In this document: one piece after another, positions 1 to 60,437 of the stretch
Numbering within the stretch: the stretch's first letter is position 1
Layout: each line of letters opens with the position of its first letter
Program-made: the position numbers and the translations under genes
IMG/VR virus record: IMGVR_UViG_3300036831_000053
Coordinates: 1-60,437 of that record
Length of the DNA stretch: 60,437 nucleotides
Strand: one strand, 5' to 3'
Source of the DNA: a virus
The notes under the pieces: model-generated
What the model was told of the DNA's origin: nothing
Database searches by the model: none
Seen by the model: the letters and a program-made list of their open reading frames with translations, nothing else

Positions 1-127
1 CCGACGCGTTCGTGGAGCGGTATCGCACGATCGCGAACAGCAAGGGCCCGCGCGAGAAGGTGTTCGTCGCCCGGATGTTCAGCCAGTACCCCGAGGACCG
101 GGTGCTGACCGCGTCGGACGTGCGCAC
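1..127 (+). repeat. Left copy of the 127-bp end overlap
   Basis: Identical to 60311-60437. The length is that of a common assembly word size, and a gene reads through it, so this is the join of a circular contig. Confidence 0.9.
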
Positions 128-1277
128 CAACCAACAGCGGATCGAGGCCGCGTCCCGGCCGGAGTCGCTGACCGCAGCCGCCCAGTCCGGTGGCCTGTGC
201 CTGCCGCTCGAAGTGATCTACGACATCAACGTGATCGGCGTGACGAGTCGGCCGATCCAGCAGGCACTGACCCGCTTCCAGGTGGAGCGCGGCGGCATCC
301 AGTACCGGCTGCCGTTCGATGCGCTGGCCATGTCCGAGGGTCTGGGTATCTGGGGCCAGGACAACGACCAGAGTCCGACGGTCGCGGCCGACGGCGTGGT
401 CACCTGGGAGTCCGGCGACGACAGCCAGGGCAACGCCTTCGGGCCGAAGACCTGCTACATCGCCGACTGCCCCGGCGTGGTCAACGCGTCGATCTACTCC
501 ACGTACATGTGCATGGAGTTCGCGAACATGACCTCTCGCTTCGACACCGAGTGGGTGGACGCGACCAACCAGGCCGCGCAGGTGGCGTGGGCTCGGTTCG
601 CTGAGAATCAGCTGCTGGCCCGCATCCTGGCCGCCAGCAAGATCGTCTACGGCAAGCAGGCCCTGGGCGCCGTCCGGGACGTGCTGGCCACGTACGACAA
701 GGTGATCAGCTACTACCGCAACCGGTACCGCCTGGACACCACCATTCCGCTGCACACGATCATGCCGCAGTGGCTGATCGACATGCTGCGGACGGACATG
801 GCCCGCGCGATGAACACCACCGGCGACCCGGCCGTGCAGTTCGCGATCGCCCAGTCGACGCTCGAAGGCTGGTTCCGGACCCGCAACGTCAACGTCACCT
901 GGCACCTGGACGGCCTGGCCGCCGTCACCTCGGCGATCAGCGGCGTGACCGTTCCGCAGCAGTTCTACAGCACCTACAGCGCCGGCCAGGAAGTCGCTGG
1001 CTGGCCGAACGCGGTCGACACCGTGCTGTATCGCGAAGGCGACTGGCTGTTCCTGGACGGCGGGACGCTCGACCTCGGCCTGGTGCGGGACTCGACGCTG
1101 AACCAGCGCAACCGCTACCAGACCTTCATCGAGACCTTCGAGGGCGTTGCCTTCCAGGGCCTGGAGTCCCTGCGGGTCGTGCTGCCGCTGATGCCGACCG
1201 GTGCCAGCTCGGGAACCGTGCCTCCGGAGACGGACGGCAGTTGGGACAACATGACCAACTGGGCCGGACACCCGTGA
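1..1277 (+). CDS. Major capsid protein, C-terminal two thirds (gene continues from 59704-60310)
   Basis: This is the 3' part of a gene that crosses the end of the map. The 127 bases at 1-127 recur at 60311-60437, and the frame entered there from GTG 59704 is the one that ends here in TGA at 1277, giving 607 + 1277 = 1884 nt and 627 residues. This part holds the likely HK97-type shell domain: a long helix-rich region, then beta-rich segments, ending in a short Ser/Gly/Pro-rich tail. The GTG at 12 is internal and is not the start. Family assignment is by general resemblance to actinophage capsids and by position before the tail genes; the fold itself is inferred. Confidence 0.85.
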   Translation, partial: DAFVERYRTIANSKGPREKVFVARMFSQYPEDRVLTASDVRTNQQRIEAASRPESLTAAAQSGGLCLPLEVIYDINVIGVTSRPIQQALTRFQVERGGIQYRLPFDALAMSEGLGIWGQDNDQSPTVAADGVVTWESGDDSQGNAFGPKTCYIADCPGVVNASIYSTYMCMEFANMTSRFDTEWVDATNQAAQVAWARFAENQLLARILAASKIVYGKQALGAVRDVLATYDKVISYYRNRYRLDTTIPLHTIMPQWLIDMLRTDMARAMNTTGDPAVQFAIAQSTLEGWFRTRNVNVTWHLDGLAAVTSAISGVTVPQQFYSTYSAGQEVAGWPNAVDTVLYREGDWLFLDGGTLDLGLVRDSTLNQRNRYQTFIETFEGVAFQGLESLRVVLPLMPTGASSGTVPPETDGSWDNMTNWAGHP

Positions 1278-1345
1278 TCGACTAGTTGGGGCCGGGCTGT
1301 GATCCGCAGCCCGGCCAGCCAGCCGGACTCGATCAGGAGGAAATC

Positions 1346-1621
1346 ATGGCGGCGGTTGGTAACTACGAAGTGGTCGAGCAGGCGTTCAGCTTCTGCGCTG
1401 AATTCCCGTACTCGATCACCGTCGACGCACCGGCTGACAAGGTCGTACTCGGTGGCGGAATCGAGTTCAGCTCGGACGTTACTACGCTCACTTACGACGG
1501 ATACCCGGCGACGGATGGTAGCTCCTGGACCTTCCAGATCAAGAACAACACCGACCAGGGGGGCGGCTGTCCCTACGCGGGCACGGCGTACGTGACCTGC
1601 GCTGAGCTGGGGGCCTGCTGA
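1346..1621 (+). CDS. Small capsid-adjacent protein, possible decoration protein
   Basis: A 91-residue, beta-rich protein with four Cys residues, starting at ATG 1346 after a strong AGGAGG site. The upstream in-frame codons at 1286 lack such a site and were not used. It lies 68 bp after the capsid stop and overlaps the next start by ATGA, so it is translated with the head genes. Its size and position suit a capsid decoration protein, but no diagnostic motif is visible. Confidence 0.75.
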   Translation: MAAVGNYEVVEQAFSFCAEFPYSITVDAPADKVVLGGGIEFSSDVTTLTYDGYPATDGSSWTFQIKNNTDQGGGCPYAGTAYVTCAELGAC

Positions 1622-2502
1622 TGACCTTGTTCATGCCGGTCGATGGCTCCAGGGCCTCGGCTACCCGGGTGGCCAACCTGGAGGCGTCGGCCACCGCGCC
1701 CGACACTGGCGAGGACATCCACTGGGAAGGTGGCTTCTCGTGGCGGTCGGAGATGTGTCCCGAATGGGAGGTCATCAACCCGTGCGAGACCGTCGAGACC
1801 TACGGCACGGACGATTCGACCAACGGTGGGATCGTGCTCTGCGAACCACAGGGCTACCGCGTCCGGGACTACCTCGGTGCGCTCAACGTGTCCTTCGACC
1901 CCGCGCGCGTTCTGCGACAGGCCGAAGGCGTCGGGAGCATGGCGGCCGCCGCTGAGCTGTGGAACGGCACGGCCACCAAGCTGAACCCGTATGCCTCGCC
2001 GGTCGGCGAGCGGATCCTGAACCCGTCGCCCAGCTCCGACGAGTACGTCAACCCCTACCTGGCTGGGTCGACCGCGACCACGCTGACCGGGGTGACCGAC
2101 CCGATGGAGGCGCTGGGTGTCCTGGAGGAGAAGGCCCGCCAGCAGCTCGGCGGCATGCAGTGCTTCCTCCACGTGCCGGTCCGGATCGCGACCCAGCTCG
2201 GCGCGCAGATCCGCCGGGTCGGCAATCTACTGATGACCCAGACCGACGCGGTGATCGTGGCCGACCCGGGCTACCCCGGTACTGGCCCGGACGGGACTGA
2301 CCCGGCCGCGCCCGGCGTCTGGTGCTACGCCACTGGCCCGGTGCAGCTGCGGTACGGCTCGATCGTCACGACCGTGCAGCCGGTGTCGGCGACCTTCAAC
2401 CGGCGCACCAACATCCGCGAGGTCTGGGCTGACCGAGTCTTCGCGGCCACATTCGACCCCTGCTGCCACTTCGCCATCCAGGTCGATGCAGCTTCCGCCT
2501 GA
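1621..2502 (+). CDS. Virion structural protein, possible second capsid or vertex protein
   Basis: A 293-residue protein beginning in an ATGA overlap with the previous gene. The N-terminal third contains several Cys residues; the C-terminal part is beta-rich (motif GVWCYATGPVQLRYG near residue 237). Its position between capsid and major tail protein indicates a virion role, perhaps a pentamer or vertex protein or a head-completion protein. No family is recognised with certainty. Confidence 0.7.
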   Translation: MTLFMPVDGSRASATRVANLEASATAPDTGEDIHWEGGFSWRSEMCPEWEVINPCETVETYGTDDSTNGGIVLCEPQGYRVRDYLGALNVSFDPARVLRQAEGVGSMAAAAELWNGTATKLNPYASPVGERILNPSPSSDEYVNPYLAGSTATTLTGVTDPMEALGVLEEKARQQLGGMQCFLHVPVRIATQLGAQIRRVGNLLMTQTDAVIVADPGYPGTGPDGTDPAAPGVWCYATGPVQLRYGSIVTTVQPVSATFNRRTNIREVWADRVFAATFDPCCHFAIQVDAASA

Positions 2503-2517
2503 TCAGGAGGATCAAGG

Positions 2518-3450
2518 ATGCCAGCCACCTACGACGGCTCGGGCAGCGTCTACGCGCTGGGCCTGCGCCTGACCAAGCTCGACAGCAACGGCATACCGAT
2601 TGTCGGCGCGAACCAGTGCTACACGACCACGGCGCTGGTCAAGATCGAGATCGGCCTGGAGTACGAGGACGCCAAGGAAGTCACCCAGCTCAACGGCTCG
2701 GGTGACGTGTGTATCGAGTTCCAGGCGCCCTACACCCTCAAGCGCGGCACGATCTCGGGCCTTCAGATCTGCCAGCCCGACCCGAACGTGCTCCAGTTCC
2801 TACTCGGTGGCGACATCGTCAACGACAACGCGTCGCCGACCCCGAACCAGATCGGCTACCGCGCGCCACAGACCGGCGTCGAGGAAGTGCCGAACGGCGT
2901 CGCGGTCGAAGCCTGGTCGCGGGCCATCATCGGCAGCAACTGGGCCCGAACGCTGCCCTACCTGCACTGGTCGATCCCGCAGGCATATTTCCAGCCCACC
3001 GGCACGATGTCGCTGGCCGCCGACGGCTCGGTGCTGCCGGAGCTGGAGGGCTACTCGATCCAGAACCCGGGCTTCGGCTCGGGGCCGCTCAACGACATCG
3101 AGACCCCGACCGACCGCGTGTGGCAGTACGTGCGCGAGGCGACGCTGCCCGACCTGACCCAGGGCTTCCTGACGACGGTCGTCCAGACGCCTCCGACGAT
3201 CGTCTCCATCGCGGTGACCCCGGCGAACCCGACGATCAGTCACACCTCGACGATCCAGCTGACCGCCATCGCGACCATGTCCAACTCCACCACCCAGGAC
3301 GTGACCTCGACGGCCACCTGGTCTTCGGCCACCACGGCCGACGCCACGGTCAACTCCACCGGCCTGGTGACCGGCGTGGCCGCTGGTTCCTCGGTCATCA
3401 CCGCGACCAAGACCGGCATCGCCGGCACCACCACGGTCACCCTGTCCTGA
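2518..3450 (+). CDS. Major tail protein with C-terminal Ig-like (BIG2) domain
   Basis: A 310-residue protein with a start preceded by AGGAGGATCAAGG. Residues 1 to about 220 are beta-rich as in phage tail-tube proteins. Residues about 228-310 form a bacterial Ig-like group 2 domain, with the typical opening VVSIAV/VTPANPTIS type strand and the ending ATKTGIAGTTTVTLS. Ig-like domains are a common C-terminal decoration of major tail proteins and are thought to bind loosely to the host surface. It lies upstream of the connectors rather than after them, which is a less usual order for a tail-tube gene. Confidence 0.8.
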   Translation: MPATYDGSGSVYALGLRLTKLDSNGIPIVGANQCYTTTALVKIEIGLEYEDAKEVTQLNGSGDVCIEFQAPYTLKRGTISGLQICQPDPNVLQFLLGGDIVNDNASPTPNQIGYRAPQTGVEEVPNGVAVEAWSRAIIGSNWARTLPYLHWSIPQAYFQPTGTMSLAADGSVLPELEGYSIQNPGFGSGPLNDIETPTDRVWQYVREATLPDLTQGFLTTVVQTPPTIVSIAVTPANPTISHTSTIQLTAIATMSNSTTQDVTSTATWSSATTADATVNSTGLVTGVAAGSSVITATKTGIAGTTTVTLS

Positions 3451-4247
3451 TGCCCAGCAACGGTCAGCCCGCCCCGCGCAGCGAACTGCTGTGCGGGGCT
3501 TGGGCGACCGTGGATGACATCGAGGAGAACGATCGGCCGTTGCTCTCCGACGAGCAGTGGCCGGCGTGGCTGCTGACCGCGTCGGAGATCCTCTACGCCC
3601 TCACCGGCAAGCAGTGGTCGGGCAACGGCTGCTCGGCGACGGTGATGCTGCGCAACCAGCCGCCCGGCCCCGGTGAAGGCGCGTGGCCCTACTTCCGCAC
3701 CTGGGGCACCTCGGCTCAGTCCTATTGGTGGTGGTCCTTCGCCGGCTGGTCCTGGTTCCCGCGCTACGTGGGCCTGCCGCCGCAGCCGATGGCCATCAAG
3801 CTGCCGCACCGCGAGGTGCAGGCCATCACGGCGGTTTACGTGGACCAGGAGCCGTTCACCGCCTACCGCCTACTGGAGTCCGGCTGGATCGAGCGGACCG
3901 ACGGCCGGCGCTGGACCGAGTACACGGGCGACACCGTGATCCAGTACACCTTCGGCTGTGCCGCGCCTGAGTCCGGCGTGCGCGCCGTGGTGCGCCTGGC
4001 CGTCGAGCTGGTCCGCGAATGGCTCCAGGATCCGAAGTGCCGGCTGCCGAAGCGGACGACCTCGGTGACCCGCCAGGGCGTCACCGTCGCGATGACCGAC
4101 CCGCAGGTGTTCATCAAGCAGGGCTACACCGGTCTGGACATCGTCGACCTGTGGATCCGCGCGGTGAACCCGTACAACCGCCAGCAGGCGGCCACAGTCT
4201 GGTCGCCGGACATCCCCCGCGCTCTGCGGGTACCGCCGACGCCGTGA
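3450..4247 (+). CDS. Head-to-tail connector (adaptor-type)
   Basis: A 265-residue protein overlapping the previous stop by one base. It has an N-terminal helical part (about residues 15-60) typical of gp6-like adaptor proteins, a Trp/Tyr-rich insert near residues 85-115, and a C-terminal segment ending in a proline-rich tail. Position between the structural genes above and the gp10-like protein below supports an adaptor role in joining portal to tail. The call rests on position and overall pattern more than on a motif. Confidence 0.65.
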   Translation: MPSNGQPAPRSELLCGAWATVDDIEENDRPLLSDEQWPAWLLTASEILYALTGKQWSGNGCSATVMLRNQPPGPGEGAWPYFRTWGTSAQSYWWWSFAGWSWFPRYVGLPPQPMAIKLPHREVQAITAVYVDQEPFTAYRLLESGWIERTDGRRWTEYTGDTVIQYTFGCAAPESGVRAVVRLAVELVREWLQDPKCRLPKRTTSVTRQGVTVAMTDPQVFIKQGYTGLDIVDLWIRAVNPYNRQQAATVWSPDIPRALRVPPTP

Positions 4248-4549
4248 GCGCGCTCGGTGACTGGCTGTTCTGGGAATTCGGAGCGTCGGGCACCGGATCG
4301 CACTACGGCGTCCTCTCTGGCTCGGGCAGTGACATCGGCGAGCTGGGCATCATCGGCGGTCTGTTCCTGCTGATCCGGAAGTACAACTGCCACGAGAAGG
4401 GCTGCTGGCGCTGGCCCGCCCGCCATGAGCTGGTCGACCCGGACACCCACGAGACACACCTGCTGTGCGCGAAGCACCATCCGCGCGGCGCCCCGACCCA
4501 CGCGCACATCGCCGACATCGTCCGACGGATCGAGGATCGCCGGACGTGA
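4244..4549 (+). CDS. Small membrane protein with Cys/His cluster
   Basis: A 101-residue protein starting at GTG 4244 inside the end of the connector gene. One hydrophobic segment (about residues 32-45, ELGIIGGLFLLI) is followed by a Cys/His cluster (CHEKGCW then LCAKHH) that could hold a metal ion. Function is unknown; it is co-translated with the connectors. Confidence 0.7.
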   Translation: MSALGDWLFWEFGASGTGSHYGVLSGSGSDIGELGIIGGLFLLIRKYNCHEKGCWRWPARHELVDPDTHETHLLCAKHHPRGAPTHAHIADIVRRIEDRRT

Positions 4550-5007
4550 TCGCGCTGCCGGTCGGCATCGTCGTCGCCATGACCTTGGCCGTGGCCGCGA
4601 TGTTCGTTGCCCAGCAGATGTGGATGCGCCGGGAGCTGGCCCGCCACCACGTCCGAATGAGGGCCATGCTGACCGCGCAACACCTCGCGCTGCGGGAAGT
4701 GCTCCGGCCCGCAGCGGGGCTACGCGACTACCCTGCTGGTCATGACGCTGAGCAGGCCATGGGACCCCTTCTCACCCCACCTCCCCGAGCCGGAGACCCT
4801 GTCTACGGAACCGGTGCTGGTGGAGCTGCACACGGGGCAGCAGATCGAGCCGGTGGTGACGCATCTGGCCGACACCGTAGAGGCGCCCAGTTCGCTCCCA
4901 GTCGAGCCGGAGCCCGTCCCGGCCCCGATCGTCCAGGCCAAGCCGACGAGGACGCGGGGGACCCGAGCGGGCAGGCAGACGACCGCACGGAAGGCGAGCC
5001 CGCGTAA
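4546..5007 (+). CDS. Small membrane protein with long 3' overlap
   Basis: GTG 4546 overlaps the previous TGA. The first 65 or so residues contain a clear transmembrane segment (ALPVGIVVAMTLAVAAMFVA) and a charged helix, with GC-rich third codon positions as in a real gene. After about 4740 third positions turn A/T-rich because the next gene is read in another frame, yet no stop occurs until 5007. The functional protein may be the N-terminal part with an accidental tail. Confidence 0.6.
   Translation: MIALPVGIVVAMTLAVAAMFVAQQMWMRRELARHHVRMRAMLTAQHLALREVLRPAAGLRDYPAGHDAEQAMGPLLTPPPRAGDPVYGTGAGGAAHGAADRAGGDASGRHRRGAQFAPSRAGARPGPDRPGQADEDAGDPSGQADDRTEGEPA
4729..4744 (+). promoter_or_regulatory. 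Leaderless promoter candidate before 4742
   Basis: A -10 box TACCCT at 4729-4734 lies 7 nt before ATG 4742, the spacing expected when transcription begins at the start codon itself. No Shine-Dalgarno sequence precedes this ATG. No clear -35 is seen. Confidence 0.4.
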
Positions 5008-5047
5008 GCGGCTGGACGCGGCCCTGAAGAAAATGGAGGGGCAGTGA
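4742..5047 (+). CDS. Pro/Glu-rich protein of the connector region
   Basis: A 101-residue protein with an acidic, proline-rich middle (PVEPEPVPAPIVQ) and a basic C-terminal tail (residues about 70-100, rich in Arg and Lys) that could bind nucleic acid or another protein. It starts inside the previous reading frame and ends in a GTGA overlap with the next gene. Function is unknown. Confidence 0.65.
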   Translation: MTLSRPWDPFSPHLPEPETLSTEPVLVELHTGQQIEPVVTHLADTVEAPSSLPVEPEPVPAPIVQAKPTRTRGTRAGRQTTARKASPRKRLDAALKKMEGQ

Positions 5048-5637
5048 CGACCTACCCGTTCGGCTACGGCTACAACGCGCCGAGCAACGGGATCGACCTC
5101 ATCACGATCCCGAAGGCTCTCCTGGCCTACGTGGTGAGCTACTTCGGGCAGGCCGGCGTGATGCTGCCGGACCGGCAGGGCATGACCGCCGGGCCGGCCG
5201 CTGGAATCGCCTTCGACTGCGAGCAGTTGACCGTGACGCTGGAGACGGTCGGCTGGGGCCGAGCGCGCGACGCCACTCAGCTCTCGCCGGGCCTGGGCAA
5301 GGAATCGTCGGTCAACTCGATGCGCCACGGCGAGTGGATCATCACCCTGGTCCGCTGCTGGTCCTCCTCGGATCCCGAGGGCAACCTGGTCGACATGGAC
5401 GTGATCGAGACCCAGGCCGAGGCGATCCAGCGGGACGCGGGCCTGATGTCCCAGGCGCTGATCAACTTCGCCGCGTTCCAACAGTTCAACGACCAGGCCC
5501 CACTGCCGCCCGGGGGCAGCACCCAGGCGGGAGCGGTCAGCTTCACCCCACCCTCGGGTGGGTTCATCGGGATCAATGGTTCGTTCATCAGCACGGTGGC
5601 CGAACTCAATCCCCCGGCGCCGGGAGCGAACTACTGA
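5044..5637 (+). CDS. Head-tail completion / tail terminator-like protein
   Basis: A 197-residue protein beginning at GTG 5044. A region around residues 55-140 alternates helix and strand as in tail terminator proteins, and residues about 150-185 are a Gly/Pro-rich tail. It sits between the adaptor-type gene and a gp10-like gene, the position of the proteins that close head and tail. The exact role (stopper or terminator) cannot be decided by eye. Confidence 0.6.
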   Translation: MTTYPFGYGYNAPSNGIDLITIPKALLAYVVSYFGQAGVMLPDRQGMTAGPAAGIAFDCEQLTVTLETVGWGRARDATQLSPGLGKESSVNSMRHGEWIITLVRCWSSSDPEGNLVDMDVIETQAEAIQRDAGLMSQALINFAAFQQFNDQAPLPPGGSTQAGAVSFTPPSGGFIGINGSFISTVAELNPPAPGANY

Positions 5638-6065
5638 TGCCTCTCGTCCTGGCCAGCGTGTCCGGTTCGGTCAACACTGGCGAATACGACAAGTACGTCA
5701 ACGACATGCGAGACCCGATCCGGCTGGACCTGGCCAAGCGGGCCAACAAGCTGCTGGCCGAGGCCACCAAGCGCTGCCCGGTCAACACCGGACTACTGCG
5801 ATCGACAGGTCGCAAGAATGACGGCCTGGACGGCGAGAAGCCCTACACCGATGTGATCTTCGGCCAGGACGGCATCACCGACTACCTGGGCTACGTGCTC
5901 AACGGCACCCCGGCGCACATGATCTACCCGCACCCTCGGCCCAACGGCCGGCTGCGGTTCGTGGTCGGCGGGACGATCATCTACGCCCGCGAGGTCCACC
6001 ACCCCGGTACCAGGGCGAATAACTTCCTAGAGAAGTCGATCCCCGCTGCCGCGAGTGCGTCTTGA
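5637..6065 (+). CDS. HK97 gp10-like head-tail joining protein
   Basis: A 142-residue protein starting in a TGATG overlap. The segment from about residue 30 (RANKLLAEATKRCPVNTGLL) is the typical signature of HK97 gp10-like proteins, in which a helix is followed by a P-V-x-T-G-x-L-R turn. The C-terminal half has the usual VxYGxxxHxI-type beta pattern in modified form. These proteins take part in head completion or tail attachment. Confidence 0.8.
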   Translation: MPLVLASVSGSVNTGEYDKYVNDMRDPIRLDLAKRANKLLAEATKRCPVNTGLLRSTGRKNDGLDGEKPYTDVIFGQDGITDYLGYVLNGTPAHMIYPHPRPNGRLRFVVGGTIIYAREVHHPGTRANNFLEKSIPAAASAS

Positions 6066-6595
6066 TCACCGGCATTACACCCGACCCGGTCGTCTACGAA
6101 GGATTGCGAGAGATCATGAAGCGTTACCGTGCGGTCAACCCGACCACGGTCAAAGCCGTCGAGTTCGAGCTGGCCGTCTACCGTGATGGCGTCGAGGAGG
6201 TCCACTCCTTCGTGGCCCGCCCGGTCGCCGATGCCGGCTCGATGCTGGCCTACACCCGCTCCGGCGACGATGCGGAGAAGGCCGCTGCCGTGTTCAAGAT
6301 GATGGGCCGAATGCTGGTCAACAACGATGGCGTGGCCGCCGACTGGACGCCCGAGCCGCTGCCCAAGCCCAAGAACGCGGCGGCGAACTACCAGCCCAAG
6401 TTCCGGGGGCCGGACGGCAAGCTGCACACCCTGGACAAGGCGTCCCTGTTCACCGACCCGGCCAAGGGCTCCAGTCGGCGCCGCTGGGAACACCTGGTGT
6501 TCCAGGACGCCGGCGTGACCGTGGACATCGGCGTGATCAGCGAGATCATCAACGACCTGGCCACAGAGTCGGCCGAGGTCCCTACCAGCGCGTAG
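6062..6595 (+). CDS. Tail assembly chaperone (G-type)
   Basis: A 177-residue protein starting at TTG 6062 in overlap with the previous stop and located directly before the tape measure gene. That position, the acidic helix-rich composition and the presence of a second open frame reaching back over its stop are typical of the lambda G/GT arrangement. It is expected to coat the tape measure protein during tail assembly and is not part of the virion. Confidence 0.8.
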   Translation: MITGITPDPVVYEGLREIMKRYRAVNPTTVKAVEFELAVYRDGVEEVHSFVARPVADAGSMLAYTRSGDDAEKAAAVFKMMGRMLVNNDGVAADWTPEPLPKPKNAAANYQPKFRGPDGKLHTLDKASLFTDPAKGSSRRRWEHLVFQDAGVTVDIGVISEIINDLATESAEVPTSA

Positions 6596-6903
6596 TCACG
6601 ATTCTGTCGGCTACGCGAGACCCGATCTACGGGCAGTACATCCGAGGCAAGCTCGCCGTGGCGGGGATCGATTCGCGTGTGTCGCTGAAGACCTACTGCG
6701 ACGCCGTGTGGGCGATCCTCGTGGACGCGCCGACCGACCGGCTAAAGTCCATCAGCGACCACCTGATCGTGGCCGAGGCGATGGCCAATCCGGACGCGGC
6801 GCGCGAGACGTGGGGCATGCTCCCGGAGCACCAGCGCGGCGCCATGGCCGCCGAGACGATGCAGATTCCGGACATGCCCTCGGGAGTTCCGACGGGGAGG
6901 TGA
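6580..6903 (+). CDS. Tail assembly chaperone, frameshifted T extension
   Basis: An open frame in the -1 register relative to the 6062 gene runs back across the stop at 6593-6595 and ends at TGA 6901-6903, just before the tape measure start. It has no good start of its own except a weak GTG at 6658. A -1 ribosomal shift near the end of the G frame would make the longer GT protein. No canonical seven-base slippery site is obvious; CCCT at 6580-6583 allows a one-tRNA slip. The exact shift point is inferred. Confidence 0.65.
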   Translation, partial: PYQRVVTILSATRDPIYGQYIRGKLAVAGIDSRVSLKTYCDAVWAILVDAPTDRLKSISDHLIVAEAMANPDAARETWGMLPEHQRGAMAAETMQIPDMPSGVPTGR

Positions 6904-6909
6904 CCGGCT

Positions 6910-9576
6910 GTGGTGCAGGTGATCGGCTCGGCCGCCATCCGCATCACAGCCCTCACCGACGGTCTCAAAGAGAAGATCGACACCGATCTGAATTCCGCCC
7001 TCAAGGGCGTCGATATCCAGCCTGCGGCCGACGCGTATGCCAAGGCGCAGAAGGAAATGGACGACGCGACGCTCAGTGTCGCTGATGCCAAGATCAAGGA
7101 TGAGCTGGCCCAGGAAGCCCTGAGCGCCGCCGAGACCAAATACCAGCAGGTCAGCAGGACATCCCTGTCCTCGACGAAGCAGAAGCAGGCCGCGCTGGAG
7201 GCGCTGACCGCAGCGCAGGGCAAAGCCTCGACGGCTTCCGATGCCCTCTCGGCCGCCGAGTCGCGCATGAGCACCGCGTCCGACGGGGTCACCAAGGCGC
7301 AGACCGACCTGAAGAAGGCTGAAGACGATCTCACCACCAGCCAGAACAAGCACGTCGGCGTCATCAGCCAGCTGGACCTGAAGTTCAAGTCGCTCTTCTC
7401 GACGATGCTCGGCGGCCGGAAGACCACCGACGATTCGACGAGTTCGGCCGACAAGGCCAGCAAGTCGCTGGACGGCCTGAGCAAGTCGGCCGATGGCCTG
7501 AGCAGCAAGTTCGGCAGCATGATGAGCCAGTTCGGCTCGGCGGGCCCGGTGTTTGGGGCGCTCACGTCGCAGGTCGGCCTGATGGGCACGGCCATCGTCG
7601 CGCTGTCGGGCCCGGCGCTGGGTGTCCTGGGCTCCTTGCTGCCGTTGGCGTTCATTGGCGTGGGGATCGCGGCCGAGGCCAGCAATAGCAAGGTGCAGGC
7701 CGCGTTCAAGAAGACCGCCACGGTCGCCCAGCAGACGCTCCAGAAGGCGTTCGCGCCGTTCATCCCGGTCCTGGTCAACATCGCCGGGCAGGCCGACAAG
7801 CTGATCACCTCCCTGGCTCCGGCGTTCGCGGCCATCGCCAAGGCCGTGGCCCCGATGTTGCAGACCCTGGCTACCGGGGTGATGCAGTTCGTGGGGACCT
7901 TGGTCAACGGCCTCGTGCCGGTGATCAAGAGCTTCGGCCCGCTGATCTCCTCGATCGCCTCGGGACTTCAGCCGCTGGCGCAGGGCCTGATCGGGCTGTT
8001 CAAGTCGATCAACGTGCAGGGTGCGGCACAGGGTCTTGACCTGCTATTCCAGGGACTCGGCAAGATCCTTCCGGTCGTCGGGCAGTTGTTGAACGCCATG
8101 GTTCCGCTGGGCAACGCCATCCTCGGCGCGGTGTTGCCGGCCGTCGCACAACTCGGCGGCCAACTGGCCAGCGTCCTCGGGCCGATCCTGTCCAGCCTGG
8201 CGCCACTGGTGAAGCCGCTCGTCGGCGTGTTCGTCGAGCTGGCCGGTACGTTCCTCTCGTTGATCCAGGCCGCCGCGCCGCTGATCGCCCCGATCGTCAA
8301 GATCATTACCAGCATGCTGTCGATGGACACCGTGCTGGAAGCCCTTCAGCCGCTGTTCCAGGCGTTCGCCAAGGTCGTGGGCGCGGTGCTCCCGATCATC
8401 GGCCAGCTCGCCACGATCATCGCCAGCATCTTGACCAAGGCGATGGAGCAGCTGTTCAACAGCTTCAAACCGCTCCTGCCTGTGATCCAGCAGGTCGCGA
8501 CCACTCTCGGAAATGCCCTGGTCGGCGCCCTGAAAACGCTAGCTCCGGTGATCACCCAGCTGATCGGCGATTTCGGCAAAATCCTCCAGGCCCTCGCACC
8601 CCTGCTGCCGCCGCTGGCCCAACTGGCCGGCGCCATCCTCGGTGCGTTGGCCCAGATCCTCGCCGCCCTGATGCCACTGATCACGAGCATCATCAACGCC
8701 TTCATCCAGATCCTGCCCTCGATCACCCCCCTAATTCCGGTGATCACCCAGCTCGTGACGGTGCTGGCGAGCATTCTGGTCCCGGCCATCCGAGATCTGC
8801 TGCCGCTGTTCAACGCCGTGTTCGGCACGGTCGCCAAGGTTGTCGGCGACGCCATGGACGTGATCAAGGGCGTCATCAACGTCGTCCTGGGTCTGATCAC
8901 CGGCAACTGGAAGCAGTTCGGTCAAGGTCTCCAGGAGATCATCTCCGGCCTGTGGAACGCGGTCAAAGACCTGTTCACGGGCGCCCTGAAGATCCTCGGT
9001 GATGCGGTCGCCGCCGGTTTGCAGATCGTCTACAACCTGTTCAAGGGGCTGATCAACAACGTCCTGAACGCCCTCGGCGACGCCGGATCCTGGCTACTCA
9101 ACGTCGGCAAGAACATCATCGACGGCCTGACTCGCGGCATCAGCTCCGAAGTCGGCACGCTGATCAGCAAGATCAAGCAAATCGGCGGCCAGGTTGTCGG
9201 CGCGGTCAAGAGCTTCTTCGGCATCTCCTCGCCGTCGAAGGTGTTCCACGCGCTCGGCCAGTTCCTGTTCCAGGGCTTCAACAACGGCGTGTCGTCCATG
9301 CAGCCGGCCGTCACCGCGACCATGGGCAAGATGGCTGCTGCCGCCAGCGGCGCCTTCACTCCGGTCTTCGGCAGCGACGGCGCCAGCCTGCCCGACCTGG
9401 GGTCCGCCCTCGGTGGCAGCAGTGGCGGCGCGGGCGCGTCGGGCGGCAGCGGCGGGACCGCCGACCTGCACAATGCGATCGTGGACGCGATCAGTGGGTG
9501 GCAGGTCACCATGTCAGCCAAGCAGGCGGCTACCGAGATCAACCGGGTCAACAAGCAGCAGAAGGCGAATCGCTGA
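6910..9576 (+). CDS. Tape measure protein
   Basis: An 888-residue protein, the longest in the map. Residues about 15-150 are coiled coil rich in Ala, Lys, Asp and Ser. Residues about 200-760 alternate hydrophobic Ala/Leu/Ile/Val/Pro-rich helices, as usual in tape measure proteins, and the C-terminal part is Gly/Ser-rich followed by a basic end. By the usual ruler rule of about 1.5 angstrom per residue the tail should be around 130 nm long. GTG 6910 follows a GGGAGGTGA site; GTG 6913 is an alternative. Confidence 0.95.
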   Translation: MVQVIGSAAIRITALTDGLKEKIDTDLNSALKGVDIQPAADAYAKAQKEMDDATLSVADAKIKDELAQEALSAAETKYQQVSRTSLSSTKQKQAALEALTAAQGKASTASDALSAAESRMSTASDGVTKAQTDLKKAEDDLTTSQNKHVGVISQLDLKFKSLFSTMLGGRKTTDDSTSSADKASKSLDGLSKSADGLSSKFGSMMSQFGSAGPVFGALTSQVGLMGTAIVALSGPALGVLGSLLPLAFIGVGIAAEASNSKVQAAFKKTATVAQQTLQKAFAPFIPVLVNIAGQADKLITSLAPAFAAIAKAVAPMLQTLATGVMQFVGTLVNGLVPVIKSFGPLISSIASGLQPLAQGLIGLFKSINVQGAAQGLDLLFQGLGKILPVVGQLLNAMVPLGNAILGAVLPAVAQLGGQLASVLGPILSSLAPLVKPLVGVFVELAGTFLSLIQAAAPLIAPIVKIITSMLSMDTVLEALQPLFQAFAKVVGAVLPIIGQLATIIASILTKAMEQLFNSFKPLLPVIQQVATTLGNALVGALKTLAPVITQLIGDFGKILQALAPLLPPLAQLAGAILGALAQILAALMPLITSIINAFIQILPSITPLIPVITQLVTVLASILVPAIRDLLPLFNAVFGTVAKVVGDAMDVIKGVINVVLGLITGNWKQFGQGLQEIISGLWNAVKDLFTGALKILGDAVAAGLQIVYNLFKGLINNVLNALGDAGSWLLNVGKNIIDGLTRGISSEVGTLISKIKQIGGQVVGAVKSFFGISSPSKVFHALGQFLFQGFNNGVSSMQPAVTATMGKMAAAASGAFTPVFGSDGASLPDLGSALGGSSGGAGASGGSGGTADLHNAIVDAISGWQVTMSAKQAATEINRVNKQQKANR

Positions 9577-10475
9577 TGGCCATCGGAGCGAACCCTGGCA
9601 GCCAGGGCTACCCGGCCTTCTACCTCGGGCCGCTCGGCCGACTGATGGCGATCGCGGTTCCCTCGGCTGGTGCCGGCGCGTCTCCGCTCGTCTACGGCGT
9701 GCTGCACCAGAACCTGTCCGGCACGGCGACCAAGGACGTATTCGGCCAGAAGTGGTACTACCAGATCCCACTGGAGTCCCTCGATCCGCGAGCGTTCTCC
9801 TGGATCGAGATGCTGCTGCGGGGCGCGGTGGCTGGCCCGTTCTACCTGCTCGACCCGCGCCGCCGGAACCGGCTCGGCCCGGTCGTCTCCGGTTGCGGCA
9901 TCAACTACGCCGCGTCCGGGGTATCTCCGTGGCAACCCGCGTCCGGCACGGTGACCGTGGTCGCGGCCAACAGCGTGCTCCTGCCGTCGCCCACGAACGT
10001 CTTCACGCCCGGCCCGACCTATGCGCTCACCTGGGTGCCGACCGCCGCAGGCGTCCTCGTGGGCGGCCGTACGCCCGTCCCGGTATTGCCCGGCGAATCG
10101 GTCTGCTTCTCGTGCTACTGCCCGACCGGATCACCGTCACTGGAGTTGGTGCCCTACTCGGCGGCCGGCGTGGCCGGGGGAGCGATCTCCGGCACGGTCA
10201 ACGTGCCCGGCACCCTGGACCGCAAGTACATCAGCTACACCACCCCGACCAACGGATCCGTGGCCGCCGTCCTGCCGCAGATCCGCGCGGCCGCAGCCGG
10301 CACCTTCATCACCCAGGCGTGGCAGCTCACTGACGGCACCGTGCCCGAGCCGTGGGTGATGGGCGGTGGCATCCCCAAGGTGGTCTTCGACCAGGTGAAC
10401 ACGTCCGGCGCCTCGAACGGCATGGACTACCTGGGTAACACTCAGTCCGGATCCCTGACCCTCTACGAGGCGTGA
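9576..10475 (+). CDS. Distal tail / minor tail protein
   Basis: A 299-residue protein starting in a TGATG overlap with the tape measure gene. It follows the tape measure directly, is beta-rich, and ends with a strand-rich segment (GNTQSGSLTLYEA) as in distal tail proteins. It is expected to link the tail tube to the tip. The start at 9576 was preferred to the upstream in-frame codon at 9498 because it is directly coupled to the preceding stop. Confidence 0.75.
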   Translation: MAIGANPGSQGYPAFYLGPLGRLMAIAVPSAGAGASPLVYGVLHQNLSGTATKDVFGQKWYYQIPLESLDPRAFSWIEMLLRGAVAGPFYLLDPRRRNRLGPVVSGCGINYAASGVSPWQPASGTVTVVAANSVLLPSPTNVFTPGPTYALTWVPTAAGVLVGGRTPVPVLPGESVCFSCYCPTGSPSLELVPYSAAGVAGGAISGTVNVPGTLDRKYISYTTPTNGSVAAVLPQIRAAAAGTFITQAWQLTDGTVPEPWVMGGGIPKVVFDQVNTSGASNGMDYLGNTQSGSLTLYEA

Positions 10476-13022
10476 ATGCAGCAGTCGGGTAACACCAACC
10501 TCGCGCTAGCCCTGGCGTCCGGCCAGACGCGCAACTTCACCGTGTCGGCCAAGTTCGACTGGCTGAAGAATGGCCTGTACGCCGACCCGAACTCAGACCT
10601 GTCCGCCCTGTTCCAAAGCGCCGTGGTCGATCGACAGCTGACCGGTGACTTCCCGGACGCCATCGACATCACCGAGGGCTACGTGGCGGCCGAGATGACC
10701 ATCACCCTGGAGGGCGTCCTGCCCAGTGATGGCGTCACCCCGATATGGCAGGCATTCAGCCCGTACGGCGGCGCCTACGGCACGACCGGTGCGATCAACG
10801 TCCCAGTCACCCTGGACTTGATCGTCCTGACTGCACTGGTGCCCGGCGGTATCGCGGTCCGGCAATTCACTGGCTACACCTCCGACAGCCTGCCTGACCG
10901 GTCTACCGGGGCGGTCACCGTCACCTGCTACGACCTGGCCAGCCAGCTCACCCAGGAGCAGACGCTCCAGACCTGGGCCGCCGACGCATATACCCGCGTC
11001 ACCCTGGCCAACTCCTACGCCGACGCCTGGGATAGCGGCAGCACGCTGCTGAGCTGGGTGATCGAGCACGTCCTGACCAAGGGCAACGTCTGGCAGGGGC
11101 CGACCTGGAACGCGTGGGCGGTGTGCGCCTGGACGCTCAACGGCTCGGTGCTGCCCTCCATCGGCTCCATCGGCATTGAGGACCCGTTCATCGGCGACCA
11201 GGGCCAGTCGGCCACCTCGACCAACTGGACGTTCGGTTACGGGGCCTACACGATCCCGCAGTACACGCCGGCTGGCCAGCCATCGACGGTGTGGGGCGCC
11301 GGCAAGTGGGGCAACTGCTGCTTCGTCGGGGCCAGCAAGCTGCCGACGTGGCCCGGCGGCCGAGGTGTCACCTACATCGCTGGCAACGCGCACGCGCAGA
11401 GCGGCTTCTCACCCTCGGCCAGCTACGGCAGCGCCAACTCGAATCTGATCGGGCTGAGCGTCTGGGTGGACATCGATCCGACCCAGACCGGCACCACTCA
11501 GATGACCGTGTTCCTGGAGGACGCTCAGTTCAACTACCAGGGCAGCAACCAGTACCCAGCCTACGGACTCCTGACGATCAACCACGCGACCGGCGCGGTC
11601 AGCCTCACCGTCAAGAACAACGGCTGGGGCAAGACCTGGACCTGGAACGCGGGCACCAATCTCACAGCCGGCTGGCACATGGTGTACGCCAACATCCAAT
11701 TCACTAGCACGGCCGTCAACGCCAACCTCTACGACACCGGCACACTGACCGCGTCGGGCAACGGCGGCCTGGCCTCGACTCTCGGCGCTCCGGTGTATTC
11801 GTTCCCGCCGTCGAGCGGCAATCTGTGCCAGATCCACTGCTCCGGGCCGGCCCAGTACGCCCAGATCTGGTTCCAGCCCAACACGTCGCTGGGCTCGATC
11901 GTCCAGCCGCCGATGACCCAGCCGAACGTGGGTTGCACCATCGACCGCAGCCTGACCCGGCTGACCTGGATGCCCGACATCAACGGCACCCAGATCTGGG
12001 ACATCCTCAAGGCGGCGGCCGTTGGCGAGCTCGGGGCGATCCAGATCGACGAGCAGGGGATCGTGCACTTCAGCAACCGGGCCACGATCCAGGCCCTGAA
12101 GGTCTCCAGCGCCAGCGTGCGCACGTTGACCCAGGACGAGTTCTACAACGTCCAGCCCGAGTCCGTGCTGGCCTCGGTGGCCAACCAGATCACCTGGTCG
12201 GTGGAGACCAAGCTGGCAGCCTCGTTCACCAGCGCCTACGCCACCAGCAGCTCAGCCCAGTACCTCGTGCCGGCCAACACGACCCAGACGTGGCCGATCA
12301 CTCTGGACGGTGTGCAGTCGATCCGGCTCGGCGACATCTCCTGGCACCCCGAGGCACAGGGCATCGGCAACGCCTCGAACCCGCTGGAGCCGGGCGGTGC
12401 CGGACCGGGGGGCACGTTCACCTGCAACGACTGGATGCAGATCTACGGGCCCGACTATTGGTACGACGGCTTCACCGCCTACGCGCCCGGCAGCAGTACG
12501 CCCGGCAGTTGCCCGACGGTGGGCAGCGGGATCAACGCCATTCCGGAGATCAACACCATCGGCGACCACAAGGACTCGCGCTCGATGAACCTCGTGCTGA
12601 TCAACGCCAACACGAGCGGCGGTGCCCTGGAGTTCGCCGTGGACGACTCGACGCCCTTCCTGCACGTCGGCGGGACCACGGTGGTCGATCAGGGCGCGAC
12701 GACCGGGGCGAGCAGCGACAGCACCAGCCAGACCACGTTCGGCGTGCGGAGCCAGGCGCTGCCCGGTGGCGACTGGCTCCAGGACGCGGTCTACACGCCG
12801 ACGATCGCCAACTCCCTGCTTGCCGACGTGAAGCAGCCCAAGCCGGTCTTCCAGACCGTCGACATCGTCGGCGACCCACGCCTACAACTGGAAGACGTGC
12901 TGGACCTGTCCGACCCATTCGGGCTCGGCGCGAACATGTACGCGTCGGTCGTCGGCATCAACCGTAAGATCGACAGCTCATCGAACGGTGTCCGAGACAC
13001 CCTGACCTTGCGGAGTATCTGA
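10476..13022 (+). CDS. Large minor tail protein (tail tip hub) with LamG-like region
   Basis: An 848-residue protein that follows the distal tail gene directly, the place of the tail-associated hub. Residues about 220-460 resemble a concanavalin A/LamG-type jelly roll (motifs SVWVDIDPTQTGTTQMTVFL and AGWHMVYANIQF), which suggests carbohydrate binding. The C-terminal part after residue 480 resembles baseplate hub proteins, with a repeated LTWMPD and VVGINRK pattern. No lytic or peptidase active site is recognised. Confidence 0.8.
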   Translation: MQQSGNTNLALALASGQTRNFTVSAKFDWLKNGLYADPNSDLSALFQSAVVDRQLTGDFPDAIDITEGYVAAEMTITLEGVLPSDGVTPIWQAFSPYGGAYGTTGAINVPVTLDLIVLTALVPGGIAVRQFTGYTSDSLPDRSTGAVTVTCYDLASQLTQEQTLQTWAADAYTRVTLANSYADAWDSGSTLLSWVIEHVLTKGNVWQGPTWNAWAVCAWTLNGSVLPSIGSIGIEDPFIGDQGQSATSTNWTFGYGAYTIPQYTPAGQPSTVWGAGKWGNCCFVGASKLPTWPGGRGVTYIAGNAHAQSGFSPSASYGSANSNLIGLSVWVDIDPTQTGTTQMTVFLEDAQFNYQGSNQYPAYGLLTINHATGAVSLTVKNNGWGKTWTWNAGTNLTAGWHMVYANIQFTSTAVNANLYDTGTLTASGNGGLASTLGAPVYSFPPSSGNLCQIHCSGPAQYAQIWFQPNTSLGSIVQPPMTQPNVGCTIDRSLTRLTWMPDINGTQIWDILKAAAVGELGAIQIDEQGIVHFSNRATIQALKVSSASVRTLTQDEFYNVQPESVLASVANQITWSVETKLAASFTSAYATSSSAQYLVPANTTQTWPITLDGVQSIRLGDISWHPEAQGIGNASNPLEPGGAGPGGTFTCNDWMQIYGPDYWYDGFTAYAPGSSTPGSCPTVGSGINAIPEINTIGDHKDSRSMNLVLINANTSGGALEFAVDDSTPFLHVGGTTVVDQGATTGASSDSTSQTTFGVRSQALPGGDWLQDAVYTPTIANSLLADVKQPKPVFQTVDIVGDPRLQLEDVLDLSDPFGLGANMYASVVGINRKIDSSSNGVRDTLTLRSI

Positions 13023-13399
13023 TGGCCCAGCATGCCCAGCCGGACGGCGGCCCGCTCGGGCCCTATGCCATCTCGCTCATCCGGACGGTGGTCCCCCTGA
13101 TCTGGGGCCACGCGGTGGCCTACGCCATCTCCTTCGGCATCCCCGCCAGCTTCCTGGCCACCTATCGCGACGTGGCCACCGAGGCGCTGGGTCTCGTGCT
13201 CACGACCGCCTGGTACGCGCTGTGGCGTCTCCTGGAAGTACGCCTGCCGCAGATCGACACCGACATCACCCACGTCATGACCTGGGTCGCCCTTGGTCAT
13301 CCGGCGGCGCCGATCTACGCCACGGCGCCGGTTCCGCAGCAGTCGGGTAACACCGGCAACTCCACGGTGAACGTGACAATCCAGCCGCCCGCGCCGTAA
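13022..13399 (+). CDS. Small membrane protein, holin candidate
   Basis: A 125-residue protein starting in an ATGA overlap with the tail tip gene. Two hydrophobic helices (about residues 25-48 and 58-75) are followed by a polar tail ending in a Pro-rich stretch. Position at the end of the tail operon, size and two membrane spans suit a holin, although the endolysin lies 10 kb away at 23588. It could instead be a tail-associated membrane protein. Confidence 0.6.
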   Translation: MAQHAQPDGGPLGPYAISLIRTVVPLIWGHAVAYAISFGIPASFLATYRDVATEALGLVLTTAWYALWRLLEVRLPQIDTDITHVMTWVALGHPAAPIYATAPVPQQSGNTGNSTVNVTIQPPAP

Positions 13400-13432
13400 C
13401 CTGATCTCGATCGGTCGAGGTTCTCGCGCTCC

Positions 13433-13834
13433 TTACTGATCTCCTGTTCGCGGCCCCCGGTCTATGCCAGCCGGGGGCCGCATCATGTCCTGGGGAATGT
13501 CGAGGTAGCCGCCCGCCGAGGTGAGCAGCACCCACTTGCGGCAGAGGATCTTGACCGGGGTCAGGCGAGGCACCTCCCACTCAGGGATCATGAACCCGCG
13601 CTCGGCGGCCCAGGCCGGGTCTAGGTGGGCGGACGGTCGGCCGAGGTTGTGCGCCTCGTGGCACAGGGCCAGCAGGTTGGGCAGCGTGTGCACGTCGGGC
13701 TTGCGGGTGCCACCTGATCCACGCTTGCGGCGATGATGCGCGGCCCAACTGTCGCCGAGCGGCCGGCCAGAGATCTCGCAGCGACCACCGGCCCGCTCGT
13801 AGAGCGCTTCGCGAATGGGTGCCCAATTCGTCAT
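13433..13834 (-). CDS. HNH endonuclease
   Basis: A 133-residue protein starting at 13834. The HNH core is visible: a Cys near residue 19 (CEISGR), the AAHHRRKRGSGG histidine pair near residue 35, and LPNLLALCHEAHN near residue 51. Enzymes of this type cut DNA; in phages they serve in packaging, homing or recombination. It is the only minus-strand gene in this part of the map and is divergent from the recombination operon. A -10 box TACGCT (plus-strand 13843-13848 complement) lies 7 nt from its ATG, predicting a leaderless mRNA. Confidence 0.85.
   Translation of the reverse strand: MTNWAPIREALYERAGGRCEISGRPLGDSWAAHHRRKRGSGGTRKPDVHTLPNLLALCHEAHNLGRPSAHLDPAWAAERGFMIPEWEVPRLTPVKILCRKWVLLTSAGGYLDIPQDMMRPPAGIDRGPRTGDQ
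13450..13481. terminator. Bidirectional hairpin between convergent genes
   Basis: Perfect 11-bp inverted repeat, GCGGCCCCCGG at 13450-13460 and its complement at 13471-13481, with a 10-nt loop. It lies after the tail operon and overlaps the 3' end of the minus-strand HNH gene, so it can stop transcripts from both sides. Confidence 0.65.
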
Positions 13835-13851
13835 AGTTCCACAGCGTAGCA

Positions 13852-13881
13852 TTGTGCCCCGCTGATCAGGCGGGGTACACT
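13852..13881 (+). promoter_or_regulatory. Palindromic promoter-operator, copy 1
   Basis: The palindrome runs from GTGCCCCGC at 13854 to GCGGGGTAC ending at 13878. TTGTGC (13852-13857) serves as -35 and TACACT (13876-13881) as -10 with an 18-bp spacer. ATG 13889 follows the -10 by 7 nt, so the mRNA should be leaderless. It lies between divergent genes and may also control the minus-strand HNH gene. Confidence 0.75.
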
Positions 13882-13888
13882 TCGCACC

Positions 13889-14338
13889 ATGACCGAAGAC
13901 ACCTCGCTGGCGGACCTCGCCCGCCAGTACACCGAACAGGCCGCGCCGGGGCCCGAGGCTACCGACGTGGTCATGGACAAGAGCGAGGTCGACCTGAAGA
14001 TCGATCAGGTCGTGCACGAGGCGGCCACGATCCGAGCCGAAACCAAGGGGCAGACGTTGGCCGGAGTCGCTCGGGCCATCATCTTCCTGGAGGCCGAGCA
14101 CGCCGTACCGGACCCGGCATACCGGTCGGAGATCACTCGGCCTCCACTGCGGGAGTACCGCCAGGAAGGTGACCGGGCCCGGCTGCGGTTCAAGCTGCCC
14201 CGCGTCGACTACGAAATGGCCCAGCGGGCGATCCGCCGGTCGGGCCGCAGCATCAGCCAGATCGTGGAGCAGGGGCTGCGCGAGTACGCCCGTACGGGTG
14301 CCATCGCCCCCGCGCCGCGAACCGAACCCAGCGAATGA
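13889..14338 (+). CDS. Ribbon-helix-helix-like protein, possible regulator
   Basis: A 149-residue protein, first gene of the recombination operon and read from palindromic promoter copy 1. Residues about 100-140 (LRFKLPRVDYEMAQRAIR then SGRSISQIVEQGLREYAR) match the strand-helix-helix pattern of ribbon-helix-helix DNA-binding proteins. The N-terminal half is acidic and helical. Because the gene lies at a palindromic site that recurs across the genome, it is a candidate for the factor that binds that site; this is inference only. Confidence 0.65.
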   Translation: MTEDTSLADLARQYTEQAAPGPEATDVVMDKSEVDLKIDQVVHEAATIRAETKGQTLAGVARAIIFLEAEHAVPDPAYRSEITRPPLREYRQEGDRARLRFKLPRVDYEMAQRAIRRSGRSISQIVEQGLREYARTGAIAPAPRTEPSE

Positions 14339-14352
14339 AACAGGAGATCAAC

Positions 14353-15243
14353 GTGAGCACCTCGGCCGATCAGCCAGACGCCGTCCTGGCCGCCGTCTGG
14401 GCCGTCATGAAGGAGGTCACCGTCATCGCCAAGGGTGACCGTGGCCCGAAGGAGCAGGGCAGCTACAAGTTCCGGTCCGCCGATGACGTGGTGGACACCC
14501 TCGGCCCGGCATTCCGGCAACACGGCCTGTTCCTCCAGTCCGAGGTCGTCACTGTCGACAACGAGGCGTACGTGACTACCGGCACTGACCGGCAGGGCAA
14601 CGAGCGCGTCACCCACTGGTGCCGAACCCGGGTCGTCATGAACTACCAGATCACCTCGCTGGTGGACGGCAGCTCCCTGCATTTCGGGGCCAGCGGTGAA
14701 GGTCTGGACCAGTCGGACAAGTCGAGCAACAAGGCCCTCACGGCGGCGATGAAGTACGCGCTGTGCCAGGCGTTCGTCATCCCGACCGGCGACCCGGATC
14801 CCGACAGCGAATCTCCCATGGTCGACACCCCGGCCGCGCGGGCGATCGCCGAGCGTCGGGCCCAGGAGCAGGCCGCTCGCCCGCCTGCCGTGCCCGTTGC
14901 CAGCCCGGTGCCGGCACCTGCGGCCGAACAGTCCAGCCCGACTGCGCAGCCCGAGCAGGAGCGTACGGCAGCCCAGTCGTACGAGGAGAAGGCCGCGACC
15001 GTGGCCCTCACCGAGGCGGCCAAGCAGTTCGTGCAGATCCAGGAGCGCGGCGACACGCTGTCGTTCTCGCCCGAACAGCTCGACCGTGCGGCCAAGGCCC
15101 ACCAGGTGGCCATCACCGGCAACCGGGCGCTCATCAACCGGGTCATCATCCAGGCCAAGGCCGAGGGCATCATGCAGGCCCCGACTCACGGTGACACCGT
15201 TCTGCACGCGGTCCTGGGCGCACTGCGCGAGGTGTCTCCGTGA
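14353..15243 (+). CDS. erf: ERF-family single-strand annealing protein
   Basis: A 296-residue recombinase of the ERF superfamily, which anneals complementary single strands during phage recombination. The domain covers about residues 5-160, with the characteristic pattern of a helix, YKFRSADDVVDTLGPAFRQHG and the closing SSNKALTAAMKYALCQAF. A long Ala/Pro/Glu linker and a second helical segment follow. GTG 14353 was chosen because AGGAG lies 6 nt upstream; ATG 14335 lacks a site. It overlaps its neighbours, and SSB is encoded 2 kb downstream. Confidence 0.88.
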   Translation: MSTSADQPDAVLAAVWAVMKEVTVIAKGDRGPKEQGSYKFRSADDVVDTLGPAFRQHGLFLQSEVVTVDNEAYVTTGTDRQGNERVTHWCRTRVVMNYQITSLVDGSSLHFGASGEGLDQSDKSSNKALTAAMKYALCQAFVIPTGDPDPDSESPMVDTPAARAIAERRAQEQAARPPAVPVASPVPAPAAEQSSPTAQPEQERTAAQSYEEKAATVALTEAAKQFVQIQERGDTLSFSPEQLDRAAKAHQVAITGNRALINRVIIQAKAEGIMQAPTHGDTVLHAVLGALREVSP

Positions 15244-16109
15244 TCAGCGTCGAGCGCGGCCTGGTCCGGGCCTTCTACCCGGCGCACATCAGTTGCCTGG
15301 ACGCGGCTGACCCGATTCAAGATCCCGAGTTCGGTCTGGTCTGCCAGGGCTGTGGCACCATCCTCGGGTTCCCGGACAAGATCGGTACCGAGGAGGACTC
15401 GGGCGCGGTGGCGACGCCCGAGGAGGCGCACGACGCCGAGGGCCTGTCCGGCCAGCGTGAGATCGAGCCCGAGCCACCCGAGGTGGGCGGCGGTGGTGTT
15501 CCGTATGAACCGGCCGAGCCGCCGCAGGAGCCGCTGGACGACAAGCACGCGGCTATCGCCGAGAGCATGACCCAGGGCGACCCGCCGTGGTCCGAGGATC
15601 AGGACTCACCGATCCAGCACGAGCCGGTCATCAACGAGCAACCACCCGACGAGGCCGATCTGCCGGCACCGCACGGCTCGGCCAGTAAGTCGGCGGTCGT
15701 GCCACAGGATCCGATCATGGCCGCCCTGGACGTGATCGACCCGACTCGGCCGTACACCCCGGCCGAGGTCGAGAGCCAGCTGGTCGACATCGAGGCCCGG
15801 CTGGATCGCGGCCAGCACTATCAGCGCGTCTGGGAGGAGCGGGCCTTCCGCACCAAGCTGGCCTACACCCTGGCCTACGAGGCCGACCTGGTGCGGATCT
15901 ACAACGATACCCGGGCCCCTGCGGATATACGGCAGGCGCAGGCCAGGCAGGTGAACAGGGCAGCCTACGAGGCGATGACGCTGGCCGAGATGATGGTCAA
16001 GGCGGTCCGCGAAACGATGCACACACTGCGCAGTCAGCTCTCGGGGTACCAGTCGATCTGCCGCAGCGTGGGGGCATCGTTCAGTGGCCCACAAGGGTAC
16101 CGAACGTGA
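15240..16109 (+). CDS. Acidic protein of the recombination operon
   Basis: A 289-residue protein beginning at GTG 15240 within the ERF stop. An N-terminal Cys pair motif (CLDAAD, then CQGC near residue 35) may bind zinc. Residues about 45-160 are acidic, Pro-rich and probably disordered. The last 110 residues are helical and end in a small hydrophobic segment. Position between the annealase and SSB suggests a recombination accessory role, but no family is recognised. Confidence 0.7.
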   Translation: MISVERGLVRAFYPAHISCLDAADPIQDPEFGLVCQGCGTILGFPDKIGTEEDSGAVATPEEAHDAEGLSGQREIEPEPPEVGGGGVPYEPAEPPQEPLDDKHAAIAESMTQGDPPWSEDQDSPIQHEPVINEQPPDEADLPAPHGSASKSAVVPQDPIMAALDVIDPTRPYTPAEVESQLVDIEARLDRGQHYQRVWEERAFRTKLAYTLAYEADLVRIYNDTRAPADIRQAQARQVNRAAYEAMTLAEMMVKAVRETMHTLRSQLSGYQSICRSVGASFSGPQGYRT

Positions 16110-16507
16110 TCATCAAACACCCCGGCAACGTGGCCACTCGCCTGCAACTGCGCAGTCGTGAGCTACCCAACGGCTGCCGTGAGTGGATTGGAGCCCGACA
16201 TCCGAGCGGGTACGGCGTGATCAGGATCGACGGCAAGAACCAGTACGCGCACCGGGTTGCCTTTGTGCTGGCCGGTGGCGTACTGGACGACAAGCTGGTA
16301 CTCGATCACCTGAAGTGCGACTACCCGCCGTGCATCAGGGCTGAACACCTGGCACAGGTCACACAAGGCGAGAACGTAGCGCGTAACCGTCTCGCCACAG
16401 CGACACATTGCAAGCGTCATCACGAGTGGACTGACGAGAACACCTACCGCGACCCGAAGGGCCATCGGCGTTGCCGAGCCTGCCGGGCCGGTGGATACCG
16501 AACCTGA
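16106..16507 (+). CDS. HNH endonuclease with C-terminal zinc finger
   Basis: A 133-residue protein of the homing-type HNH_3 family. Residues about 22-95 show the ordered features: WIGARHPSGYG, AHRVAF, LVLDHLKCDYPPCIRAEHL and TQGENVARN. The C-terminal HCKRHHEW...CRACR segment is a Cys/His cluster typical of the DNA-reading part of these enzymes. It is inserted between recombination genes with GTGA coupling and is probably a selfish element. Confidence 0.88.
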   Translation: MIIKHPGNVATRLQLRSRELPNGCREWIGARHPSGYGVIRIDGKNQYAHRVAFVLAGGVLDDKLVLDHLKCDYPPCIRAEHLAQVTQGENVARNRLATATHCKRHHEWTDENTYRDPKGHRRCRACRAGGYRT

Positions 16508-16520
16508 ACAGGAGAGCGTG

Positions 16521-16775
16521 ATGGGCAAGCTGCACGAGGACAAGGCATTCGTGGAGATCCTGGCCAGCCACATGCGGCCGGGCGACGAGGGCGCGCTGCT
16601 GCGCTTCTCGGCCGCTCTGGAGGACATGCGTAAGGGTGTGGCCAGTATCGGTGGTCACCGCGTGCGGTCGTGGCTGGCGGCCTCGGCGACCGGCACGGCG
16701 TCGGAGTACGCCCACGAGGCCGGACTGGCCGTGGTGCGGATCGACTGGGGCCAGCGACTGAAGCCGAAGTCCTGA
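16521..16775 (+). CDS. Hypothetical protein
   Basis: An 84-residue, mostly helical protein starting at ATG 16521 after AACAGGAGAGCGTG. It is in the recombination operon between an HNH gene and SSB. No motif is recognised. Confidence 0.65.
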   Translation: MGKLHEDKAFVEILASHMRPGDEGALLRFSAALEDMRKGVASIGGHRVRSWLAASATGTASEYAHEAGLAVVRIDWGQRLKPKS

Positions 16776-16835
16776 TACCTCTTATCCGGAAAGACATCTA
16801 CGACCGTCCCGAATGGACGACAACAGGAGATCACG

Positions 16836-17072
16836 ATGGGCCTGTTCAGCAAGGATGAGTGGAGTACCCGGGAGATCTCGGCGACGGAGCTGGAGCCGAA
16901 GATGCTCCTGGCGCCCGGCCGGTACCAGCAGGAGCCGCTGACCAACGTTCACCGCAAGGGTGAAGAGGTGGTGGAGGTGGTCCAGGAGGACCGGCTGATC
17001 ACAGTGCTGGGCGCCGGTTCCGTGGACATGTGGAACCTGACGCCCGAAGACATCGTGGTCATCGCCCAGTAA
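16836..17072 (+). CDS. Hypothetical small protein
   Basis: A 78-residue protein with beta-rich pattern ([17 protein letters not shown]), starting at ATG 16836 after an AACAGGAGATCACG leader. It lies directly upstream of SSB. The function is unknown. Confidence 0.65.
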
Positions 17073-17097
17073 TCAACAAGACCAACAGGAGATCAAC

Positions 17098-17577
17098 ATG
17101 GCAGGCGAAACCAGCATCACCCTGGTGGGGAACCTCACCAGTGATCCGGAGCTGCGGTTCACGGGTGGCGGCGCGGCCGTGGCCTCGTTCACCGTGGCCA
17201 GCACGCCCCGGAAATTCGACAAGAACACCAACCAGTGGCAGGACGGCGAGGCGCTGTTCATGCGCTGCTCGATCTGGCGTCAGGCCGCCGAGAACGTGGC
17301 CGAGACCCTGACCCGAGGCATGCGGGTGATCGTGACCGGCTCGATGCGCCAGCGCAGCTACACCACCAAGGAGGGCGAGAAGCGCACGGTCATCGAGCTG
17401 GAGGTGGAGGAGGTGGGCCCCTCGATCCGGTATGCCACGGCGAAGGTAAACCGGGCCGCGCGCGAGGGCTCGACCAGCACCCAGCAGGCGCCGGCCGCAG
17501 CGGCGGCGGATGACCCGTGGGGTACGCCTGCGGCGACCGGGCAACAGTCCGCGTTCGATGGTCCGCCTCCGTTCTGA
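17098..17577 (+). CDS. ssb: Single-stranded DNA-binding protein
   Basis: A 159-residue SSB. Residues 1-115 form the OB fold, with the family patterns [24 protein letters not shown] and the closing [18 protein letters not shown] Gly/Ala-poor linker leads to the acidic tip DGPPPF, which resembles the DDDIPF tail used to recruit partner enzymes. The start follows AACAGGAGATCAAC. It should coat single strands during replication and ERF annealing. Confidence 0.93.
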
Positions 17578-17598
17578 TCTTTGATCCGAGATTGCCGC

Positions 17599-17627
17599 TT
17601 GTACCCCGTCGCGAGGCGGGGTACATT
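17599..17627 (+). promoter_or_regulatory. Palindromic promoter-operator, copy 2
   Basis: TTGTAC at 17599-17604 and TACATT at 17622-17627, 17-bp spacer. The palindrome GTACCCCG/CGGGGTAC covers 17601-17624. ATG 17634 follows the -10 by 6 nt, predicting a leaderless mRNA. Confidence 0.78.
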
Positions 17628-17633
17628 CGTTTC

Positions 17634-17933
17634 ATGACCTTGAACCTGTCAAACGTGATGTTGCAGCAGAAGGCCGACTACACGCTGGCCGTGCACATCG
17701 TGCCGGTCATCGAGACCCAGCAGGAGCAGTGCGAGGAGTGCCAGCTCATCGGCGCCTACGCCAACGCCCGCGTCTCCTACACCCGCGACGAGCCCCTGGA
17801 GGGACCGGAGCGCGACGTGGCCCAGATGTGCCTGGCGTGCGTCATCCCGTTCATCGACTCCATCGACTACCTGAACACCGACATCGAGATCGACGTGGAG
17901 GTGTCCCGTGTCGCAACTGCCCGCCCTTTCTGA
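17634..17933 (+). CDS. Hypothetical protein with Cys pairs
   Basis: A 99-residue protein starting at ATG 17634 directly after promoter copy 2. CEEC near residue 31 and CLAC near residue 76 form two pairs that could hold zinc. It opens a transcript reading into the replication genes and overlaps the next gene by 26 nt. Confidence 0.7.
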   Translation: MTLNLSNVMLQQKADYTLAVHIVPVIETQQEQCEECQLIGAYANARVSYTRDEPLEGPERDVAQMCLACVIPFIDSIDYLNTDIEIDVEVSRVATARPF

Positions 17934-18165
17934 GACCCAGTACAACCACCTGCACCGGGTCGGTCAGACGGCTGCCAACGAGGTGATCGAGCACTACCGC
18001 AACGAGCCGCAGGGTCGAGAGCGGATCCAGCTGGAGCTGACCACCTCCGACGCGCTGTGGAACGACCCCACGATCAACTACTCGGACACCGAAACCAGCT
18101 TGGCGCTGCTGTCCGGCTACCGGGACACCCTGCGCGAATACCTGGAGCGGGGGAGCGATGCCTGA
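17908..18165 (+). CDS. Hypothetical protein
   Basis: An 85-residue helical, acidic protein starting at GTG 17908 inside the previous gene. There is no recognisable motif. Confidence 0.6.
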   Translation: MSQLPALSETQYNHLHRVGQTAANEVIEHYRNEPQGRERIQLELTTSDALWNDPTINYSDTETSLALLSGYRDTLREYLERGSDA

Positions 18166-18376
18166 GTCGGTCGAGCAGCACATGTACGAGTCCGGCGGCC
18201 TCCGCAGCACCTGCACGGTCTGCGGCCAGATGTACGCGGCGGAGGTGCACCACGTCGTACCCGAGGGCTGGTGCCAGTGGGACGAGGAAGACCACGACTA
18301 TCAGCCCGGCCTCCTGGAGTGTCGCCGCTGCGGCGCCGAGGAGCCGCCGCCCGAGGAGGACGAAGACGATGAGTGA
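18158..18376 (+). CDS. Small zinc-ribbon-like protein
   Basis: A 72-residue protein with CTVCG near residue 19 and CRRCG near residue 56, separated by histidines in VHHV. The tail is strongly acidic. It overlaps both neighbours and is probably a small DNA- or protein-binding factor. Confidence 0.65.
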   Translation: MPESVEQHMYESGGLRSTCTVCGQMYAAEVHHVVPEGWCQWDEEDHDYQPGLLECRRCGAEEPPPEEDEDDE

Positions 18377-19046
18377 GCTGATGATCGGCGACCGGGTCAT
18401 GCCCGAGCCGCGCAGCATCCTGGCCGTACTGAAGGATCAGCTCAACGCGGCCGTACTAGTCGAGCGACAGCGGCGCGGGCCGGTCAGCGACGTGGCCGAC
18501 ACGTACGAGATGCACCGCAGCCTGGCCGCCGTCGAGGAGACCTGCGGGGAATACTCCCGGGCCTTCCAGGCCGTCCAGCGCGAGGCACGCTCCGTTGCCG
18601 AGGAAGAGCTGGGCGAGGTCTTCGGAGAACAGGACGGCATCCCGAACGACGGGACCACCGTGCCGTGCCCTGACGGAACCGAGGTGCGGGTTATCCGTCA
18701 GTTCGCCAACGTATGGACGGCCGACGAGAACGCGGTGATGGCGGCAGTGGCCTATCAGGTGCTGGAGACCTTCACCGAGGAGGTGGAGGGCCTGACTGAG
18801 TGTGAGGCGCAGCCGGAGACGGATGCCGCGCGGAACACCCTGGCCAATCTGCTCATCATCGCCATGCAGCGCTACAGCGAGACCGGCAAGTACGAGCCGC
18901 AGGTGACCAAGGTGAAGGCCCTGGTCAAGGAGATGGCCGGGGTACCGGCAGGTGATCGGGTGGCGGCCACGGTGGCCGCGTCCCTGAAGAAGACCCAGCA
19001 GTACAAGGGGATCAAGATCGAGCGCGTTCAACCGAAAGGAAAATGA
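18369..19046 (+). CDS. Hypothetical protein of the replication operon
   Basis: A 225-residue acidic, helix-rich protein whose ATG at 18369 overlaps the previous gene. The C-terminal 20 residues are basic. No family is recognised; it is co-transcribed with the genes leading to the initiator. Confidence 0.7.
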   Translation: MSELMIGDRVMPEPRSILAVLKDQLNAAVLVERQRRGPVSDVADTYEMHRSLAAVEETCGEYSRAFQAVQREARSVAEEELGEVFGEQDGIPNDGTTVPCPDGTEVRVIRQFANVWTADENAVMAAVAYQVLETFTEEVEGLTECEAQPETDAARNTLANLLIIAMQRYSETGKYEPQVTKVKALVKEMAGVPAGDRVAATVAASLKKTQQYKGIKIERVQPKGK

Positions 19047-19432
19047 CCATGACCGAGTACGACCCGTGGTACGTGCGCAACAACCGGACCCCGAAGGGCG
19101 ACGACGAGCGCAAGGCGGTCGAGGACGCTCTGCGCTGCATGGGTGCCCAGGTGGACGAGGTGAGTAGCTGGCCGACGGTGGCGGAAGTCCTCGGCCGCGA
19201 GGTGCTCCGACTGCGGACCGCGCTGGACAACGCGCCCGACGCCATGACGCCCGACGGTGCCACGGTGCAGCTGGTGGTGCCGAGCGGCCAGATGCAGCAC
19301 ACCCACATGATCGAGGCGCTCGTGGCCGCATCCTCGGCTCTTGCCGGCACCGAGGGTCCCGACCGACTCCGAGGCATGAAGAAGGCAATCACCCACCTGC
19401 GCGAGGCGCTGGACCTGGAACCCGAGAAGTGA
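19043..19432 (+). CDS. Hypothetical protein
   Basis: A 129-residue protein. ATG 19043 lies in overlap with the upstream stop, while ATG 19049 is better spaced from AAAGGAAA and may be used. The middle is beta-rich, the C-terminal part helical. The function is unknown. Confidence 0.65.
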   Translation: MTMTEYDPWYVRNNRTPKGDDERKAVEDALRCMGAQVDEVSSWPTVAEVLGREVLRLRTALDNAPDAMTPDGATVQLVVPSGQMQHTHMIEALVAASSALAGTEGPDRLRGMKKAITHLREALDLEPEK

Positions 19433-19626
19433 AGAAGATCGAACGCGAGTTGGGGCGCTTGGCCGAGCGATACGGCTTCGGCGCCCCGGCGCGCACCTCG
19501 AAGGGGCACTTCGCGTTCAAACATCCGTCCGGCCGGACGGTCTACTTTTCCGGCACACCGGGCGACCGATGGGCGCTGGAGCGTCTCAAGCAGAAGTTTC
19601 GGATCATGAACAAGGAGAACGCGTGA
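19429..19626 (+). CDS. HicA-like protein (orphan)
   Basis: A 65-residue protein starting at GTG 19429. The middle (TSKGHFAFKHPSGRTVYF) resembles the HicA mRNA interferase fold, in which a G-[SH]-H residue in this place is catalytic, and a C-terminal helix follows. HicA toxins cut translated mRNAs and are normally paired with HicB; neither neighbour looks like HicB. It may be a domesticated double-stranded RNA-binding domain rather than a toxin. Confidence 0.6.
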   Translation: MKKIERELGRLAERYGFGAPARTSKGHFAFKHPSGRTVYFSGTPGDRWALERLKQKFRIMNKENA

Positions 19627-20015
19627 TGGATGACCAGCGGATCCAGGAAGCCGTCGCCCTGGCCGAACACCTGAAGAAGTGGACCGATCCGCGAATTGCG
19701 ATCCTCGCCAGTGCGGTGCTGGATATGGCGGACCAGCAGTCCGACCGCACCGCCGCTGCGCAGATATCGGAGGCGATCACCATCGCTGGCGATCAGATCG
19801 GCAAGATTCGGGCCGAGTTCGTGAAGTCCCTCGTGTCAACACAACAGGTAATGATCGCGCAGCAGCCCGAACCGGTGGGCCGAGACGAACTGGCCGGGGT
19901 GGTTACGGCGGCCCATCGGAACTGGGAGGAGCACGACCTCTACGGCCACGTCGACGACTACATCACGGAGTGCGTCCAGGAACACTTCGTGGTCACCCGC
20001 AAGGTCGGTGCGTGA
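19626..20015 (+). CDS. Hypothetical protein
   Basis: A 129-residue, helix-rich acidic protein. ATG 19626 follows AAGGAGAACGCGTG; GTG 19623 is an in-frame alternative. No motif is recognised. Confidence 0.65.
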   Translation: MDDQRIQEAVALAEHLKKWTDPRIAILASAVLDMADQQSDRTAAAQISEAITIAGDQIGKIRAEFVKSLVSTQQVMIAQQPEPVGRDELAGVVTAAHRNWEEHDLYGHVDDYITECVQEHFVVTRKVGA

Positions 20016-20320
20016 TGGCCAGGGCTGGCACGCGAGGGACGACCAACAGCAACAAGCGCGGCAGTGCTGCGGCTCGACGGCAGCGCAAGCAGTGGTTGCT
20101 CGATGAGTTCGGCGACGGCGCCACGGCACCGTGCGCGATCGGCAAGCGCGGCATCTGCCAGGGCCGCGTCGACTTCAACACGATCTGGGTGGACCGCTGG
20201 CCGATCGCTGGCCACGAGAACGGCACCTACGCCCGAGACAACATCCGGCCCAGCTGCGGGCCGTGCAACATGAGCGACGGCGGCGCGGTCGGCCGGGCGC
20301 TCCAACTGGAGGCGTCATGA
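20015..20320 (+). CDS. Small HNH endonuclease-like protein
   Basis: A 101-residue protein with a basic N-terminus (RGSAAARRQRKQW), a central CAIGKRGICQG, then a W-x2-D-R-W...H...N...N-x-RPSCGPCN pattern matching compact HNH nucleases that bind zinc through two CxxC-like pairs. It starts in a TGATG overlap. The role is DNA cleavage or nicking, target unknown. Confidence 0.75.
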   Translation: MARAGTRGTTNSNKRGSAAARRQRKQWLLDEFGDGATAPCAIGKRGICQGRVDFNTIWVDRWPIAGHENGTYARDNIRPSCGPCNMSDGGAVGRALQLEAS

Positions 20321-20922
20321 CCGACGAACCACTACGGGACGCGCTGCGGGCGGTCGATCGGGCCAAGCGCTGCCTTCGGCTCCTGGCGCAGTCCCGGCTG
20401 GAGTCCGACATCAGCCAGTCGGTCGGCGGTATCGGGACCGAGCTGCTCATCATCGATTCGGCCATCAGGCAGGCCCTAGGAGCCGCGCTGATCGATGCCG
20501 TGGCAGATTCCCCCGGCAAGGTCCGTGCGGACGCTCCTGCGACCAGCAGAGCCGCAGCGCGGGCGATTCGGATCGCCTCGGGAAACCAGCGCGGCCGGAT
20601 CCTGCTGGCCCTGCACAACCACCACGGCCTGACGGATCACGACCTACCGGGCGTGACGGACATGAAGCCGGACAGTGTGCGGCCACGGCGCGGCGAACTG
20701 GTCGACACCGGCCTGGTGCTCGGATCGGACGCGGTCCGGCACATCAACGGCCAGGACTGGCGGGTATGGACCTGCACGCCTCTCGGTCACCAGGTGGCCA
20801 TCGAGCTGACCCGGCAGGGCATCAACGGCGCGGTGGAGATCAACCCGAGCGACTGTGTTCAGCCGGTGCCGGCCGAGGATGTGGCAGCTGATCCGGCCGA
20901 CGGTGATCCGGTCCTGTTCTAG
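20317..20922 (+). CDS. Winged-helix DNA-binding protein
   Basis: A 201-residue protein. The N-terminal 85 residues are helical. Residues about 88-160 fit a winged helix: RGRILLALHNHHGLTDHDL, a recognition helix ending in VRPRRGELVDTGLV, and a wing ending in WRVWTCTPLGHQVA. The tail is acidic. Located just before the origin/initiator region, it could regulate replication genes. It ends the operon before the hairpin at 21083. Confidence 0.7.
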   Translation: MTDEPLRDALRAVDRAKRCLRLLAQSRLESDISQSVGGIGTELLIIDSAIRQALGAALIDAVADSPGKVRADAPATSRAAARAIRIASGNQRGRILLALHNHHGLTDHDLPGVTDMKPDSVRPRRGELVDTGLVLGSDAVRHINGQDWRVWTCTPLGHQVAIELTRQGINGAVEINPSDCVQPVPAEDVAADPADGDPVLF

Positions 20923-21158
20923 GTCAGAGCTCCGGTCTACGATCCGAGAACCGATCGAGCTACGTAGCGCCGCCGGGCAGGACCGACACCCTGGCCCGGC
21001 GACTTGCCCCGCAGCTCCCTGCACACCAGGAGCGCTGATGGCCAGCTGGAAGTCTACCGACAGTGGCCCCTAGGACACGGAAAGGCCCCCGGCCTGGAAA
21101 CCGGGGGCCTGCGCCGTCATCCAACCGCTCAACCCCGACCGCCAAGTACGAGGTGAAC
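20923..21158 (+). other. Non-coding region upstream of the initiator
   Basis: About 235 bp without a convincing gene. It contains the hairpin at 21083-21110 and one possible 11-codon ORF (ATG 21038) with CAGGAGCG upstream. No palindromic promoter of the dispersed family is present. A transcript start for the initiator operon is not evident. Confidence 0.5.
21083..21110 (+). terminator. Hairpin terminator before the initiator operon
   Basis: AGGCCCCCGG at 21083-21092 pairs with CCGGGGGCCT at 21101-21110. The loop carries CCTGGAAA, and loop plus next two bases give CCTGGAAACC, the same decamer found twice in the initiator gene. It may end the upstream operon or be part of the origin region. 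Confidence 0.55.
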
Positions 21159-21236
21159 ATGTCCCCCGTTGTTGTCAGCAAGGAGAACACGATGAGCGTA
21201 CCAATGCGCCCCGTCAAAGACGAGGTGTCGCGATGA
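21159..21236 (+). CDS. 25-residue leader ORF
   Basis: ATG 21159 to TGA 21236, overlapping the initiator start by four bases (ATGA). An internal ATG at 21192 has AAGGAGAACACG upstream and would give 14 residues. Its tight overlap suggests it couples ribosomes into the initiator gene; the peptide itself has no recognisable function. Confidence 0.4.
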   Translation: MSPVVVSKENTMSVPMRPVKDEVSR

Positions 21237-22288
21237 GCGAGAGCTTCAGCGTCTGGCGCGGTGACATTCCCGCCGACCGATTCATGATCGTCACCAACGA
21301 CTTCATGCGCGGCAAGCTCCCCGTCCCGCTGCGATCACTGGCCCGCTGCCTCCTGGGTCACCTGCTCTCGCTGCCCCCCGAATGGGAGATGTACCGGTTC
21401 ACCCTCGACGAGAGCGTGCTGGAGGGTCGGGACGCGGTGGACCGCGCGCTGCGGGAGTTGGTGTCCGCCGGGTACCTCCAGCAGATCAAGATGCGCGCCG
21501 AGGGTGGCAAATGGAAATGGGCGTGGCGCGTCACCGACGATCCGACCACCCGGCCGCTGAGTCCACACCCTGGAAACCAGGGTGTGGACTCGACCAGCGA
21601 AAATGACACTAACCCGCAGGTCGGGCCATGCCCTGGAAACCCGGTCACGGAAACCCAGGGCATAAAAGAAGACGGACTTAAGAAGACTGATAAGAAGACT
21701 GATGGCGAAGCTGGCGCTTCGCGCGGAGGCGTTCAGCTCCCTCTGCTCCAGGCCAGTCCTGAACTGGCACCGGTCGTAAAGAAGAAGACCGCCAAGACGA
21801 GGAACATCACCGAGGTGGCGTACCAGGTCTGGAAAGAGAACTGGGGCATCACTCAGGAGCAGGCGCCGATCCCCGCAGCGGCCGAAGGCATCCAGGACCA
21901 GATCAAGTCGATCGCCGATCGGTTCGACTGCGATGGCGAGGCGCTCCTGTCGGCGGCCCTCTCGGCTGGCCAGCAGGGCCGCTACTCGGTGGCCAGCTTC
22001 TACAACCCAGCGCCGCTCACCGGGGCTCGCCTGAACCAGGCCGCCCAGAAGATCGCAGCCGTGGTCTACGAGGAACGGAACCACCAGTTCAACTTCATGG
22101 CCGTCCGGCAGGTAGTGAAGTCCGCCCTGGCCGACGCCCACCACCAGCCGGAGGATGTGCTGTGTGGCCTCCGTGCGCTGTTCACGACGGGCAGGCCGCC
22201 GACCAGGCAGGTGCTCGACCAGTTCGTTCGCATCGCCCACACGAACCGTCTGGCCGAGCAGGCCGGGCATGGAAAGGTTGAGCGCTGA
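21233..22288 (+). CDS. Replication initiator, helix-turn-helix protein
   Basis: A 351-residue protein followed directly by the helicase gene, as lambda O is by P. Residues about 30-100 form a winged helix-like domain (VPLRSLARCLLGHLLSLPP, then FTLDESVLEGRDAVDRALR and a YLQQIK wing). The middle (about 105-175) is polar and low in structure and its DNA carries inverted repeats and an AT-rich stretch. The C-terminal part (about 185-300) is helical and may load the helicase. It should bind the origin within its own gene. Confidence 0.75.
   Translation: MSESFSVWRGDIPADRFMIVTNDFMRGKLPVPLRSLARCLLGHLLSLPPEWEMYRFTLDESVLEGRDAVDRALRELVSAGYLQQIKMRAEGGKWKWAWRVTDDPTTRPLSPHPGNQGVDSTSENDTNPQVGPCPGNPVTETQGIKEDGLKKTDKKTDGEAGASRGGVQLPLLQASPELAPVVKKKTAKTRNITEVAYQVWKENWGITQEQAPIPAAAEGIQDQIKSIADRFDCDGEALLSAALSAGQQGRYSVASFYNPAPLTGARLNQAAQKIAAVVYEERNHQFNFMAVRQVVKSALADAHHQPEDVLCGLRALFTTGRPPTRQVLDQFVRIAHTNRLAEQAGHGKVER
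21559..21706 (+). other. Candidate replication origin inside the initiator gene
   Basis: A perfect 15-bp inverted repeat, GAGTCCACACCCTGG (21559-21573) and its complement (21577-21591), with AAA between. A second pair, ATGCCCTGG (21628-21636) and CCAGGGCAT (21655-21663), follows. CCTGGAAACC occurs in both. Immediately after is an A/T-rich run (21661-21706, about 38% G+C in a two-thirds G+C genome) containing a tandem AAGAAGACTGAT repeat. This layout copies lambda ori: initiator sites, then an unwinding element, inside the initiator gene. Confidence 0.6.
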
Positions 22289-23574
22289 TGCCCCTCAATG
22301 CGCAGGATCTCCTGGCCGAGCAGGCCCTGATCGGCAGCATGCTGGCCGCGCCCTCGGTGGCGACCCCGGCGTTCATGACCCTTCCGGCCGCCGCCTACTT
22401 CGCCGAGAAGCACAAGGCCTTGGCTTCGGTGATCCAGGACATGGTGGCCAAGCAGATCCCGGTGGACCCGATCACGGTGCTTCAGCAGGTGTCGGACCTG
22501 GGCATCCTGGGTCGGATCGGCGGCGGCCCATACCTGATCAGCCTCATGCAGGCCACGCCGTCGGCCATCAATGCCGACTACTGGGCCGAGTGGCTGAGTG
22601 AGCTGTACGGCCGGCGCCTGCTGCACGAGGCGTGCGAACGCGAGATGCAGCGCCTGGACGCCCTGGGTGAGGCCGGAGAGCGGACCGGTGTGGCCGACTC
22701 GGTGAACCGGCTGCGGTCGGAGATGGAGGACGTGCTGGCCTATTCGGCTGGTAGCCGCGCGGAGCAGGTCACTTCGATGGCCGACTTCCTGGAGCAGATC
22801 AGCTCGTGGGACTGGATCGTGCCGGGCCTGTTCGAGCGTCGCGACCGCCTCGTGGTGACCGGCGACGAGGGCGGCGGCAAGTCGATGCTGATGGCCCAGA
22901 TCTCCTGCGCGATGGCGGGCGGTATCCATCCGTTCACCTCGGCACCGATCCCGGGTGATCCGGAGATTCGGGTGACGATCATCGACTGCGAGAACAGCGC
23001 GGGCCAATCTCGCCGCCGGTTCCGGGACGTGGTGCGGCGGGTCAACCTGCTCCGCGAGACGTTCGGTCTCCCGGCGGCCGACTGGACGAAGCGGATGTCC
23101 ATCGAGTTCCGGACCGACGGGGTTGACCTGATGGCCGCGCACGATGTCGCCTGGCTGGAGCGCTACGTGGCCGCGACCACGCCGGACGTGTTGGTGATCG
23201 GGCCGCTTTACAAGCTGCACCACGAGGACATGAACAGCGAGCCGGCCGCACGGGCCATGGTCGGCGTGCTCGACTCGATCCGAGCCCGACACGACTGCAT
23301 GATCCTGACCGAGGCGCACGCTGGCCACGGCAAGAGCGAGAGCGGCAAGCGGCTGATGCGGCCCAGAGGCTCGTCGCTGTTCCTGGGCTGGCCGGAGTTC
23401 GGGTTCGGTATACGCGGAACCGATCAGCAGGGGTGCGCCGAGTTCGTACCCTGGAGAGGTCAGCGGGAACAGCGAGCATTCCCGCAGCAGATGTGCTGGG
23501 GTCACCGGGACGCCCTTCCCTGGAAGCCCTCGCAGGAGTACTTCGACGAGCCCGACCCGGGCTGGAGGGGCTGA
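22288..23574 (+). CDS. Replicative helicase/ATPase, DnaB-RepA-like
   Basis: A 428-residue protein. Residues 1-150 resemble the DnaB N-terminal domain (AEQALIGSMLA, then HKALASVIQDM and ILGRIGGGPYLISL). A RecA-type ATPase follows: Walker A TGDEGGGKS near residue 190, Walker B PDVLVIGPLYKLHHED near residue 302. The ATPase half is closer to plasmid RepA-like proteins than to DnaB because the DnaB-type extended tail is lacking. It should unwind DNA at the neighbouring origin. Confidence 0.85.
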   Translation: MPLNAQDLLAEQALIGSMLAAPSVATPAFMTLPAAAYFAEKHKALASVIQDMVAKQIPVDPITVLQQVSDLGILGRIGGGPYLISLMQATPSAINADYWAEWLSELYGRRLLHEACEREMQRLDALGEAGERTGVADSVNRLRSEMEDVLAYSAGSRAEQVTSMADFLEQISSWDWIVPGLFERRDRLVVTGDEGGGKSMLMAQISCAMAGGIHPFTSAPIPGDPEIRVTIIDCENSAGQSRRRFRDVVRRVNLLRETFGLPAADWTKRMSIEFRTDGVDLMAAHDVAWLERYVAATTPDVLVIGPLYKLHHEDMNSEPAARAMVGVLDSIRARHDCMILTEAHAGHGKSESGKRLMRPRGSSLFLGWPEFGFGIRGTDQQGCAEFVPWRGQREQRAFPQQMCWGHRDALPWKPSQEYFDEPDPGWRG

Positions 23575-23587
23575 ACAGGAGATGACC

Positions 23588-24478
23588 ATGACCGGAGTAC
23601 TGAACGTCGGCGATGAAGTGTTCGACGGTACGAACCATCCGAGCAGCGCGACGGTGGTCGCGGACAAGTTCGCGGGCGCCGCGCTCTACCTCGGCACCCC
23701 GGCCAGCGCGCTGGGCAAGGATGTGACGGCGGCCCAGTACAGCGACTACGTGAGCGCTGGGCTGTTCATGATCCTCATGTACGAGAACCTGGCGACCGAC
23801 ATCAACAGCGGCGCGGCCGGAGGTGCTGCGCACGCCCAGGACTTCTGGAACGACGCGGTGACCAAGGGGACGGGCGGCTACTGGCCAGCCGAGTGCTGCA
23901 TCGACGAGCACCTGGCGGCCGACCAGCTCGGGGCGGCGGCGGCCTACGTGGCCGGGTTCCACAACCAGCTCCGCGCGCTGGGCTGGAGGGGGATGGTCGG
24001 CGTCTACGGCTTCCCCGAGGTGACCGCCTATGTGGCCGCCCACGCCCCGGTGGACTTCTACCACGGCTGCGGCAGCCAATCGGCGCAGCCGTCCGGCCTG
24101 ATCCACCTCTGGCAGGACAACAACACCTCGGCCACTGTCGGCGGTGCCAAGGACGACGTGAACCACTGCTGGAAGCCGCTCAGCATCTCCGGCAGTGTGA
24201 CTCCGCCGGTGATCGTGCCGGCGCCGCCGGCCCCCTCGGGCGGGGCGAGCGGCAAGCTACCGGTGGGTACGGTTCTGCGGCCGGGCTCGACGGGCAACGC
24301 GGTGCGCATCCTCCAGACTGCGCTGAACGTCCAGTACCCGCTGTACTCGAAGCTCACCGTGGACGGCGACTACGGTCCCAAGACCGAGGCCGTGGTCAAG
24401 ACCTTCCAGTCCAGGGCCCACCTGTCCGTGGACGGCATCGCCGGTCCGCAGACCCTCGGCGCTCTACACCTGCTGTGA
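23588..24478 (+). CDS. Endolysin: DUF1906 hydrolase domain plus peptidoglycan-binding domain
   Basis: A 296-residue lysin. Residues 1-195 match the DUF1906 / Rv2525c-like glycoside hydrolase-like family (Asp near the start, FMILMYEN, then YGFPEVTAY and IHLWQDNN). After a Pro-rich linker, residues about 222-296 form a PG_binding_1 repeat (LRPGSTGNAVRILQTALN, DGDYGPKTEAVVKTFQ, DGIAGPQTLGALH). No signal peptide is seen, so a holin must release it. ATG 23588 is preferred because AGGAG lies 6 nt before it; ATG 23582 abuts the site. It lies in the replication operon, away from the tail-end membrane gene. Confidence 0.9.
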   Translation: MTGVLNVGDEVFDGTNHPSSATVVADKFAGAALYLGTPASALGKDVTAAQYSDYVSAGLFMILMYENLATDINSGAAGGAAHAQDFWNDAVTKGTGGYWPAECCIDEHLAADQLGAAAAYVAGFHNQLRALGWRGMVGVYGFPEVTAYVAAHAPVDFYHGCGSQSAQPSGLIHLWQDNNTSATVGGAKDDVNHCWKPLSISGSVTPPVIVPAPPAPSGGASGKLPVGTVLRPGSTGNAVRILQTALNVQYPLYSKLTVDGDYGPKTEAVVKTFQSRAHLSVDGIAGPQTLGALHLL

Positions 24479-24822
24479 CCGCCCGCGTCGCCGACACGGC
24501 GCAGATGAAGCTGGCCAAGGCCATGACCGAGGGCGGTCTGCAAGCGGCGATCATGGCCTACGCCAAGCTGCGGCACTGGCGCGCCGTGCACATCCGGCCA
24601 GCCAGGATGAAGTCCGGGCGCATCGCCACCCCCTACGAGGGCGACAGCGGCCTACCGGACCTGATCCTGGCCCGCGATCAGCGCGTGGTCCTGGCCGAAC
24701 TGAAGCGGCAGGCCGACTGGCAGTGGAAGCCAGGCCAGCAGGAGTGGCTGGCCGCGTCCGGCGGGTACCTGTGGCAGCCGATCGACTGGCTGGATGGGCA
24801 CGTACAGGAGGTGCTCGACTAG
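24475..24822 (+). CDS. VRR-NUC type nuclease
   Basis: A 115-residue protein starting at GTG 24475 in overlap with the lysin stop. It has the PD-(D/E)XK core of the VRR-NUC family: GDSGLPDLILAR then VVLAELKRQ, with a closing WLAASGGYLWQP. These small nucleases probably resolve branched DNA in phage replication and recombination. It is the last gene of the operon. Confidence 0.88.
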   Translation: MTARVADTAQMKLAKAMTEGGLQAAIMAYAKLRHWRAVHIRPARMKSGRIATPYEGDSGLPDLILARDQRVVLAELKRQADWQWKPGQQEWLAASGGYLWQPIDWLDGHVQEVLD

Positions 24823-24902
24823 GCTGGCCAGGTCCTATGTAACGGTCGCACCGCTCGGTTCCTCATCCGGGACCATCAGCCGGGTGGCAATGCGGCACCG
24901 TA

Positions 24903-24937
24903 CGGCCCCGAAGGTCCTTCTCCGGCCCTCGGGGCCG
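24903..24937 (+). terminator. Hairpin after the replication operon
   Basis: CGGCCCCGA at 24903-24911 pairs with TCGGGGCCG at 24929-24937. It lies between the VRR-NUC stop and the tail fibre start. Confidence 0.55.
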
Positions 24938-24979
24938 CTGCATGTCCACGATCTCCAGCGCCCCGATTCGGCCAGCCCT

Positions 24980-24994
24980 TAGTCTGCTGCCGTG
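24980..24994 (+). promoter_or_regulatory. Leaderless promoter candidate before 24992
   Basis: TAGTCT at 24980-24985 stands 6 nt before GTG 24992. There is no ribosome binding site, so a leaderless transcript is likely. The upstream palindrome of the dispersed family is absent. Confidence 0.45.
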
Positions 24995-25630
24995 GCGACG
25001 GTAACCAATCTCATGATCGACGGCCAGGGACGTGGCCTTCGCGAGGTGACCGTACGAATCAGCCTCGTGGCGCCACTGAACCCGTTCCTCCTCAACGGAA
25101 CCGGCGAGGTGTCACAGAAGGTCGCGGTCGACACCGACGAGTCCGGCGTCTGGACGGCCACGCTGCTCGGTAACGACCAGTTCGAGCAGCCGAATACCTA
25201 CTACCTGGTCGATGAGACCGAGGCGCCCAGTGGGCTCACCTGGGCGATCCGGGTGCCCAACGACTCCGGCACGTACAACCTCCGCGACTTGCTGATCACA
25301 CCGCCCGACGGCGGCGGGACGATCCCGGGTGCGATGAAGCTCGGCGATCTGGCCGACGTGGACACCTCCGGCGAGGTTGCTGGCGACGTGCTCACCTACA
25401 CCAGCAACGGCGAGTGGCAGCCCGTCACGCCCGAGGTCGAGCCGATCGAGTTCCCGGTGACGAGCCCGCAGGCCACCTGGATCTGGCAGCACAACCTCAA
25501 CCGGTACCCGGTGATCGCGGTGCTCAACTCCCAGCGTCAGGTCGTCCTCACCTACGTGGAGTACCTGGACCTGAACTCCCTCCAGATCGACTGGGGAATG
25601 CCCATGACCGGCTATATCGAGGCGAGGTAG
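24992..25630 (+). CDS. Tail fibre or minor tail protein
   Basis: A 212-residue beta-rich protein, first of four fibre genes. Residues 1-110 look like a fibronectin- or carboxypeptidase regulatory-like beta domain (LREVTVRISLVAPLNPF and SGVWTATLLGND). The C-terminal part (from about residue 150) resembles the short beta domain of phage minor tail proteins (ATWIWQHNLNRYPVIAVLN). Probably an adaptor at the tail tip. Confidence 0.7.
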   Translation: MATVTNLMIDGQGRGLREVTVRISLVAPLNPFLLNGTGEVSQKVAVDTDESGVWTATLLGNDQFEQPNTYYLVDETEAPSGLTWAIRVPNDSGTYNLRDLLITPPDGGGTIPGAMKLGDLADVDTSGEVAGDVLTYTSNGEWQPVTPEVEPIEFPVTSPQATWIWQHNLNRYPVIAVLNSQRQVVLTYVEYLDLNSLQIDWGMPMTGYIEAR

Positions 25631-25633
25631 GCA

Positions 25634-26815
25634 ATGCCCAACAACATCCCCATCGGCGGGCCCGTCGACCACGCGAAGTTCGCCAACTTCAACTTCGTGG
25701 CCGAGTCGGTGGGTACCCTGCCTTCGGTCACCTCGGCCGACATCGGGCGCCTGGTCCAGCTGGCCACCGACGGCAACCTCTACATCTGCGACACGACGCC
25801 CGCATTCCGGCTGATCGACGCGCGCAACGCGACCAACGCCGCGACCGCGACCACCGCGACCTCGGCTACCACGGCCGGCACGGCGACGAACGCGACCAAC
25901 CTCAACGGGCAGCCAGCGAGCTTCTACACCAACTTCGCCAACAGCACCGGCCAACGCACGCACACGGCGATCAGCGACTTCGATACGCAGGCGATCGCCG
26001 ACGCGCAGGCCCAGCGGCTCGACCAGTTCGCCGCGCCCACCTCGGCTATCAACGTCAACAGCCAGCGGCTGACCGCAGTCGGTACGCCGAGCACCGGTAC
26101 GGACGCGGCCAACAAGACCTACGTCGATGGCGCCGTGGCGGCCGCGCAGGCCGGCATCGACATCAAGACCAACGTGCAGACGGTGGCCGTCGCCAACATC
26201 ACCCTGAACGGTCTGATCACCGTCAACGGGTACACCGTGCTCGCTGGCGACCGGGTGCTGGTCACAGCCCAAACCACGGCCACCCAGAACGGCGTCTACC
26301 TAGCCAGCTCTGGCTCGTGGGCCCGGGTCACTCCGCAGGAGGAGAACCCCGGTTCGCTGTGGTACGTCCAGCAAGGCAGTTCGGCCGGCCAGCAGTGGGT
26401 CTGCAACAACACCGGCACCGTGACCATCGGCACCACGGCCGTGTCGATCATCCAGTTCGCGGCCTCGGTCGTCTACCACGCCAGCTCCTCGATCGGCATC
26501 GACGGCAGCAACAACATCACAGCCACGGCGGCCAGCGGCGGCGGCATCAGCACCACGTCCGGCATCGCCGTCGACAGCACGGTGAGCCGCTCGGCCAGCG
26601 TGGCCGTGCCGGCGCCCGGCTCCGGCACGGCCGTCAACATCACCTCGCCGTTCACCCCGGCCAGCGGGCGACGCCTCCAGGTCGCGGTCTACCGGAACTC
26701 CGACAACGCCCAGGTCATGTGTTACGTGGCCAACGCGCCCGGGTCCGCGACCGTGACGCTGGACTTCGGCGTGGCGCCAGTGGCCTCCCAGTACACCGCC
26801 GAGATCAGGAGCTGA
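25634..26815 (+). CDS. Tail fibre protein
   Basis: A 393-residue protein rich in Ala, Thr, Ser and Asn with few charged residues. Residues about 60-90 are an Ala/Thr repeat (ATTATSATTAGTATN) that probably forms a coiled trimer stalk. The middle holds phage fibre motifs: AANKTYVDGAVAAAQAGIDIK near residue 157 and NGYTVLAGDRVLV near 200. It should contact host surface sugars. Confidence 0.8.
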   Translation: MPNNIPIGGPVDHAKFANFNFVAESVGTLPSVTSADIGRLVQLATDGNLYICDTTPAFRLIDARNATNAATATTATSATTAGTATNATNLNGQPASFYTNFANSTGQRTHTAISDFDTQAIADAQAQRLDQFAAPTSAINVNSQRLTAVGTPSTGTDAANKTYVDGAVAAAQAGIDIKTNVQTVAVANITLNGLITVNGYTVLAGDRVLVTAQTTATQNGVYLASSGSWARVTPQEENPGSLWYVQQGSSAGQQWVCNNTGTVTIGTTAVSIIQFAASVVYHASSSIGIDGSNNITATAASGGGISTTSGIAVDSTVSRSASVAVPAPGSGTAVNITSPFTPASGRRLQVAVYRNSDNAQVMCYVANAPGSATVTLDFGVAPVASQYTAEIRS

Positions 26816-26817
26816 TC

Positions 26818-27660
26818 ATGCCCAGCAGCGCGCCGGTTGTCGCGCCGCTGGACCTCGGCAGTCTGCTGGGACACAACCTGGCCGACCCGGCCAGCGCGCA
26901 GGACGTGGCCACCAAGCATTACGTGGACGGCCAGGTCATCGTCTCCACCTGGACCAACCTGAACAACTCCACCAACCAGGCCATCGTCTACCCGGTCGGC
27001 ACCCGGCTCTACGAGACGGACACCGGGTTCACCAAGATCAGCGACGGGCTGACCCAGTACCAGGCGCTGAACTATGTCCGCAGCCCGAACATCTGGACCC
27101 CGGCCACCCAGGGGCTTACGGCGGCCACGCTGGACGGCGCGGGCGCCTCCAGCAACAGCGGCGTGACGACCGGCCGGCCGATGTTCATGCCGACCCGGAT
27201 CGATACCTGGCAGGCCAGTAACACCCTGTTCACCGGCTACGTGAGCCAGGCCAGCACGATCACCGTCACTAACACCTACCTGGGTGTCTACGACGGCGAC
27301 ACGGGCGCGCTCCTGGTCAAGACCCCGGACATCTCCAGCCAGTTCGTCACGTTGGCCAGTGGCAACGGCACGCTGGTCAAGTCGACTTTCGATTCCAGTC
27401 TGGCCTCGACGCTGACCAACCTGCCGATCGGCAAAAAGATCTACCTAGCCCTGCTGATGAACTACACCGGCTCCGGCACGCTGCCGCAGATCATCTGTGA
27501 TCGGCTGCTCGGTACCGACCTGATGGCCACCATTACTGGAGCGATCCCCCGGCTGTACACCAACAGCAGCGGCTCCACGATGACGGCCCTGCCGAGCACG
27601 CTGCCCACCCTGGGCACCACGACCGGCAACGAGCTGTGGTGGGTGGGACTGAGCCAATGA
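26818..27660 (+). CDS. Tail fibre protein with N-terminal anchor
   Basis: A 280-residue protein. The first 40 residues (VVAPLDLGSLLGHNLADPAS, then the phage fibre signature ATKHYVDG) recur in the next gene and are likely the anchor. The rest is a beta-rich receptor-binding region with motifs such as MPTRIDTWQASNTLFTGYVS. The last four bases overlap the next start (ATGA). Confidence 0.78.
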   Translation: MPSSAPVVAPLDLGSLLGHNLADPASAQDVATKHYVDGQVIVSTWTNLNNSTNQAIVYPVGTRLYETDTGFTKISDGLTQYQALNYVRSPNIWTPATQGLTAATLDGAGASSNSGVTTGRPMFMPTRIDTWQASNTLFTGYVSQASTITVTNTYLGVYDGDTGALLVKTPDISSQFVTLASGNGTLVKSTFDSSLASTLTNLPIGKKIYLALLMNYTGSGTLPQIICDRLLGTDLMATITGAIPRLYTNSSGSTMTALPSTLPTLGTTTGNELWWVGLSQ

Positions 27661-28199
27661 CCAACAACCTGCCCGTGGTGGCGCCGTTCGACCTGACCAG
27701 CCTCCTGGCGCACAACCTCCAGGACCCGGCTGCCGCCCAGGACGCGGCCAGCAAGAACTACGTCGACAGCAATACCGGCGTGGGCTACTACACCGAGTGG
27801 AACCTGGCCACGTCTGGCTACGCCTCCGGCGCTTGGCACCTGCCGATCACTGCCAGCTCGACGCCGAACGTCGGTACGGCGAAGGGGCTCACACTCAGTG
27901 GCATCCAGAACAGCGTGACCCTTGGCCCTGGTACCTGGGACTGCCAGATCCACTGTTTCGCGACGGTCCAGTTCATTGCCGCACTGAGCAACACCACGGC
28001 CACCACTCCTTCGGGCACCGTTCCTTACACCTCGGTGAGCCCCGGCCTACCGTCCGGCTCGGGCTGGTGTGCCGGCTGCGCCAACCGAAAGATCATTTCT
28101 ACGTCAGGCTCGCCGGCCGTAGTCGTGCCCTGGGTCTTCCTAGCCAGCGGGACCACAGTCAACTACGCATACATCGCGTTCCAGAAGACCAGCGCCTGA
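27657..28199 (+). CDS. Second tail fibre with the same N-terminal anchor
   Basis: A 180-residue protein. Residues about 5-43 (VVAPFDLTSLLAHNLQDPAA and SKNYVDS) closely match those of the upstream fibre, while the C-terminal domain is unrelated and contains a Cys cluster (CAGCANRK). It is probably a shorter fibre of another specificity on the same anchor. Confidence 0.75.
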   Translation: MTNNLPVVAPFDLTSLLAHNLQDPAAAQDAASKNYVDSNTGVGYYTEWNLATSGYASGAWHLPITASSTPNVGTAKGLTLSGIQNSVTLGPGTWDCQIHCFATVQFIAALSNTTATTPSGTVPYTSVSPGLPSGSGWCAGCANRKIISTSGSPAVVVPWVFLASGTTVNYAYIAFQKTSA

Positions 28200-28240
28200 C
28201 GTTGCAGCGTTGAGACATCTACTCCGTCTCGGGCGCGGGT

Positions 28241-28255
28241 TACTATCCGTTCATG
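28241..28255 (+). promoter_or_regulatory. Leaderless promoter candidate before 28253
   Basis: TACTAT at 28241-28246 lies 6 nt before ATG 28253. The preceding GCGGGT resembles the right arm of the dispersed palindrome, but no left arm is present. This starts the ParB-oxidoreductase-kinase-terminase transcript. Confidence 0.45.
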
Positions 28256-28891
28256 CGCGAACAGGTGAAGATCCTTCGGACTCGCTGGGTCCCGATCGAC
28301 TCGGTGACACCGCACCCCGAGAACGCCCGCCGAGCCGACACCGAGCGGATCCGGCAGTCCCTGGAGGATCACGCCCAGTACGCCCCGATCGTGGTGCACG
28401 ACGAAACGAAACAGGTGATCGCCCATAACCACGTCTGGGCCATCGCCAAGGAGCTGGGTCACCCGAAGATCTACGCCACCTTCGTCGAGTGCAGCACGGC
28501 CAAGGCCAGGGCCGTGCTTGCCGCCGACAACCGGACATCGGACAGTGCCGGCTACGAGGACGCGGCGCTACTGGAGCTGCTGAGCAACCTCGACGACACC
28601 GGCCTACTCCTGGAGGGCGGCTGGGATGGCGGCGCGCTCGACGAGCTGCGGACCGCCCTGGAGGGCGATGTGGCCCCGGCGACGCGGCTGGATGACGGCT
28701 CGGTGGACAGCGACCTGCGCAACGTCCGGTCGTCCGAAGTTCGTAGTATCACGATCACCGTGTCCGATTCGGCGTACGCGCGCCTGATCGAGCAGCTCGA
28801 TCACCTCCAGGCGCACTTCGAGACCGCGAACTACTCGGACACCGTCGTTGCGGTGACCAACGAGTACATGGACCAGATCGGACGCCAGTAA
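28253..28891 (+). CDS. ParB/Srx-fold nuclease-like protein
   Basis: A 212-residue protein. Residues 10-95 show the ParB N-terminal fold: VPIDSVTPHPENARRAD, then RIRQSLEDHAQYAPIVVH and VIAHNHVWAIAKELG. A helical C-terminal part follows. In phages such ParB-like proteins occur beside DNA methylases, base-modification kinases and terminases; it is not a partition protein because no ParA is present. Promoter sits immediately upstream and TAATG joins it to the next gene. Confidence 0.82.
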   Translation: MREQVKILRTRWVPIDSVTPHPENARRADTERIRQSLEDHAQYAPIVVHDETKQVIAHNHVWAIAKELGHPKIYATFVECSTAKARAVLAADNRTSDSAGYEDAALLELLSNLDDTGLLLEGGWDGGALDELRTALEGDVAPATRLDDGSVDSDLRNVRSSEVRSITITVSDSAYARLIEQLDHLQAHFETANYSDTVVAVTNEYMDQIGRQ

Positions 28892-29685
28892 TGATCATCG
28901 TCATCGGCGCCGGCATCGCCGGATCCAGCCTCGTCCACCACCTCGACGAGCGCGGCATCGAGTATCGGCACTTGGCCAGCGCGGACAGTGCCAGCACTAC
29001 CTCGGTTGCCCTACTGCGGCGCGGCTACCACCACGGCGACCAGCTAGCCCTATTCGACCGCTCCCTGGAGCTGCTGAAGAAGTGGCACACCCCCGTGCGG
29101 CAGGGTGGCCTGGTCACCAACTACCGGACGCCGGACCGTGCGCCTCGACATGAGGACGACTGGTACCTGGTCAACCCCCTGAGCCCGCTGCTCAACGCGG
29201 AGTTCCGAGGTGAGGCCCGACCGGTCTCCACCGATGGCGTCCTTCTGGAGGGTCCCGAGGGTGAGCGGTTCTGGCGCGGCCAGGTGATCTGGGCGACCGG
29301 TGCGGCCCTGCATCCCGCCGGCCTCACCTTCGGCGTGACCTGGATACACGATCGGCCCGACGTGCTGAACTCGGTCGACGAGCTGCGGCTGCACCACTAC
29401 GCGCCGTACAAGACCATCGCCGCCGCGTGCGTCAACGGGCAGGCCCGGCTCGGCTCCTCCTCGGCCAGGACCGACGTGGGCGCGATGGAGCAGGCGAAGA
29501 AGATGCTCCAGGCCGCCTACGAGGTCGGCATCATCAACAGCCTCACCGGCTGGACCGCCGAGATCGGCATCCGCTGCAAGGGTGTCGAGGCGCAGCCGCC
29601 GTGTGGCCAGTACTTCGGCGGCTTCCATCGGACCGGCTACGCCATCGCGCCGGCCGCAGCGGAGAGGCTGGTGGCCGCGCTGTGA
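28891..29685 (+). CDS. FAD-dependent oxidoreductase (DAO-like)
   Basis: A 264-residue protein with an N-terminal dinucleotide-binding loop GAGIAGSSLVHHLDERGI and a C-terminal flavin-closing segment GFHRTGYAIAPAAAERL, as in the D-amino-acid oxidase superfamily. It is about 100 residues shorter than the usual family member, so its substrate domain is reduced. Known thymidine hypermodification clusters in other phages include FAD-dependent lyases of this superfamily; its place between a ParB-like and a kinase gene suggests a related job, by inference. Confidence 0.75.
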   Translation: MIIVIGAGIAGSSLVHHLDERGIEYRHLASADSASTTSVALLRRGYHHGDQLALFDRSLELLKKWHTPVRQGGLVTNYRTPDRAPRHEDDWYLVNPLSPLLNAEFRGEARPVSTDGVLLEGPEGERFWRGQVIWATGAALHPAGLTFGVTWIHDRPDVLNSVDELRLHHYAPYKTIAAACVNGQARLGSSSARTDVGAMEQAKKMLQAAYEVGIINSLTGWTAEIGIRCKGVEAQPPCGQYFGGFHRTGYAIAPAAAERLVAAL

Positions 29686-30251
29686 CCCACGTGCACCTGA
29701 TCGTCGGCGAGCCGGGCGTGGGCAAGTCCTGGCTGATGGACCGTCTCACGGAGGGGTATCACCGCATTCAGGTCGACGGGACACCGAGACGAGAGTGGGT
29801 CTCGCGCGTGCCCGAGATGAAGGATGCGCAGATGGCCGATATCGCGGCCGTGGAGCTGGGCGCCCGCGCCGGCAAGCACCCCGAGGGTTACCCGGGCACC
29901 GACGCGATGAGCATGACCGCGATTGTCGATGTCGAGCGCTGGCTGACCCACATCACCATGTCGAAGCCAGTAGTCGCCGAAGGTGCGCGGCTCGGTGTCC
30001 GCCGGTTCGCCGACGTGTGTGCGACCGCAGGTCACCACCTGCACGTCTATCACCTCGTGGATCCGGATCGCGCCGCAGCTCAGCGGCTTGCGCGCGGCTC
30101 GAACCAGAAGGACAGTTGGATCAAGGGAGCCCGAACCAGGGCTGAACGGTTCGCGATGTACGTGCAGGAGCAGCGCCTGGGCGAAGTGCAGCACCTGACC
30201 TGTCCGCCGGAGCAGGTGCTGGCCGTACTTCGTCGCGAGACGGGGCTGTGA
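29682..30251 (+). CDS. P-loop kinase, possibly 5-hydroxymethyl-dU DNA kinase-like
   Basis: A 189-residue protein starting at GTG 29682. Walker A (GEPGVGKSWLMDRL) is at residue 9 and a probable substrate loop YPGTDAMSM near residue 68. A basic helix (RLARGSNQKDSWIKG) may form the lid. Kinases of this type near ParB and terminase genes include the 5-hmdU DNA kinases of hypermodified phages. No thymidylate-synthase-like hydroxymethylase was recognised in the map, which weakens the link. Confidence 0.7.
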   Translation: MTHVHLIVGEPGVGKSWLMDRLTEGYHRIQVDGTPRREWVSRVPEMKDAQMADIAAVELGARAGKHPEGYPGTDAMSMTAIVDVERWLTHITMSKPVVAEGARLGVRRFADVCATAGHHLHVYHLVDPDRAAAQRLARGSNQKDSWIKGARTRAERFAMYVQEQRLGEVQHLTCPPEQVLAVLRRETGL

Positions 30252-30287
30252 CTTCTCGCCCTGTCGCGAGAACGTGGAGGTGACGCA

Positions 30288-30779
30288 ATGCCCCCCCGTC
30301 CGAACAAGCTGGCGCACAAGGAAGCGGTCAAGGAGCCGGCCACCGTCACGGCCCTGCGGGTCATCAACGGTGCCCGGGTGGTCGAGCTGGTGGCGTCGGG
30401 CCTGACGATCGACGCGGCGGCCAAGCTGCTGAAGATCAACCGGAATCAGGCCAGCAAGCTCCTGCACGACACGCTGGCCGACACGCTGGCCGAGCGGCAG
30501 GCCGACCGCGAGGCGGTCCTGGCTCAGCAGCTGGAGGGCTACCGCCTGCTGAAGCGGGCCTGGATGCCGGTCGCCCTCAACCCGGCGCACGAGAAGGCGT
30601 ACCAGGGCGCCCGGATCATCCTGGACGCGATGGACAAGGAGAATCTGCTGCTTGGCCTCAACGCGGCTATGAAGATCGAGATCTCGAACAAGAGGGTCGC
30701 CGAGACCGTGGCCGATGTGGTCGAACTCCTGGAAGACACCAGCGCCGACATGCCGATGATTCTTGAGGCCGAGCAGTGA
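30288..30779 (+). CDS. terS: Small terminase subunit
   Basis: A 163-residue protein with an N-terminal helix-turn-helix (LVASGLTIDAAAKLLKINRNQASKLLHDTL, about residues 35-65), then a helical oligomerisation region. It overlaps the large terminase by GTGA. It should recognise the packaging site and start DNA packaging. Confidence 0.8.
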   Translation: MPPRPNKLAHKEAVKEPATVTALRVINGARVVELVASGLTIDAAAKLLKINRNQASKLLHDTLADTLAERQADREAVLAQQLEGYRLLKRAWMPVALNPAHEKAYQGARIILDAMDKENLLLGLNAAMKIEISNKRVAETVADVVELLEDTSADMPMILEAEQ

Positions 30780-32590
30780 CCTACGCCCGCGCCGAGGTGA
30801 GCCTGGAGGAGACGATCCGGCAGAAGCTGGATCAACTGAACCCTAACGAGCGACGCCTGGCCGAGATACGGCTGGAGCGCATCGTGAAGCGGCGCCGGGC
30901 CGTGCGCGAGTTCCGCAGCCCCGGCCACGTGGCCAAATATACGAACCCCGACGTGGTCCAGACCGAGATGATGGTGGCCCTGGACAAGGCCGTCATCCAG
31001 GCCGAGACCGGCATGCAGCGCCGCTGGGTGATCTCGACCCCTCCGCAGGAGGGCAAGACCATGCGGCTCGGCACGGCCACGCCGCTGTGGCTGTTGATCC
31101 GCGACCCGTCCCGCCGCATCGTCGTCGCCTCCTACGAGCAGGGCCTGGCCGCGCGGTCCGCGCTGGCCGTCCGGCAGCTCATCGAGTCCTATGGCGGCGG
31201 CTACAAGGGTGACCGGGCCTCGGCCCGGCAGGAAGACCACTTCGGCCTACTGCTCGACCCCGACCGGGCCCAGCAGACCAACTGGCAACTGGCCGACGTG
31301 CCCGGCCGGATCAACGGCGGCATGACGGCCGTCGGTGTCGGCTCCTCGTTCACTGGCCGCTCGGCCGACATCTTGATCGTGGACGACGCGGTCAAGGACC
31401 CGAAGGCCGCAGACAGTGCCCTCCAGCGGCAGGTGCTGTGGAACTGGTGGCAGGCCGTGGCCACGACCAGGCTGGCCGGTAAGGCCATCGTCATCGTCAT
31501 TGGGACCCGCTGGCACGAGGACGACCTGCTGGGCCGGATCATCCGCGAGGACGAGAAGGAACCGACGCCGGAGTGGTCCCGGCTCAACATTCCCGCCCAG
31601 GCCGGCGCCGACGATCCGCTGGGCCGCAAGCCCGGCGAGTACCTGCGCAGCGCCCGCGAGGGCCGCGAATGGGTCAAGATTCGCCGCCGCGTCGGTGAGC
31701 GCTGGTGGGCCGCGATGTACCAGGGCAACCCGCACCCGATCTCCGGTGGCGTGTTCAAGCAGGAGTGGTTTGACCGCAACCGCGTCAAGGAGGCGCCAGA
31801 GCTGGCCCGGGTCAGCGTGTTCGTCGACCCGGCCGACAACGAGGGCGGTGGCGACGAGGCGGGCATCGTGGTCGCCGGCAAGGGCTACGACGAGGACCAC
31901 TACATCCTGGCCGACCGGTCCGGCGCCATGACGGCCGGCCGCTGGCTGCGGGTCGCCTTCCTGGCCGCCCTGGAGTTCAACGCCACGGAGATCGCCTACG
32001 AGCAGTCCCTGTCGGGCCTCAAGCGCACGGCGCGGCAGACCTGGAAGGACATGGTCCGAGAGTTCCGGGTGCTGAACAAGCTCTACAAGCCGCTGCCGAA
32101 CACGCCTCGGCCCAAGCTGCCGCCGGTCGACCTGCTGACCAAGGCGGTCACCCTGCTCGTGCGCGACGACGCGACCGCAACGGACCGGGTGAACCAGGAG
32201 CACAACCTGATCGAGATGTGGCCGTTCGTGCCGGCCGCGCTGGAGCTGCCCGCCATCGGCCTGCCCATCCGGGCGTTCCCGGCCAGGGGTTCGAAGACCT
32301 TCCGGGCCCGGATGATCGCGCCGACGTTCGAGGGCGATCACGTCAAGCTCCTCGGTCACTTCCCCGAGGCCGAACACCAGATGATCACCTGGCAGGAGTC
32401 GCAGAAGTCGCCCGACCGGATGGACGTGTTCGTGCACGCGATCACCGAGCACAGCAAGATCGGCGGCCCGGTCGACATGCGGGCCGCGAAGGGCGGGACG
32501 ACGATGCGCGCGGCCGGCAGCGCCGCACCGAAGGAGTACCGAGGCGACAGCATGCGCGACGTGGTGCGCAGGATGCGGACAGGGCGGTGA
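30776..32590 (+). CDS. terL: Large terminase subunit
   Basis: A 604-residue packaging motor. The ATPase half has Walker A STPPQEGKTMR near residue 85, Walker B ILIVDDAVKD near residue 199 and a GTRWHEDDLLGR motif near 240. The nuclease half begins at VSVFVDPADNEGGGDEAG near residue 345 with its acidic metal-binding residue. It cuts and pumps DNA into the prohead through the portal. Start GTG 30776. Confidence 0.95.
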   Translation: MTYARAEVSLEETIRQKLDQLNPNERRLAEIRLERIVKRRRAVREFRSPGHVAKYTNPDVVQTEMMVALDKAVIQAETGMQRRWVISTPPQEGKTMRLGTATPLWLLIRDPSRRIVVASYEQGLAARSALAVRQLIESYGGGYKGDRASARQEDHFGLLLDPDRAQQTNWQLADVPGRINGGMTAVGVGSSFTGRSADILIVDDAVKDPKAADSALQRQVLWNWWQAVATTRLAGKAIVIVIGTRWHEDDLLGRIIREDEKEPTPEWSRLNIPAQAGADDPLGRKPGEYLRSAREGREWVKIRRRVGERWWAAMYQGNPHPISGGVFKQEWFDRNRVKEAPELARVSVFVDPADNEGGGDEAGIVVAGKGYDEDHYILADRSGAMTAGRWLRVAFLAALEFNATEIAYEQSLSGLKRTARQTWKDMVREFRVLNKLYKPLPNTPRPKLPPVDLLTKAVTLLVRDDATATDRVNQEHNLIEMWPFVPAALELPAIGLPIRAFPARGSKTFRARMIAPTFEGDHVKLLGHFPEAEHQMITWQESQKSPDRMDVFVHAITEHSKIGGPVDMRAAKGGTTMRAAGSAAPKEYRGDSMRDVVRRMRTGR

Positions 32591-32592
32591 CC

Positions 32593-33060
32593 ATGGAAAT
32601 CAGACCGCAGTCAGAGACCTATCACCCCGAGAATCGGCGGAGCCAGATCCGATCGATCCAGCTCAACGTCGAGATCATGGACCAGGGCCTGCGGGTCAGT
32701 CTGCCGGTGGCCCAGGGCTGGGCCGCGTTCGCCTCGTCGCCACACTCCCTCGTGGCCGCCGTCAAGGCCGCCTTCACCGAGGCCGAGATTGCCGCGTACG
32801 CCCAGTGGCGGAACGGGACCTACGACCTGGCTGACACGGTGAGTCGGGACGACCCCGACCCGATCGTGGCCGCGCCACCGAATGAGATCAGCCGGCACCG
32901 ACCGAAGACGAGACGCGATCAGTACAACCCGGCCGACTGGAAGGTGGACGGCATGGGCCGGTACGTGAGTCCGACGGGCCGCAGCTACGCGCCGGACAGC
33001 TACATGGCGAGCCGGATTCGGGCGATGTGGGTGAAGCATGGGATCAACGGCGCCGCGTAA
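32593..33060 (+). CDS. Hypothetical protein
   Basis: A 155-residue protein starting at ATG 32593 (GTG 32587, overlapping the terminase stop, is an alternative). The N-terminal part is beta-rich; the C-terminal half is basic with YNPADWKVDGMGRYV and may bind nucleic acid. No family is recognised. Confidence 0.65.
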   Translation: MEIRPQSETYHPENRRSQIRSIQLNVEIMDQGLRVSLPVAQGWAAFASSPHSLVAAVKAAFTEAEIAAYAQWRNGTYDLADTVSRDDPDPIVAAPPNEISRHRPKTRRDQYNPADWKVDGMGRYVSPTGRSYAPDSYMASRIRAMWVKHGINGAA

Positions 33061-33063
33061 CGG

Positions 33064-33093
33064 TTGTGCCCCGTTGAGCGTGCGGGGTACATT
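33064..33093 (+). promoter_or_regulatory. Palindromic promoter-operator, copy 3
   Basis: TTGTGC at 33064-33069, 18-bp spacer, TACATT at 33088-33093. The arms span 33066-33090. ATG 33100 follows the -10 by 6 nt, predicting a leaderless mRNA. Confidence 0.78.
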
Positions 33094-33099
33094 GGGTCC

Positions 33100-33390
33100 A
33101 TGACCGATGACGACCGACCGAAGTCAATCCTCGAACTGCCACCGGAGTTCGCGCGCGAGGTGGTCCTGGATGTCGCCCTGCTCCCCGACGCGCTGCTGAA
33201 CCACCTGTTGGTGACCATCGACCAGGTCATCACCGTCCTGCATGCTACCTACCCCGACCAGCTGGCTGTCGAGCACGAGGACGAGCACCTGATCGTCTAC
33301 CGCACCAAGGACACCGGCGAGCAGATGCGCATCCTGGAGTCCCTCCAGAACCAGTACGACCGTAACGGTGAGTCCCATGGCGACCTGTGA
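33100..33390 (+). CDS. Hypothetical protein
   Basis: A 96-residue acidic helical protein beginning at ATG 33100 immediately after promoter copy 3. The longer in-frame opening from 33064 lies within the promoter and was rejected. First gene of a seven-gene run of small proteins. Confidence 0.7.
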   Translation: MTDDDRPKSILELPPEFAREVVLDVALLPDALLNHLLVTIDQVITVLHATYPDQLAVEHEDEHLIVYRTKDTGEQMRILESLQNQYDRNGESHGDL

Positions 33391-33751
33391 CGTGTGCGGC
33401 GAGCGCGAGGCCGCCGGGGTCGGTGCGATGCCCGGTGTGCCGATCAGCTTCGCCTACTGCAAGGACTGCCTGCGAGCCAACGCCCACCCGTACGTGATCG
33501 TCGTGGCCAATACCGCAATGCTCGGCGGCATGGCCGAGGCCGCGCCGTGGTGGCAGCAGCTCGTGGACGACACCCTGACTCACCTCCACAAGTCGCGTGA
33601 GCGGTTCGACGGCGACGTGTCGGCCGAGATCGCGATCATGGCCGAGGAGGAGCACCGGGCGAACGCCGAGTTCGCGGCGACCGATGAAGGGCAGCCGTGC
33701 GTGCCGGGTTGCGTCGGACTGCATGAGCACCCGGAACGGGGTGAGTTGTGA
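33377..33751 (+). CDS. Zinc-ribbon-like hypothetical protein
   Basis: A 124-residue protein with CDVCGE at residue 4 and CKDC near residue 28, forming a likely zinc knuckle. The C-terminal part is acidic and ends in CVPGCVGLHEH. It overlaps both neighbours. Confidence 0.68.
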   Translation: MATCDVCGEREAAGVGAMPGVPISFAYCKDCLRANAHPYVIVVANTAMLGGMAEAAPWWQQLVDDTLTHLHKSRERFDGDVSAEIAIMAEEEHRANAEFAATDEGQPCVPGCVGLHEHPERGEL

Positions 33752-33972
33752 TGGGTGACAGCGGCAGCACCAGCAAGGCGTACATCGACCGCCTGCGCGT
33801 TGAGAGCGTCAACGCGCTCCTGGAGACCGTGGCCGCACTGGCCGACCGGGTGTCCGTTGCCTCGAACCTCGACGATGTGGATCACGTCTACGTTATCGAG
33901 GACGTGCTGTGGCACCTGGACGTGATCGCTGGACGCATCCCGCCGCGAGGACAGAAGGTGGACTTCCCATGA
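33751..33972 (+). CDS. Hypothetical protein
   Basis: A 73-residue helical protein starting at ATG 33751, which shares its first base with the previous stop. It overlaps the next start by ATGA. No motif is recognised. Confidence 0.6.
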   Translation: MGDSGSTSKAYIDRLRVESVNALLETVAALADRVSVASNLDDVDHVYVIEDVLWHLDVIAGRIPPRGQKVDFP

Positions 33973-34049
33973 TCCTTTCGTGCATTGCCTTGGGCGCAGC
34001 TCTCGCCTCTCTCGTCCTGGCCATCGTGGCTTACCGGGGGACGAAGTGA
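33969..34049 (+). CDS. 26-residue membrane peptide
   Basis: ATG 33969 to TGA 34049. Nearly the whole peptide is one hydrophobic helix (CIALGAALASLVLAIVAY) with a basic end. It overlaps genes on both sides by four bases, which supports translation. Confidence 0.5.
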   Translation: MILSCIALGAALASLVLAIVAYRGTK

Positions 34050-34426
34050 GCTACTTCGACGACAACGAGGACTACCTGACGGGTCTGCCTCGGCCGATCC
34101 GGTCGGAATACGTGCAGCAGCCGGCACCGCGCGCCGAGGGCGACGAGTGCAAGCACGAGCTGCCGCGCAGCATGTGCGCCTGGTGCAACGGCAGGCCGGT
34201 GGACCGCGAGGTGGAGCAGCTGCTGGGTGGTACCGATCGACCGGGGTCCGACAAGGACCAGGCCGACCTGGAGACCAGGGTGGCGATGTATCAGGGGACC
34301 TGCAACCGGTGCCATGAGCCGTTCGAGGTGGGTGCCACCATTGGCTGGTCCCGTTCGCTCCGGATCACGGTAGGTCCATGCTGCTGGTCCCCGACCGAGA
34401 GCAACGCGGGTGGGTGGTCCTCGTGA
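34046..34426 (+). CDS. Zinc-binding hypothetical protein
   Basis: A 126-residue protein from GTG 34046. CKHELPRSMCAWCNGRP (near residue 32) and CNRCHEPF (near 85) look like two zinc-binding half sites. It is acidic at the start and ends with the next gene's ATG in overlap. Similar CxxCNGR proteins occur in other actinophages with unknown roles. Confidence 0.65.
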   Translation: MSYFDDNEDYLTGLPRPIRSEYVQQPAPRAEGDECKHELPRSMCAWCNGRPVDREVEQLLGGTDRPGSDKDQADLETRVAMYQGTCNRCHEPFEVGATIGWSRSLRITVGPCCWSPTESNAGGWSS

Positions 34427-35085
34427 TGGCCCGGGGCCACTCGCTGCACGGCGCGATCGTCGGCCTGGCACTCGCGCCGTTGGCGTGGCACCTCGACCCC
34501 GGCATGGGTCCGGTACTGGGGTCCGCCGCCTGGACCATCGGTACCACGATCGGTTCACTGGTGCCGGACCTCGACCACCCGAAGTCCAGGCTGACTCACG
34601 CGCTGGGACCGGTCACCTGGCTGATCAACAAGGTCCTGGTCCGGCTGTCGAAGTCGGTCTATTACCTCACCAGGAGCAACCAGGACTACCCGGACACCAA
34701 CGGGCACCGGTGCTTGACCCATACCCCCGTGTTTGCCGCTGTGCTGGCTGCTGCCGTGAGCTGGGGGCTGGCGGCTACCGACGCGCGACCGGCCGCTGTT
34801 CTCGTGGGAGCGGCCCTGGGGACCGGGTGTCTGGCCCATCTGTTCGGCGACTCCCTCACCAACTCCGGCGTGCCCTGGCTGTGGCCACTCAAGAACCGCA
34901 GCACCGGCCGCCGCTGGCAGCACTACGGGATCCCGAAGGTGATGCGGTTCGAGACCGGCGGCGGGACGAGCCATGGCAAGGCGCTCACCTGGAAGGCGCA
35001 CGGCGAGCACATCGTCACCGCCGCATCCATGGGTCTCGTGGTCGCGGTGCCGGCGTTCTACCTGGTCGCAGGGTGGGGGATATGA
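34426..35085 (+). CDS. YdjM-like metal-dependent membrane hydrolase
   Basis: A 219-residue polytopic membrane protein of the YdjM/DUF457 family. The metal-site pattern is visible: GHSLHG at the start, LVPDLDHPKS near residue 45, and HRCLTHTP near residue 95. Four or five hydrophobic segments run through the protein. Its substrate is unknown; family members are proposed phospholipid or membrane hydrolases. Confidence 0.75.
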   Translation: MARGHSLHGAIVGLALAPLAWHLDPGMGPVLGSAAWTIGTTIGSLVPDLDHPKSRLTHALGPVTWLINKVLVRLSKSVYYLTRSNQDYPDTNGHRCLTHTPVFAAVLAAAVSWGLAATDARPAAVLVGAALGTGCLAHLFGDSLTNSGVPWLWPLKNRSTGRRWQHYGIPKVMRFETGGGTSHGKALTWKAHGEHIVTAASMGLVVAVPAFYLVAGWGI

Positions 35086-35384
35086 GCCCGGCCTGGGTGC
35101 TGGTCATGCCGATCGCCGGTCTGGTCATCACCGTGCTGGTCGTGCTGTTCACGGTGTCCAACCTGATCCGGGATGGCATCCGGCGGCGGGTCGGGCCATG
35201 GCGTGGGACCTGGATCTTGAACAACACCCCAAGGTCGCAGCCGCACCACTGCCGTCTCCCGCGTGCCAGCTCTCGCAGGCGACGTGACCAGTGGCGATGC
35301 GAGACCTGCGACCGGGTCTACAGGCAGCACGCGGTGCATGGGGGGTTCGGAGATGTGTTCTGGATCTGGAAGGAGCGCGGATGA
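35082..35384 (+). CDS. Membrane-anchored basic protein
   Basis: A 100-residue protein with one N-terminal membrane segment (VLVMPIAGLVITVLVVLF) followed by a strongly basic region and one zinc-like pair (CETC). It overlaps the preceding and following genes by four bases. Confidence 0.62.
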   Translation: MSPAWVLVMPIAGLVITVLVVLFTVSNLIRDGIRRRVGPWRGTWILNNTPRSQPHHCRLPRASSRRRRDQWRCETCDRVYRQHAVHGGFGDVFWIWKERG

Positions 35385-35704
35385 AGATCAGCGGAGAGAT
35401 GGCCACCTATGAGCTGCGCCTGGAGGACGTGGGCGTGGTGATGAACCGGTGGGATGAGGAGTTCCTGCCGGCCAAGGCCACGGCCTACTGGAGCAAGGAC
35501 GAATCGGGCACCTGGGTGATCGAGGTCGTGAACATCAGCGGCCCCGGCATCCTCAAGAAGACCGGCGAGCTGGGCACACGCACTCGGACCGAGTGGTACG
35601 ACGCCAAGACGGTGACGGAGCTGCCGGGGGGCCTGTGGGCGCAGATCCTGGCCAACAAGCCCCTCAACGGCGTGGTGGCAGCCGAGGTCGCCTTCGTCGA
35701 CTGA
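35381..35704 (+). CDS. Hypothetical protein
   Basis: A 107-residue beta-rich protein starting at ATG 35381. It is the last gene before a strong terminator. Its function is unknown. Confidence 0.65.
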   Translation: MKISGEMATYELRLEDVGVVMNRWDEEFLPAKATAYWSKDESGTWVIEVVNISGPGILKKTGELGTRTRTEWYDAKTVTELPGGLWAQILANKPLNGVVAAEVAFVD

Positions 35705-35712
35705 GACAGCCA

Positions 35713-35751
35713 GAGACCCCCCTGACTGATGTCGCTGGTCAGGGGGGTCTC
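35713..35751 (+). terminator. Rho-independent terminator
   Basis: GAGACCCCCCTGAC (35713-35726) pairs perfectly with 35738-35751, followed by TCTGTGT. It ends the 33100-35704 run. Confidence 0.75.
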
Positions 35752-35934
35752 TCTGTGTCCCGGTGGGCCAAACTGGAGCCGGTCCAAATCTACCGGACCG
35801 TAGGTCGATCTTACACCTTGTATCCGCAGGTCAGGCGCTATGTTGATGTTGAACGAAGATCGTTGATCTCAGGTCGCACGGACGCCTGCGCCCATTATGC
35901 GCGGTCGTCCGTGCGAGACATGCGACGCGACACG
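35752..35934. other. Non-coding junction with inverted repeats between convergent operons
   Basis: No gene is supported here. An 11-bp perfect inverted repeat, TCGCACGGACG (35874-35884) with 35906-35916, encloses an inner GCGC...GCGC pair and may terminate the minus-strand operon. The preceding 35800-35870 stretch is comparatively A/T-rich. No integrase gene is present to make this an attachment site. Confidence 0.5.
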
Positions 35935-37842
35935 TCACGCGGACGCTTGCGCGCGCACGGGCTCGGGCCCGCGCATCCATGTGCCCGCGAGCGCGTGCGC
36001 TTCACCCGCGTCGCGGGCCTGCGCGAGGTGTCGGTAGACGGTGGCCCGGGCGACTCCGGCCCTGGTGGCGATGTCATCGGCCTTGCCGGGGCCTTGGTCG
36101 AGGACGGCGAGGATGTCAGCGTGGGTCTTGTCGGCACCTTCGGCGGGGATGTCGATGTCGTCGACCTCGGGCACTGCGGCGCCGGCCCCGGTGAGGGCCT
36201 TCCAGCCCTTGGGCTCCATGCGCCGTTCGAGCCGGGCCGCAGCGTCGATGTGGGCTTTCACGTCCCTCTGCCGCACGTAGAAGCCCTTGGCGATGTTGGC
36301 GGTCTTGTGCTCGCTGTCCTGGAGCAGGTACTGGCCGATCTTCAGGCCGTGGCTGTACCAGCCGTAGCGCTTCTGGTCGCCCCACAGCACCGAGGAGGCG
36401 TGCTGGTCGAGCATGAGGCTCACGATGGCCGTGAGCTGGGACTGGAGCTCCTTCGCCCCGGTGTCGGCCTTGCTGCCGTTCTGGCAGGCCAGGATGAGCT
36501 TGCCGCCGCACTTGCGGATCCTCTTGCCGATTCGGCCGATGAGGGCGAGCCACTTCGCGCCAGCTTTGCCCAGGTCATTGGCCTCGGCCACGAAGTCGGG
36601 GTACTCGTCGATGATCACCACGAGCCAGGGGGTGTCCACGGAGGGCTCGATCACGTCGGACTGCTCGCCCGGCCGCAGCGAGCTGTCCCGTAGGTCTTCC
36701 TCGCGGCTCTCGATCCAGGCCATGATCCGGGTCAGCATCACGCAGGTCGACTCGAAGTCAGTGGCCAGCGGCAGATCGAGCACCGGCTGCCACATGGCCA
36801 GGGTCGCGCCACCAGCCATGTCGGCGGCGATGATGTGGCAGTCCTGCATCGACGACAGCCAGATCATCAGGGTGCGCAGCCAGATCGACTTGCCGGAGCC
36901 GGACGCGCCGACCAGCAGGGTGTGTTGGAGGCGGTAGGGGTCGTCGTTGCCGTCGGCGTGCAGGCCCATCGGGAAGCGCGCATCGGTGCTGACCAGGGTG
37001 ATCGAGCCGGGCGTGGGCATCGGGTGCGGGATGTTGCCCTTCCACGGGTCGCGCGGCAGGAACCGGAACTGGACTTGGCGGGCGTTCTCCGCCACCGGCA
37101 GCAGGTAGACGCTGCTCAGGCGCATCCCGTAGAAGCTGGCGAGCTGGTCCATGGACTCCGGCCGGCCGGCCATCGCGGCCGTGGCACCCTCGCGGAGCCG
37201 GACGGTCAACAGGGACTGGCCCCGGTTGCCAGTGGCCCCGACAACTTTGGACCCGTGCAGCTCCCGGATCGGACCCCGGTCCTTGTTCGACAGGATCCGC
37301 CAGCGCCGCGCGTACCGGTCCGAACGGCCCGCGACCCGAATGCGACGGTGGTACCACCAGACGCCACCGAAGCCGACGGTACCGGCCAGCCACCAGTACT
37401 CCGTGATCGTCGAAGGACCGGCCCCGACACGCAGGGCCAGCCAGCCGCCGAGGGCCGCCGTGAAGGTACCGACGTAGATCCGCTCCGGTACCCGGTCCAG
37501 GACGCCCTTGCGGCCGGCATCCACCGAGTCCGGTACCACCCACATGATGGCCTTGGACCACGGTCCCGAGAGCCGAGGACCGAGTACCGCCAGCGTGGCA
37601 CCGCAGATGGGCAGTACCAGGGCCACCCACCAGGTCCAGCTGGCACCGAAGCGCCAGATCAGGGCCACGATCTCGGTACCGGTACCGAACCAGAGCGGCG
37701 TGAGGAACCGGCGCCAGCGCCACGACAGGTGGGCGATACCACGACCGATCGGCCGCAGGATCCACCGGAAGACCGCGTACATCACGATCCCGGTGACGAT
37801 GCCCTCGCCGAACAGCTTCTCCAGGGGGTGTTTGTCGCTCAT
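35935..37842 (-). CDS. TraB/FtsK-like DNA translocase
   Basis: A 635-residue protein on the minus strand. Residues about 15-170 contain four likely membrane spans. The motor has Walker A LVGASGSGKS near residue 314 and Walker B WLVVIIDEYPDF near residue 405. The last 80 residues are a winged helix (THADILAVLDQGPGKADDIATRAGV), as in the DNA-reading gamma domain of FtsK and of conjugative TraB of Streptomyces plasmids. It may move phage or plasmid DNA across a septum or membrane. Its ATG overlaps the stop of the DUF2637 gene. Confidence 0.85.
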   Translation of the reverse strand: MSDKHPLEKLFGEGIVTGIVMYAVFRWILRPIGRGIAHLSWRWRRFLTPLWFGTGTEIVALIWRFGASWTWWVALVLPICGATLAVLGPRLSGPWSKAIMWVVPDSVDAGRKGVLDRVPERIYVGTFTAALGGWLALRVGAGPSTITEYWWLAGTVGFGGVWWYHRRIRVAGRSDRYARRWRILSNKDRGPIRELHGSKVVGATGNRGQSLLTVRLREGATAAMAGRPESMDQLASFYGMRLSSVYLLPVAENARQVQFRFLPRDPWKGNIPHPMPTPGSITLVSTDARFPMGLHADGNDDPYRLQHTLLVGASGSGKSIWLRTLMIWLSSMQDCHIIAADMAGGATLAMWQPVLDLPLATDFESTCVMLTRIMAWIESREEDLRDSSLRPGEQSDVIEPSVDTPWLVVIIDEYPDFVAEANDLGKAGAKWLALIGRIGKRIRKCGGKLILACQNGSKADTGAKELQSQLTAIVSLMLDQHASSVLWGDQKRYGWYSHGLKIGQYLLQDSEHKTANIAKGFYVRQRDVKAHIDAAARLERRMEPKGWKALTGAGAAVPEVDDIDIPAEGADKTHADILAVLDQGPGKADDIATRAGVARATVYRHLAQARDAGEAHALAGTWMRGPEPVRAQASA

Positions 37843-38798
37843 GCCGACTTCTCCTTGACGGCGCGGGCAATGTTGCCCGCTCGGTTGGTGCCGAGGCCGT
37901 ACGCGGTTGCGATGGCCCGGCGTGAGGTGAGTCCTTCGTCCATGGCGCGCTGGATCAGATCTTCGTCGGACAGGTGTGCGTGGCTGGCCCGCTCGACCGG
38001 TGCCGAGACCTCGGCTGCCTCGCGGCGTGCCGGCTGCACCTTGGCCGGGGCCGGGTCAACGGTGGCCGGGTCGAACTTGCCGGGCTGCTCGTCGGTGATC
38101 CTGGGCATGATCTGGGTGCGCTCGGCGTCGTTGTCGGGCACGTTCACCGGGAGCGGCTTGACCAGCTCGGGCGCGGTGCTAACGGGGGTGAGCGGGGGGG
38201 TGTGCATCTCGGGTACTTCCTCGCGGGTCGCGAAGATCTTCGGGTACTCGGCCCACGCCTGCTCGGCCTCGGCCGCCATGCGCAGAACCTGGCCGTCGAT
38301 CCACTCCTGAGTGGCTACTCGGTCGCGGTGGGCTGCCTGGTTAAGGTCGGGGTGCTGCTCCTGGTAGCCCGTGTAGATGGGGTCCGGCACCGTCGGGGGA
38401 AGGTCCGGTACCGGCTCGATGGCCTTGACACTGGTACCGGGCTGGCCGTGCTTGTGGAGGACTAGCAGCATCCAGGCCAGCATGGCCGGCGCGATACCAC
38501 CGAGCAGGGCCGCCAGTGCGGTACCGGCCACCAGGTAGTGGTCGGCCACGTTGCTGGCCAGGGAGAGGCCGATAGAGGTGAGAGCCAGCGCGCCGGCCGC
38601 CCGCTGTGCTGCGGTGCGACGCATCCAGATGTCGACGGCCAGGGCCGTGACGGCGTCCAGGCAGATCGGGAAGGCCCAGGCCCGCAGGCCGAACCCGGCC
38701 CGAACGGCCAAATCCTGGCTGGAGCTGAACGAGATCCAGGCAGTACCGGCCACGGTGAGCAGCGCGAGACCGCGCAGGCGGATGGTCTTCAGGTTCAC
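37839..38798 (-). CDS. DUF2637 membrane protein
   Basis: A 319-residue protein from GTG 38798 with GAGGAGGA upstream. Residues 1-125 hold four membrane spans in the DUF2637 arrangement (SQDLAVRAGFGLRAWAFPIC LDAVT region). The middle is Pro-rich; the C-terminal 50 residues form a helix-turn-helix (SDEDLIQRAMDEGLTSRRAI). DUF2637 proteins accompany TraB-like genes on actinobacterial plasmids and integrative elements, probably in plasmid spread. Confidence 0.82.
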   Translation of the reverse strand: MNLKTIRLRGLALLTVAGTAWISFSSSQDLAVRAGFGLRAWAFPICLDAVTALAVDIWMRRTAAQRAAGALALTSIGLSLASNVADHYLVAGTALAALLGGIAPAMLAWMLLVLHKHGQPGTSVKAIEPVPDLPPTVPDPIYTGYQEQHPDLNQAAHRDRVATQEWIDGQVLRMAAEAEQAWAEYPKIFATREEVPEMHTPPLTPVSTAPELVKPLPVNVPDNDAERTQIMPRITDEQPGKFDPATVDPAPAKVQPARREAAEVSAPVERASHAHLSDEDLIQRAMDEGLTSRRAIATAYGLGTNRAGNIARAVKEKSA

Positions 38799-38986
38799 TA
38801 GTCCTCCTCGGTGGGGCCGAACGCGGCGACCCGTTCGCGCTTGGTCAGGACGTGGTGGACCTGGCACCAGGCGATGAAGCCAAGGAACTCCAGGACCACG
38901 GCGAGGTACCAGCTCTCGGCGAGCGATACCGCGAAGGCGCCGACGAGTACCGCGCCGAGTACCAGGGTGGTCTTCATGGGTACCAT
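38798..38986 (-). CDS. Small membrane protein of the translocase operon
   Basis: A 62-residue protein with two hydrophobic segments and a basic tail. ATG 38986 is placed 5 nt after a weak -10 on the minus strand; ATG 38977 is an alternative. It is the first gene of the minus-strand module and overlaps the DUF2637 start. Confidence 0.6.
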   Translation of the reverse strand: MVPMKTTLVLGAVLVGAFAVSLAESWYLAVVLEFLGFIAWCQVHHVLTKRERVAAFGPTEED

Positions 38987-39018
38987 TGTCGCATGTGCCC
39001 CACGCATTTACGGGGTGC
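38984..39018 (-). promoter_or_regulatory. Diverged palindrome, candidate minus-strand promoter
   Basis: On the plus strand GTGCCCC (38995-39001) and GGGGTGC (39012-39018) are spaced as in the dispersed family, with two mismatches. On the minus strand a weak -10 (CACATG) lies 5 nt before ATG 38986. It pairs with copy 4, 60 bp away, in a divergent control region. Confidence 0.4.
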
Positions 39019-39053
39019 TACCTGCGGAAACAGGATTGACCCACGAAAAGGGG

Positions 39054-39082
39054 TTGTGCCCCGCAGTACCACGGGGTAGATT
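39054..39082 (+). promoter_or_regulatory. Palindromic promoter-operator, copy 4
   Basis: TTGTGC at 39054-39059, 17-bp spacer, TAGATT at 39077-39082. The right arm has one change (GGGGTAG). The next start, GTG 39137, lies about 45 nt beyond the expected transcript start, so this copy gives a leader rather than a leaderless mRNA. Confidence 0.7.
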
Positions 39083-39136
39083 TGCCCTCACAACAGCAGA
39101 GCGGGAACGCGGTCAGGGGGTGTCCCGACTGACCGG

Positions 39137-39475
39137 GTGACCGCTACAACCGAAGATCACAACCGAAAGCGAGATCCACCCGCGTTCCTGGAGCAGCGCG
39201 TGGCCGAGATCGAGGAGAAGGCGGGCGTCGCGGTGGTGCGGCCGAAGCAGACCATCGAGGTCCTGGCGAAGCAGTTCAACCTGACCGAGGCCGAATCCGA
39301 CGGCATCCTGGGCCACTTCATGGCGGGCGGCTCCCCGACCGCTGGCGGTGTGGCCAACGCGTTCACCTCGTTCAGCCAGACGGTACGTTCGGCCGAGCGC
39401 TCCGACGCCATCGAGCAGGTGGCCATCGAGGCGATGAACGTGGCCGCAGCTCAGGCCCGGCTCGCCAACCGCTGA
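39137..39475 (+). CDS. DUF932 C-terminal-like protein
   Basis: A 112-residue protein from GTG 39137. The segment from about residue 35 (IEVLAKQFNLTEAESDGILG, then GGVANAFTSFSQ) resembles the C-terminal end of phage DUF932 proteins; the large N-terminal domain of that family is missing. It stands alone between a divergent control region and a terminator. It may be a relic or a small regulatory version. Confidence 0.6.
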   Translation: MTATTEDHNRKRDPPAFLEQRVAEIEEKAGVAVVRPKQTIEVLAKQFNLTEAESDGILGHFMAGGSPTAGGVANAFTSFSQTVRSAERSDAIEQVAIEAMNVAAAQARLANR

Positions 39476-39480
39476 TCCAC

Positions 39481-39509
39481 GCGGGGCGCCCACCCCGAGG
39501 GCGCCCCGC
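39481..39509 (+). terminator. Hairpin terminator upstream of tRNA
   Basis: GCGGGGCGCCC at 39481-39491 pairs perfectly with 39499-39509, loop ACCCCGA, followed by CTT. Confidence 0.65.
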
Positions 39510-39514
39510 CTTCC

Positions 39515-39586
39515 GCCTCCGTAGCTCAGTGGCAGAGCGGCCGGTTTCTACCCGGCAACGCGTCGGTTCGAGTCCGACCGGGGGCA
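39515..39586 (+). tRNA. tRNA-Arg (anticodon UCU)
   Basis: A full cloverleaf can be drawn. The acceptor stem is GCCTCCG (39515-39521) with CGGGGGC (39579-39585), one T-G pair. The D stem is GCTC/GAGC. The anticodon stem is GCCGG/CCGGC with loop TTTCTAC, giving anticodon TCT (39547-39549). The T stem is GTCGG/CCGAC with loop TTCGAGT. The discriminator base is A; CCA is not encoded. It should read AGA (and AGG by wobble), codons that are rare in high-GC hosts. Confidence 0.9.
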
Positions 39587-39620
39587 CGCGGAACACCCGC
39601 AGAACAGGAAGGGGCATGGC

Positions 39621-39977
39621 ATGGAGACCGAGGAGCCGGAGACCAAGCGGTACATCACCGCCGAGCAGCTGCGGTACCTGCCCTTCGATGTGGCCTACGC
39701 GCCCGCTGGTGGCCTCGTCGAGGTGTACCTGAACTACTGGTGGGCGGTGAACCCGACAAAGGGGCTCGTCTTCTTCCAGCGCAACACTCGGGCCGATGCG
39801 GTCGCGCAGTGCAACCGGTCGGAGGCCATCGCCAAGAAGGTCGCCGAGGTCTATGACCCGAGCTTGGGCATCGTCGTGACGCACGTGGAGCGGGCCTACG
39901 TCCCCAAGTCGATGGTCTACAGCCGCCTCAACGGCACCGAGCTGGCCACCGACCTGCGCGGCAAGGCCGTGCGGTGA
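39621..39977 (+). CDS. Hypothetical protein
   Basis: A 118-residue protein from ATG 39621 after AGGAAGGGG. It mixes strands and helices without a known motif, and shares a GTGA overlap with the next gene. It is transcribed just after the tRNA. Confidence 0.62.
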   Translation: METEEPETKRYITAEQLRYLPFDVAYAPAGGLVEVYLNYWWAVNPTKGLVFFQRNTRADAVAQCNRSEAIAKKVAEVYDPSLGIVVTHVERAYVPKSMVYSRLNGTELATDLRGKAVR

Positions 39978-40285
39978 ACAAGCGCGAGTTGAAGCAGTGG
40001 GTCAAGGCCGAGCAGCCGTTCTTGGTGGACAACGTGCGGGGGATCAAGTACCCGACGTGGGACCAGATCGGCACGGGCAAGCTCAGCCGCAACATGGGCG
40101 CCCAGTTGACCGACGAGGCGCCGCACGTCCGGTACATCGTCTACGTAGGCGTGACCCCGGTGGCCTGGATGCTCCAGGACGACAGCCCGTGCGTGGTCAA
40201 CGAGGAGTTCGACCACGACATCCAGGCGTGGATCAAATCCGCGTGGGGCTGCAACGTCTACGAGGAGGTGCCGGACCGGTGGTGA
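39974..40285 (+). CDS. Hypothetical protein
   Basis: A 103-residue protein starting at GTG 39974. It contains a beta-rich middle (VRYIVYVGVTPVAWMLQ). Nothing in the sequence points to a function. Confidence 0.62.
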   Translation: MNKRELKQWVKAEQPFLVDNVRGIKYPTWDQIGTGKLSRNMGAQLTDEAPHVRYIVYVGVTPVAWMLQDDSPCVVNEEFDHDIQAWIKSAWGCNVYEEVPDRW

Positions 40286-40758
40286 AGAGGCGGCGCAAGC
40301 GTGGCCTACTGGCCCGACTCGTCCTCGCGTTCGTGGCCACGGCCGGGAAGCACGGCAAGAAGCAGGCCACACGGGCCGGTGGCGGCCTGAAGACCGCGCT
40401 GGGCCCAAAGGTGCTGCGGAAGGCGTCGGAGGAGTACGGCGGCAAGCGCAAGGCCAACGCCCCGATCCCCGTGGTCGTGTGCCCGGTCCAGCCCGAGGCG
40501 GCAGCCGACCGGTGGGAGATCTCGGCCATGGTCGGCGGCTACCACGTGCCGTTCGTGATGGTGGCCGACTACGACATCAGCGAGCTGGACGACGAACGCG
40601 TGGTCACGATGGCCGTCCTGGCGGCTTGTCACATCACTCACGACCAGCGGCCGATCGAGCACTGCTGGGAGGTGACCCAGCTGGTCGCGACGGGGGATGC
40701 GGCGCTGACCTGGTTCGGGAGCGCTGGCCACTTCCCGACGCACGTGATCAAGCAATGA
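40282..40758 (+). CDS. Basic hypothetical protein
   Basis: A 158-residue protein from GTG 40282 with a very basic N-terminal 55 residues (VKRRRKRG, then KHGKKQATR) and an acidic, beta-rich C-terminal domain. The N-terminus could bind DNA or RNA. Confidence 0.6.
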   Translation: MKRRRKRGLLARLVLAFVATAGKHGKKQATRAGGGLKTALGPKVLRKASEEYGGKRKANAPIPVVVCPVQPEAAADRWEISAMVGGYHVPFVMVADYDISELDDERVVTMAVLAACHITHDQRPIEHCWEVTQLVATGDAALTWFGSAGHFPTHVIKQ

Positions 40759-40769
40759 TGATCATGTCG

Positions 40770-40785
40770 TAACCTCTGCGGCATG
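40770..40785 (+). promoter_or_regulatory. Leaderless promoter candidate before 40783
   Basis: TAACCT at 40770-40775 lies 7 nt before ATG 40783; there is no ribosome binding site. Confidence 0.4.
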
Positions 40786-40917
40786 AATCGGTGGGGGACG
40801 ATCGACCGGCTCATTCGCGTGCGGCGCGCGGTGAGTCGGTCGATTCCGTATGTGGTGCTCGGCGGTGCGTCGGCGGCGGTACTGGTCATGGTGGGCTGGG
40901 CCTATTTCGCCAGATGA
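40783..40917 (+). CDS. 44-residue membrane peptide
   Basis: A basic N-terminal 20 residues followed by one membrane helix (YVVLGGASAAVLVMVGWAYF). It is placed directly behind a leaderless-type -10 box, which supports its reality. Confidence 0.5.
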   Translation: MNRWGTIDRLIRVRRAVSRSIPYVVLGGASAAVLVMVGWAYFAR

Positions 40918-40923
40918 GGGACC

Positions 40924-40953
40924 CTGTACCCCGCCACGCAGACGGGGTACATT
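40924..40953 (+). promoter_or_regulatory. Palindromic promoter-operator, copy 5
   Basis: CTGTAC at 40924-40929, 18-bp spacer, TACATT at 40948-40953. Arms GTACCCCG/CGGGGTAC span 40926-40950. ATG 40986 follows after a short leader with GAGAGGCAAGAG, so this copy gives a leadered mRNA. Confidence 0.75.
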
Positions 40954-40985
40954 GGACAAGCAGAGCTGACAACGAGAGGCAAGAG

Positions 40986-41369
40986 ATGGCAACGGTAAGC
41001 AAGATGGAGCCCGAGGCCGAAGCGCAGATGTGGATGGCCTCCTGGGGGTTCACCGGCGCGTCCGGCGCGACCAACGGGGCTGTGTCCGGGCTCGTCGAGT
41101 TCGTGAACCTGGCGAACGCCCGGCAGTCCCTGGTGTCCTTCGCCGAGGACGCGGTGGAGAAGGACTCGCGAGAGCGTCAGTCGATGATCAGCACGCTGGG
41201 CAGGGAAGAGGGCGAGAGCCTGCCGGACATGGCCCACGAGTGGGACCAGAAGCGACACCTGGTGGGCTCGTTCCGGGAGTGGAACCGCGAGTTCTCGCTG
41301 ACCCTGGAGAGCTGCACCGGCCATCACCTGGAGTTCCGCATCGAGTGGGATGGCGCTGCGGACGAGTGA
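40986..41369 (+). CDS. Hypothetical protein
   Basis: A 127-residue protein, single gene between promoter copies 5 and 6. The first half is helical with a small hydrophobic part, the second half acidic (ESCTGHHLEFRIEWDG at the end). The start is ATG 40986. Confidence 0.68.
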   Translation: MATVSKMEPEAEAQMWMASWGFTGASGATNGAVSGLVEFVNLANARQSLVSFAEDAVEKDSRERQSMISTLGREEGESLPDMAHEWDQKRHLVGSFREWNREFSLTLESCTGHHLEFRIEWDGAADE

Positions 41370-41391
41370 GCCAGATCGCAGCCGATTCGAT

Positions 41392-41421
41392 ATGTACCCC
41401 GCACGAGTTGCGGGGTACAGT
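41392..41421 (+). promoter_or_regulatory. Palindromic promoter-operator, copy 6
   Basis: ATGTAC at 41392-41397, 18-bp spacer, TACAGT at 41416-41421. The arms are perfect over 10 bp (GTACCCCGCA and complement, 41394-41403 and 41409-41418). A 35-nt leader with AAGGAG leads to ATG 41460. Confidence 0.78.
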
Positions 41422-41459
41422 CGTCTTATCAGGTTGAACAACCGAACAAGGAGTCATAG

Positions 41460-41798
41460 ATGACCAGCACCGAACCCGGCGTCGCCTCCGTGGCCACTCA
41501 GCGCGTCCGCCGTGTCCTCGCTGACCTGTTCGACGAGATGCCCGAGGTCTGGACCAACAGCACCGTGACCGTGACCCGAGTCCTGTTCAGCATGAACATC
41601 GTGGACTCACGCCTGCGGAACGGCGTCACCCGCGAAGACGTGCCGCAGGCGCTGAGCAAGGTCTTTCTCTCGGCCCGCGTCACCTGGGACCAGGAGCTGA
41701 TCAGCATCACCTGGACCCCCGAGGCCGACGAGGACCGTCCACTGCCCCGCGAGTACGACACCCCCGAGGACTACCCCGGCCCCGACTTCGACATCTGA
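41460..41798 (+). CDS. Hypothetical protein
   Basis: A 112-residue protein with an acidic, proline-rich tail. A helical N-terminal half (ATQRVRRVLADLFDEMPEVW) precedes a beta part. The function is unknown; first gene of a run behind promoter copy 6. Confidence 0.65.
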   Translation: MTSTEPGVASVATQRVRRVLADLFDEMPEVWTNSTVTVTRVLFSMNIVDSRLRNGVTREDVPQALSKVFLSARVTWDQELISITWTPEADEDRPLPREYDTPEDYPGPDFDI

Positions 41799-41873
41799 GC
41801 CGAAACGCCCTGCGGGGCGTCGCGGGAATCGAGACCCGCCTGATGATGGCTCCCATGGACAGGAGAACGGACG

Positions 41874-41978
41874 ATGGCCAAGGAAAGCAAGCCGGTCAAG
41901 GAGACCGAGAAGCGGATCAACGAGGCGAACAAGTCCGGCAAGTCGGCGGACGAGAAGCTGCGCGACCTGATCAAGTAA
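41874..41978 (+). CDS. 34-residue highly charged peptide
   Basis: ATG 41874 with AGGAG upstream. Nearly half of the residues are Lys or Glu, in a helix-forming pattern (SADEKLRDLIK). A good ribosome binding site and isolated position support it. Confidence 0.5.
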   Translation: MAKESKPVKETEKRINEANKSGKSADEKLRDLIK

Positions 41979-41992
41979 CGGGGAACCGACGA

Positions 41993-42022
41993 CCCGGCCG
42001 GGCTCACGACAGCCCGGCCGGG
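41993..42022 (+). terminator. Perfect hairpin between small genes
   Basis: CCCGGCCGGGCT (41993-42004) pairs with 42011-42022. No T-run follows, so termination would be weak. Confidence 0.45.
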
Positions 42023-42042
42023 CAACCCAAGGAGAACACACG

Positions 42043-42330
42043 ATGCACACGATCCACATCCACCGGGAAGACGAGGGGCAGTGCTACGAGTTGAGCGTGG
42101 ACGGCCAGTTCGTCACGGCTAGCGACAACGAGAAGCTGATCGGCGCGGCCGTCCTGGAGCAGCTGGCGAAGCTCGGCGAGGTCTGCCTGATCGGCATCAC
42201 CGACCTGGCGCCGGAGAAGCGGGCCGTCCGGCAGGCCGAGAAGCTGGCCAAGGTGCGCCTGTCCGTGACGACCGAGGCCCAGGCGCGCGTGCAGGACGCA
42301 CGTCGGCAGCCGGAGCCGTGGCGAGCATGA
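42043..42330 (+). CDS. Hypothetical protein
   Basis: A 95-residue protein after AAGGAGAACACACG. The first 60 residues alternate strands and helices, the rest is basic. The last codons overlap the next gene by ATGA. Confidence 0.62.
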   Translation: MHTIHIHREDEGQCYELSVDGQFVTASDNEKLIGAAVLEQLAKLGEVCLIGITDLAPEKRAVRQAEKLAKVRLSVTTEAQARVQDARRQPEPWRA

Positions 42331-42782
42331 GCCGCCCACTGTTCCGCCCGGCCGAGGCGGAGACCCTGACGGAGTTGTTGGGGCACATCGCGACGCATCC
42401 TGTTATCGAGTGGTGCGTCATCACCGCGTCCCGCACCTACGCCCGCGCCGGCACGATGCGGGCCATCCTGGAGTGCCTGCCGTCCTCGACGCGCCTGCGG
42501 CACGGTGCGGCGCGCGGCGGCGACCGACTGGCCGGACAGATCTGGGTCTGGCTCGGCCGGGAGCTGACCGAGTATCCGGTGACGGCGGAGCAGTGGCGCC
42601 TGACCCGCCGCGCTGGCCACCTCCGCAATCAGCTGATGCTGGAGGGGCGCGCGGGCGAGCCACGCGCCGACATCTGCCTGGAGTTCAACCGCGACCACAG
42701 TGCCGGCGCTGCCGACTGCGCGGCACGGGCGCGGCTGCTCGACATCCCCACCTTCACCTTCCCGTACACGACAGGGGCCTGA
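42327..42782 (+). CDS. SLOG-family (YspA/DUF2493-like) protein
   Basis: A 151-residue protein with the nucleotide-binding Rossmann-like SLOG pattern: CVITASRTY, RHGAARGGDRLAGQIW, then AGHLRNQLML. SLOG proteins are thought to bind or sense nucleotide ligands and often occur in defence or stress systems. The start is ATG 42327, coupled to the previous stop; GTG 42318 is an in-frame alternative. Confidence 0.75.
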   Translation: MSRPLFRPAEAETLTELLGHIATHPVIEWCVITASRTYARAGTMRAILECLPSSTRLRHGAARGGDRLAGQIWVWLGRELTEYPVTAEQWRLTRRAGHLRNQLMLEGRAGEPRADICLEFNRDHSAGAADCAARARLLDIPTFTFPYTTGA

Positions 42783-42785
42783 CTC

Positions 42786-43232
42786 ATGGGCTGGATTAAT
42801 GGCGGTCGGCCACAGGGCCGGGCGCACAAGTGCTCACCACCACCGATCCTGCGGTTGGGCCGCTTCGGTGCCGACGTGGGATCGCAGTGGTCCTGCGACG
42901 ACTGCACCTGCGTGTGGGAGGTGTGGAAGACCGTCGGTGGTCAGTTCAGCTGGCGCAAGCTCGTCGACGAGGCCGACCGCGAGGAGACTGGCTCGCTGCA
43001 CCTCGGCAAGCCGCAGCCCGGCCCGACCGTGACCGAGGACGGCGCCCGGCTGATCCCGCACGCGCGGGAGTCGTTCGTGGCAGCCCTCGCCGACACCTTC
43101 CACGCGGGTGACATGAACGAAGACCAACGCGTCTGGTTGGTCGGCCAGCTCCTGGGCAAGTTGGAGGGCTGGGCGTACATCGCCTTCCCCGCGTCCGTTC
43201 CCGGCGCTACCGTGGACGGCGGTACTGATTGA
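42786..43232 (+). CDS. Hypothetical protein with Cys pair
   Basis: A 148-residue protein with CDDC near residue 38 and an earlier Cys at 17, perhaps a partial zinc site. The rest is helical. There is no recognised family. Confidence 0.6.
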   Translation: MGWINGGRPQGRAHKCSPPPILRLGRFGADVGSQWSCDDCTCVWEVWKTVGGQFSWRKLVDEADREETGSLHLGKPQPGPTVTEDGARLIPHARESFVAALADTFHAGDMNEDQRVWLVGQLLGKLEGWAYIAFPASVPGATVDGGTD

Positions 43233-43257
43233 CCCCCGACCGGTACCGACCCCTGAT

Positions 43258-43294
43258 GTGCCCCGGAAGTGTCCCGACACGACCGGGGCACATT
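43258..43294 (+). promoter_or_regulatory. Extended variant palindrome
   Basis: GTGCCCCGG (43258-43266) and CCGGGGCAC (43283-43291) are arms like those of the dispersed family, but the spacing is 9 bp longer because an inner inverted repeat GTGTC-CC-GACAC is nested in it. CACATT follows. It may be a terminator for the upstream run as well as an operator; ATG 43312 lies 18 nt beyond. Confidence 0.45.
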
Positions 43295-43311
43295 TATGCG
43301 ACCATAGGGTT

Positions 43312-43674
43312 ATGAAAACCGAGGTCGAGCCCAGCCTGGTGTACTTCACCTGGTTCCCGGCAACGGTGCTGTTCCCCCGCGAGGAGGGGCAGCGCGTGCA
43401 GCGAATGGCGCACACCGCGCGGGTCTACGCCACCGACGCGGGCCTGTACGTCTACTCCAGCGCCAACGGGCGCATCCAGTTGGACTTCAACTCGCCCATC
43501 GACTACAGCCAGACCGTGAAGCCGGTCAACGGGCTGCCCGGCTACGCGCACGACGTGCACACCGAGGCCGGCTTGGTCGTGGTTACCAAGACCGGCGGCT
43601 GCGGCTGCGGCAACCCGGCCAAGGGCTACCGGCCTTCCTACGCCCACCAGGTGGCGGCATGGCCAACCGTGTAG
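43312..43674 (+). CDS. Hypothetical protein with CGCG motif
   Basis: A 120-residue, strand-rich protein starting at ATG 43312. The C-terminal GGCGCGNPAKGY segment could form a small metal site. It overlaps the next gene by 16 nt. Confidence 0.62.
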   Translation: MKTEVEPSLVYFTWFPATVLFPREEGQRVQRMAHTARVYATDAGLYVYSSANGRIQLDFNSPIDYSQTVKPVNGLPGYAHDVHTEAGLVVVTKTGGCGCGNPAKGYRPSYAHQVAAWPTV

Positions 43675-43949
43675 CCAAGACGTACCAACCGGCGGATCTC
43701 GGCCGGGCAACCCTGCGGAGCGACGGCCGACAGCTGGGGATCGTCTGCCCGGATTGCTCGGACTTCCTGCCGATGGGCTTAGAGCTGCACCTGGTCCAGG
43801 ACACGGCAATGGATCATGGATTCGTCACCGCGCGCCTCAAGGTCGAGAACATGGACGAGATCACCGACCAGTTCCGTCGGCACGTCGTCGCAGACCCGGG
43901 CGCCCACCCGTCATTCGCCACTCCCGTTACCGAGGGCTCGATAGGCTGA
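43659..43949 (+). CDS. Hypothetical protein
   Basis: A 96-residue protein with one CPDC pair near residue 29. It is acidic at the C-terminal end. It is the last gene before the second structural block. Confidence 0.6.
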   Translation: MANRVAKTYQPADLGRATLRSDGRQLGIVCPDCSDFLPMGLELHLVQDTAMDHGFVTARLKVENMDEITDQFRRHVVADPGAHPSFATPVTEGSIG

Positions 43950-43986
43950 GCCTGCATCTCGCAACCGCAACCAGACGGAGGCTCCC

Positions 43987-44328
43987 GTGGCCGCAAGTCC
44001 CATCGCAGCGCAGGCGTTCGGCATGGAGCCGCTCGGTGCGCTGAACTTCTCCGACCTGGGCGCCGGCACCGCCGCCGACGCCACCAACGGCAACAGCACC
44101 CCGAACAATGGCGCGACCATCCTCGTCTGCCTCGGCACGGCGGCCGACACCGTGGTGGTGACCCGGCCCGAGGAAGGCAGCTCGAACGCGGCCAGCCAGG
44201 CGATCGTGGCCAACCACCTCTCGTTCATGGGTCCGTTCGAGACCGACATCTACGGCCCGACCCTCAACTACAAGGCCGGCGCCACGACCACCAAGGTGTG
44301 GCCGGTGCAGCTGGCCGAGCTGGACTGA
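43987..44328 (+). CDS. Virion decoration-like small beta protein
   Basis: A 113-residue protein from GTG 43987 with GACGGAGG upstream. It has the pattern of phage surface beta sandwiches: NGATILVCLGTAADTVVVT, then HLSFMGPFETDIYG near residue 78. Similar small proteins decorate capsids or tails. It opens the portal-protease block. Confidence 0.6.
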   Translation: MAASPIAAQAFGMEPLGALNFSDLGAGTAADATNGNSTPNNGATILVCLGTAADTVVVTRPEEGSSNAASQAIVANHLSFMGPFETDIYGPTLNYKAGATTTKVWPVQLAELD

Positions 44329-44331
44329 CCC

Positions 44332-44592
44332 GTGGTCGACAACCAGCACAAGCAGATCACCGGCTACCGCGACCTGCCGCAGCACGACCTCGACCTGGTC
44401 AATGAAATCAAGGCGGTCGAAGTGGAGCTGGCTCGGCTGTGGCAGAAGGTCCAGAGCCGCCAGTTCATGGTCGCCGAGGAGCCACAGGTGGACCGCCGCT
44501 GGCTGGCTGTCGCCCGGACTCACTTCCAGGAGGGCTTCAGCGCCCTGGTGCGCTCGGTGACCCGGCCGACCGACCCGTTCGATCCGCAGTGA
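44332..44592 (+). CDS. acb2: Acb2/Tad1-hairpin domain protein, cyclic-nucleotide sponge
   Basis: An 86-residue protein that matches the Acb2 family pattern: NQHKQITGYRDL at residue 4, a helix with LVNEIK, and near the end DRRWLAVARTHFQEGFSALVRSVTRP. Acb2 proteins bind cyclic di- and trinucleotide signals made by host CBASS (and related) defences and so protect the phage. The gene starts 3 nt after the previous stop and lies in the structural block, where it would be made during late infection or packaged conditions. Confidence 0.82.
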   Translation: MVDNQHKQITGYRDLPQHDLDLVNEIKAVEVELARLWQKVQSRQFMVAEEPQVDRRWLAVARTHFQEGFSALVRSVTRPTDPFDPQ

Positions 44593-44864
44593 GCAACCAC
44601 GCAGGAAGCGACCCGGCTCGGGAGACTGAGCCGGGTCGCACGCTTCCGGCCAACCTCGTTCGGGCGATGGCCGAGCAGCACCGGCCGCGCAGGCGCCGAG
44701 ACACCATGGCTGCCGTCGAGCAGTACGTGATGTGGTGCAAGGCGTGCGACGGTCACAACCGCCGGGTCTGGCGGCCAGGAGACGAGCCGGTCGAGTGCAC
44801 GTTCGTCGAGGCGCTGCGGACGGTCGGGATCGACGTGAGCGATCCACTGGAACTGGATGAGTGA
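44589..44864 (+). CDS. Hypothetical protein
   Basis: A 91-residue protein from GTG 44589 in overlap with the Acb2-like stop. The N-terminal half is basic (HRPRRRRD); a single CKAC pair lies near residue 56. Function unknown. Confidence 0.58.
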   Translation: MSNHAGSDPARETEPGRTLPANLVRAMAEQHRPRRRRDTMAAVEQYVMWCKACDGHNRRVWRPGDEPVECTFVEALRTVGIDVSDPLELDE

Positions 44865-44971
44865 TGGGCGAATGGTTCGATCAGCATCTCGAATGGGTCT
44901 GGCTCGCCACGATCGTGATCTTCCTGGTCCTCATGTGGATCGTCGCCGGTCCAACGCCACGCTGGCCGTAG
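44864..44971 (+). CDS. 35-residue membrane peptide
   Basis: ATG 44864 overlaps the previous TGA. The centre is one membrane span (WLATIVIFLVLMWIVAG). The next gene begins inside it in another frame. Confidence 0.48.
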   Translation: MGEWFDQHLEWVWLATIVIFLVLMWIVAGPTPRWP

Positions 44972-45276
44972 TCGACGCCCTGGCCGTAGCCCGCGTCGTC
45001 CGCTTCCTCCAGCAGGACACCTTGATCGACAAGCAGCGGCATCAGCTCCAGGACTGGCTGGCCCGCCACGGCCACTACAAGGCGATGGAGCTGCTGGACT
45101 GCCCGTGGTGCCTGAGCGTGCACGTGGCCGCCGCCTGGACCGCACTGCGGATCATCGCCCCACGACTCGCCACGCCGATCGGTACCGCGCTGGCAAGCTC
45201 GTACGCAGCATCGGCACTCATCGAGATCAACGCGGCAATACAGGCAAAGCAGGCAGGCGAACCAGGAGGCGACTAA
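44935..45276 (+). CDS. DUF1360-like membrane protein
   Basis: A 113-residue protein from GTG 44935. The motif LLDCPWCLSVHVAAAW near residue 54 is typical of DUF1360 proteins, and hydrophobic segments follow. Such proteins often lie just before portal genes in actinophages. Upstream in-frame codons reach 44857, but they overlap the membrane peptide gene. Confidence 0.68.
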   Translation: MDRRRSNATLAVVDALAVARVVRFLQQDTLIDKQRHQLQDWLARHGHYKAMELLDCPWCLSVHVAAAWTALRIIAPRLATPIGTALASSYAASALIEINAAIQAKQAGEPGGD

Positions 45277-45277
45277 C

Positions 45278-47968
45278 GTGGGCTGGTTCGCCGCACGCAC
45301 CGGCAACACTGACCGCGACGGCAAACGCACCAACCAGCCCAGCGCCTCCATGACCGCCGCAGGCAGCCGCATCAACCTGCAAGACCGCAACGCCGTCAAC
45401 ACCATCGCCGCCACCAAAATGGGCTGGCAACACCAAGCCTGGAACTACCGCGACCTCATCGGCGAACTGGCCAGCGCCCTGCGCTTCCGAGCCAACGCCA
45501 TCGCCAAAGTCGCCCTCATTATCGGCCAAGTCAACGAAGACGCCGACACCCCCATCCCCGCCGACAGCCCCGAATCCACCCTCGACCCGATCGTGGCCCG
45601 CGCCGCCCAAGACGCCCTGTCGCGGCTGCCGTGGCGCAACGGTGGAGCGTTCGGCGGCCGGATAGACACCTGCTTCGGGACGACCGGCGAGGCATGGCTG
45701 CACGGCAAGACCGACCCGGCTACGGGCGAGGAGCGCTGGACGGTTCGGTCCACCGACGAGATCACCCCGGTGATGGGTGGCAGCAACCTGGGCATCGTCG
45801 AAGTGCCTGGTCGGCCGGCGATCCCGATCGACAAGAACAAAGAGGCCCTGCTGCGGCTGTGGAACCCTCACCCGCGTTTCGCGATGCTGGCTGACAGCCC
45901 GATCCGCTCCATGCTGCCGGTGTGTGAGGACATCGTGCTGATTGCCCGGGAGATCCAGGCGGCCAGCAAGTCCCGTATCGCGGCCAACGGCCTGCTGCTG
46001 GTCCCGCACTCGATGAGCATGATCCGGGCGACACCGGGCGGCCAGGAGGGTGATGCCGAGGTCGAGGACTTCGCGGCCGGCCTGGAGGCGGCGATGATGG
46101 CGCCGATCGCGAACGAGGGCGACGCGGGCGCGGTGGTGCCGATCGTGATCCGGGGCGACAGCGAGGACATCGGCGCGGTCAAGCACCTGTCGATGGTCCG
46201 TGAAACCAGCCCGATCTTGATCGAGAAGCTCGACAACGCCCTTAAGCGCATGGGCGAGACCCTCGACGTACCGCCCACGGTGGTGACCGGCCTCCAGGAC
46301 ACCAACCACTGGAACGCCTATGTGATCTCCGACGAGACGTGGACCAACCACATCGAGCCTGGTGAGCGGCTCATCGTCGACTCCCTGACCGAAGGCTTCC
46401 TGCGGCCGATCCTCCAGCTGCCGACCACGGCCGGTGGCTACGGCCTGACTCGCCAGCAGGCGCAGACCGTGCAGGTCTGGTACGACGCCAGTGGTGTCAC
46501 CAAGAACCCGAACCGCAGCCAGGACGCCCAAGCAGCGTTCGCTCTCGGTGCGATCGGCTTCAAGGCGCTCTTGCGGGACATGGGCTTCGACGAGTCGGAC
46601 GCGCCCACCGAGCAGGAGGCGATGCAGATGCTGGCGTTCAAGCAGACGCCGGATCCGGCCACCGCCGCTCAGCTCATCAACCTGGCGTTCCCCGGCGTCC
46701 ACCTGGTCGTGCAGGCGCCTGGTTCGACCGAGCAGCCGGCCGTGGGTGGCCCGGCCGTGGTGCAGAGCAGGCCAGCTCTACCTGCCGGACAGCAGCAGGG
46801 TCAGCCACCGAGCACGCGGCTACCGGCCGGGCAGGCCAGCGTGCCGGCACAGGGCAACACTGGCCAGCCCATCGCACCCACGGCAGTCCGAGGTGCGGCA
46901 GATCAGCAGCGAGTACTCGATTCAGTACGGCTGCTCAGCGCTCAGCCGCTCGTCGACCTGGACCGCCAGCTGCGGGACCGGCTGCTCGACGCGGCCGACA
47001 TGGCCATCACCAACGCCGTCGAGAAGGCCGCCAAGCGGATCGTCTCGGCCGCTCAGCACAAGGTTGCCGCCGACGTGCTGAGTCAGTTCCACGGTGCCGA
47101 GCTGGCCGCCTACATCGGGCCAGAGGGCGTCGCCGAGCTGGGTCTGACCGAGGAAGCGCTGCTGAGCGCGGCATTCGCCTACCTGTACGAGAAGTTCATG
47201 GCCTGGTCGCTGTCCACGATCGAGTCGGCAGTGAAGGTCGCGGTCAAGGTCTTCGGCCTGGAGCTGCACGCGGCCGCGTCGCTGCGCAGCAAGATGGCCG
47301 GACGCCGACAGAGGGCATGGCACGGGTTCGAGCACAGCGTGAAGCAGCGCGCCCTCGCGAAGCTGTACGGCAAGGGCGGTACCGCCGAGGACGACCACAT
47401 CGGCGAGAAGGTGGACAGCGTCGTCATGCCGGGTGATGTGCGGACTGCGCTGGCCGAGATCGGCGGCCAGTCCTCGGTGCACGGCCGGTCTCGGCAGCCG
47501 CTCGGCGGCATCGCGACGGGCCCGGACGTACTGTCCGAGGTCGACCGGCGGATGGACCGGGTGGGCTTCACGTGGGAGTACGGGATCACCGACGGCCGGC
47601 GCCACGCGCATTTCCTGCCGCACATGGAGCTGGACGGCCAGCGGTTCTCCGGCTGGGATGATGCCGCGCTCCAGACCAGCGACGCCTACTCGTGGGTGGG
47701 CGATCACTACAAGCCCGGCGACCACAAGGGCTGCATGTGCGACTACGTGTGGGTGTGGGCACTCGACGAGCACAGCGCCGAGATCCAGCGGCAGCTCAAC
47801 GAGCCGGAGTCGCCGAGCATGGCCGGCAACCGACTCATGGCCGACCTGGACAACGCGGCCGGGCGGACCGGCACCACGGCTCAGCGCAACGTGGCTCAGC
47901 GGGAGCGCGTGCTGGCGGCGCAACGGCGCTGGCTGGCCAATGCCAACAACGCAAGGAGTGGATCATGA
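45278..47968 (+). CDS. Portal protein fused to a MuF-like domain
   Basis: An 896-residue protein from GTG 45278. Residues about 40-460 form the portal: DLIGELASALRFRANAIA, PSVYRIWNPHP-type LLRLWNPHPRF, and VPPTVVTGLQDTNHWNAYVI. A Pro/Gln-rich linker (about 470-530) leads to a MuF-like domain ending in SDAYSWVGDHYKPGDHKGCM. Portal and MuF are often separate genes; here one chain would carry both. The first 320 nt differ in base and codon use (AAA, CAA, GAA; C far above G) from the rest. Confidence 0.88.
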   Translation: MGWFAARTGNTDRDGKRTNQPSASMTAAGSRINLQDRNAVNTIAATKMGWQHQAWNYRDLIGELASALRFRANAIAKVALIIGQVNEDADTPIPADSPESTLDPIVARAAQDALSRLPWRNGGAFGGRIDTCFGTTGEAWLHGKTDPATGEERWTVRSTDEITPVMGGSNLGIVEVPGRPAIPIDKNKEALLRLWNPHPRFAMLADSPIRSMLPVCEDIVLIAREIQAASKSRIAANGLLLVPHSMSMIRATPGGQEGDAEVEDFAAGLEAAMMAPIANEGDAGAVVPIVIRGDSEDIGAVKHLSMVRETSPILIEKLDNALKRMGETLDVPPTVVTGLQDTNHWNAYVISDETWTNHIEPGERLIVDSLTEGFLRPILQLPTTAGGYGLTRQQAQTVQVWYDASGVTKNPNRSQDAQAAFALGAIGFKALLRDMGFDESDAPTEQEAMQMLAFKQTPDPATAAQLINLAFPGVHLVVQAPGSTEQPAVGGPAVVQSRPALPAGQQQGQPPSTRLPAGQASVPAQGNTGQPIAPTAVRGAADQQRVLDSVRLLSAQPLVDLDRQLRDRLLDAADMAITNAVEKAAKRIVSAAQHKVAADVLSQFHGAELAAYIGPEGVAELGLTEEALLSAAFAYLYEKFMAWSLSTIESAVKVAVKVFGLELHAAASLRSKMAGRRQRAWHGFEHSVKQRALAKLYGKGGTAEDDHIGEKVDSVVMPGDVRTALAEIGGQSSVHGRSRQPLGGIATGPDVLSEVDRRMDRVGFTWEYGITDGRRHAHFLPHMELDGQRFSGWDDAALQTSDAYSWVGDHYKPGDHKGCMCDYVWVWALDEHSAEIQRQLNEPESPSMAGNRLMADLDNAAGRTGTTAQRNVAQRERVLAAQRRWLANANNARSGS

Positions 47969-49848
47969 CCAAGCGGGCCCGGATCGCGCCGCGCGCCGCC
48001 GACGCTGCGGCCTCGGTCAGCGACGACCTCAATGACAAGGGCGAGTTGCCCTTGTTTTTCAACTGCCTCGCCGTCGAGGGCCTGTCCACCAGTGACGGCC
48101 GCACCATCAAGGCCGGCGCGCTCGGCCACCGCGCACTGCCCTTCTCGATCCTGGCGCAGTACACGAACCCGGGACAGCAGGGCGGCCACGCGGGCGCCGA
48201 GGTCATCGGCCACATGACCGAGCTGTGGCGCAAGCCCGGCCCCGAAGTGGTCAGCCGCGAGACCAACGAGCCGTTCCCCGAGGGCACGTACGTGTGGCAG
48301 GGCCGGGGCGTGGCCGATCCGGAGACGCGCGGCGGCAAGCTGGCCCGCGATCACCACCTGACCGGCAACAGCGTCGACCTGTCGGAGCTGGACTTCACCG
48401 AGGAGTTCGGCGACGACGACAAGCAGAAGATCACCATCACCCAGGGCAAGATCGCGGCCACGACGCTGTGCCCGATCCCCGCGTTCGCCGAGGCGTACGT
48501 GTCCATCGGCGACGACGACGCCGAGTTGACCGCCGACGGCGACCCCGGCGACATCCTGGTCAGCTTCGGTATGGGCCCGTCGCTGGCCGCGTCCCTGGCG
48601 GCCGACTGGACCTACAGCCTGCCGATGTTCCGTGCGGCCGACCTCGGCGACGAATGCGGCATGTGCTCGATCGAAGACGAGGACGCGGCCGACTGGTCCG
48701 AGCTGGCCAACGGCGAGTTCAGTCCCTCGGTGGCCAAGCGCAAGCGGGCCTTCGCGCGCGGCCTGGCCATGAAAGGCGAGAAGGCCGACGGCTCGGACGC
48801 CAGCTACCCGATCGAGAACCAGTCCGACCTCGACAAGGCCGCGCACATGGTCGGTCTCGGCAGCGACAGCAACGGTGCGATTACCGCGCACATCAAGAAG
48901 GCCGCCCGCAAGCTCGGCCTGAAGCTGCCCGCGTCGCTGACCGCAGGTGCGCCGTCGCTACCCTCGATCGCCCTGTTCGCCGATCCGGGCCTGGCCGCGC
49001 CGAGCCCGATCAGCATCGGCGCCTGCCGCGAGGACGGCCGCCGCGAGATCACCGGCCACATCGCGGTCTGGAACACCTGCCACGTGAGCTACAGCGACCG
49101 CTGTGTACGGCCGCCGCACTCGCGCACCGACTACGCCCGCTTCGCCACTGGAGCCGTCCACGTGGACGATGCCGGCACGAGTCGGGTCGCTGCGGTCGGC
49201 CACATCGCGATGAGCCGGGACACGGCGCACGGCGGTCACGCTGACGCCAACATGGGCCTGTCCGACACGGTGGCGTTCTACGACAACCACTGCACGGTGG
49301 CAGCCGATGTCGCGGCCGGCGAGGACGCCCACGGCATCTGGATCCACGGACTCACCCGGCCCGAACTGACCGAGGCCGACGTGCAGGCCCTGCTGGCCAG
49401 TCCGATGTCCGGCGACTGGCGCGGCCATCAGGGCAACCTGGAACTCTGCGCCGTCCTGGCCGTCAACACCCCCGGCTTCCCCGTGCCGCGTTCCCGGGTC
49501 GCCAGCGGTGAACCGGTCAGCCTCGTCGCGGCCGGTCTCCTCAAGCCCGGCGGCGAGTTCGCGGCTGGGCCGCTGTCGATCGCGGCGATCCAGTCGGTCG
49601 TGCAGACCGAGGTGATGAAGGCGTTGCAGGCATTCTTCGATCCGGACAACGACGGTGACATCGACCGGCCGATGGACACCGATGGCGACGCGGCGCCGGC
49701 CACCCAGCACACTCCGGCGAAGGATCAGGGCCAGTCGGGCGGCGATGCTCAGTCGGCGCTGAAGCCGAAGAAGTCGATGGCCGACCGCAAGGCCGACGCG
49801 CTGCTGTCGCTGCGGATGGGCTCGGCGGTCGGTCTGGTACAGCAGTGA
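47965..49848 (+). CDS. Capsid maturation protease
   Basis: A 627-residue protein starting in an ATGA overlap with the portal gene. The N-terminal 200 residues resemble the actinophage prohead protease region; the second half (from about residue 350) has the family patterns ITGHIAVWNTCH, RCVRPPHSRTDYA, and DVAAGEDAHGIWIHGLTRPE. A Lys-rich helical segment near residues 265-315 may be a scaffold part. It should trim the capsid protein after assembly. Confidence 0.75.
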   Translation: MTKRARIAPRAADAAASVSDDLNDKGELPLFFNCLAVEGLSTSDGRTIKAGALGHRALPFSILAQYTNPGQQGGHAGAEVIGHMTELWRKPGPEVVSRETNEPFPEGTYVWQGRGVADPETRGGKLARDHHLTGNSVDLSELDFTEEFGDDDKQKITITQGKIAATTLCPIPAFAEAYVSIGDDDAELTADGDPGDILVSFGMGPSLAASLAADWTYSLPMFRAADLGDECGMCSIEDEDAADWSELANGEFSPSVAKRKRAFARGLAMKGEKADGSDASYPIENQSDLDKAAHMVGLGSDSNGAITAHIKKAARKLGLKLPASLTAGAPSLPSIALFADPGLAAPSPISIGACREDGRREITGHIAVWNTCHVSYSDRCVRPPHSRTDYARFATGAVHVDDAGTSRVAAVGHIAMSRDTAHGGHADANMGLSDTVAFYDNHCTVAADVAAGEDAHGIWIHGLTRPELTEADVQALLASPMSGDWRGHQGNLELCAVLAVNTPGFPVPRSRVASGEPVSLVAAGLLKPGGEFAAGPLSIAAIQSVVQTEVMKALQAFFDPDNDGDIDRPMDTDGDAAPATQHTPAKDQGQSGGDAQSALKPKKSMADRKADALLSLRMGSAVGLVQQ

Positions 49849-50210
49849 CCACGCTGACCGCGTCGGCCGTCCAGTTCCTGATCGATGCTCAGGTGGACGG
49901 CCGCGCGCTGGCCGAGGATGGCCTGCCGGTGTTCGACGCCGAGCACCCGATCGGACTGGACAGCTGGCCGACGATGTTCGGCAGCAAGCTGCCCTTTGGA
50001 CCCGGGACCGCGCTCTGGCTATATTGGGTCTCAGGTAAGGGCGCGGCGAAGTGGATGTCCAGCCCTAAGCCCTGGACCACGCTACGTTCGCTTTTGATCA
50101 AGTACGTTGGCCCCAAGGCGGCCGGCCTGACAACCAACATCATGCTGGCATCGCCGCAGGGCCGCGCCCTATTCAAGAAGCACCATCAGGGTGTGGCCCA
50201 TGCCAGGTAG
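49845..50210 (+). CDS. Hypothetical protein after the protease
   Basis: A 121-residue protein starting at GTG 49845 in overlap with the protease stop. It has hydrophobic patches (FGPGTALWLYWVSG) without a clear membrane span. Perhaps a virion-related protein. Confidence 0.6.
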   Translation: MTTLTASAVQFLIDAQVDGRALAEDGLPVFDAEHPIGLDSWPTMFGSKLPFGPGTALWLYWVSGKGAAKWMSSPKPWTTLRSLLIKYVGPKAAGLTTNIMLASPQGRALFKKHHQGVAHAR

Positions 50211-50227
50211 GGCATACTGGACACATG
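50211..50227 (+). promoter_or_regulatory. Leaderless promoter candidate before 50225
   Basis: A CATACT -10-like box at 50213-50218 stands 6 nt before ATG 50225. The preceding ATGCC...GGCAT forms a short inverted repeat unlike the dispersed family. Confidence 0.38.
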
Positions 50228-50671
50228 GAGCGATGCGTCGTGTGTGCGGCCGAGTTCGAGCCGAAGCGCAAGACTTCCGTACTGTGTGGCGACCCGGCAT
50301 GCCGCAGAAGACGCAAGACCGATTGGCAGCTCGCCTGGCAGCTCGACAACGCCAAGAAGCACGCGCAGTACACGAAGATCACACGACAGCGCTGGCCGGA
50401 TCGCCGTCGGGCGAATCGCGCCAGGGAGGCCGGACGCAAGCGAGCCGCAGAGTATGGCTGCGAGCACGAGAACTATTCGGCGGACGACTTGCTGGCACTA
50501 CTTCCGCAGGGTTGCTACGTCTGCGGTGGTCACGACGGGCCAATTGGCTGGGATCATGTTGTGCCGCTCGCCGAGCTGGGGCCAGATGCCCTGCGGAACA
50601 TAAAGCCGTGCCACTGGCATCCGTGCCACACGTCTCTTCATCGTGGTCGGCCACCTATCCGTCGGAGGTAA
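50225..50671 (+). CDS. HNH endonuclease with N-terminal zinc finger
   Basis: A 148-residue protein. The first 27 residues (CVVCAAEF...LCGDPACRRRRK) are a zinc finger. Basic helices follow, then CYVCGG, WDHVVPLAELGPDALRNIKPCH near residue 118 and CHTSLH as the HNH core. It is a typical phage HNH enzyme and may be mobile. Confidence 0.88.
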   Translation: MERCVVCAAEFEPKRKTSVLCGDPACRRRRKTDWQLAWQLDNAKKHAQYTKITRQRWPDRRRANRAREAGRKRAAEYGCEHENYSADDLLALLPQGCYVCGGHDGPIGWDHVVPLAELGPDALRNIKPCHWHPCHTSLHRGRPPIRRR

Positions 50672-50675
50672 GCGC

Positions 50676-50879
50676 ATGAGTACCGTCCAACAGCACCTGT
50701 TCGGCAACGTCGCCAGCCTGGCGCTCTCCGTCGGCGTCTTCCTGGTCGTCCTGCTGCTCGCACGTGGCCCCGGCGCGACGCCCGCGCGCTGGGCGCTGAA
50801 GGTCGGCTGGTTCGTCGTGGGCATCCTCGCACTGGCCAGCATCGTCTTCCGGGCCGTTCTGCTGGTGACGGGCAGCTGA
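50676..50879 (+). CDS. Small two-span membrane protein
   Basis: A 67-residue protein from ATG 50676 after GGAGGTAAGCGC. Two membrane spans (about 10-28 and 40-62) are separated by a basic turn. Holin is possible; function not shown. Confidence 0.58.
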   Translation: MSTVQQHLFGNVASLALSVGVFLVVLLLARGPGATPARWALKVGWFVVGILALASIVFRAVLLVTGS

Positions 50880-50880
50880 C

Positions 50881-51303
50881 GTGCCACGCCCGTTCCGCCA
50901 CCACTACCGGCTCCAGTCCTCCATGGCTCTGGTGCTGTTGCAGCTGGTAGCGACGGGCCTGCATGTCGTGCCGAGCCTGGTCTACCCGCACACCGCATTG
51001 AAGACGACCCGCGTCGTCGCGGAGATCAACTCGCTCGGCCCGGTCTGGGTACTGCTGTTCGGCGTGACCTCGCTCGGCCTCGGCGCGGCGCTGTGGTGGA
51101 ACCGAGGTGAGACATACGCGCACCTGGCCTGCGCCGGCACCTGGGTGTTCTACGCGACCGGGCTGTGGATCGGCGCCTTCGGTGAGCAGCCACACGGAAC
51201 CATCCTGTTCCCGGTGGTGGCCACCATGACCGTGCTGTTTCATACGATCTTGGCAGCCTCGTACAACGAGGACATCGTGGACGGGGGGAGGCCAAGACCA
51301 TGA
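50881..51303 (+). CDS. Four-span membrane protein
   Basis: A 140-residue protein from GTG 50881 with four hydrophobic segments. The loops are short. It resembles conserved membrane proteins of actinophages without known role. It overlaps the next gene by ATGA. Confidence 0.6.
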   Translation: MPRPFRHHYRLQSSMALVLLQLVATGLHVVPSLVYPHTALKTTRVVAEINSLGPVWVLLFGVTSLGLGAALWWNRGETYAHLACAGTWVFYATGLWIGAFGEQPHGTILFPVVATMTVLFHTILAASYNEDIVDGGRPRP

Positions 51304-51629
51304 CGGTGACCGTGCTCGGCCCGACGATCTCGGCCTTGGCGACCCTGCTGTTCCTGATCTTCGCGATCGTGACCTTTCGCGCCCGCCGCGCCGACAAGCG
51401 GGCCGGCAACCTGGCCGCCGTCCGAGAGACCAACGTGGCCGCCATGGGGTGGGCCTACCAGGTCCGCGTGCTCGGCGCCGCGAACGGCTGGCAGCTTCCG
51501 CCACTGCCCAAGGAGATGACCCCCGAGTACCTTGCAGGCAGGGCCGAGGGCGAGACCAATCCTGAGCTGGCCCAACTGGCCCAGTTGGCCGGTCAGCTAC
51601 TGCCCGGAACCGTGCAGGAGAAGCGATGA
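51300..51629 (+). CDS. Membrane-anchored protein
   Basis: A 109-residue protein with one N-terminal span (TISALATLLFLIFAIVTF), a basic segment and an acidic C-terminal part. It lies in the membrane gene run and overlaps both neighbours. Confidence 0.58.
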   Translation: MTVTVLGPTISALATLLFLIFAIVTFRARRADKRAGNLAAVRETNVAAMGWAYQVRVLGAANGWQLPPLPKEMTPEYLAGRAEGETNPELAQLAQLAGQLLPGTVQEKR

Positions 51630-52507
51630 CCGGAGCGCACACCACCCAGGCCAGCCCGCCGCCCACACCGCGTGGCCGTATCGCCCGCGCGATCCGCCGG
51701 ACACCGGTCGTCCTGTCTCTGTTCATCCTCGGCGGCTTGATCATCCTGCTGCTGATCCCACTGTCGATCTGGTTCACCGCGCGGGCCGAGAACACCCAGA
51801 CCAACCTGGACGCGGCCAACGGCCAGGTGACGGCGGTCAAGTCGCAGGCCGCGCCACTGGCCGGACAGGTCCAGTCCGTATGCGACCAGGGCGGCGCGGG
51901 TGCGACGGCGCTGAACAACGCGGGTGCCTGCACTCAGGCCAGCAAGGTCCAGTCGGCCATCGCTGGTCCAGCCGGTCCGACCGGACCCAGTGGGCAGCCG
52001 GGTGCCAACGGCAGCAACGGACGCGGCATTGCCAGCACGCATCTAGCCAACGGCGATCTGATCGTGGTCTACACCGATGGCACGGCGGACGACGTGGGCA
52101 CGGTGACCGGGCCGCAGGGTGTGCAGGGCAGCAACGGCAAGGACGGCCGGGGTATCACCGGCTCGGCGATCGTCGGCACCGATCTTGTGGTCACCTACTC
52201 GGACGGGACGAGCAGCGACCTGGGCAACGTGGTGGGGCCGCAGGGCACGGCCGGCGCGACAGGCCAGGCGGGCACCAACGGTCAGAACGGCGCCAACGGG
52301 TCGAACGGTGTCGGTGTCTCCTCGGTGGTAGTGAACACCTCGGGTCACATGATCGTCACCTACACCGATGGCACCACGGGTGACGCTGGACCCGTACCGC
52401 AGGCCAATGCCTGCCCGGACGGCAGCGCGCCGAGCACAACCCAGCTGACCGAGCCCAGCGGCCTCTCGACGACCACCGTCAACGGCGTCCTGGTCTGCGG
52501 CTCCTGA
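51626..52507 (+). CDS. Membrane-anchored collagen-like repeat protein
   Basis: A 293-residue protein. Residues about 25-50 form a membrane anchor (VVLSLFILGGLIILLLIPLS). Short collagen-type Gly-x-x runs (GPAGPTGPSGQPG near 113, GATGQAGTNGQNG near 210) alternate with three copies of a beta unit ending in YTDGTADDVG, YSDGTSSDLG and YTDGTTGDAG. The C-terminal part holds two Cys residues. Such designs are seen in surface-exposed fibrous proteins. It is the last of four membrane genes. Confidence 0.75.
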   Translation: MTGAHTTQASPPPTPRGRIARAIRRTPVVLSLFILGGLIILLLIPLSIWFTARAENTQTNLDAANGQVTAVKSQAAPLAGQVQSVCDQGGAGATALNNAGACTQASKVQSAIAGPAGPTGPSGQPGANGSNGRGIASTHLANGDLIVVYTDGTADDVGTVTGPQGVQGSNGKDGRGITGSAIVGTDLVVTYSDGTSSDLGNVVGPQGTAGATGQAGTNGQNGANGSNGVGVSSVVVNTSGHMIVTYTDGTTGDAGPVPQANACPDGSAPSTTQLTEPSGLSTTTVNGVLVCGS

Positions 52508-52559
52508 GCTACCCTCGTGACGGTCCGGCGCGATGCCGGCCAGCGAAGGGAGGGTGAAT

Positions 52560-52868
52560 ATGCCCAAGGAGAAGCTCAACTACGACCGCACCGAGAAGCG
52601 GTTCACTCAGGAGCAGGTCGACAGCGAGCTGACGCAGGTCGGCTACGACGAGCAGCAGCCACTCGTCACGCTGCACTGGAATCCGGACAACTACGCCCAG
52701 TTCAGTGTCGTGGTCGACCGCGCGGCGGCGAAGAAGCTCATGGACGAGGCGGAGCCGCAGGAAGCGACGCTCACGTTCTGGGGGATGCCGATGGAGCGCC
52801 GGGAGATGCAGGAAGCGATCCGGGCACTCAAGCGGGCGCGTAACCAGGTGTTCGGCGCCGACGAGTAG
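52560..52868 (+). CDS. Hypothetical protein
   Basis: A 102-residue protein from ATG 52560 after AGGGAGGGTGAAT. TACCCT at 52510-52515 may be its -10, leaving a leader of about 40 nt. The chain is a mix of strands and helices ending with a basic helix. Function unknown. Confidence 0.62.
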   Translation: MPKEKLNYDRTEKRFTQEQVDSELTQVGYDEQQPLVTLHWNPDNYAQFSVVVDRAAAKKLMDEAEPQEATLTFWGMPMERREMQEAIRALKRARNQVFGADE

Positions 52869-52872
52869 GCGA

Positions 52873-52912
52873 TTCGCCTGGATCGGGTGCCTCGCTGCTC
52901 GATCCAGGCGAA
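52873..52912 (+). terminator. 13-bp perfect hairpin
   Basis: TTCGCCTGGATCG (52873-52885) pairs with 52900-52912, directly upstream of promoter copy 7. It separates the 52560 transcript from the next run. Confidence 0.6.
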
Positions 52913-52928
52913 GTCCCACGTCATAGCT

Positions 52929-52958
52929 CTGTACCCCGCGCCAATCATGGGGTACATT
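52929..52958 (+). promoter_or_regulatory. Palindromic promoter-operator, copy 7
   Basis: CTGTAC at 52929-52934, 18-bp spacer, TACATT at 52953-52958. Arms GTACCCC/GGGGTAC span 52931-52955. ATG 52965 follows by 6 nt, so the mRNA should be leaderless. Confidence 0.78.
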
Positions 52959-52964
52959 GGTCAT

Positions 52965-53291
52965 ATGACGACGTACACCGAAGACCGTGAACTCAGCTTC
53001 GACGAGTGCACCGAACTGGACATCGACGTGATGGAGTTCCAGTTCGTCAACTGCCGCAACGTCATGTTGACCGACCTGACTGGCGACCAGTTGCACCAGC
53101 TCGGCCTCTATCCCGAGCCCAACCGGACCGTCATCGCCGACTGGACCTGCGTCCGCTTCGACTGCTCCGGCACCATCGAGTTCCACCGGCATGCCGAGCG
53201 CAGCAACAAGCCGACGATCCTGTGCTCGGTGCACGGCGAGACCGTGGCCATCCCCGCCGCCCGCTTCCGCAACAAGGACCGGAGCATCTGA
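52965..53291 (+). CDS. Hypothetical protein
   Basis: A 108-residue protein read from promoter copy 7. It is acidic at the start and has two Cys residues (near 64 and 88) flanking a basic beta region. No motif recognised. The upstream in-frame stretch lies in the promoter. Confidence 0.65.
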   Translation: MTTYTEDRELSFDECTELDIDVMEFQFVNCRNVMLTDLTGDQLHQLGLYPEPNRTVIADWTCVRFDCSGTIEFHRHAERSNKPTILCSVHGETVAIPAARFRNKDRSI

Positions 53292-53293
53292 TC

Positions 53294-53548
53294 ATGAAGC
53301 TGTACACCGTGTGCAACGGCCACTTGAGTCAGTCCGGCATCCGGCAGAAGATGCTGGTCGTGGCCACCAGTCCCGCCGAAGCGATCGACATCGCCGAGCG
53401 GACCGACTGGCCCGACAAGATCACCAGCGACTGGGCCGAGCTGACCGTGGACAAGGGCTCCCGACTCTCCGGTGCGTTCGTGCTCGTTCACGAGCCGTGC
53501 GTCACCTCGATCACCGAGGCCGCGCTGGACACCTGGACCACCAGATGA
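53294..53548 (+). CDS. Hypothetical protein
   Basis: An 84-residue protein from ATG 53294. The pattern KLYTVCNGHL...KMLVVATSPAEAIDIAER suggests a small alpha-beta domain. It overlaps the methyltransferase start by ATGA. Confidence 0.62.
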   Translation: MKLYTVCNGHLSQSGIRQKMLVVATSPAEAIDIAERTDWPDKITSDWAELTVDKGSRLSGAFVLVHEPCVTSITEAALDTWTTR

Positions 53549-54064
53549 AGGCGCTCGAACTCTGCTGCTGCGCGGGCGGTGCCTCCATGGGGCTCGCCCG
53601 CGCAGGGTTTGAGATGACCGGCGTCGACAGCGAGCCGCAGCCGCGCTACCCGTTCCGTTTCGTCCAGGCCGACGCCTTCGCCTATCTGGCCGAGTACGGC
53701 GCCGAGTACGACCTGATCACCGCGCATCCGCCGTGCCACGACCACACCGACCTCGCCCACCGGGCTGGCCGGGACGGGACCGCCTGGATGCTGCTCACGA
53801 TGCGCACCGCGTTGATCGACCTCGGCGTGCCGTGGATCCTGGAGAACGTCGAGGGCGCGCCGATGGATCCTGACCTGATCCTCTGCGGCACGATGTTCGG
53901 ACTGGGCGCCAATGGGCGCCATCTGCGTCGTCACCGCTGGTTCGAGTCCTCACTGGATGCGCCGGGCCGAGCTGTCGCAGTCGATACCGCCCGCGTACAC
54001 CGAGTACATCGGTCGACACGCGTTCGCCCAGTTGTCGCAGCAAGTGGGTATGTACCCCGCTTGA
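53545..54064 (+). pseudogene. DNA cytosine methyltransferase, frameshifted and shortened
   Basis: From ATG 53545 the frame encodes the start of a C5-cytosine methyltransferase: motif I (CCCAGGASMGLARAGF), EPQPRYPFRFVQAD, a PPC motif (AHPPCHDHTDL), the ENV motif (ILENVEGAP) and CGTMFGLG with RRHRWFESS. At about 53955 the homology switches to another frame, where 53957-54064 encodes the family's C-terminus (SIPPAYTEYIGRHAFAQL). About 40-50 residues that family members have in between are missing. A small deletion therefore broke the gene; the first frame stays open to 54390 by chance. Confidence 0.75.
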
Positions 54065-54079
54065 CCTGTGGGGTACTAT
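54050..54079 (+). promoter_or_regulatory. Palindromic promoter-operator, copy 8
   Basis: ATGTAC at 54050-54055, 18-bp spacer, TACTAT at 54074-54079. The arms GTACCCC/GGGGTAC span 54052-54076. ATG 54086 follows by 6 nt. It overlaps the end of the broken methyltransferase gene. Confidence 0.75.
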
Positions 54080-54085
54080 TGCCAC

Positions 54086-54220
54086 ATGAGCGAGGAAATC
54101 ACCGCCAGCGGCATGAAGGACACCACCAACTACGACGAGCTGATCCGCCGCGCGCTGGACGCCGAGTACGCCGCGCGCAACTGGGTCAGCCGCTCGTACC
54201 CCTACCCCGGAACGGACTGA
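54086..54220 (+). CDS. 44-residue hypothetical protein
   Basis: ATG 54086 sits at the expected transcript start of promoter copy 8. The peptide is helical and acidic with an aromatic end (SRSYPYPGTD). It is the first of three small genes before a terminator. Confidence 0.58.
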   Translation: MSEEITASGMKDTTNYDELIRRALDAEYAARNWVSRSYPYPGTD

Positions 54221-54222
54221 CC

Positions 54223-54390
54223 ATGAACGCATCGATCTTGGCCGAGTACGAGTTCGGCAGCGGTCCGGTCTCGCACGCCGCCTGCGGCGACTCGATGCCG
54301 GCGCAGGATGCCACGGTCGAGGAGGCCGTGGCATGGGTGCAGGAGCACGCCCGCGAGTGCGGGAAAGACGACACGGATTGGGGCTGGTAA
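54223..54390 (+). CDS. 55-residue hypothetical protein
   Basis: ATG 54223 follows the previous stop by 2 nt. The chain is acidic with two Cys residues and a Trp-rich end. The frame upstream is open into the methyltransferase but that part is non-coding by composition. Confidence 0.55.
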   Translation: MNASILAEYEFGSGPVSHAACGDSMPAQDATVEEAVAWVQEHARECGKDDTDWGW

Positions 54391-54623
54391 TGAAGATCAC
54401 CGAGCACGAGGTGCCGTCCGGCACGATCCCCATCGAGCGGGTGGACGAGTTTCCCCCGGTGCGGATCTCGCCGGATATGAGGAACGTGGCCATCCGCACG
54501 CATCCGGAGCACGAGTTCCCGTGGCGGGTCAGCAACGGCGGCTGGTACACCGACGCTGCCATGGCGGACTGGCTGATGCTGGAGCTGGACCCCGACTCGA
54601 TCGAGGACGGCTTCGGTCTCTGA
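54390..54623 (+). CDS. Hypothetical protein
   Basis: A 77-residue protein whose ATG shares a base with the previous TAA. Acidic, with strands in the first half. Function unknown. Confidence 0.6.
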   Translation: MKITEHEVPSGTIPIERVDEFPPVRISPDMRNVAIRTHPEHEFPWRVSNGGWYTDAAMADWLMLELDPDSIEDGFGL

Positions 54624-54628
54624 CCGTA

Positions 54629-54676
54629 CGAGAAAGGCCCCCTGCGCTGGATCCGAAGCGCTGGGGGCCTTTCTCG
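54629..54676. terminator. Strong bidirectional terminator
   Basis: CGAGAAAGGCCCCC (54629-54642) pairs perfectly with 54663-54676. Its A-rich left and T-rich right arm let it work on both strands, stopping the plus run and the convergent minus pair. Confidence 0.8.
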
Positions 54677-54761
54677 GTCCTCCCTGACGGGTTACGTGCT
54701 CTAGGAGCTGCTGCCCAACCGGTCGAACATTGACCACAGTACCCCATGGTCAGGTGGGGCG

Positions 54762-55139
54762 CTAGCCCATCGCGGAGCCGGTCTGCGGCGCGTCGGCCGT
54801 GGTGTCGGCTGCCGGCGCGGTGGTGCTGTCGCCATCAGTGGGCGCCGGAGTCGAGCCGCCATCCGTCGGGGCCGGAGTGCTCGACGTGGACGGCAGCGCG
54901 GCCGACGCGGCGCTGGCCGAGGTGTTCAGAGCGGACGCGGCCGACTGGAGCGCCGCCACCTGCTGCTCGATCTGCTGCGCCGTGGCCGAGGTGTCACCGC
55001 CAGCCGAGACCTGGGCCTGAAGTTGCTGCACCAGCGTGACCAGGTCGGTCACCATCGTCTCGATGCCGGTCGCGGCCGTGCTGATGGTGCCGACGGCATC
55101 GCCGAGGTCGGACATGGCCTGAATGAGGGGATCGGTCAT
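54762..55139 (-). CDS. Low-complexity helical protein
   Basis: A 125-residue minus-strand protein. Residues 1-80 form an amphipathic, Gln/Ala-rich coiled coil (TDLVTLVQQLQAQV); the rest is a Pro/Thr/Ser/Asp linker with repeats of TPAPTDGG. It shares a four-base overlap with the gene upstream. It could be a filamentous or structural accessory protein. Confidence 0.6.
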   Translation of the reverse strand: MTDPLIQAMSDLGDAVGTISTAATGIETMVTDLVTLVQQLQAQVSAGGDTSATAQQIEQQVAALQSAASALNTSASAASAALPSTSSTPAPTDGGSTPAPTDGDSTTAPAADTTADAPQTGSAMG

Positions 55140-55486
55140 TGCTCTGATCCTTTCGAGGAGGAAGTTTCCGAATCGTCCGAGTTCGGACTGGAGTTCGACG
55201 CGGTCGATGTCGCCACCTCCGGACTGTCGGCCGCCGCCGTCACCGGAGCGGCCTGGGTAGGGTTTGCCGCGCTCGTGGCCGGCTCGTTGAGCACGGGGCT
55301 GGAGACGGACAGGTGGGCGGCCATCTCCAGGTGCTGGATGATCGAGAACAGGACGGGGTGCTCACCGTCCACGAGACCGTTGATCTTCGATGCTGCCTCG
55401 GCGAGCACGGCGTGAACCTTCTCCGCGACCGTGCCTGCCTCGGTGCGCAGCGACTTGAACCGCTGCTCCACGTTGGCGAGTCCCAC
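55136..55486 (-). CDS. Helical protein with disordered tail
   Basis: A 116-residue minus-strand protein from GTG 55486 with GGGAGG upstream. Residues 1-60 are helical; the rest is Ala/Ser/Thr/Pro-rich and probably disordered. The upstream palindrome (copy 9) lies where its promoter would be, so both strands may share it. Confidence 0.58.
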   Translation of the reverse strand: MGLANVEQRFKSLRTEAGTVAEKVHAVLAEAASKINGLVDGEHPVLFSIIQHLEMAAHLSVSSPVLNEPATSAANPTQAAPVTAAADSPEVATSTASNSSPNSDDSETSSSKGSEQ

Positions 55487-55497
55487 TGGACCTCCCG

Positions 55498-55526
55498 TTG
55501 TGTCCCGCTGTGACGCGGGGTACATT
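55498..55526 (+). promoter_or_regulatory. Palindromic promoter-operator, copy 9
   Basis: TTGTGT at 55498-55503, 17-bp spacer, TACATT at 55521-55526. The left arm (GTGTCCCGC) has two mismatches to the right (GCGGGGTAC). The next plus gene starts at ATG 55559 after GAAAGAGG. It is also placed to act on the divergent minus pair. Confidence 0.7.
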
Positions 55527-55558
55527 TGACAGAACCGAACCTACCCGAAAGAGGTCCC

Positions 55559-56032
55559 ATGCTGCCGTTGATCGTGATCGGTGCGACCGACCGCGTGCGC
55601 GAGATCCTGGAGCCATACGCCGAGGCCGGCCACATCAGCTATCACCCTACGGTCGAAGCTGCCTACCACGCGCTGAGCGATGAGCTGGTGAAGCACAGTC
55701 ACGACACAGCCGCCACCATGACCCCATCCGGCCACTGGCGTGTGCACGTGGCCTACGGGCCAGCCGCCTGGGGTTACCTGACCCGTGGCCAGGTCGGCAC
55801 GGCTGCGGTCACTCCGGCCACACTGCCCGTCGCCGGTCACAAGCTGATCTTCGGTCTTGCCGTGCACGAGCCGCCGCCGGCGATCCGATCCGTCGGTGGC
55901 GAGCCGGAGACCGAGCCCGAGCACACCATGATCTGGACGGCGGCCACCGTCGCCTCGGCCGACCTCGTGGTCGACCTGGAGAACCCGAACGCCATCGAGC
56001 ACCTGATCAACTACCTGAGCTGGAAATCATGA
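55559..56032 (+). CDS. Hypothetical protein
   Basis: A 157-residue alpha-beta protein (MLPLIVIGATDRVREILEPY at the start). Pattern suggests a small Rossmann-like or regulatory domain, but no catalytic motif is visible. ATG 55559 was chosen for its ribosome binding site. Confidence 0.65.
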   Translation: MLPLIVIGATDRVREILEPYAEAGHISYHPTVEAAYHALSDELVKHSHDTAATMTPSGHWRVHVAYGPAAWGYLTRGQVGTAAVTPATLPVAGHKLIFGLAVHEPPPAIRSVGGEPETEPEHTMIWTAATVASADLVVDLENPNAIEHLINYLSWKS

Positions 56033-56124
56033 TTTGGCTGGCCATCCTGGCGCTGGTGCTCATCGGCGTGCCGGTGACGATCGGCGTACTGGTGGCCCGA
56101 TACATCCACCGGAGGATGCGATGA
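56029..56124 (+). CDS. 31-residue membrane peptide
   Basis: ATG 56029 overlaps the previous stop. One membrane span (LAILALVLIGVPVTIGVLVA) and a basic tail. It overlaps the next gene by ATGA. Confidence 0.5.
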   Translation: MIWLAILALVLIGVPVTIGVLVARYIHRRMR

Positions 56125-56330
56125 GCAAGAACCGTGCGAGGACGCGGGCGATCCGCGCACGCATGGCCCAGACCGGCGAGTCCTACACGGCGGCCGCGCG
56201 GGCGCTGGAGCCAAGCGAGCCGATCCGGATCGCCATGGACGAGGAGGCGCATCGACTCGGCGGCATGATCGAGGCCGAGGCACTGCTGAACGCGATGCAG
56301 GAGTCAGCGCGAGTTCGGGAGTCACGGTGA
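56121..56330 (+). CDS. Small basic helical protein
   Basis: A 69-residue protein with a basic N-terminus (SKNRARTRAIRARM) and a helical remainder (ESYTAAARALE). Possibly DNA-binding, not proven. Confidence 0.58.
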   Translation: MSKNRARTRAIRARMAQTGESYTAAARALEPSEPIRIAMDEEAHRLGGMIEAEALLNAMQESARVRESR

Positions 56331-56671
56331 CCGGCAAGCCACGGCAGGCACCGACCGAGAGTCGGTGCGAGTTCTGTCACGAGCCGATCCTGTGGGCCGA
56401 GTGGATGCCGAACCCGAACGCTCGGACCCGCAAGGGTGCGCAGTTCGTGCCGATCAATCCCGAACCGTCGGACGACCGGCGGGCGCGGTTGGCGATGACG
56501 AAGCGTGAGGGCGATCGGCCGCTGGTCGGCGAGATGTCGGTGGGCCAGACGGCGGGTTTCCGCGCGGCCGGCAACCCGATCTACATCCCGCACGCGAAGA
56601 CGTGCACCGAGGCGCACGCGCTGATCAAGAAGCTGGCGGCCCGGAACTCGGCCGCTGCGACTTCACGCTAG
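56327..56671 (+). CDS. Zinc-finger-like protein
   Basis: A 114-residue protein from GTG 56327. CEFCHEPI near residue 14 and a later His/Cys pair (HAKTC near 87) suggest a zinc site. It carries an acidic/basic alternating centre. Function unknown. Confidence 0.62.
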   Translation: MTGKPRQAPTESRCEFCHEPILWAEWMPNPNARTRKGAQFVPINPEPSDDRRARLAMTKREGDRPLVGEMSVGQTAGFRAAGNPIYIPHAKTCTEAHALIKKLAARNSAAATSR

Positions 56672-56675
56672 CCAC

Positions 56676-56705
56676 TTGTACCCCGCGCCAGTCGCGGGGT
56701 ACATT
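56676..56705 (+). promoter_or_regulatory. Palindromic promoter-operator, copy 10
   Basis: TTGTAC at 56676-56681, 18-bp spacer, TACATT at 56700-56705. The 10-bp arms are perfect (56678-56687 and 56693-56702). ATG 56712 follows by 6 nt: leaderless. This is the best match to the family consensus. Confidence 0.82.
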
Positions 56706-56711
56706 TGTGTC

Positions 56712-57389
56712 ATGACCACACACCGCAAGCCGAGGCGCCAGCCCGGCAAGCTCGCACTCAGCGCCATCGTGCTGACCGGGACCGTGGTGGGCGGCGGAGT
56801 ACTCGGCTGGATCGCGGCATCGGAGGCACCATGGAACAGCGGATCCGCTGCTACATCAGCGACGACAACCAGCGGACAGTCCTCTCCTGCTGCCCCTGCA
56901 CCTGCCACACCGACTACCAGCAGCCCGACCGGATCGTTCCCCCGCAGCTCCACCACTGGGCCGACCACAACGGGATCAGCTGCGACGACTGGGTCAACGC
57001 CCGGTTCGTCCTCGAAGGCGCCCAGGTCGACCTCCACCGTCGCGCCGTTGCCCTCCAGCTCCAGCGGCTCGAACTCGAACGCGGGAGCACGCGCGGCCAC
57101 TCGGTCAGTCGGGTCTTCATCGACGATCGTGAAGTCGGGGTCGGACCAGTCACCTGGGAGTGAGGCCAACGACCCGGGTCAGACCTATCCGGCGCCGACG
57201 GCCATCACCTGCATCCCGCCTGCTGGCTGGCCCGTGGGCGTCTACTACATCTGCTCCGGCACTCCGCAGGCCGCGCCGTCGGTTCCGGCCGCCAGCGACT
57301 GCACGGGCACCGGGACGCAGTGCTTGAACAACTTGACCGGTGACCCGATCGACGTACCCGAACCAGGCTTGAACCCGAACAACCAGTAG
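56712..57389 (+). CDS. Membrane-anchored secreted protein with an overprinted linker
   Basis: A 225-residue protein read from promoter copy 10. A basic N-terminus and one membrane span (about residues 15-35, LALSAIVLTGTVVGGGVLG) lead to a long Ser/Thr/Pro/Gly region (about 40-150), then a small Cys-containing domain (CIPPAGWPVGVYYIC near 168). GC-rich third positions occur only in the first 39 codons and in the C-terminal part; the linker region is read with good third positions in another frame, which encodes the gene at 56831. Confidence 0.6.
   Translation: MTTHRKPRRQPGKLALSAIVLTGTVVGGGVLGWIAASEAPWNSGSAATSATTTSGQSSPAAPAPATPTTSSPTGSFPRSSTTGPTTTGSAATTGSTPGSSSKAPRSTSTVAPLPSSSSGSNSNAGARAATRSVGSSSTIVKSGSDQSPGSEANDPGQTYPAPTAITCIPPAGWPVGVYYICSGTPQAAPSVPAASDCTGTGTQCLNNLTGDPIDVPEPGLNPNNQ
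56831..57163 (+). CDS. Protein encoded inside the previous gene, other frame
   Basis: A 110-residue protein from ATG 56831. Its codons have strongly GC-rich third positions, the mark of a real gene. It contains several Cys/His residues (SCCPCTCHTDY) and a helical C-terminal part. It lies wholly within the 56712 gene, length a multiple of three. Confidence 0.62.
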   Translation: MEQRIRCYISDDNQRTVLSCCPCTCHTDYQQPDRIVPPQLHHWADHNGISCDDWVNARFVLEGAQVDLHRRAVALQLQRLELERGSTRGHSVSRVFIDDREVGVGPVTWE

Positions 57390-57398
57390 GAGCGCGAT

Positions 57399-57623
57399 AT
57401 GCCGACCTATCAGGTCCACATCGTTCAGATGGTTAGCACGACGATCGATGTCGAGGCCGAGACGCCCGAGCAGGCCACCGAGGTCTTCCTGGATGCGCCC
57501 GACGCACCGGGGTCGCTGGTGCACGGTGCCTTCGGTGGCGGCGCTTCGGTTGACGAGGCAGGCGACTGGGAGGCGTACGCGGTGATGTTGGGCAACGACA
57601 CCGTGTGGGAGCGCAAGGGCTGA
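57399..57623 (+). CDS. Hypothetical protein
   Basis: A 74-residue acidic protein after TAGGAGCG. The first half is strand-helix (YQVHIVQMVSTTIDVEAETP), similar in outline to small antirestriction-like or DUF domains, but no family is clear. Confidence 0.6.
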   Translation: MPTYQVHIVQMVSTTIDVEAETPEQATEVFLDAPDAPGSLVHGAFGGGASVDEAGDWEAYAVMLGNDTVWERKG

Positions 57624-57644
57624 CTCACCGAATATCAGGTCTCC

Positions 57645-57677
57645 GTGCGCCGGGGTGGCCGACAACCCCCGGCGCAC
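57645..57677 (+). terminator. Hairpin between small genes
   Basis: GTGCGCCGGGG (57645-57655) pairs with CCCCGGCGCAC (57667-57677). No T-run follows. Confidence 0.5.
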
Positions 57678-57703
57678 GCGTTCATCTACCGAGGAGTAAC
57701 CCC

Positions 57704-57865
57704 ATGGATCTCCACGACGACTTTGTGATCGAAAACTCCGAGTGTGGCCCGACGATGGTGTGCCGCGTGTGCGACGACTGGGTGTACATCGAAGACCTGT
57801 CACTCGCGGACCTCATCGAGAGCGCCAAGGAGCACACCCACAAGCGAAAGGCGCCCACGACATGA
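57704..57865 (+). CDS. Small zinc-ribbon-like protein
   Basis: A 53-residue protein from ATG 57704 after GAGGAG. CRVCDDWV with an earlier Cys and late His residues could bind zinc. It is acidic and overlaps the next gene by ATGA. Confidence 0.58.
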   Translation: MDLHDDFVIENSECGPTMVCRVCDDWVYIEDLSLADLIESAKEHTHKRKAPTT

Positions 57866-58113
57866 CCGACGGGCCGATGAGCGGCAAGCTGCCGGTCGAG
57901 CACGCCGAACCCACTCCGCAGCCGGTGGTAATCGCACACCTGGCGTCCAACACGGCCGAGGCATACCAGCAGGTCGCCGAGGCCGCTCGGATCTTCGAGG
58001 AGTTCGCCCGCAAGTTGACCGAGATCGTCACCCGTATGGAGCCCGTACTGCGGGAGATCGGAGAAATCAGCGATGGAGCAGGAGACGACGACAGCGGAGC
58101 CGCTGCCGGGTGA
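57862..58113 (+). CDS. Hypothetical protein
   Basis: An 83-residue helical acidic protein (AEAARIFEEFARKLTEIVTR in the centre). It may oligomerise. Function unknown. Confidence 0.6.
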   Translation: MTDGPMSGKLPVEHAEPTPQPVVIAHLASNTAEAYQQVAEAARIFEEFARKLTEIVTRMEPVLREIGEISDGAGDDDSGAAAG

Positions 58114-58327
58114 AGCGGGCTCGCACGCCTGGATGCTCGACTACCTCAAGGGCCTCGGCGAGGAGCAGGTGCTGGCCGGGTTCGGGTGGACGATCCAGCG
58201 CGGCGACAAGTGGGCCACGATCGCCGTGAGCTGGCAGCGCGCCGGCATGGAGCAACCGATCCGGCGCGAGTGGCGCATGGTCCCGGTGGACCGCGAGGAG
58301 CGAAGGAAGGTGGACGGCAGTGGATGA
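58073..58327 (+). CDS. Hypothetical protein
   Basis: An 84-residue acidic protein beginning 41 nt inside the previous gene. The C-terminal part is basic. No family recognised. Confidence 0.55.
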   Translation: MEQETTTAEPLPGEAGSHAWMLDYLKGLGEEQVLAGFGWTIQRGDKWATIAVSWQRAGMEQPIRREWRMVPVDREERRKVDGSG

Positions 58328-58478
58328 GGAGCGCATCAGTTCCGTGCACAAGCTCGGCAACCAGGTGGCGATCACCCTGGACGGTGGCGACGGGGGGATC
58401 TTCGTCTTTGACGCCGAGATGGAGGGTGTCGAAGAGGTCAGCTACCTCGACGGGGATTGGCGGCGGATCTGGCCATGA
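58320..58478 (+). CDS. 52-residue hypothetical protein
   Basis: GTG 58320 overlaps the upstream stop. The peptide is strand-rich and acidic (LGNQVAITLDGGDGGIFVFD). It ends in an ATGA overlap. Confidence 0.52.
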   Translation: MDEERISSVHKLGNQVAITLDGGDGGIFVFDAEMEGVEEVSYLDGDWRRIWP

Positions 58479-58750
58479 TCAGTAACAGTCGAGAAGTCAG
58501 GAGCGTTGACGCGGCCTTGGCCGCCGAGTTCCTGCGCAACATGGCGAACGACATCGAGGCGTCCGTGGCGGCGGTGAAGAGGCATCTGCTGCCGTTCCAG
58601 CAAATGACGATCCTCTGCGAAGAGAAGACCGACCACGCCGACGAGCTGATCACACTCAACAGCGGGTCGATCTATGACCTCCTGCCGCAGCAGGAGGTGG
58701 CCCGCTCTCGCACTTGGTCGATCGAGATCAGGACGGGGAGACCGTGGTGA
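58475..58750 (+). CDS. Hypothetical protein
   Basis: A 91-residue helical protein from ATG 58475 (preferred over the in-frame 58457 because of its ATGA coupling). No motif. Confidence 0.6.
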   Translation: MISNSREVRSVDAALAAEFLRNMANDIEASVAAVKRHLLPFQQMTILCEEKTDHADELITLNSGSIYDLLPQQEVARSRTWSIEIRTGRPW

Positions 58751-58992
58751 GTACAACCCAGGCGTCACCGGACGAGTGCCCGGCGTTCCCGTCGGACGAG
58801 CAGCTACCGGCGCTGCACCGCTGGACGCCGATCGCGGTGCATTCGCAGTGCATGCCGGTCGTGCCCGGTGGGCAGATCACGATGGAGCTGCAAGCTGGCG
58901 CTATCAGCGTGATCGAGGTCTGCCCGAGTTGTCACCAGTACAGAGTCAGAGCGTACAACCCTGTACCCCGCGACGCAGACGGGGTACATTAG
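58747..58992 (+). CDS. Hypothetical protein with Cys pair
   Basis: An 81-residue protein from GTG 58747. Contains CPSC near residue 60 and a further Cys, a possible zinc site. Its stop lies inside promoter copy 11. Confidence 0.58.
   Translation: MSTTQASPDECPAFPSDEQLPALHRWTPIAVHSQCMPVVPGGQITMELQAGAISVIEVCPSCHQYRVRAYNPVPRDADGVH
58961..58990 (+). promoter_or_regulatory. Palindromic promoter-operator, copy 11
   Basis: CTGTAC at 58961-58966, 18-bp spacer, TACATT at 58985-58990. Arms GTACCCCG/CGGGGTAC span 58963-58987. ATG 58997 follows by 6 nt: leaderless. Confidence 0.78.
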
Positions 58993-58996
58993 GCAC

Positions 58997-59275
58997 ATGA
59001 TGACTCTCGGGATCTCGACCCACGGACCGTTTCTCAGCTGGACCTCGTGGCGTCGGCGCAAGCCGTTCCGGCACACCCTCGCCTACTGGCTCCTGGGTCT
59101 CTGGGTGTTCGAGCTGGCCTACGGCGTCGCCCGGTGGTCGCTGTGTGCGGCCATCTGGATCCTGGTCCCGGTCATCAAGGGCGCCGGCATCGCCCTCGCC
59201 GCGATGGTCCTGCTGCTGATCGTGGCGGCCTGGCTGCTGTGGCGTGCCTACCGCAACCACCGACAGGAGATCTAG
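58997..59275 (+). CDS. Two-span membrane protein
   Basis: A 92-residue protein with a basic N-terminus and two or three hydrophobic segments (about 28-45, 50-62, 63-80). First gene behind promoter copy 11. It could be a small membrane protein involved in exclusion or lysis timing; nothing specific is seen. Confidence 0.62.
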   Translation: MMTLGISTHGPFLSWTSWRRRKPFRHTLAYWLLGLWVFELAYGVARWSLCAAIWILVPVIKGAGIALAAMVLLLIVAAWLLWRAYRNHRQEI

Positions 59276-59277
59276 CG

Positions 59278-59346
59278 ATGGACCCGATCGACGTGCTGTA
59301 CGACGAGCTGATCTACGGAGATGAGCCGGTGATCAACGATGATTGA
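59278..59346 (+). CDS. 22-residue acidic peptide
   Basis: ATG 59278 with AGGAGATCTAGCG upstream and an 8-nt overlap with the next gene. Nearly all residues are acidic or aliphatic. Confidence 0.42.
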   Translation: MDPIDVLYDELIYGDEPVINDD

Positions 59347-59548
59347 GCAGCTCTACGTCTGGCTGGTGCAGGACCACTCCGGTATCGCGGAGGCGGTCGT
59401 CATCGCCGCCAGCGCACCGCAGGCGCAGAACATCGCAGAGCAGCACCTGGCCGATCCGCTCGGGATCACCACGGTCCTTGGTGAGTGCGAGATTGGCACC
59501 CATCTGCGCCCCGGGATCATCGTGCCCTGCTGGAACGAGCACGGCTGA
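59339..59548 (+). CDS. Hypothetical protein
   Basis: A 69-residue protein with alpha-beta pattern (YVWLVQDHSGIAEAVVIAAS). Last gene before the terminator that precedes the capsid operon. Confidence 0.58.
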   Translation: MIEQLYVWLVQDHSGIAEAVVIAASAPQAQNIAEQHLADPLGITTVLGECEIGTHLRPGIIVPCWNEHG

Positions 59549-59569
59549 CCCCACAACTCCACGCACACC

Positions 59570-59610
59570 GTTCGCCCCGTCTGCAACGATCACCCGCAGA
59601 CGGGGCGAAC
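59570..59610 (+). terminator. Perfect 15-bp hairpin upstream of capsid
   Basis: GTTCGCCCCGTCTGC (59570-59584) pairs perfectly with 59596-59610. It separates the last accessory run from the capsid transcript. There is no strong T-run. Confidence 0.65.
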
Positions 59611-59611
59611 C

Positions 59612-59691
59612 CGTGTTGCAGGTCCCAAGGTCCGGCAACCGAACGGCAGCCGTAGGCGCCAGCGGTCCCGCAGTCCTGTACCTGCAACACG
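59612..59691 (+). promoter_or_regulatory. Structured leader of the capsid gene
   Basis: CGTGTTGCAGGT (59612-59623) and its complement (59680-59691) form a 12-bp stem closing a 56-nt loop that can fold further (CGGC...GCCG and GGCGCC elements). The stem ends 12 nt before GTG 59704, close to the GAAGGGGCG ribosome site. It may control capsid expression; no known riboswitch is recognised. Confidence 0.45.
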
Positions 59692-59703
59692 AAGGGGCGA
59701 GTT

Positions 59704-60437
59704 GTGAACCCGATCGTCCAGATCATCCAGGCCCTCGCGGCTGCGGAGACGGACCGCGAACGTGCGGCCCTGCGGGCTCAGCTCGCTACCGAACTCCGCC
59801 ACGCGTCCGCCGAGCAGCTACACGCGGCCCTCACCGGCATGCGGGAGCGCGGTACCGAGCTGGCCGCAGGCGAGCTGACCGAGCAGGCCGTGGCCGAAGC
59901 CGAGGCGCTCTCCGCCGCCGTCACCGACATCAACGCCCGGCTGACCGAGCTGGCCAGTGGGACGAGTCTGGCCGAGCGCCAGGCGGCGGCCCTCTCGGCC
60001 ATCGACGGCGCGGCCGAAGGCGAGACCGGCGCGACGACCCATGACCCGGCCACCGACGCGGTGCAGCCCGACCCGGCTGCCGCACCCGTGCCGGCGCCGG
60101 CCGATCCCCCCGCCGCGCCGGAAGGTGCACCCGAGGGTGGACGCCACGAGGCGGGGGAGCAGCCACGCGGCGGTGACCTCGGCCTGATGAACAACGGCGG
60201 CCAGCCGCAGGAGCGGGCGTTCGGCGGCCAGATCAACATCCGGACCGTCCTTCAGGGCGGCATTCCCGGGCACGAGGTCGGCGAGCAGCCAGCCGACCGG
60301 GCTGGCCTGGCCGACGCGTTCGTGGAGCGGTATCGCACGATCGCGAACAGCAAGGGCCCGCGCGAGAAGGTGTTCGTCGCCCGGATGTTCAGCCAGTACC
60401 CCGAGGACCGGGTGCTGACCGCGTCGGACGTGCGCAC
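59704..60437 (+). CDS. Major capsid protein, N-terminal part (continues at position 1)
   Basis: From GTG 59704 the frame runs to the end of the window and continues at position 1 after removal of the 127-bp repeat, ending at 1277. Residues 1 to about 95 are a coiled-coil-like Ala/Glu/Arg helix series (AALRAQLATELRHASAEQL), about 115-150 an Ala/Pro-rich linker. This extension of about 200 residues before the shell domain looks like a built-in scaffolding (delta) region, which the protease at 47965 may remove. Confidence 0.85.
   Translation, partial: MNPIVQIIQALAAAETDRERAALRAQLATELRHASAEQLHAALTGMRERGTELAAGELTEQAVAEAEALSAAVTDINARLTELASGTSLAERQAAALSAIDGAAEGETGATTHDPATDAVQPDPAAAPVPAPADPPAAPEGAPEGGRHEAGEQPRGGDLGLMNNGGQPQERAFGGQINIRTVLQGGIPGHEVGEQPADRAGLADAFVERYRTIANSKGPREKVFVARMFSQYPEDRVLTASDVR
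60311..60437 (+). repeat. Right copy of the 127-bp end overlap
   Basis: Exact copy of 1-127. Remove one copy to obtain the circular genome of about 60,310 bp. Confidence 0.9.

Follow-up and report, generated by a model that had tools for sequence, protein, structure and literature searches.

The window analysed here, a 60,437-nt stretch of DNA from an uncultivated virus (IMG/VR record IMGVR_UViG_3300036831_000053), carries at 44332-44592 on its plus strand an open reading frame of 86 codons with a GTG start and a TGA stop. The predicted product (MVDNQHKQITGYRDLPQHDLDLVNEIKAVEVELARLWQKVQSRQFMVAEEPQVDRRWLAVARTHFQEGFSALVRSVTRPTDPFDPQ) is considered Acb2-like from Pfam, PDB sequence matches, alignment, AlphaFold2/Foldseek, and a profile-versus-shuffle control. 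The initial annotation had described an 86-residue product with ordered Acb2 motifs; the frame is exactly as stated there, and all motifs are found, in the order DNQHKQITGYRDL...NEIK...RRWLAVARTHFQEGFSALVRSVTRP. GC content by codon position is 74/36/90%, the coding pattern expected in a 67% GC genome; the opposite strand is also open and has no match to the Acb2 family. Tailed-phage genes in the window comprise those for portal, protease, major head protein, tape measure, major tail protein, terminase, Erf, DnaB, and endolysin. The portal protein matches those of phages of Arthrobacter, Microbacterium, Mycobacterium, Gordonia, and Streptomyces, and because these are actinophages the host is likely to be an actinobacterium. 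The region 40000-60437 has no DNA-level relative in the phage collection.

The gene order at the locus is a 113-aa gene, acb2, a small gene, a DUF1360 gene, and portal. The 113-aa protein (43987-44328, plus strand) has no assigned function and no relatives in phage records or Pfam, and is 98% identical in an independent contig, L002, that has the same gene order; its gene ends 3 bases before the acb2 start codon, and with so short a gap the two genes are probably co-transcribed. About 17 bases past the acb2 stop codon lies a strong hairpin (44609-44640, plus strand; GCGACCCGGCTC-GGGAGACT-GAGCCGGGTCGC; z = -3.7), which is perfect, GC-rich, and identical in L002; no T run follows it, and as a terminator-like element it may end the acb2 transcript. 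Between acb2 and portal, the DUF1360 gene (44857-45276, plus strand) has an uncertain start codon, with a shorter alternative at 44935; beyond it are the genes for portal (45278-47968, plus strand; phrog_776, E = 1.3e-100) and head maturation protease (47965-49848, plus strand). The description of acb2 as lying in the structural block is broadly right: on one flank the gene is three genes upstream of portal and near the protease, but the other flank consists of small genes without known function back to the terminase (30776). The terminase-to-portal interval (32590-45278) spans about 13 kb, which is wide for an actinophage, and is made up mostly of such small genes, together with a tRNA-Arg (39515) and, on the minus strand, an FtsK-like gene (35935-37842).

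One gene in this interval, 42327-42782, five called genes upstream of acb2, had been reported as encoding a SLOG-family protein. The reading frame exists, but no tool confirmed the family: its product matches no Pfam family at E ≤ 10, a directed search with PF10686 (YAcAr, SLOG clan) gave no match, and its sole match, to PHROG 289 (E = 2.4e-9), is labelled just "GTP-binding domain". By eye the product resembles YspA-like SLOG proteins (motif HGAARGGDRLA...RAGHLRNQLM); its AlphaFold model (pLDDT 44) is too poor to use, and a single-sequence search found no relatives in phage records or viral contigs. Nothing ties this gene to acb2, and it is best left out of the case for nucleotide-based immunity.

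The acb2 copy in L002 is 93-94% identical in amino acid sequence to that of the window, compared with 99-100% for portal, protease, and DUF1360. Its pN/pS of 0.14 exceeds that of portal and protease (0.03-0.05) and resembles the values of two other small genes, g73 (0.13) and g69 (0.23). Purifying selection therefore acts on acb2, whose pace of change is not exceptional among small accessory genes. Decay to a non-functional remnant is most improbable for a full-length gene with a coding codon pattern and a pN/pS of 0.14 against the 93% identical copy of L002; what lends the idea some substance is a relative elsewhere, at L023:5675-5782, that matches in its last third only, apparently through a frame change, and may itself be a decayed copy or a sequencing error.

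The match of the 86-aa protein to the Acb2 profile is far beyond chance. Pfam Acb2_Tad1_hairpin (PF24729) scores it at 56.4 bits (E = 3.3e-15), about twice the cut-off of 27, and among PDB chains the only significant sequence matches are entries for PaP2 Acb2 (the 8h2j and 8ixz groups, E ~1e-11, aligned along almost the full length; 5.8e-12 for the 8h2j crystal sequence). A profile of relatives, built without the window protein and without the L002 copy, gives the protein E = 1.2e-35; the runner-up among 1009 six-frame segments has E = 4.4, and when the protein was shuffled 5000 times the lowest value obtained was 0.011. Homologues occur in 226 phage records, at up to 48% identity. The best tblastn matches of the window protein are Pseudomonas and Erwinia phages, and among the matches and host groups listed there is none from an actinobacterial phage.

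An AlphaFold2 model of the single chain (19-row alignment, mean pLDDT 84) contains two long helices, at residues 17-43 and 55-77, with low confidence for the N-terminal 4 residues; hairpin and N-terminal segment take up all 86 residues. The Acb2 protomer has two long antiparallel helices and a short N-terminal helix, and the model has the helical hairpin, with the short helix not resolved. The first eight Foldseek matches in the PDB are all Acb2 or T4 Vs.4 (probability 1.00), the best being 8h2j, 8h2x, and 7uq2 with TM scores of 0.58-0.68, and the first unrelated match is at the noise level (E = 2.6). The structure-prediction check proposed in the initial annotation therefore led to Acb2 structures. 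The model has no strand that could correspond to the N-terminal antiparallel beta-sheet that precedes the helical hairpin in Tad1.

Across 23 aligned homologues, which include PaP2, JBD67, and T4 Vs.4, residues G11, Y12, K27, R74, and P79 are invariant and N24, T63, and G68 nearly so. K27 aligns with K26 of PaP2 Acb2 and the conserved R56 with R67, residues that presumably have roles in ligand binding. Y12 aligns with PaP2 Y11 and T4 Y8, and a Y8A change in T4 Acb2 disrupts cyclic-dinucleotide binding (PMC12657218). Y12 and K27, both conserved, are the predicted cyclic-dinucleotide site residues. The base-stacking F82 of T4 aligns with T77 in the window protein and with alanine in PaP2, so this stacking contact is specific to the T4-like type of Acb2. 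The profile match, the PDB sequence matches, the predicted fold, and the conserved ligand residues all agree with the Acb2 assignment first made from the sequence alone, and support the view that 44332-44592 encodes an Acb2-family protein.

Acb2 proteins are homo-hexamers with three dinucleotide and two trinucleotide sites. The hexamer sequesters cyclic di- and trinucleotides (PMC12043709; PMC10419184). By homology, chains of the window Acb2 would assemble into a hexamer in which pockets between protomers, with Y12 and K27, would hold cyclic dinucleotides and separate sites would probably hold cyclic trinucleotides; host CBASS-type effectors would then stay off while the phage completes its late programme. 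This reading as a whole, a hexameric Acb2-family sponge that holds cyclic nucleotides and keeps host CBASS effectors off during the late programme, is highly probable. It is directly supported by family membership (from sequence and predicted chain fold), the conserved ligand residues, purifying selection, and the place beside late virion genes, and is extended by homology to the expected hexamer, binding, ligand range, late expression, and anti-CBASS effect. The ligand of the window protein cannot be named because ligand range differs between Acb2 homologues (PMC12043709). It is possible, if the less favoured outcome, that the fold is kept but that another nucleotide signal is mainly sequestered, such as a gcADPR isomer of Thoeris, cA3 of type III CRISPR, or some host-specific signal: Acb2 and Tad1 are grouped in one Pfam hairpin family, the loop between the two helices varies in length among the aligned homologues, and these sponges are promiscuous, with Acb2 preferring cA3 over cyclic dinucleotides and Tad1 binding gcADPR (PMC12043709). 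Conservation of the dinucleotide-site residues and an N-terminal NQHK-GYRDL segment that is that of PaP2 Acb2 argue for the CBASS-directed reading instead.

Among known systems, Acb2 of Pseudomonas phage PaP2 (p26; 8h2j, 8ixz) is matched over its whole length, including the N-terminal DNQHK-I-GYRDL, the ligand tyrosine and lysine, the RWLA and RA-AQP-like segments, and the predicted fold; the window protein differs in a shorter loop between the long helices, and its gene in its place by portal in an actinophage-like genome. JBD67 gp34, also from a Pseudomonas phage, belongs to the same family and is likewise encoded inside a virion-gene block, between the genes for major head protein and head-tail adaptor, but it has a longer inter-helix insertion, a Gram-negative host, and another gene order. 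T4 Vs.4 (Acb2; 7uq2) shares the fold by Foldseek and aligns at the G-Y, N, K, R, and P positions, but is only about 22% identical, lacks the NQHK segment, has F82 where the window protein has T77, and is encoded outside the virion block. The window gene is a PaP2-type acb2 in an actinophage-like genome, and both the family and its occurrence in actinophages have already been described: Acb2 is annotated in Microbacterium phage Statler and other cluster EG phages (PMC13348362) and in Mycobacterium phages Xandras and BigBubba (PMC11953737). These phages of Actinobacteria share the claimed function; Xandras gp101 (65 aa) has the same Pfam hairpin match but lacks the NQHK-GYRDL N-terminus of the window protein. 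With the present gene, the known range of well-formed Acb2 that has a full N-terminus of the PaP2 type comes to include uncultivated, actinophage-like siphoviruses of high GC content. It can reasonably be inferred that hosts of this phage use cyclic-nucleotide immunity, to which the gene points for hosts of such phages in general.

A scan of bacterial genomes found one relative, in a Burkholderia contig, which is no help on the host of the window phage; plasmid relatives are mostly from Klebsiella, Aeromonas, and Pseudomonas. A tree of 132 sequences and 74 columns does not resolve whether the actinophage-like acb2 copies have a single origin. It contains a well-separated 27-row branch of Acb2-hairpin proteins from viral contigs (e.g., L021, L022, and L056), some without the NQHK segment.

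The position of acb2 varies between phages. In related contigs the gene lies directly after portal and ahead of protease (L004, L010, and L020) or directly after the major tail protein gene (L008 and L009), and in a less clearly related contig, L003, it is near endolysin. In a non-random sample of 21 annotated phages, two of which (5400 and D14B) share the same acb2, the gene is among head and tail genes in seven (JBD67, Lsp-JY19, Vibrio 1.246.O, Thiohalocapsa MD04, Mwe-JY05, Vibrio D53, and Ab9), next to genes for lysis or packaging, or where the late block ends, in seven (5400, D14B, Zuri, phiB1_1, HHBS14_1, Vibrio 1.204.O, and VP882), and elsewhere in seven (SNUABM_47, MQM1, B8b, LASTA, Sortsne, PaP2, and T4). 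Because late genes take up roughly half of the genome in many phages, a place in or beside late genes in 14 of 21 phages of this non-random sample is only mildly above expectation. The gene lies within or next to the virion-gene block in the window, in contigs L002, L004, L008-L010, and L020, and in roughly two thirds of the sampled annotated phages, a location that would also suit a small virion or assembly protein with an Acb2 hairpin. This alternative is highly improbable, given that the position differs between related phages, which is rare for a virion part, that T4, Aeromonas MQM1, and Pseudoalteromonas B8b have their homologues among genes of early or replication functions, and that the nucleotide-pocket residues are conserved.

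For the Acb2 sponge, different places within the same block in related phages imply separate insertions or moves, a point that stands better than the count of 14 of 21, and suggest the hypothesis of repeated acb2 insertion for late expression. Such timing would make sense because a change in the major capsid gene lets phages without acb2 escape CBASS (PMC10419184). The fuller proposal, that acb2 has been repeatedly inserted at different points of virion-gene operons so that sponge production coincides with that of capsid and portal, when head proteins or assembly would trigger CBASS, is speculative and rather unlikely; if true, the position of acb2 would reveal the time, and perhaps the trigger, of CBASS activation in the hosts of such phages. 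The variable place of acb2 in the virion-gene block of related phages thus offers a simple testable idea on the timing of counter-defence.

A pairing of ClpP with acb2 was rejected as a general link, since ClpP is present in only 7 of 50 other acb2-bearing records and lies far from acb2 in the GAP32 record. A ClpP-type protease gene is found directly upstream of the acb2-like gene in mycobacteriophage Xandras (L024:9481-10459) and in Erwinia jumbo phage SNUABM_47 (L148:3272-4228).
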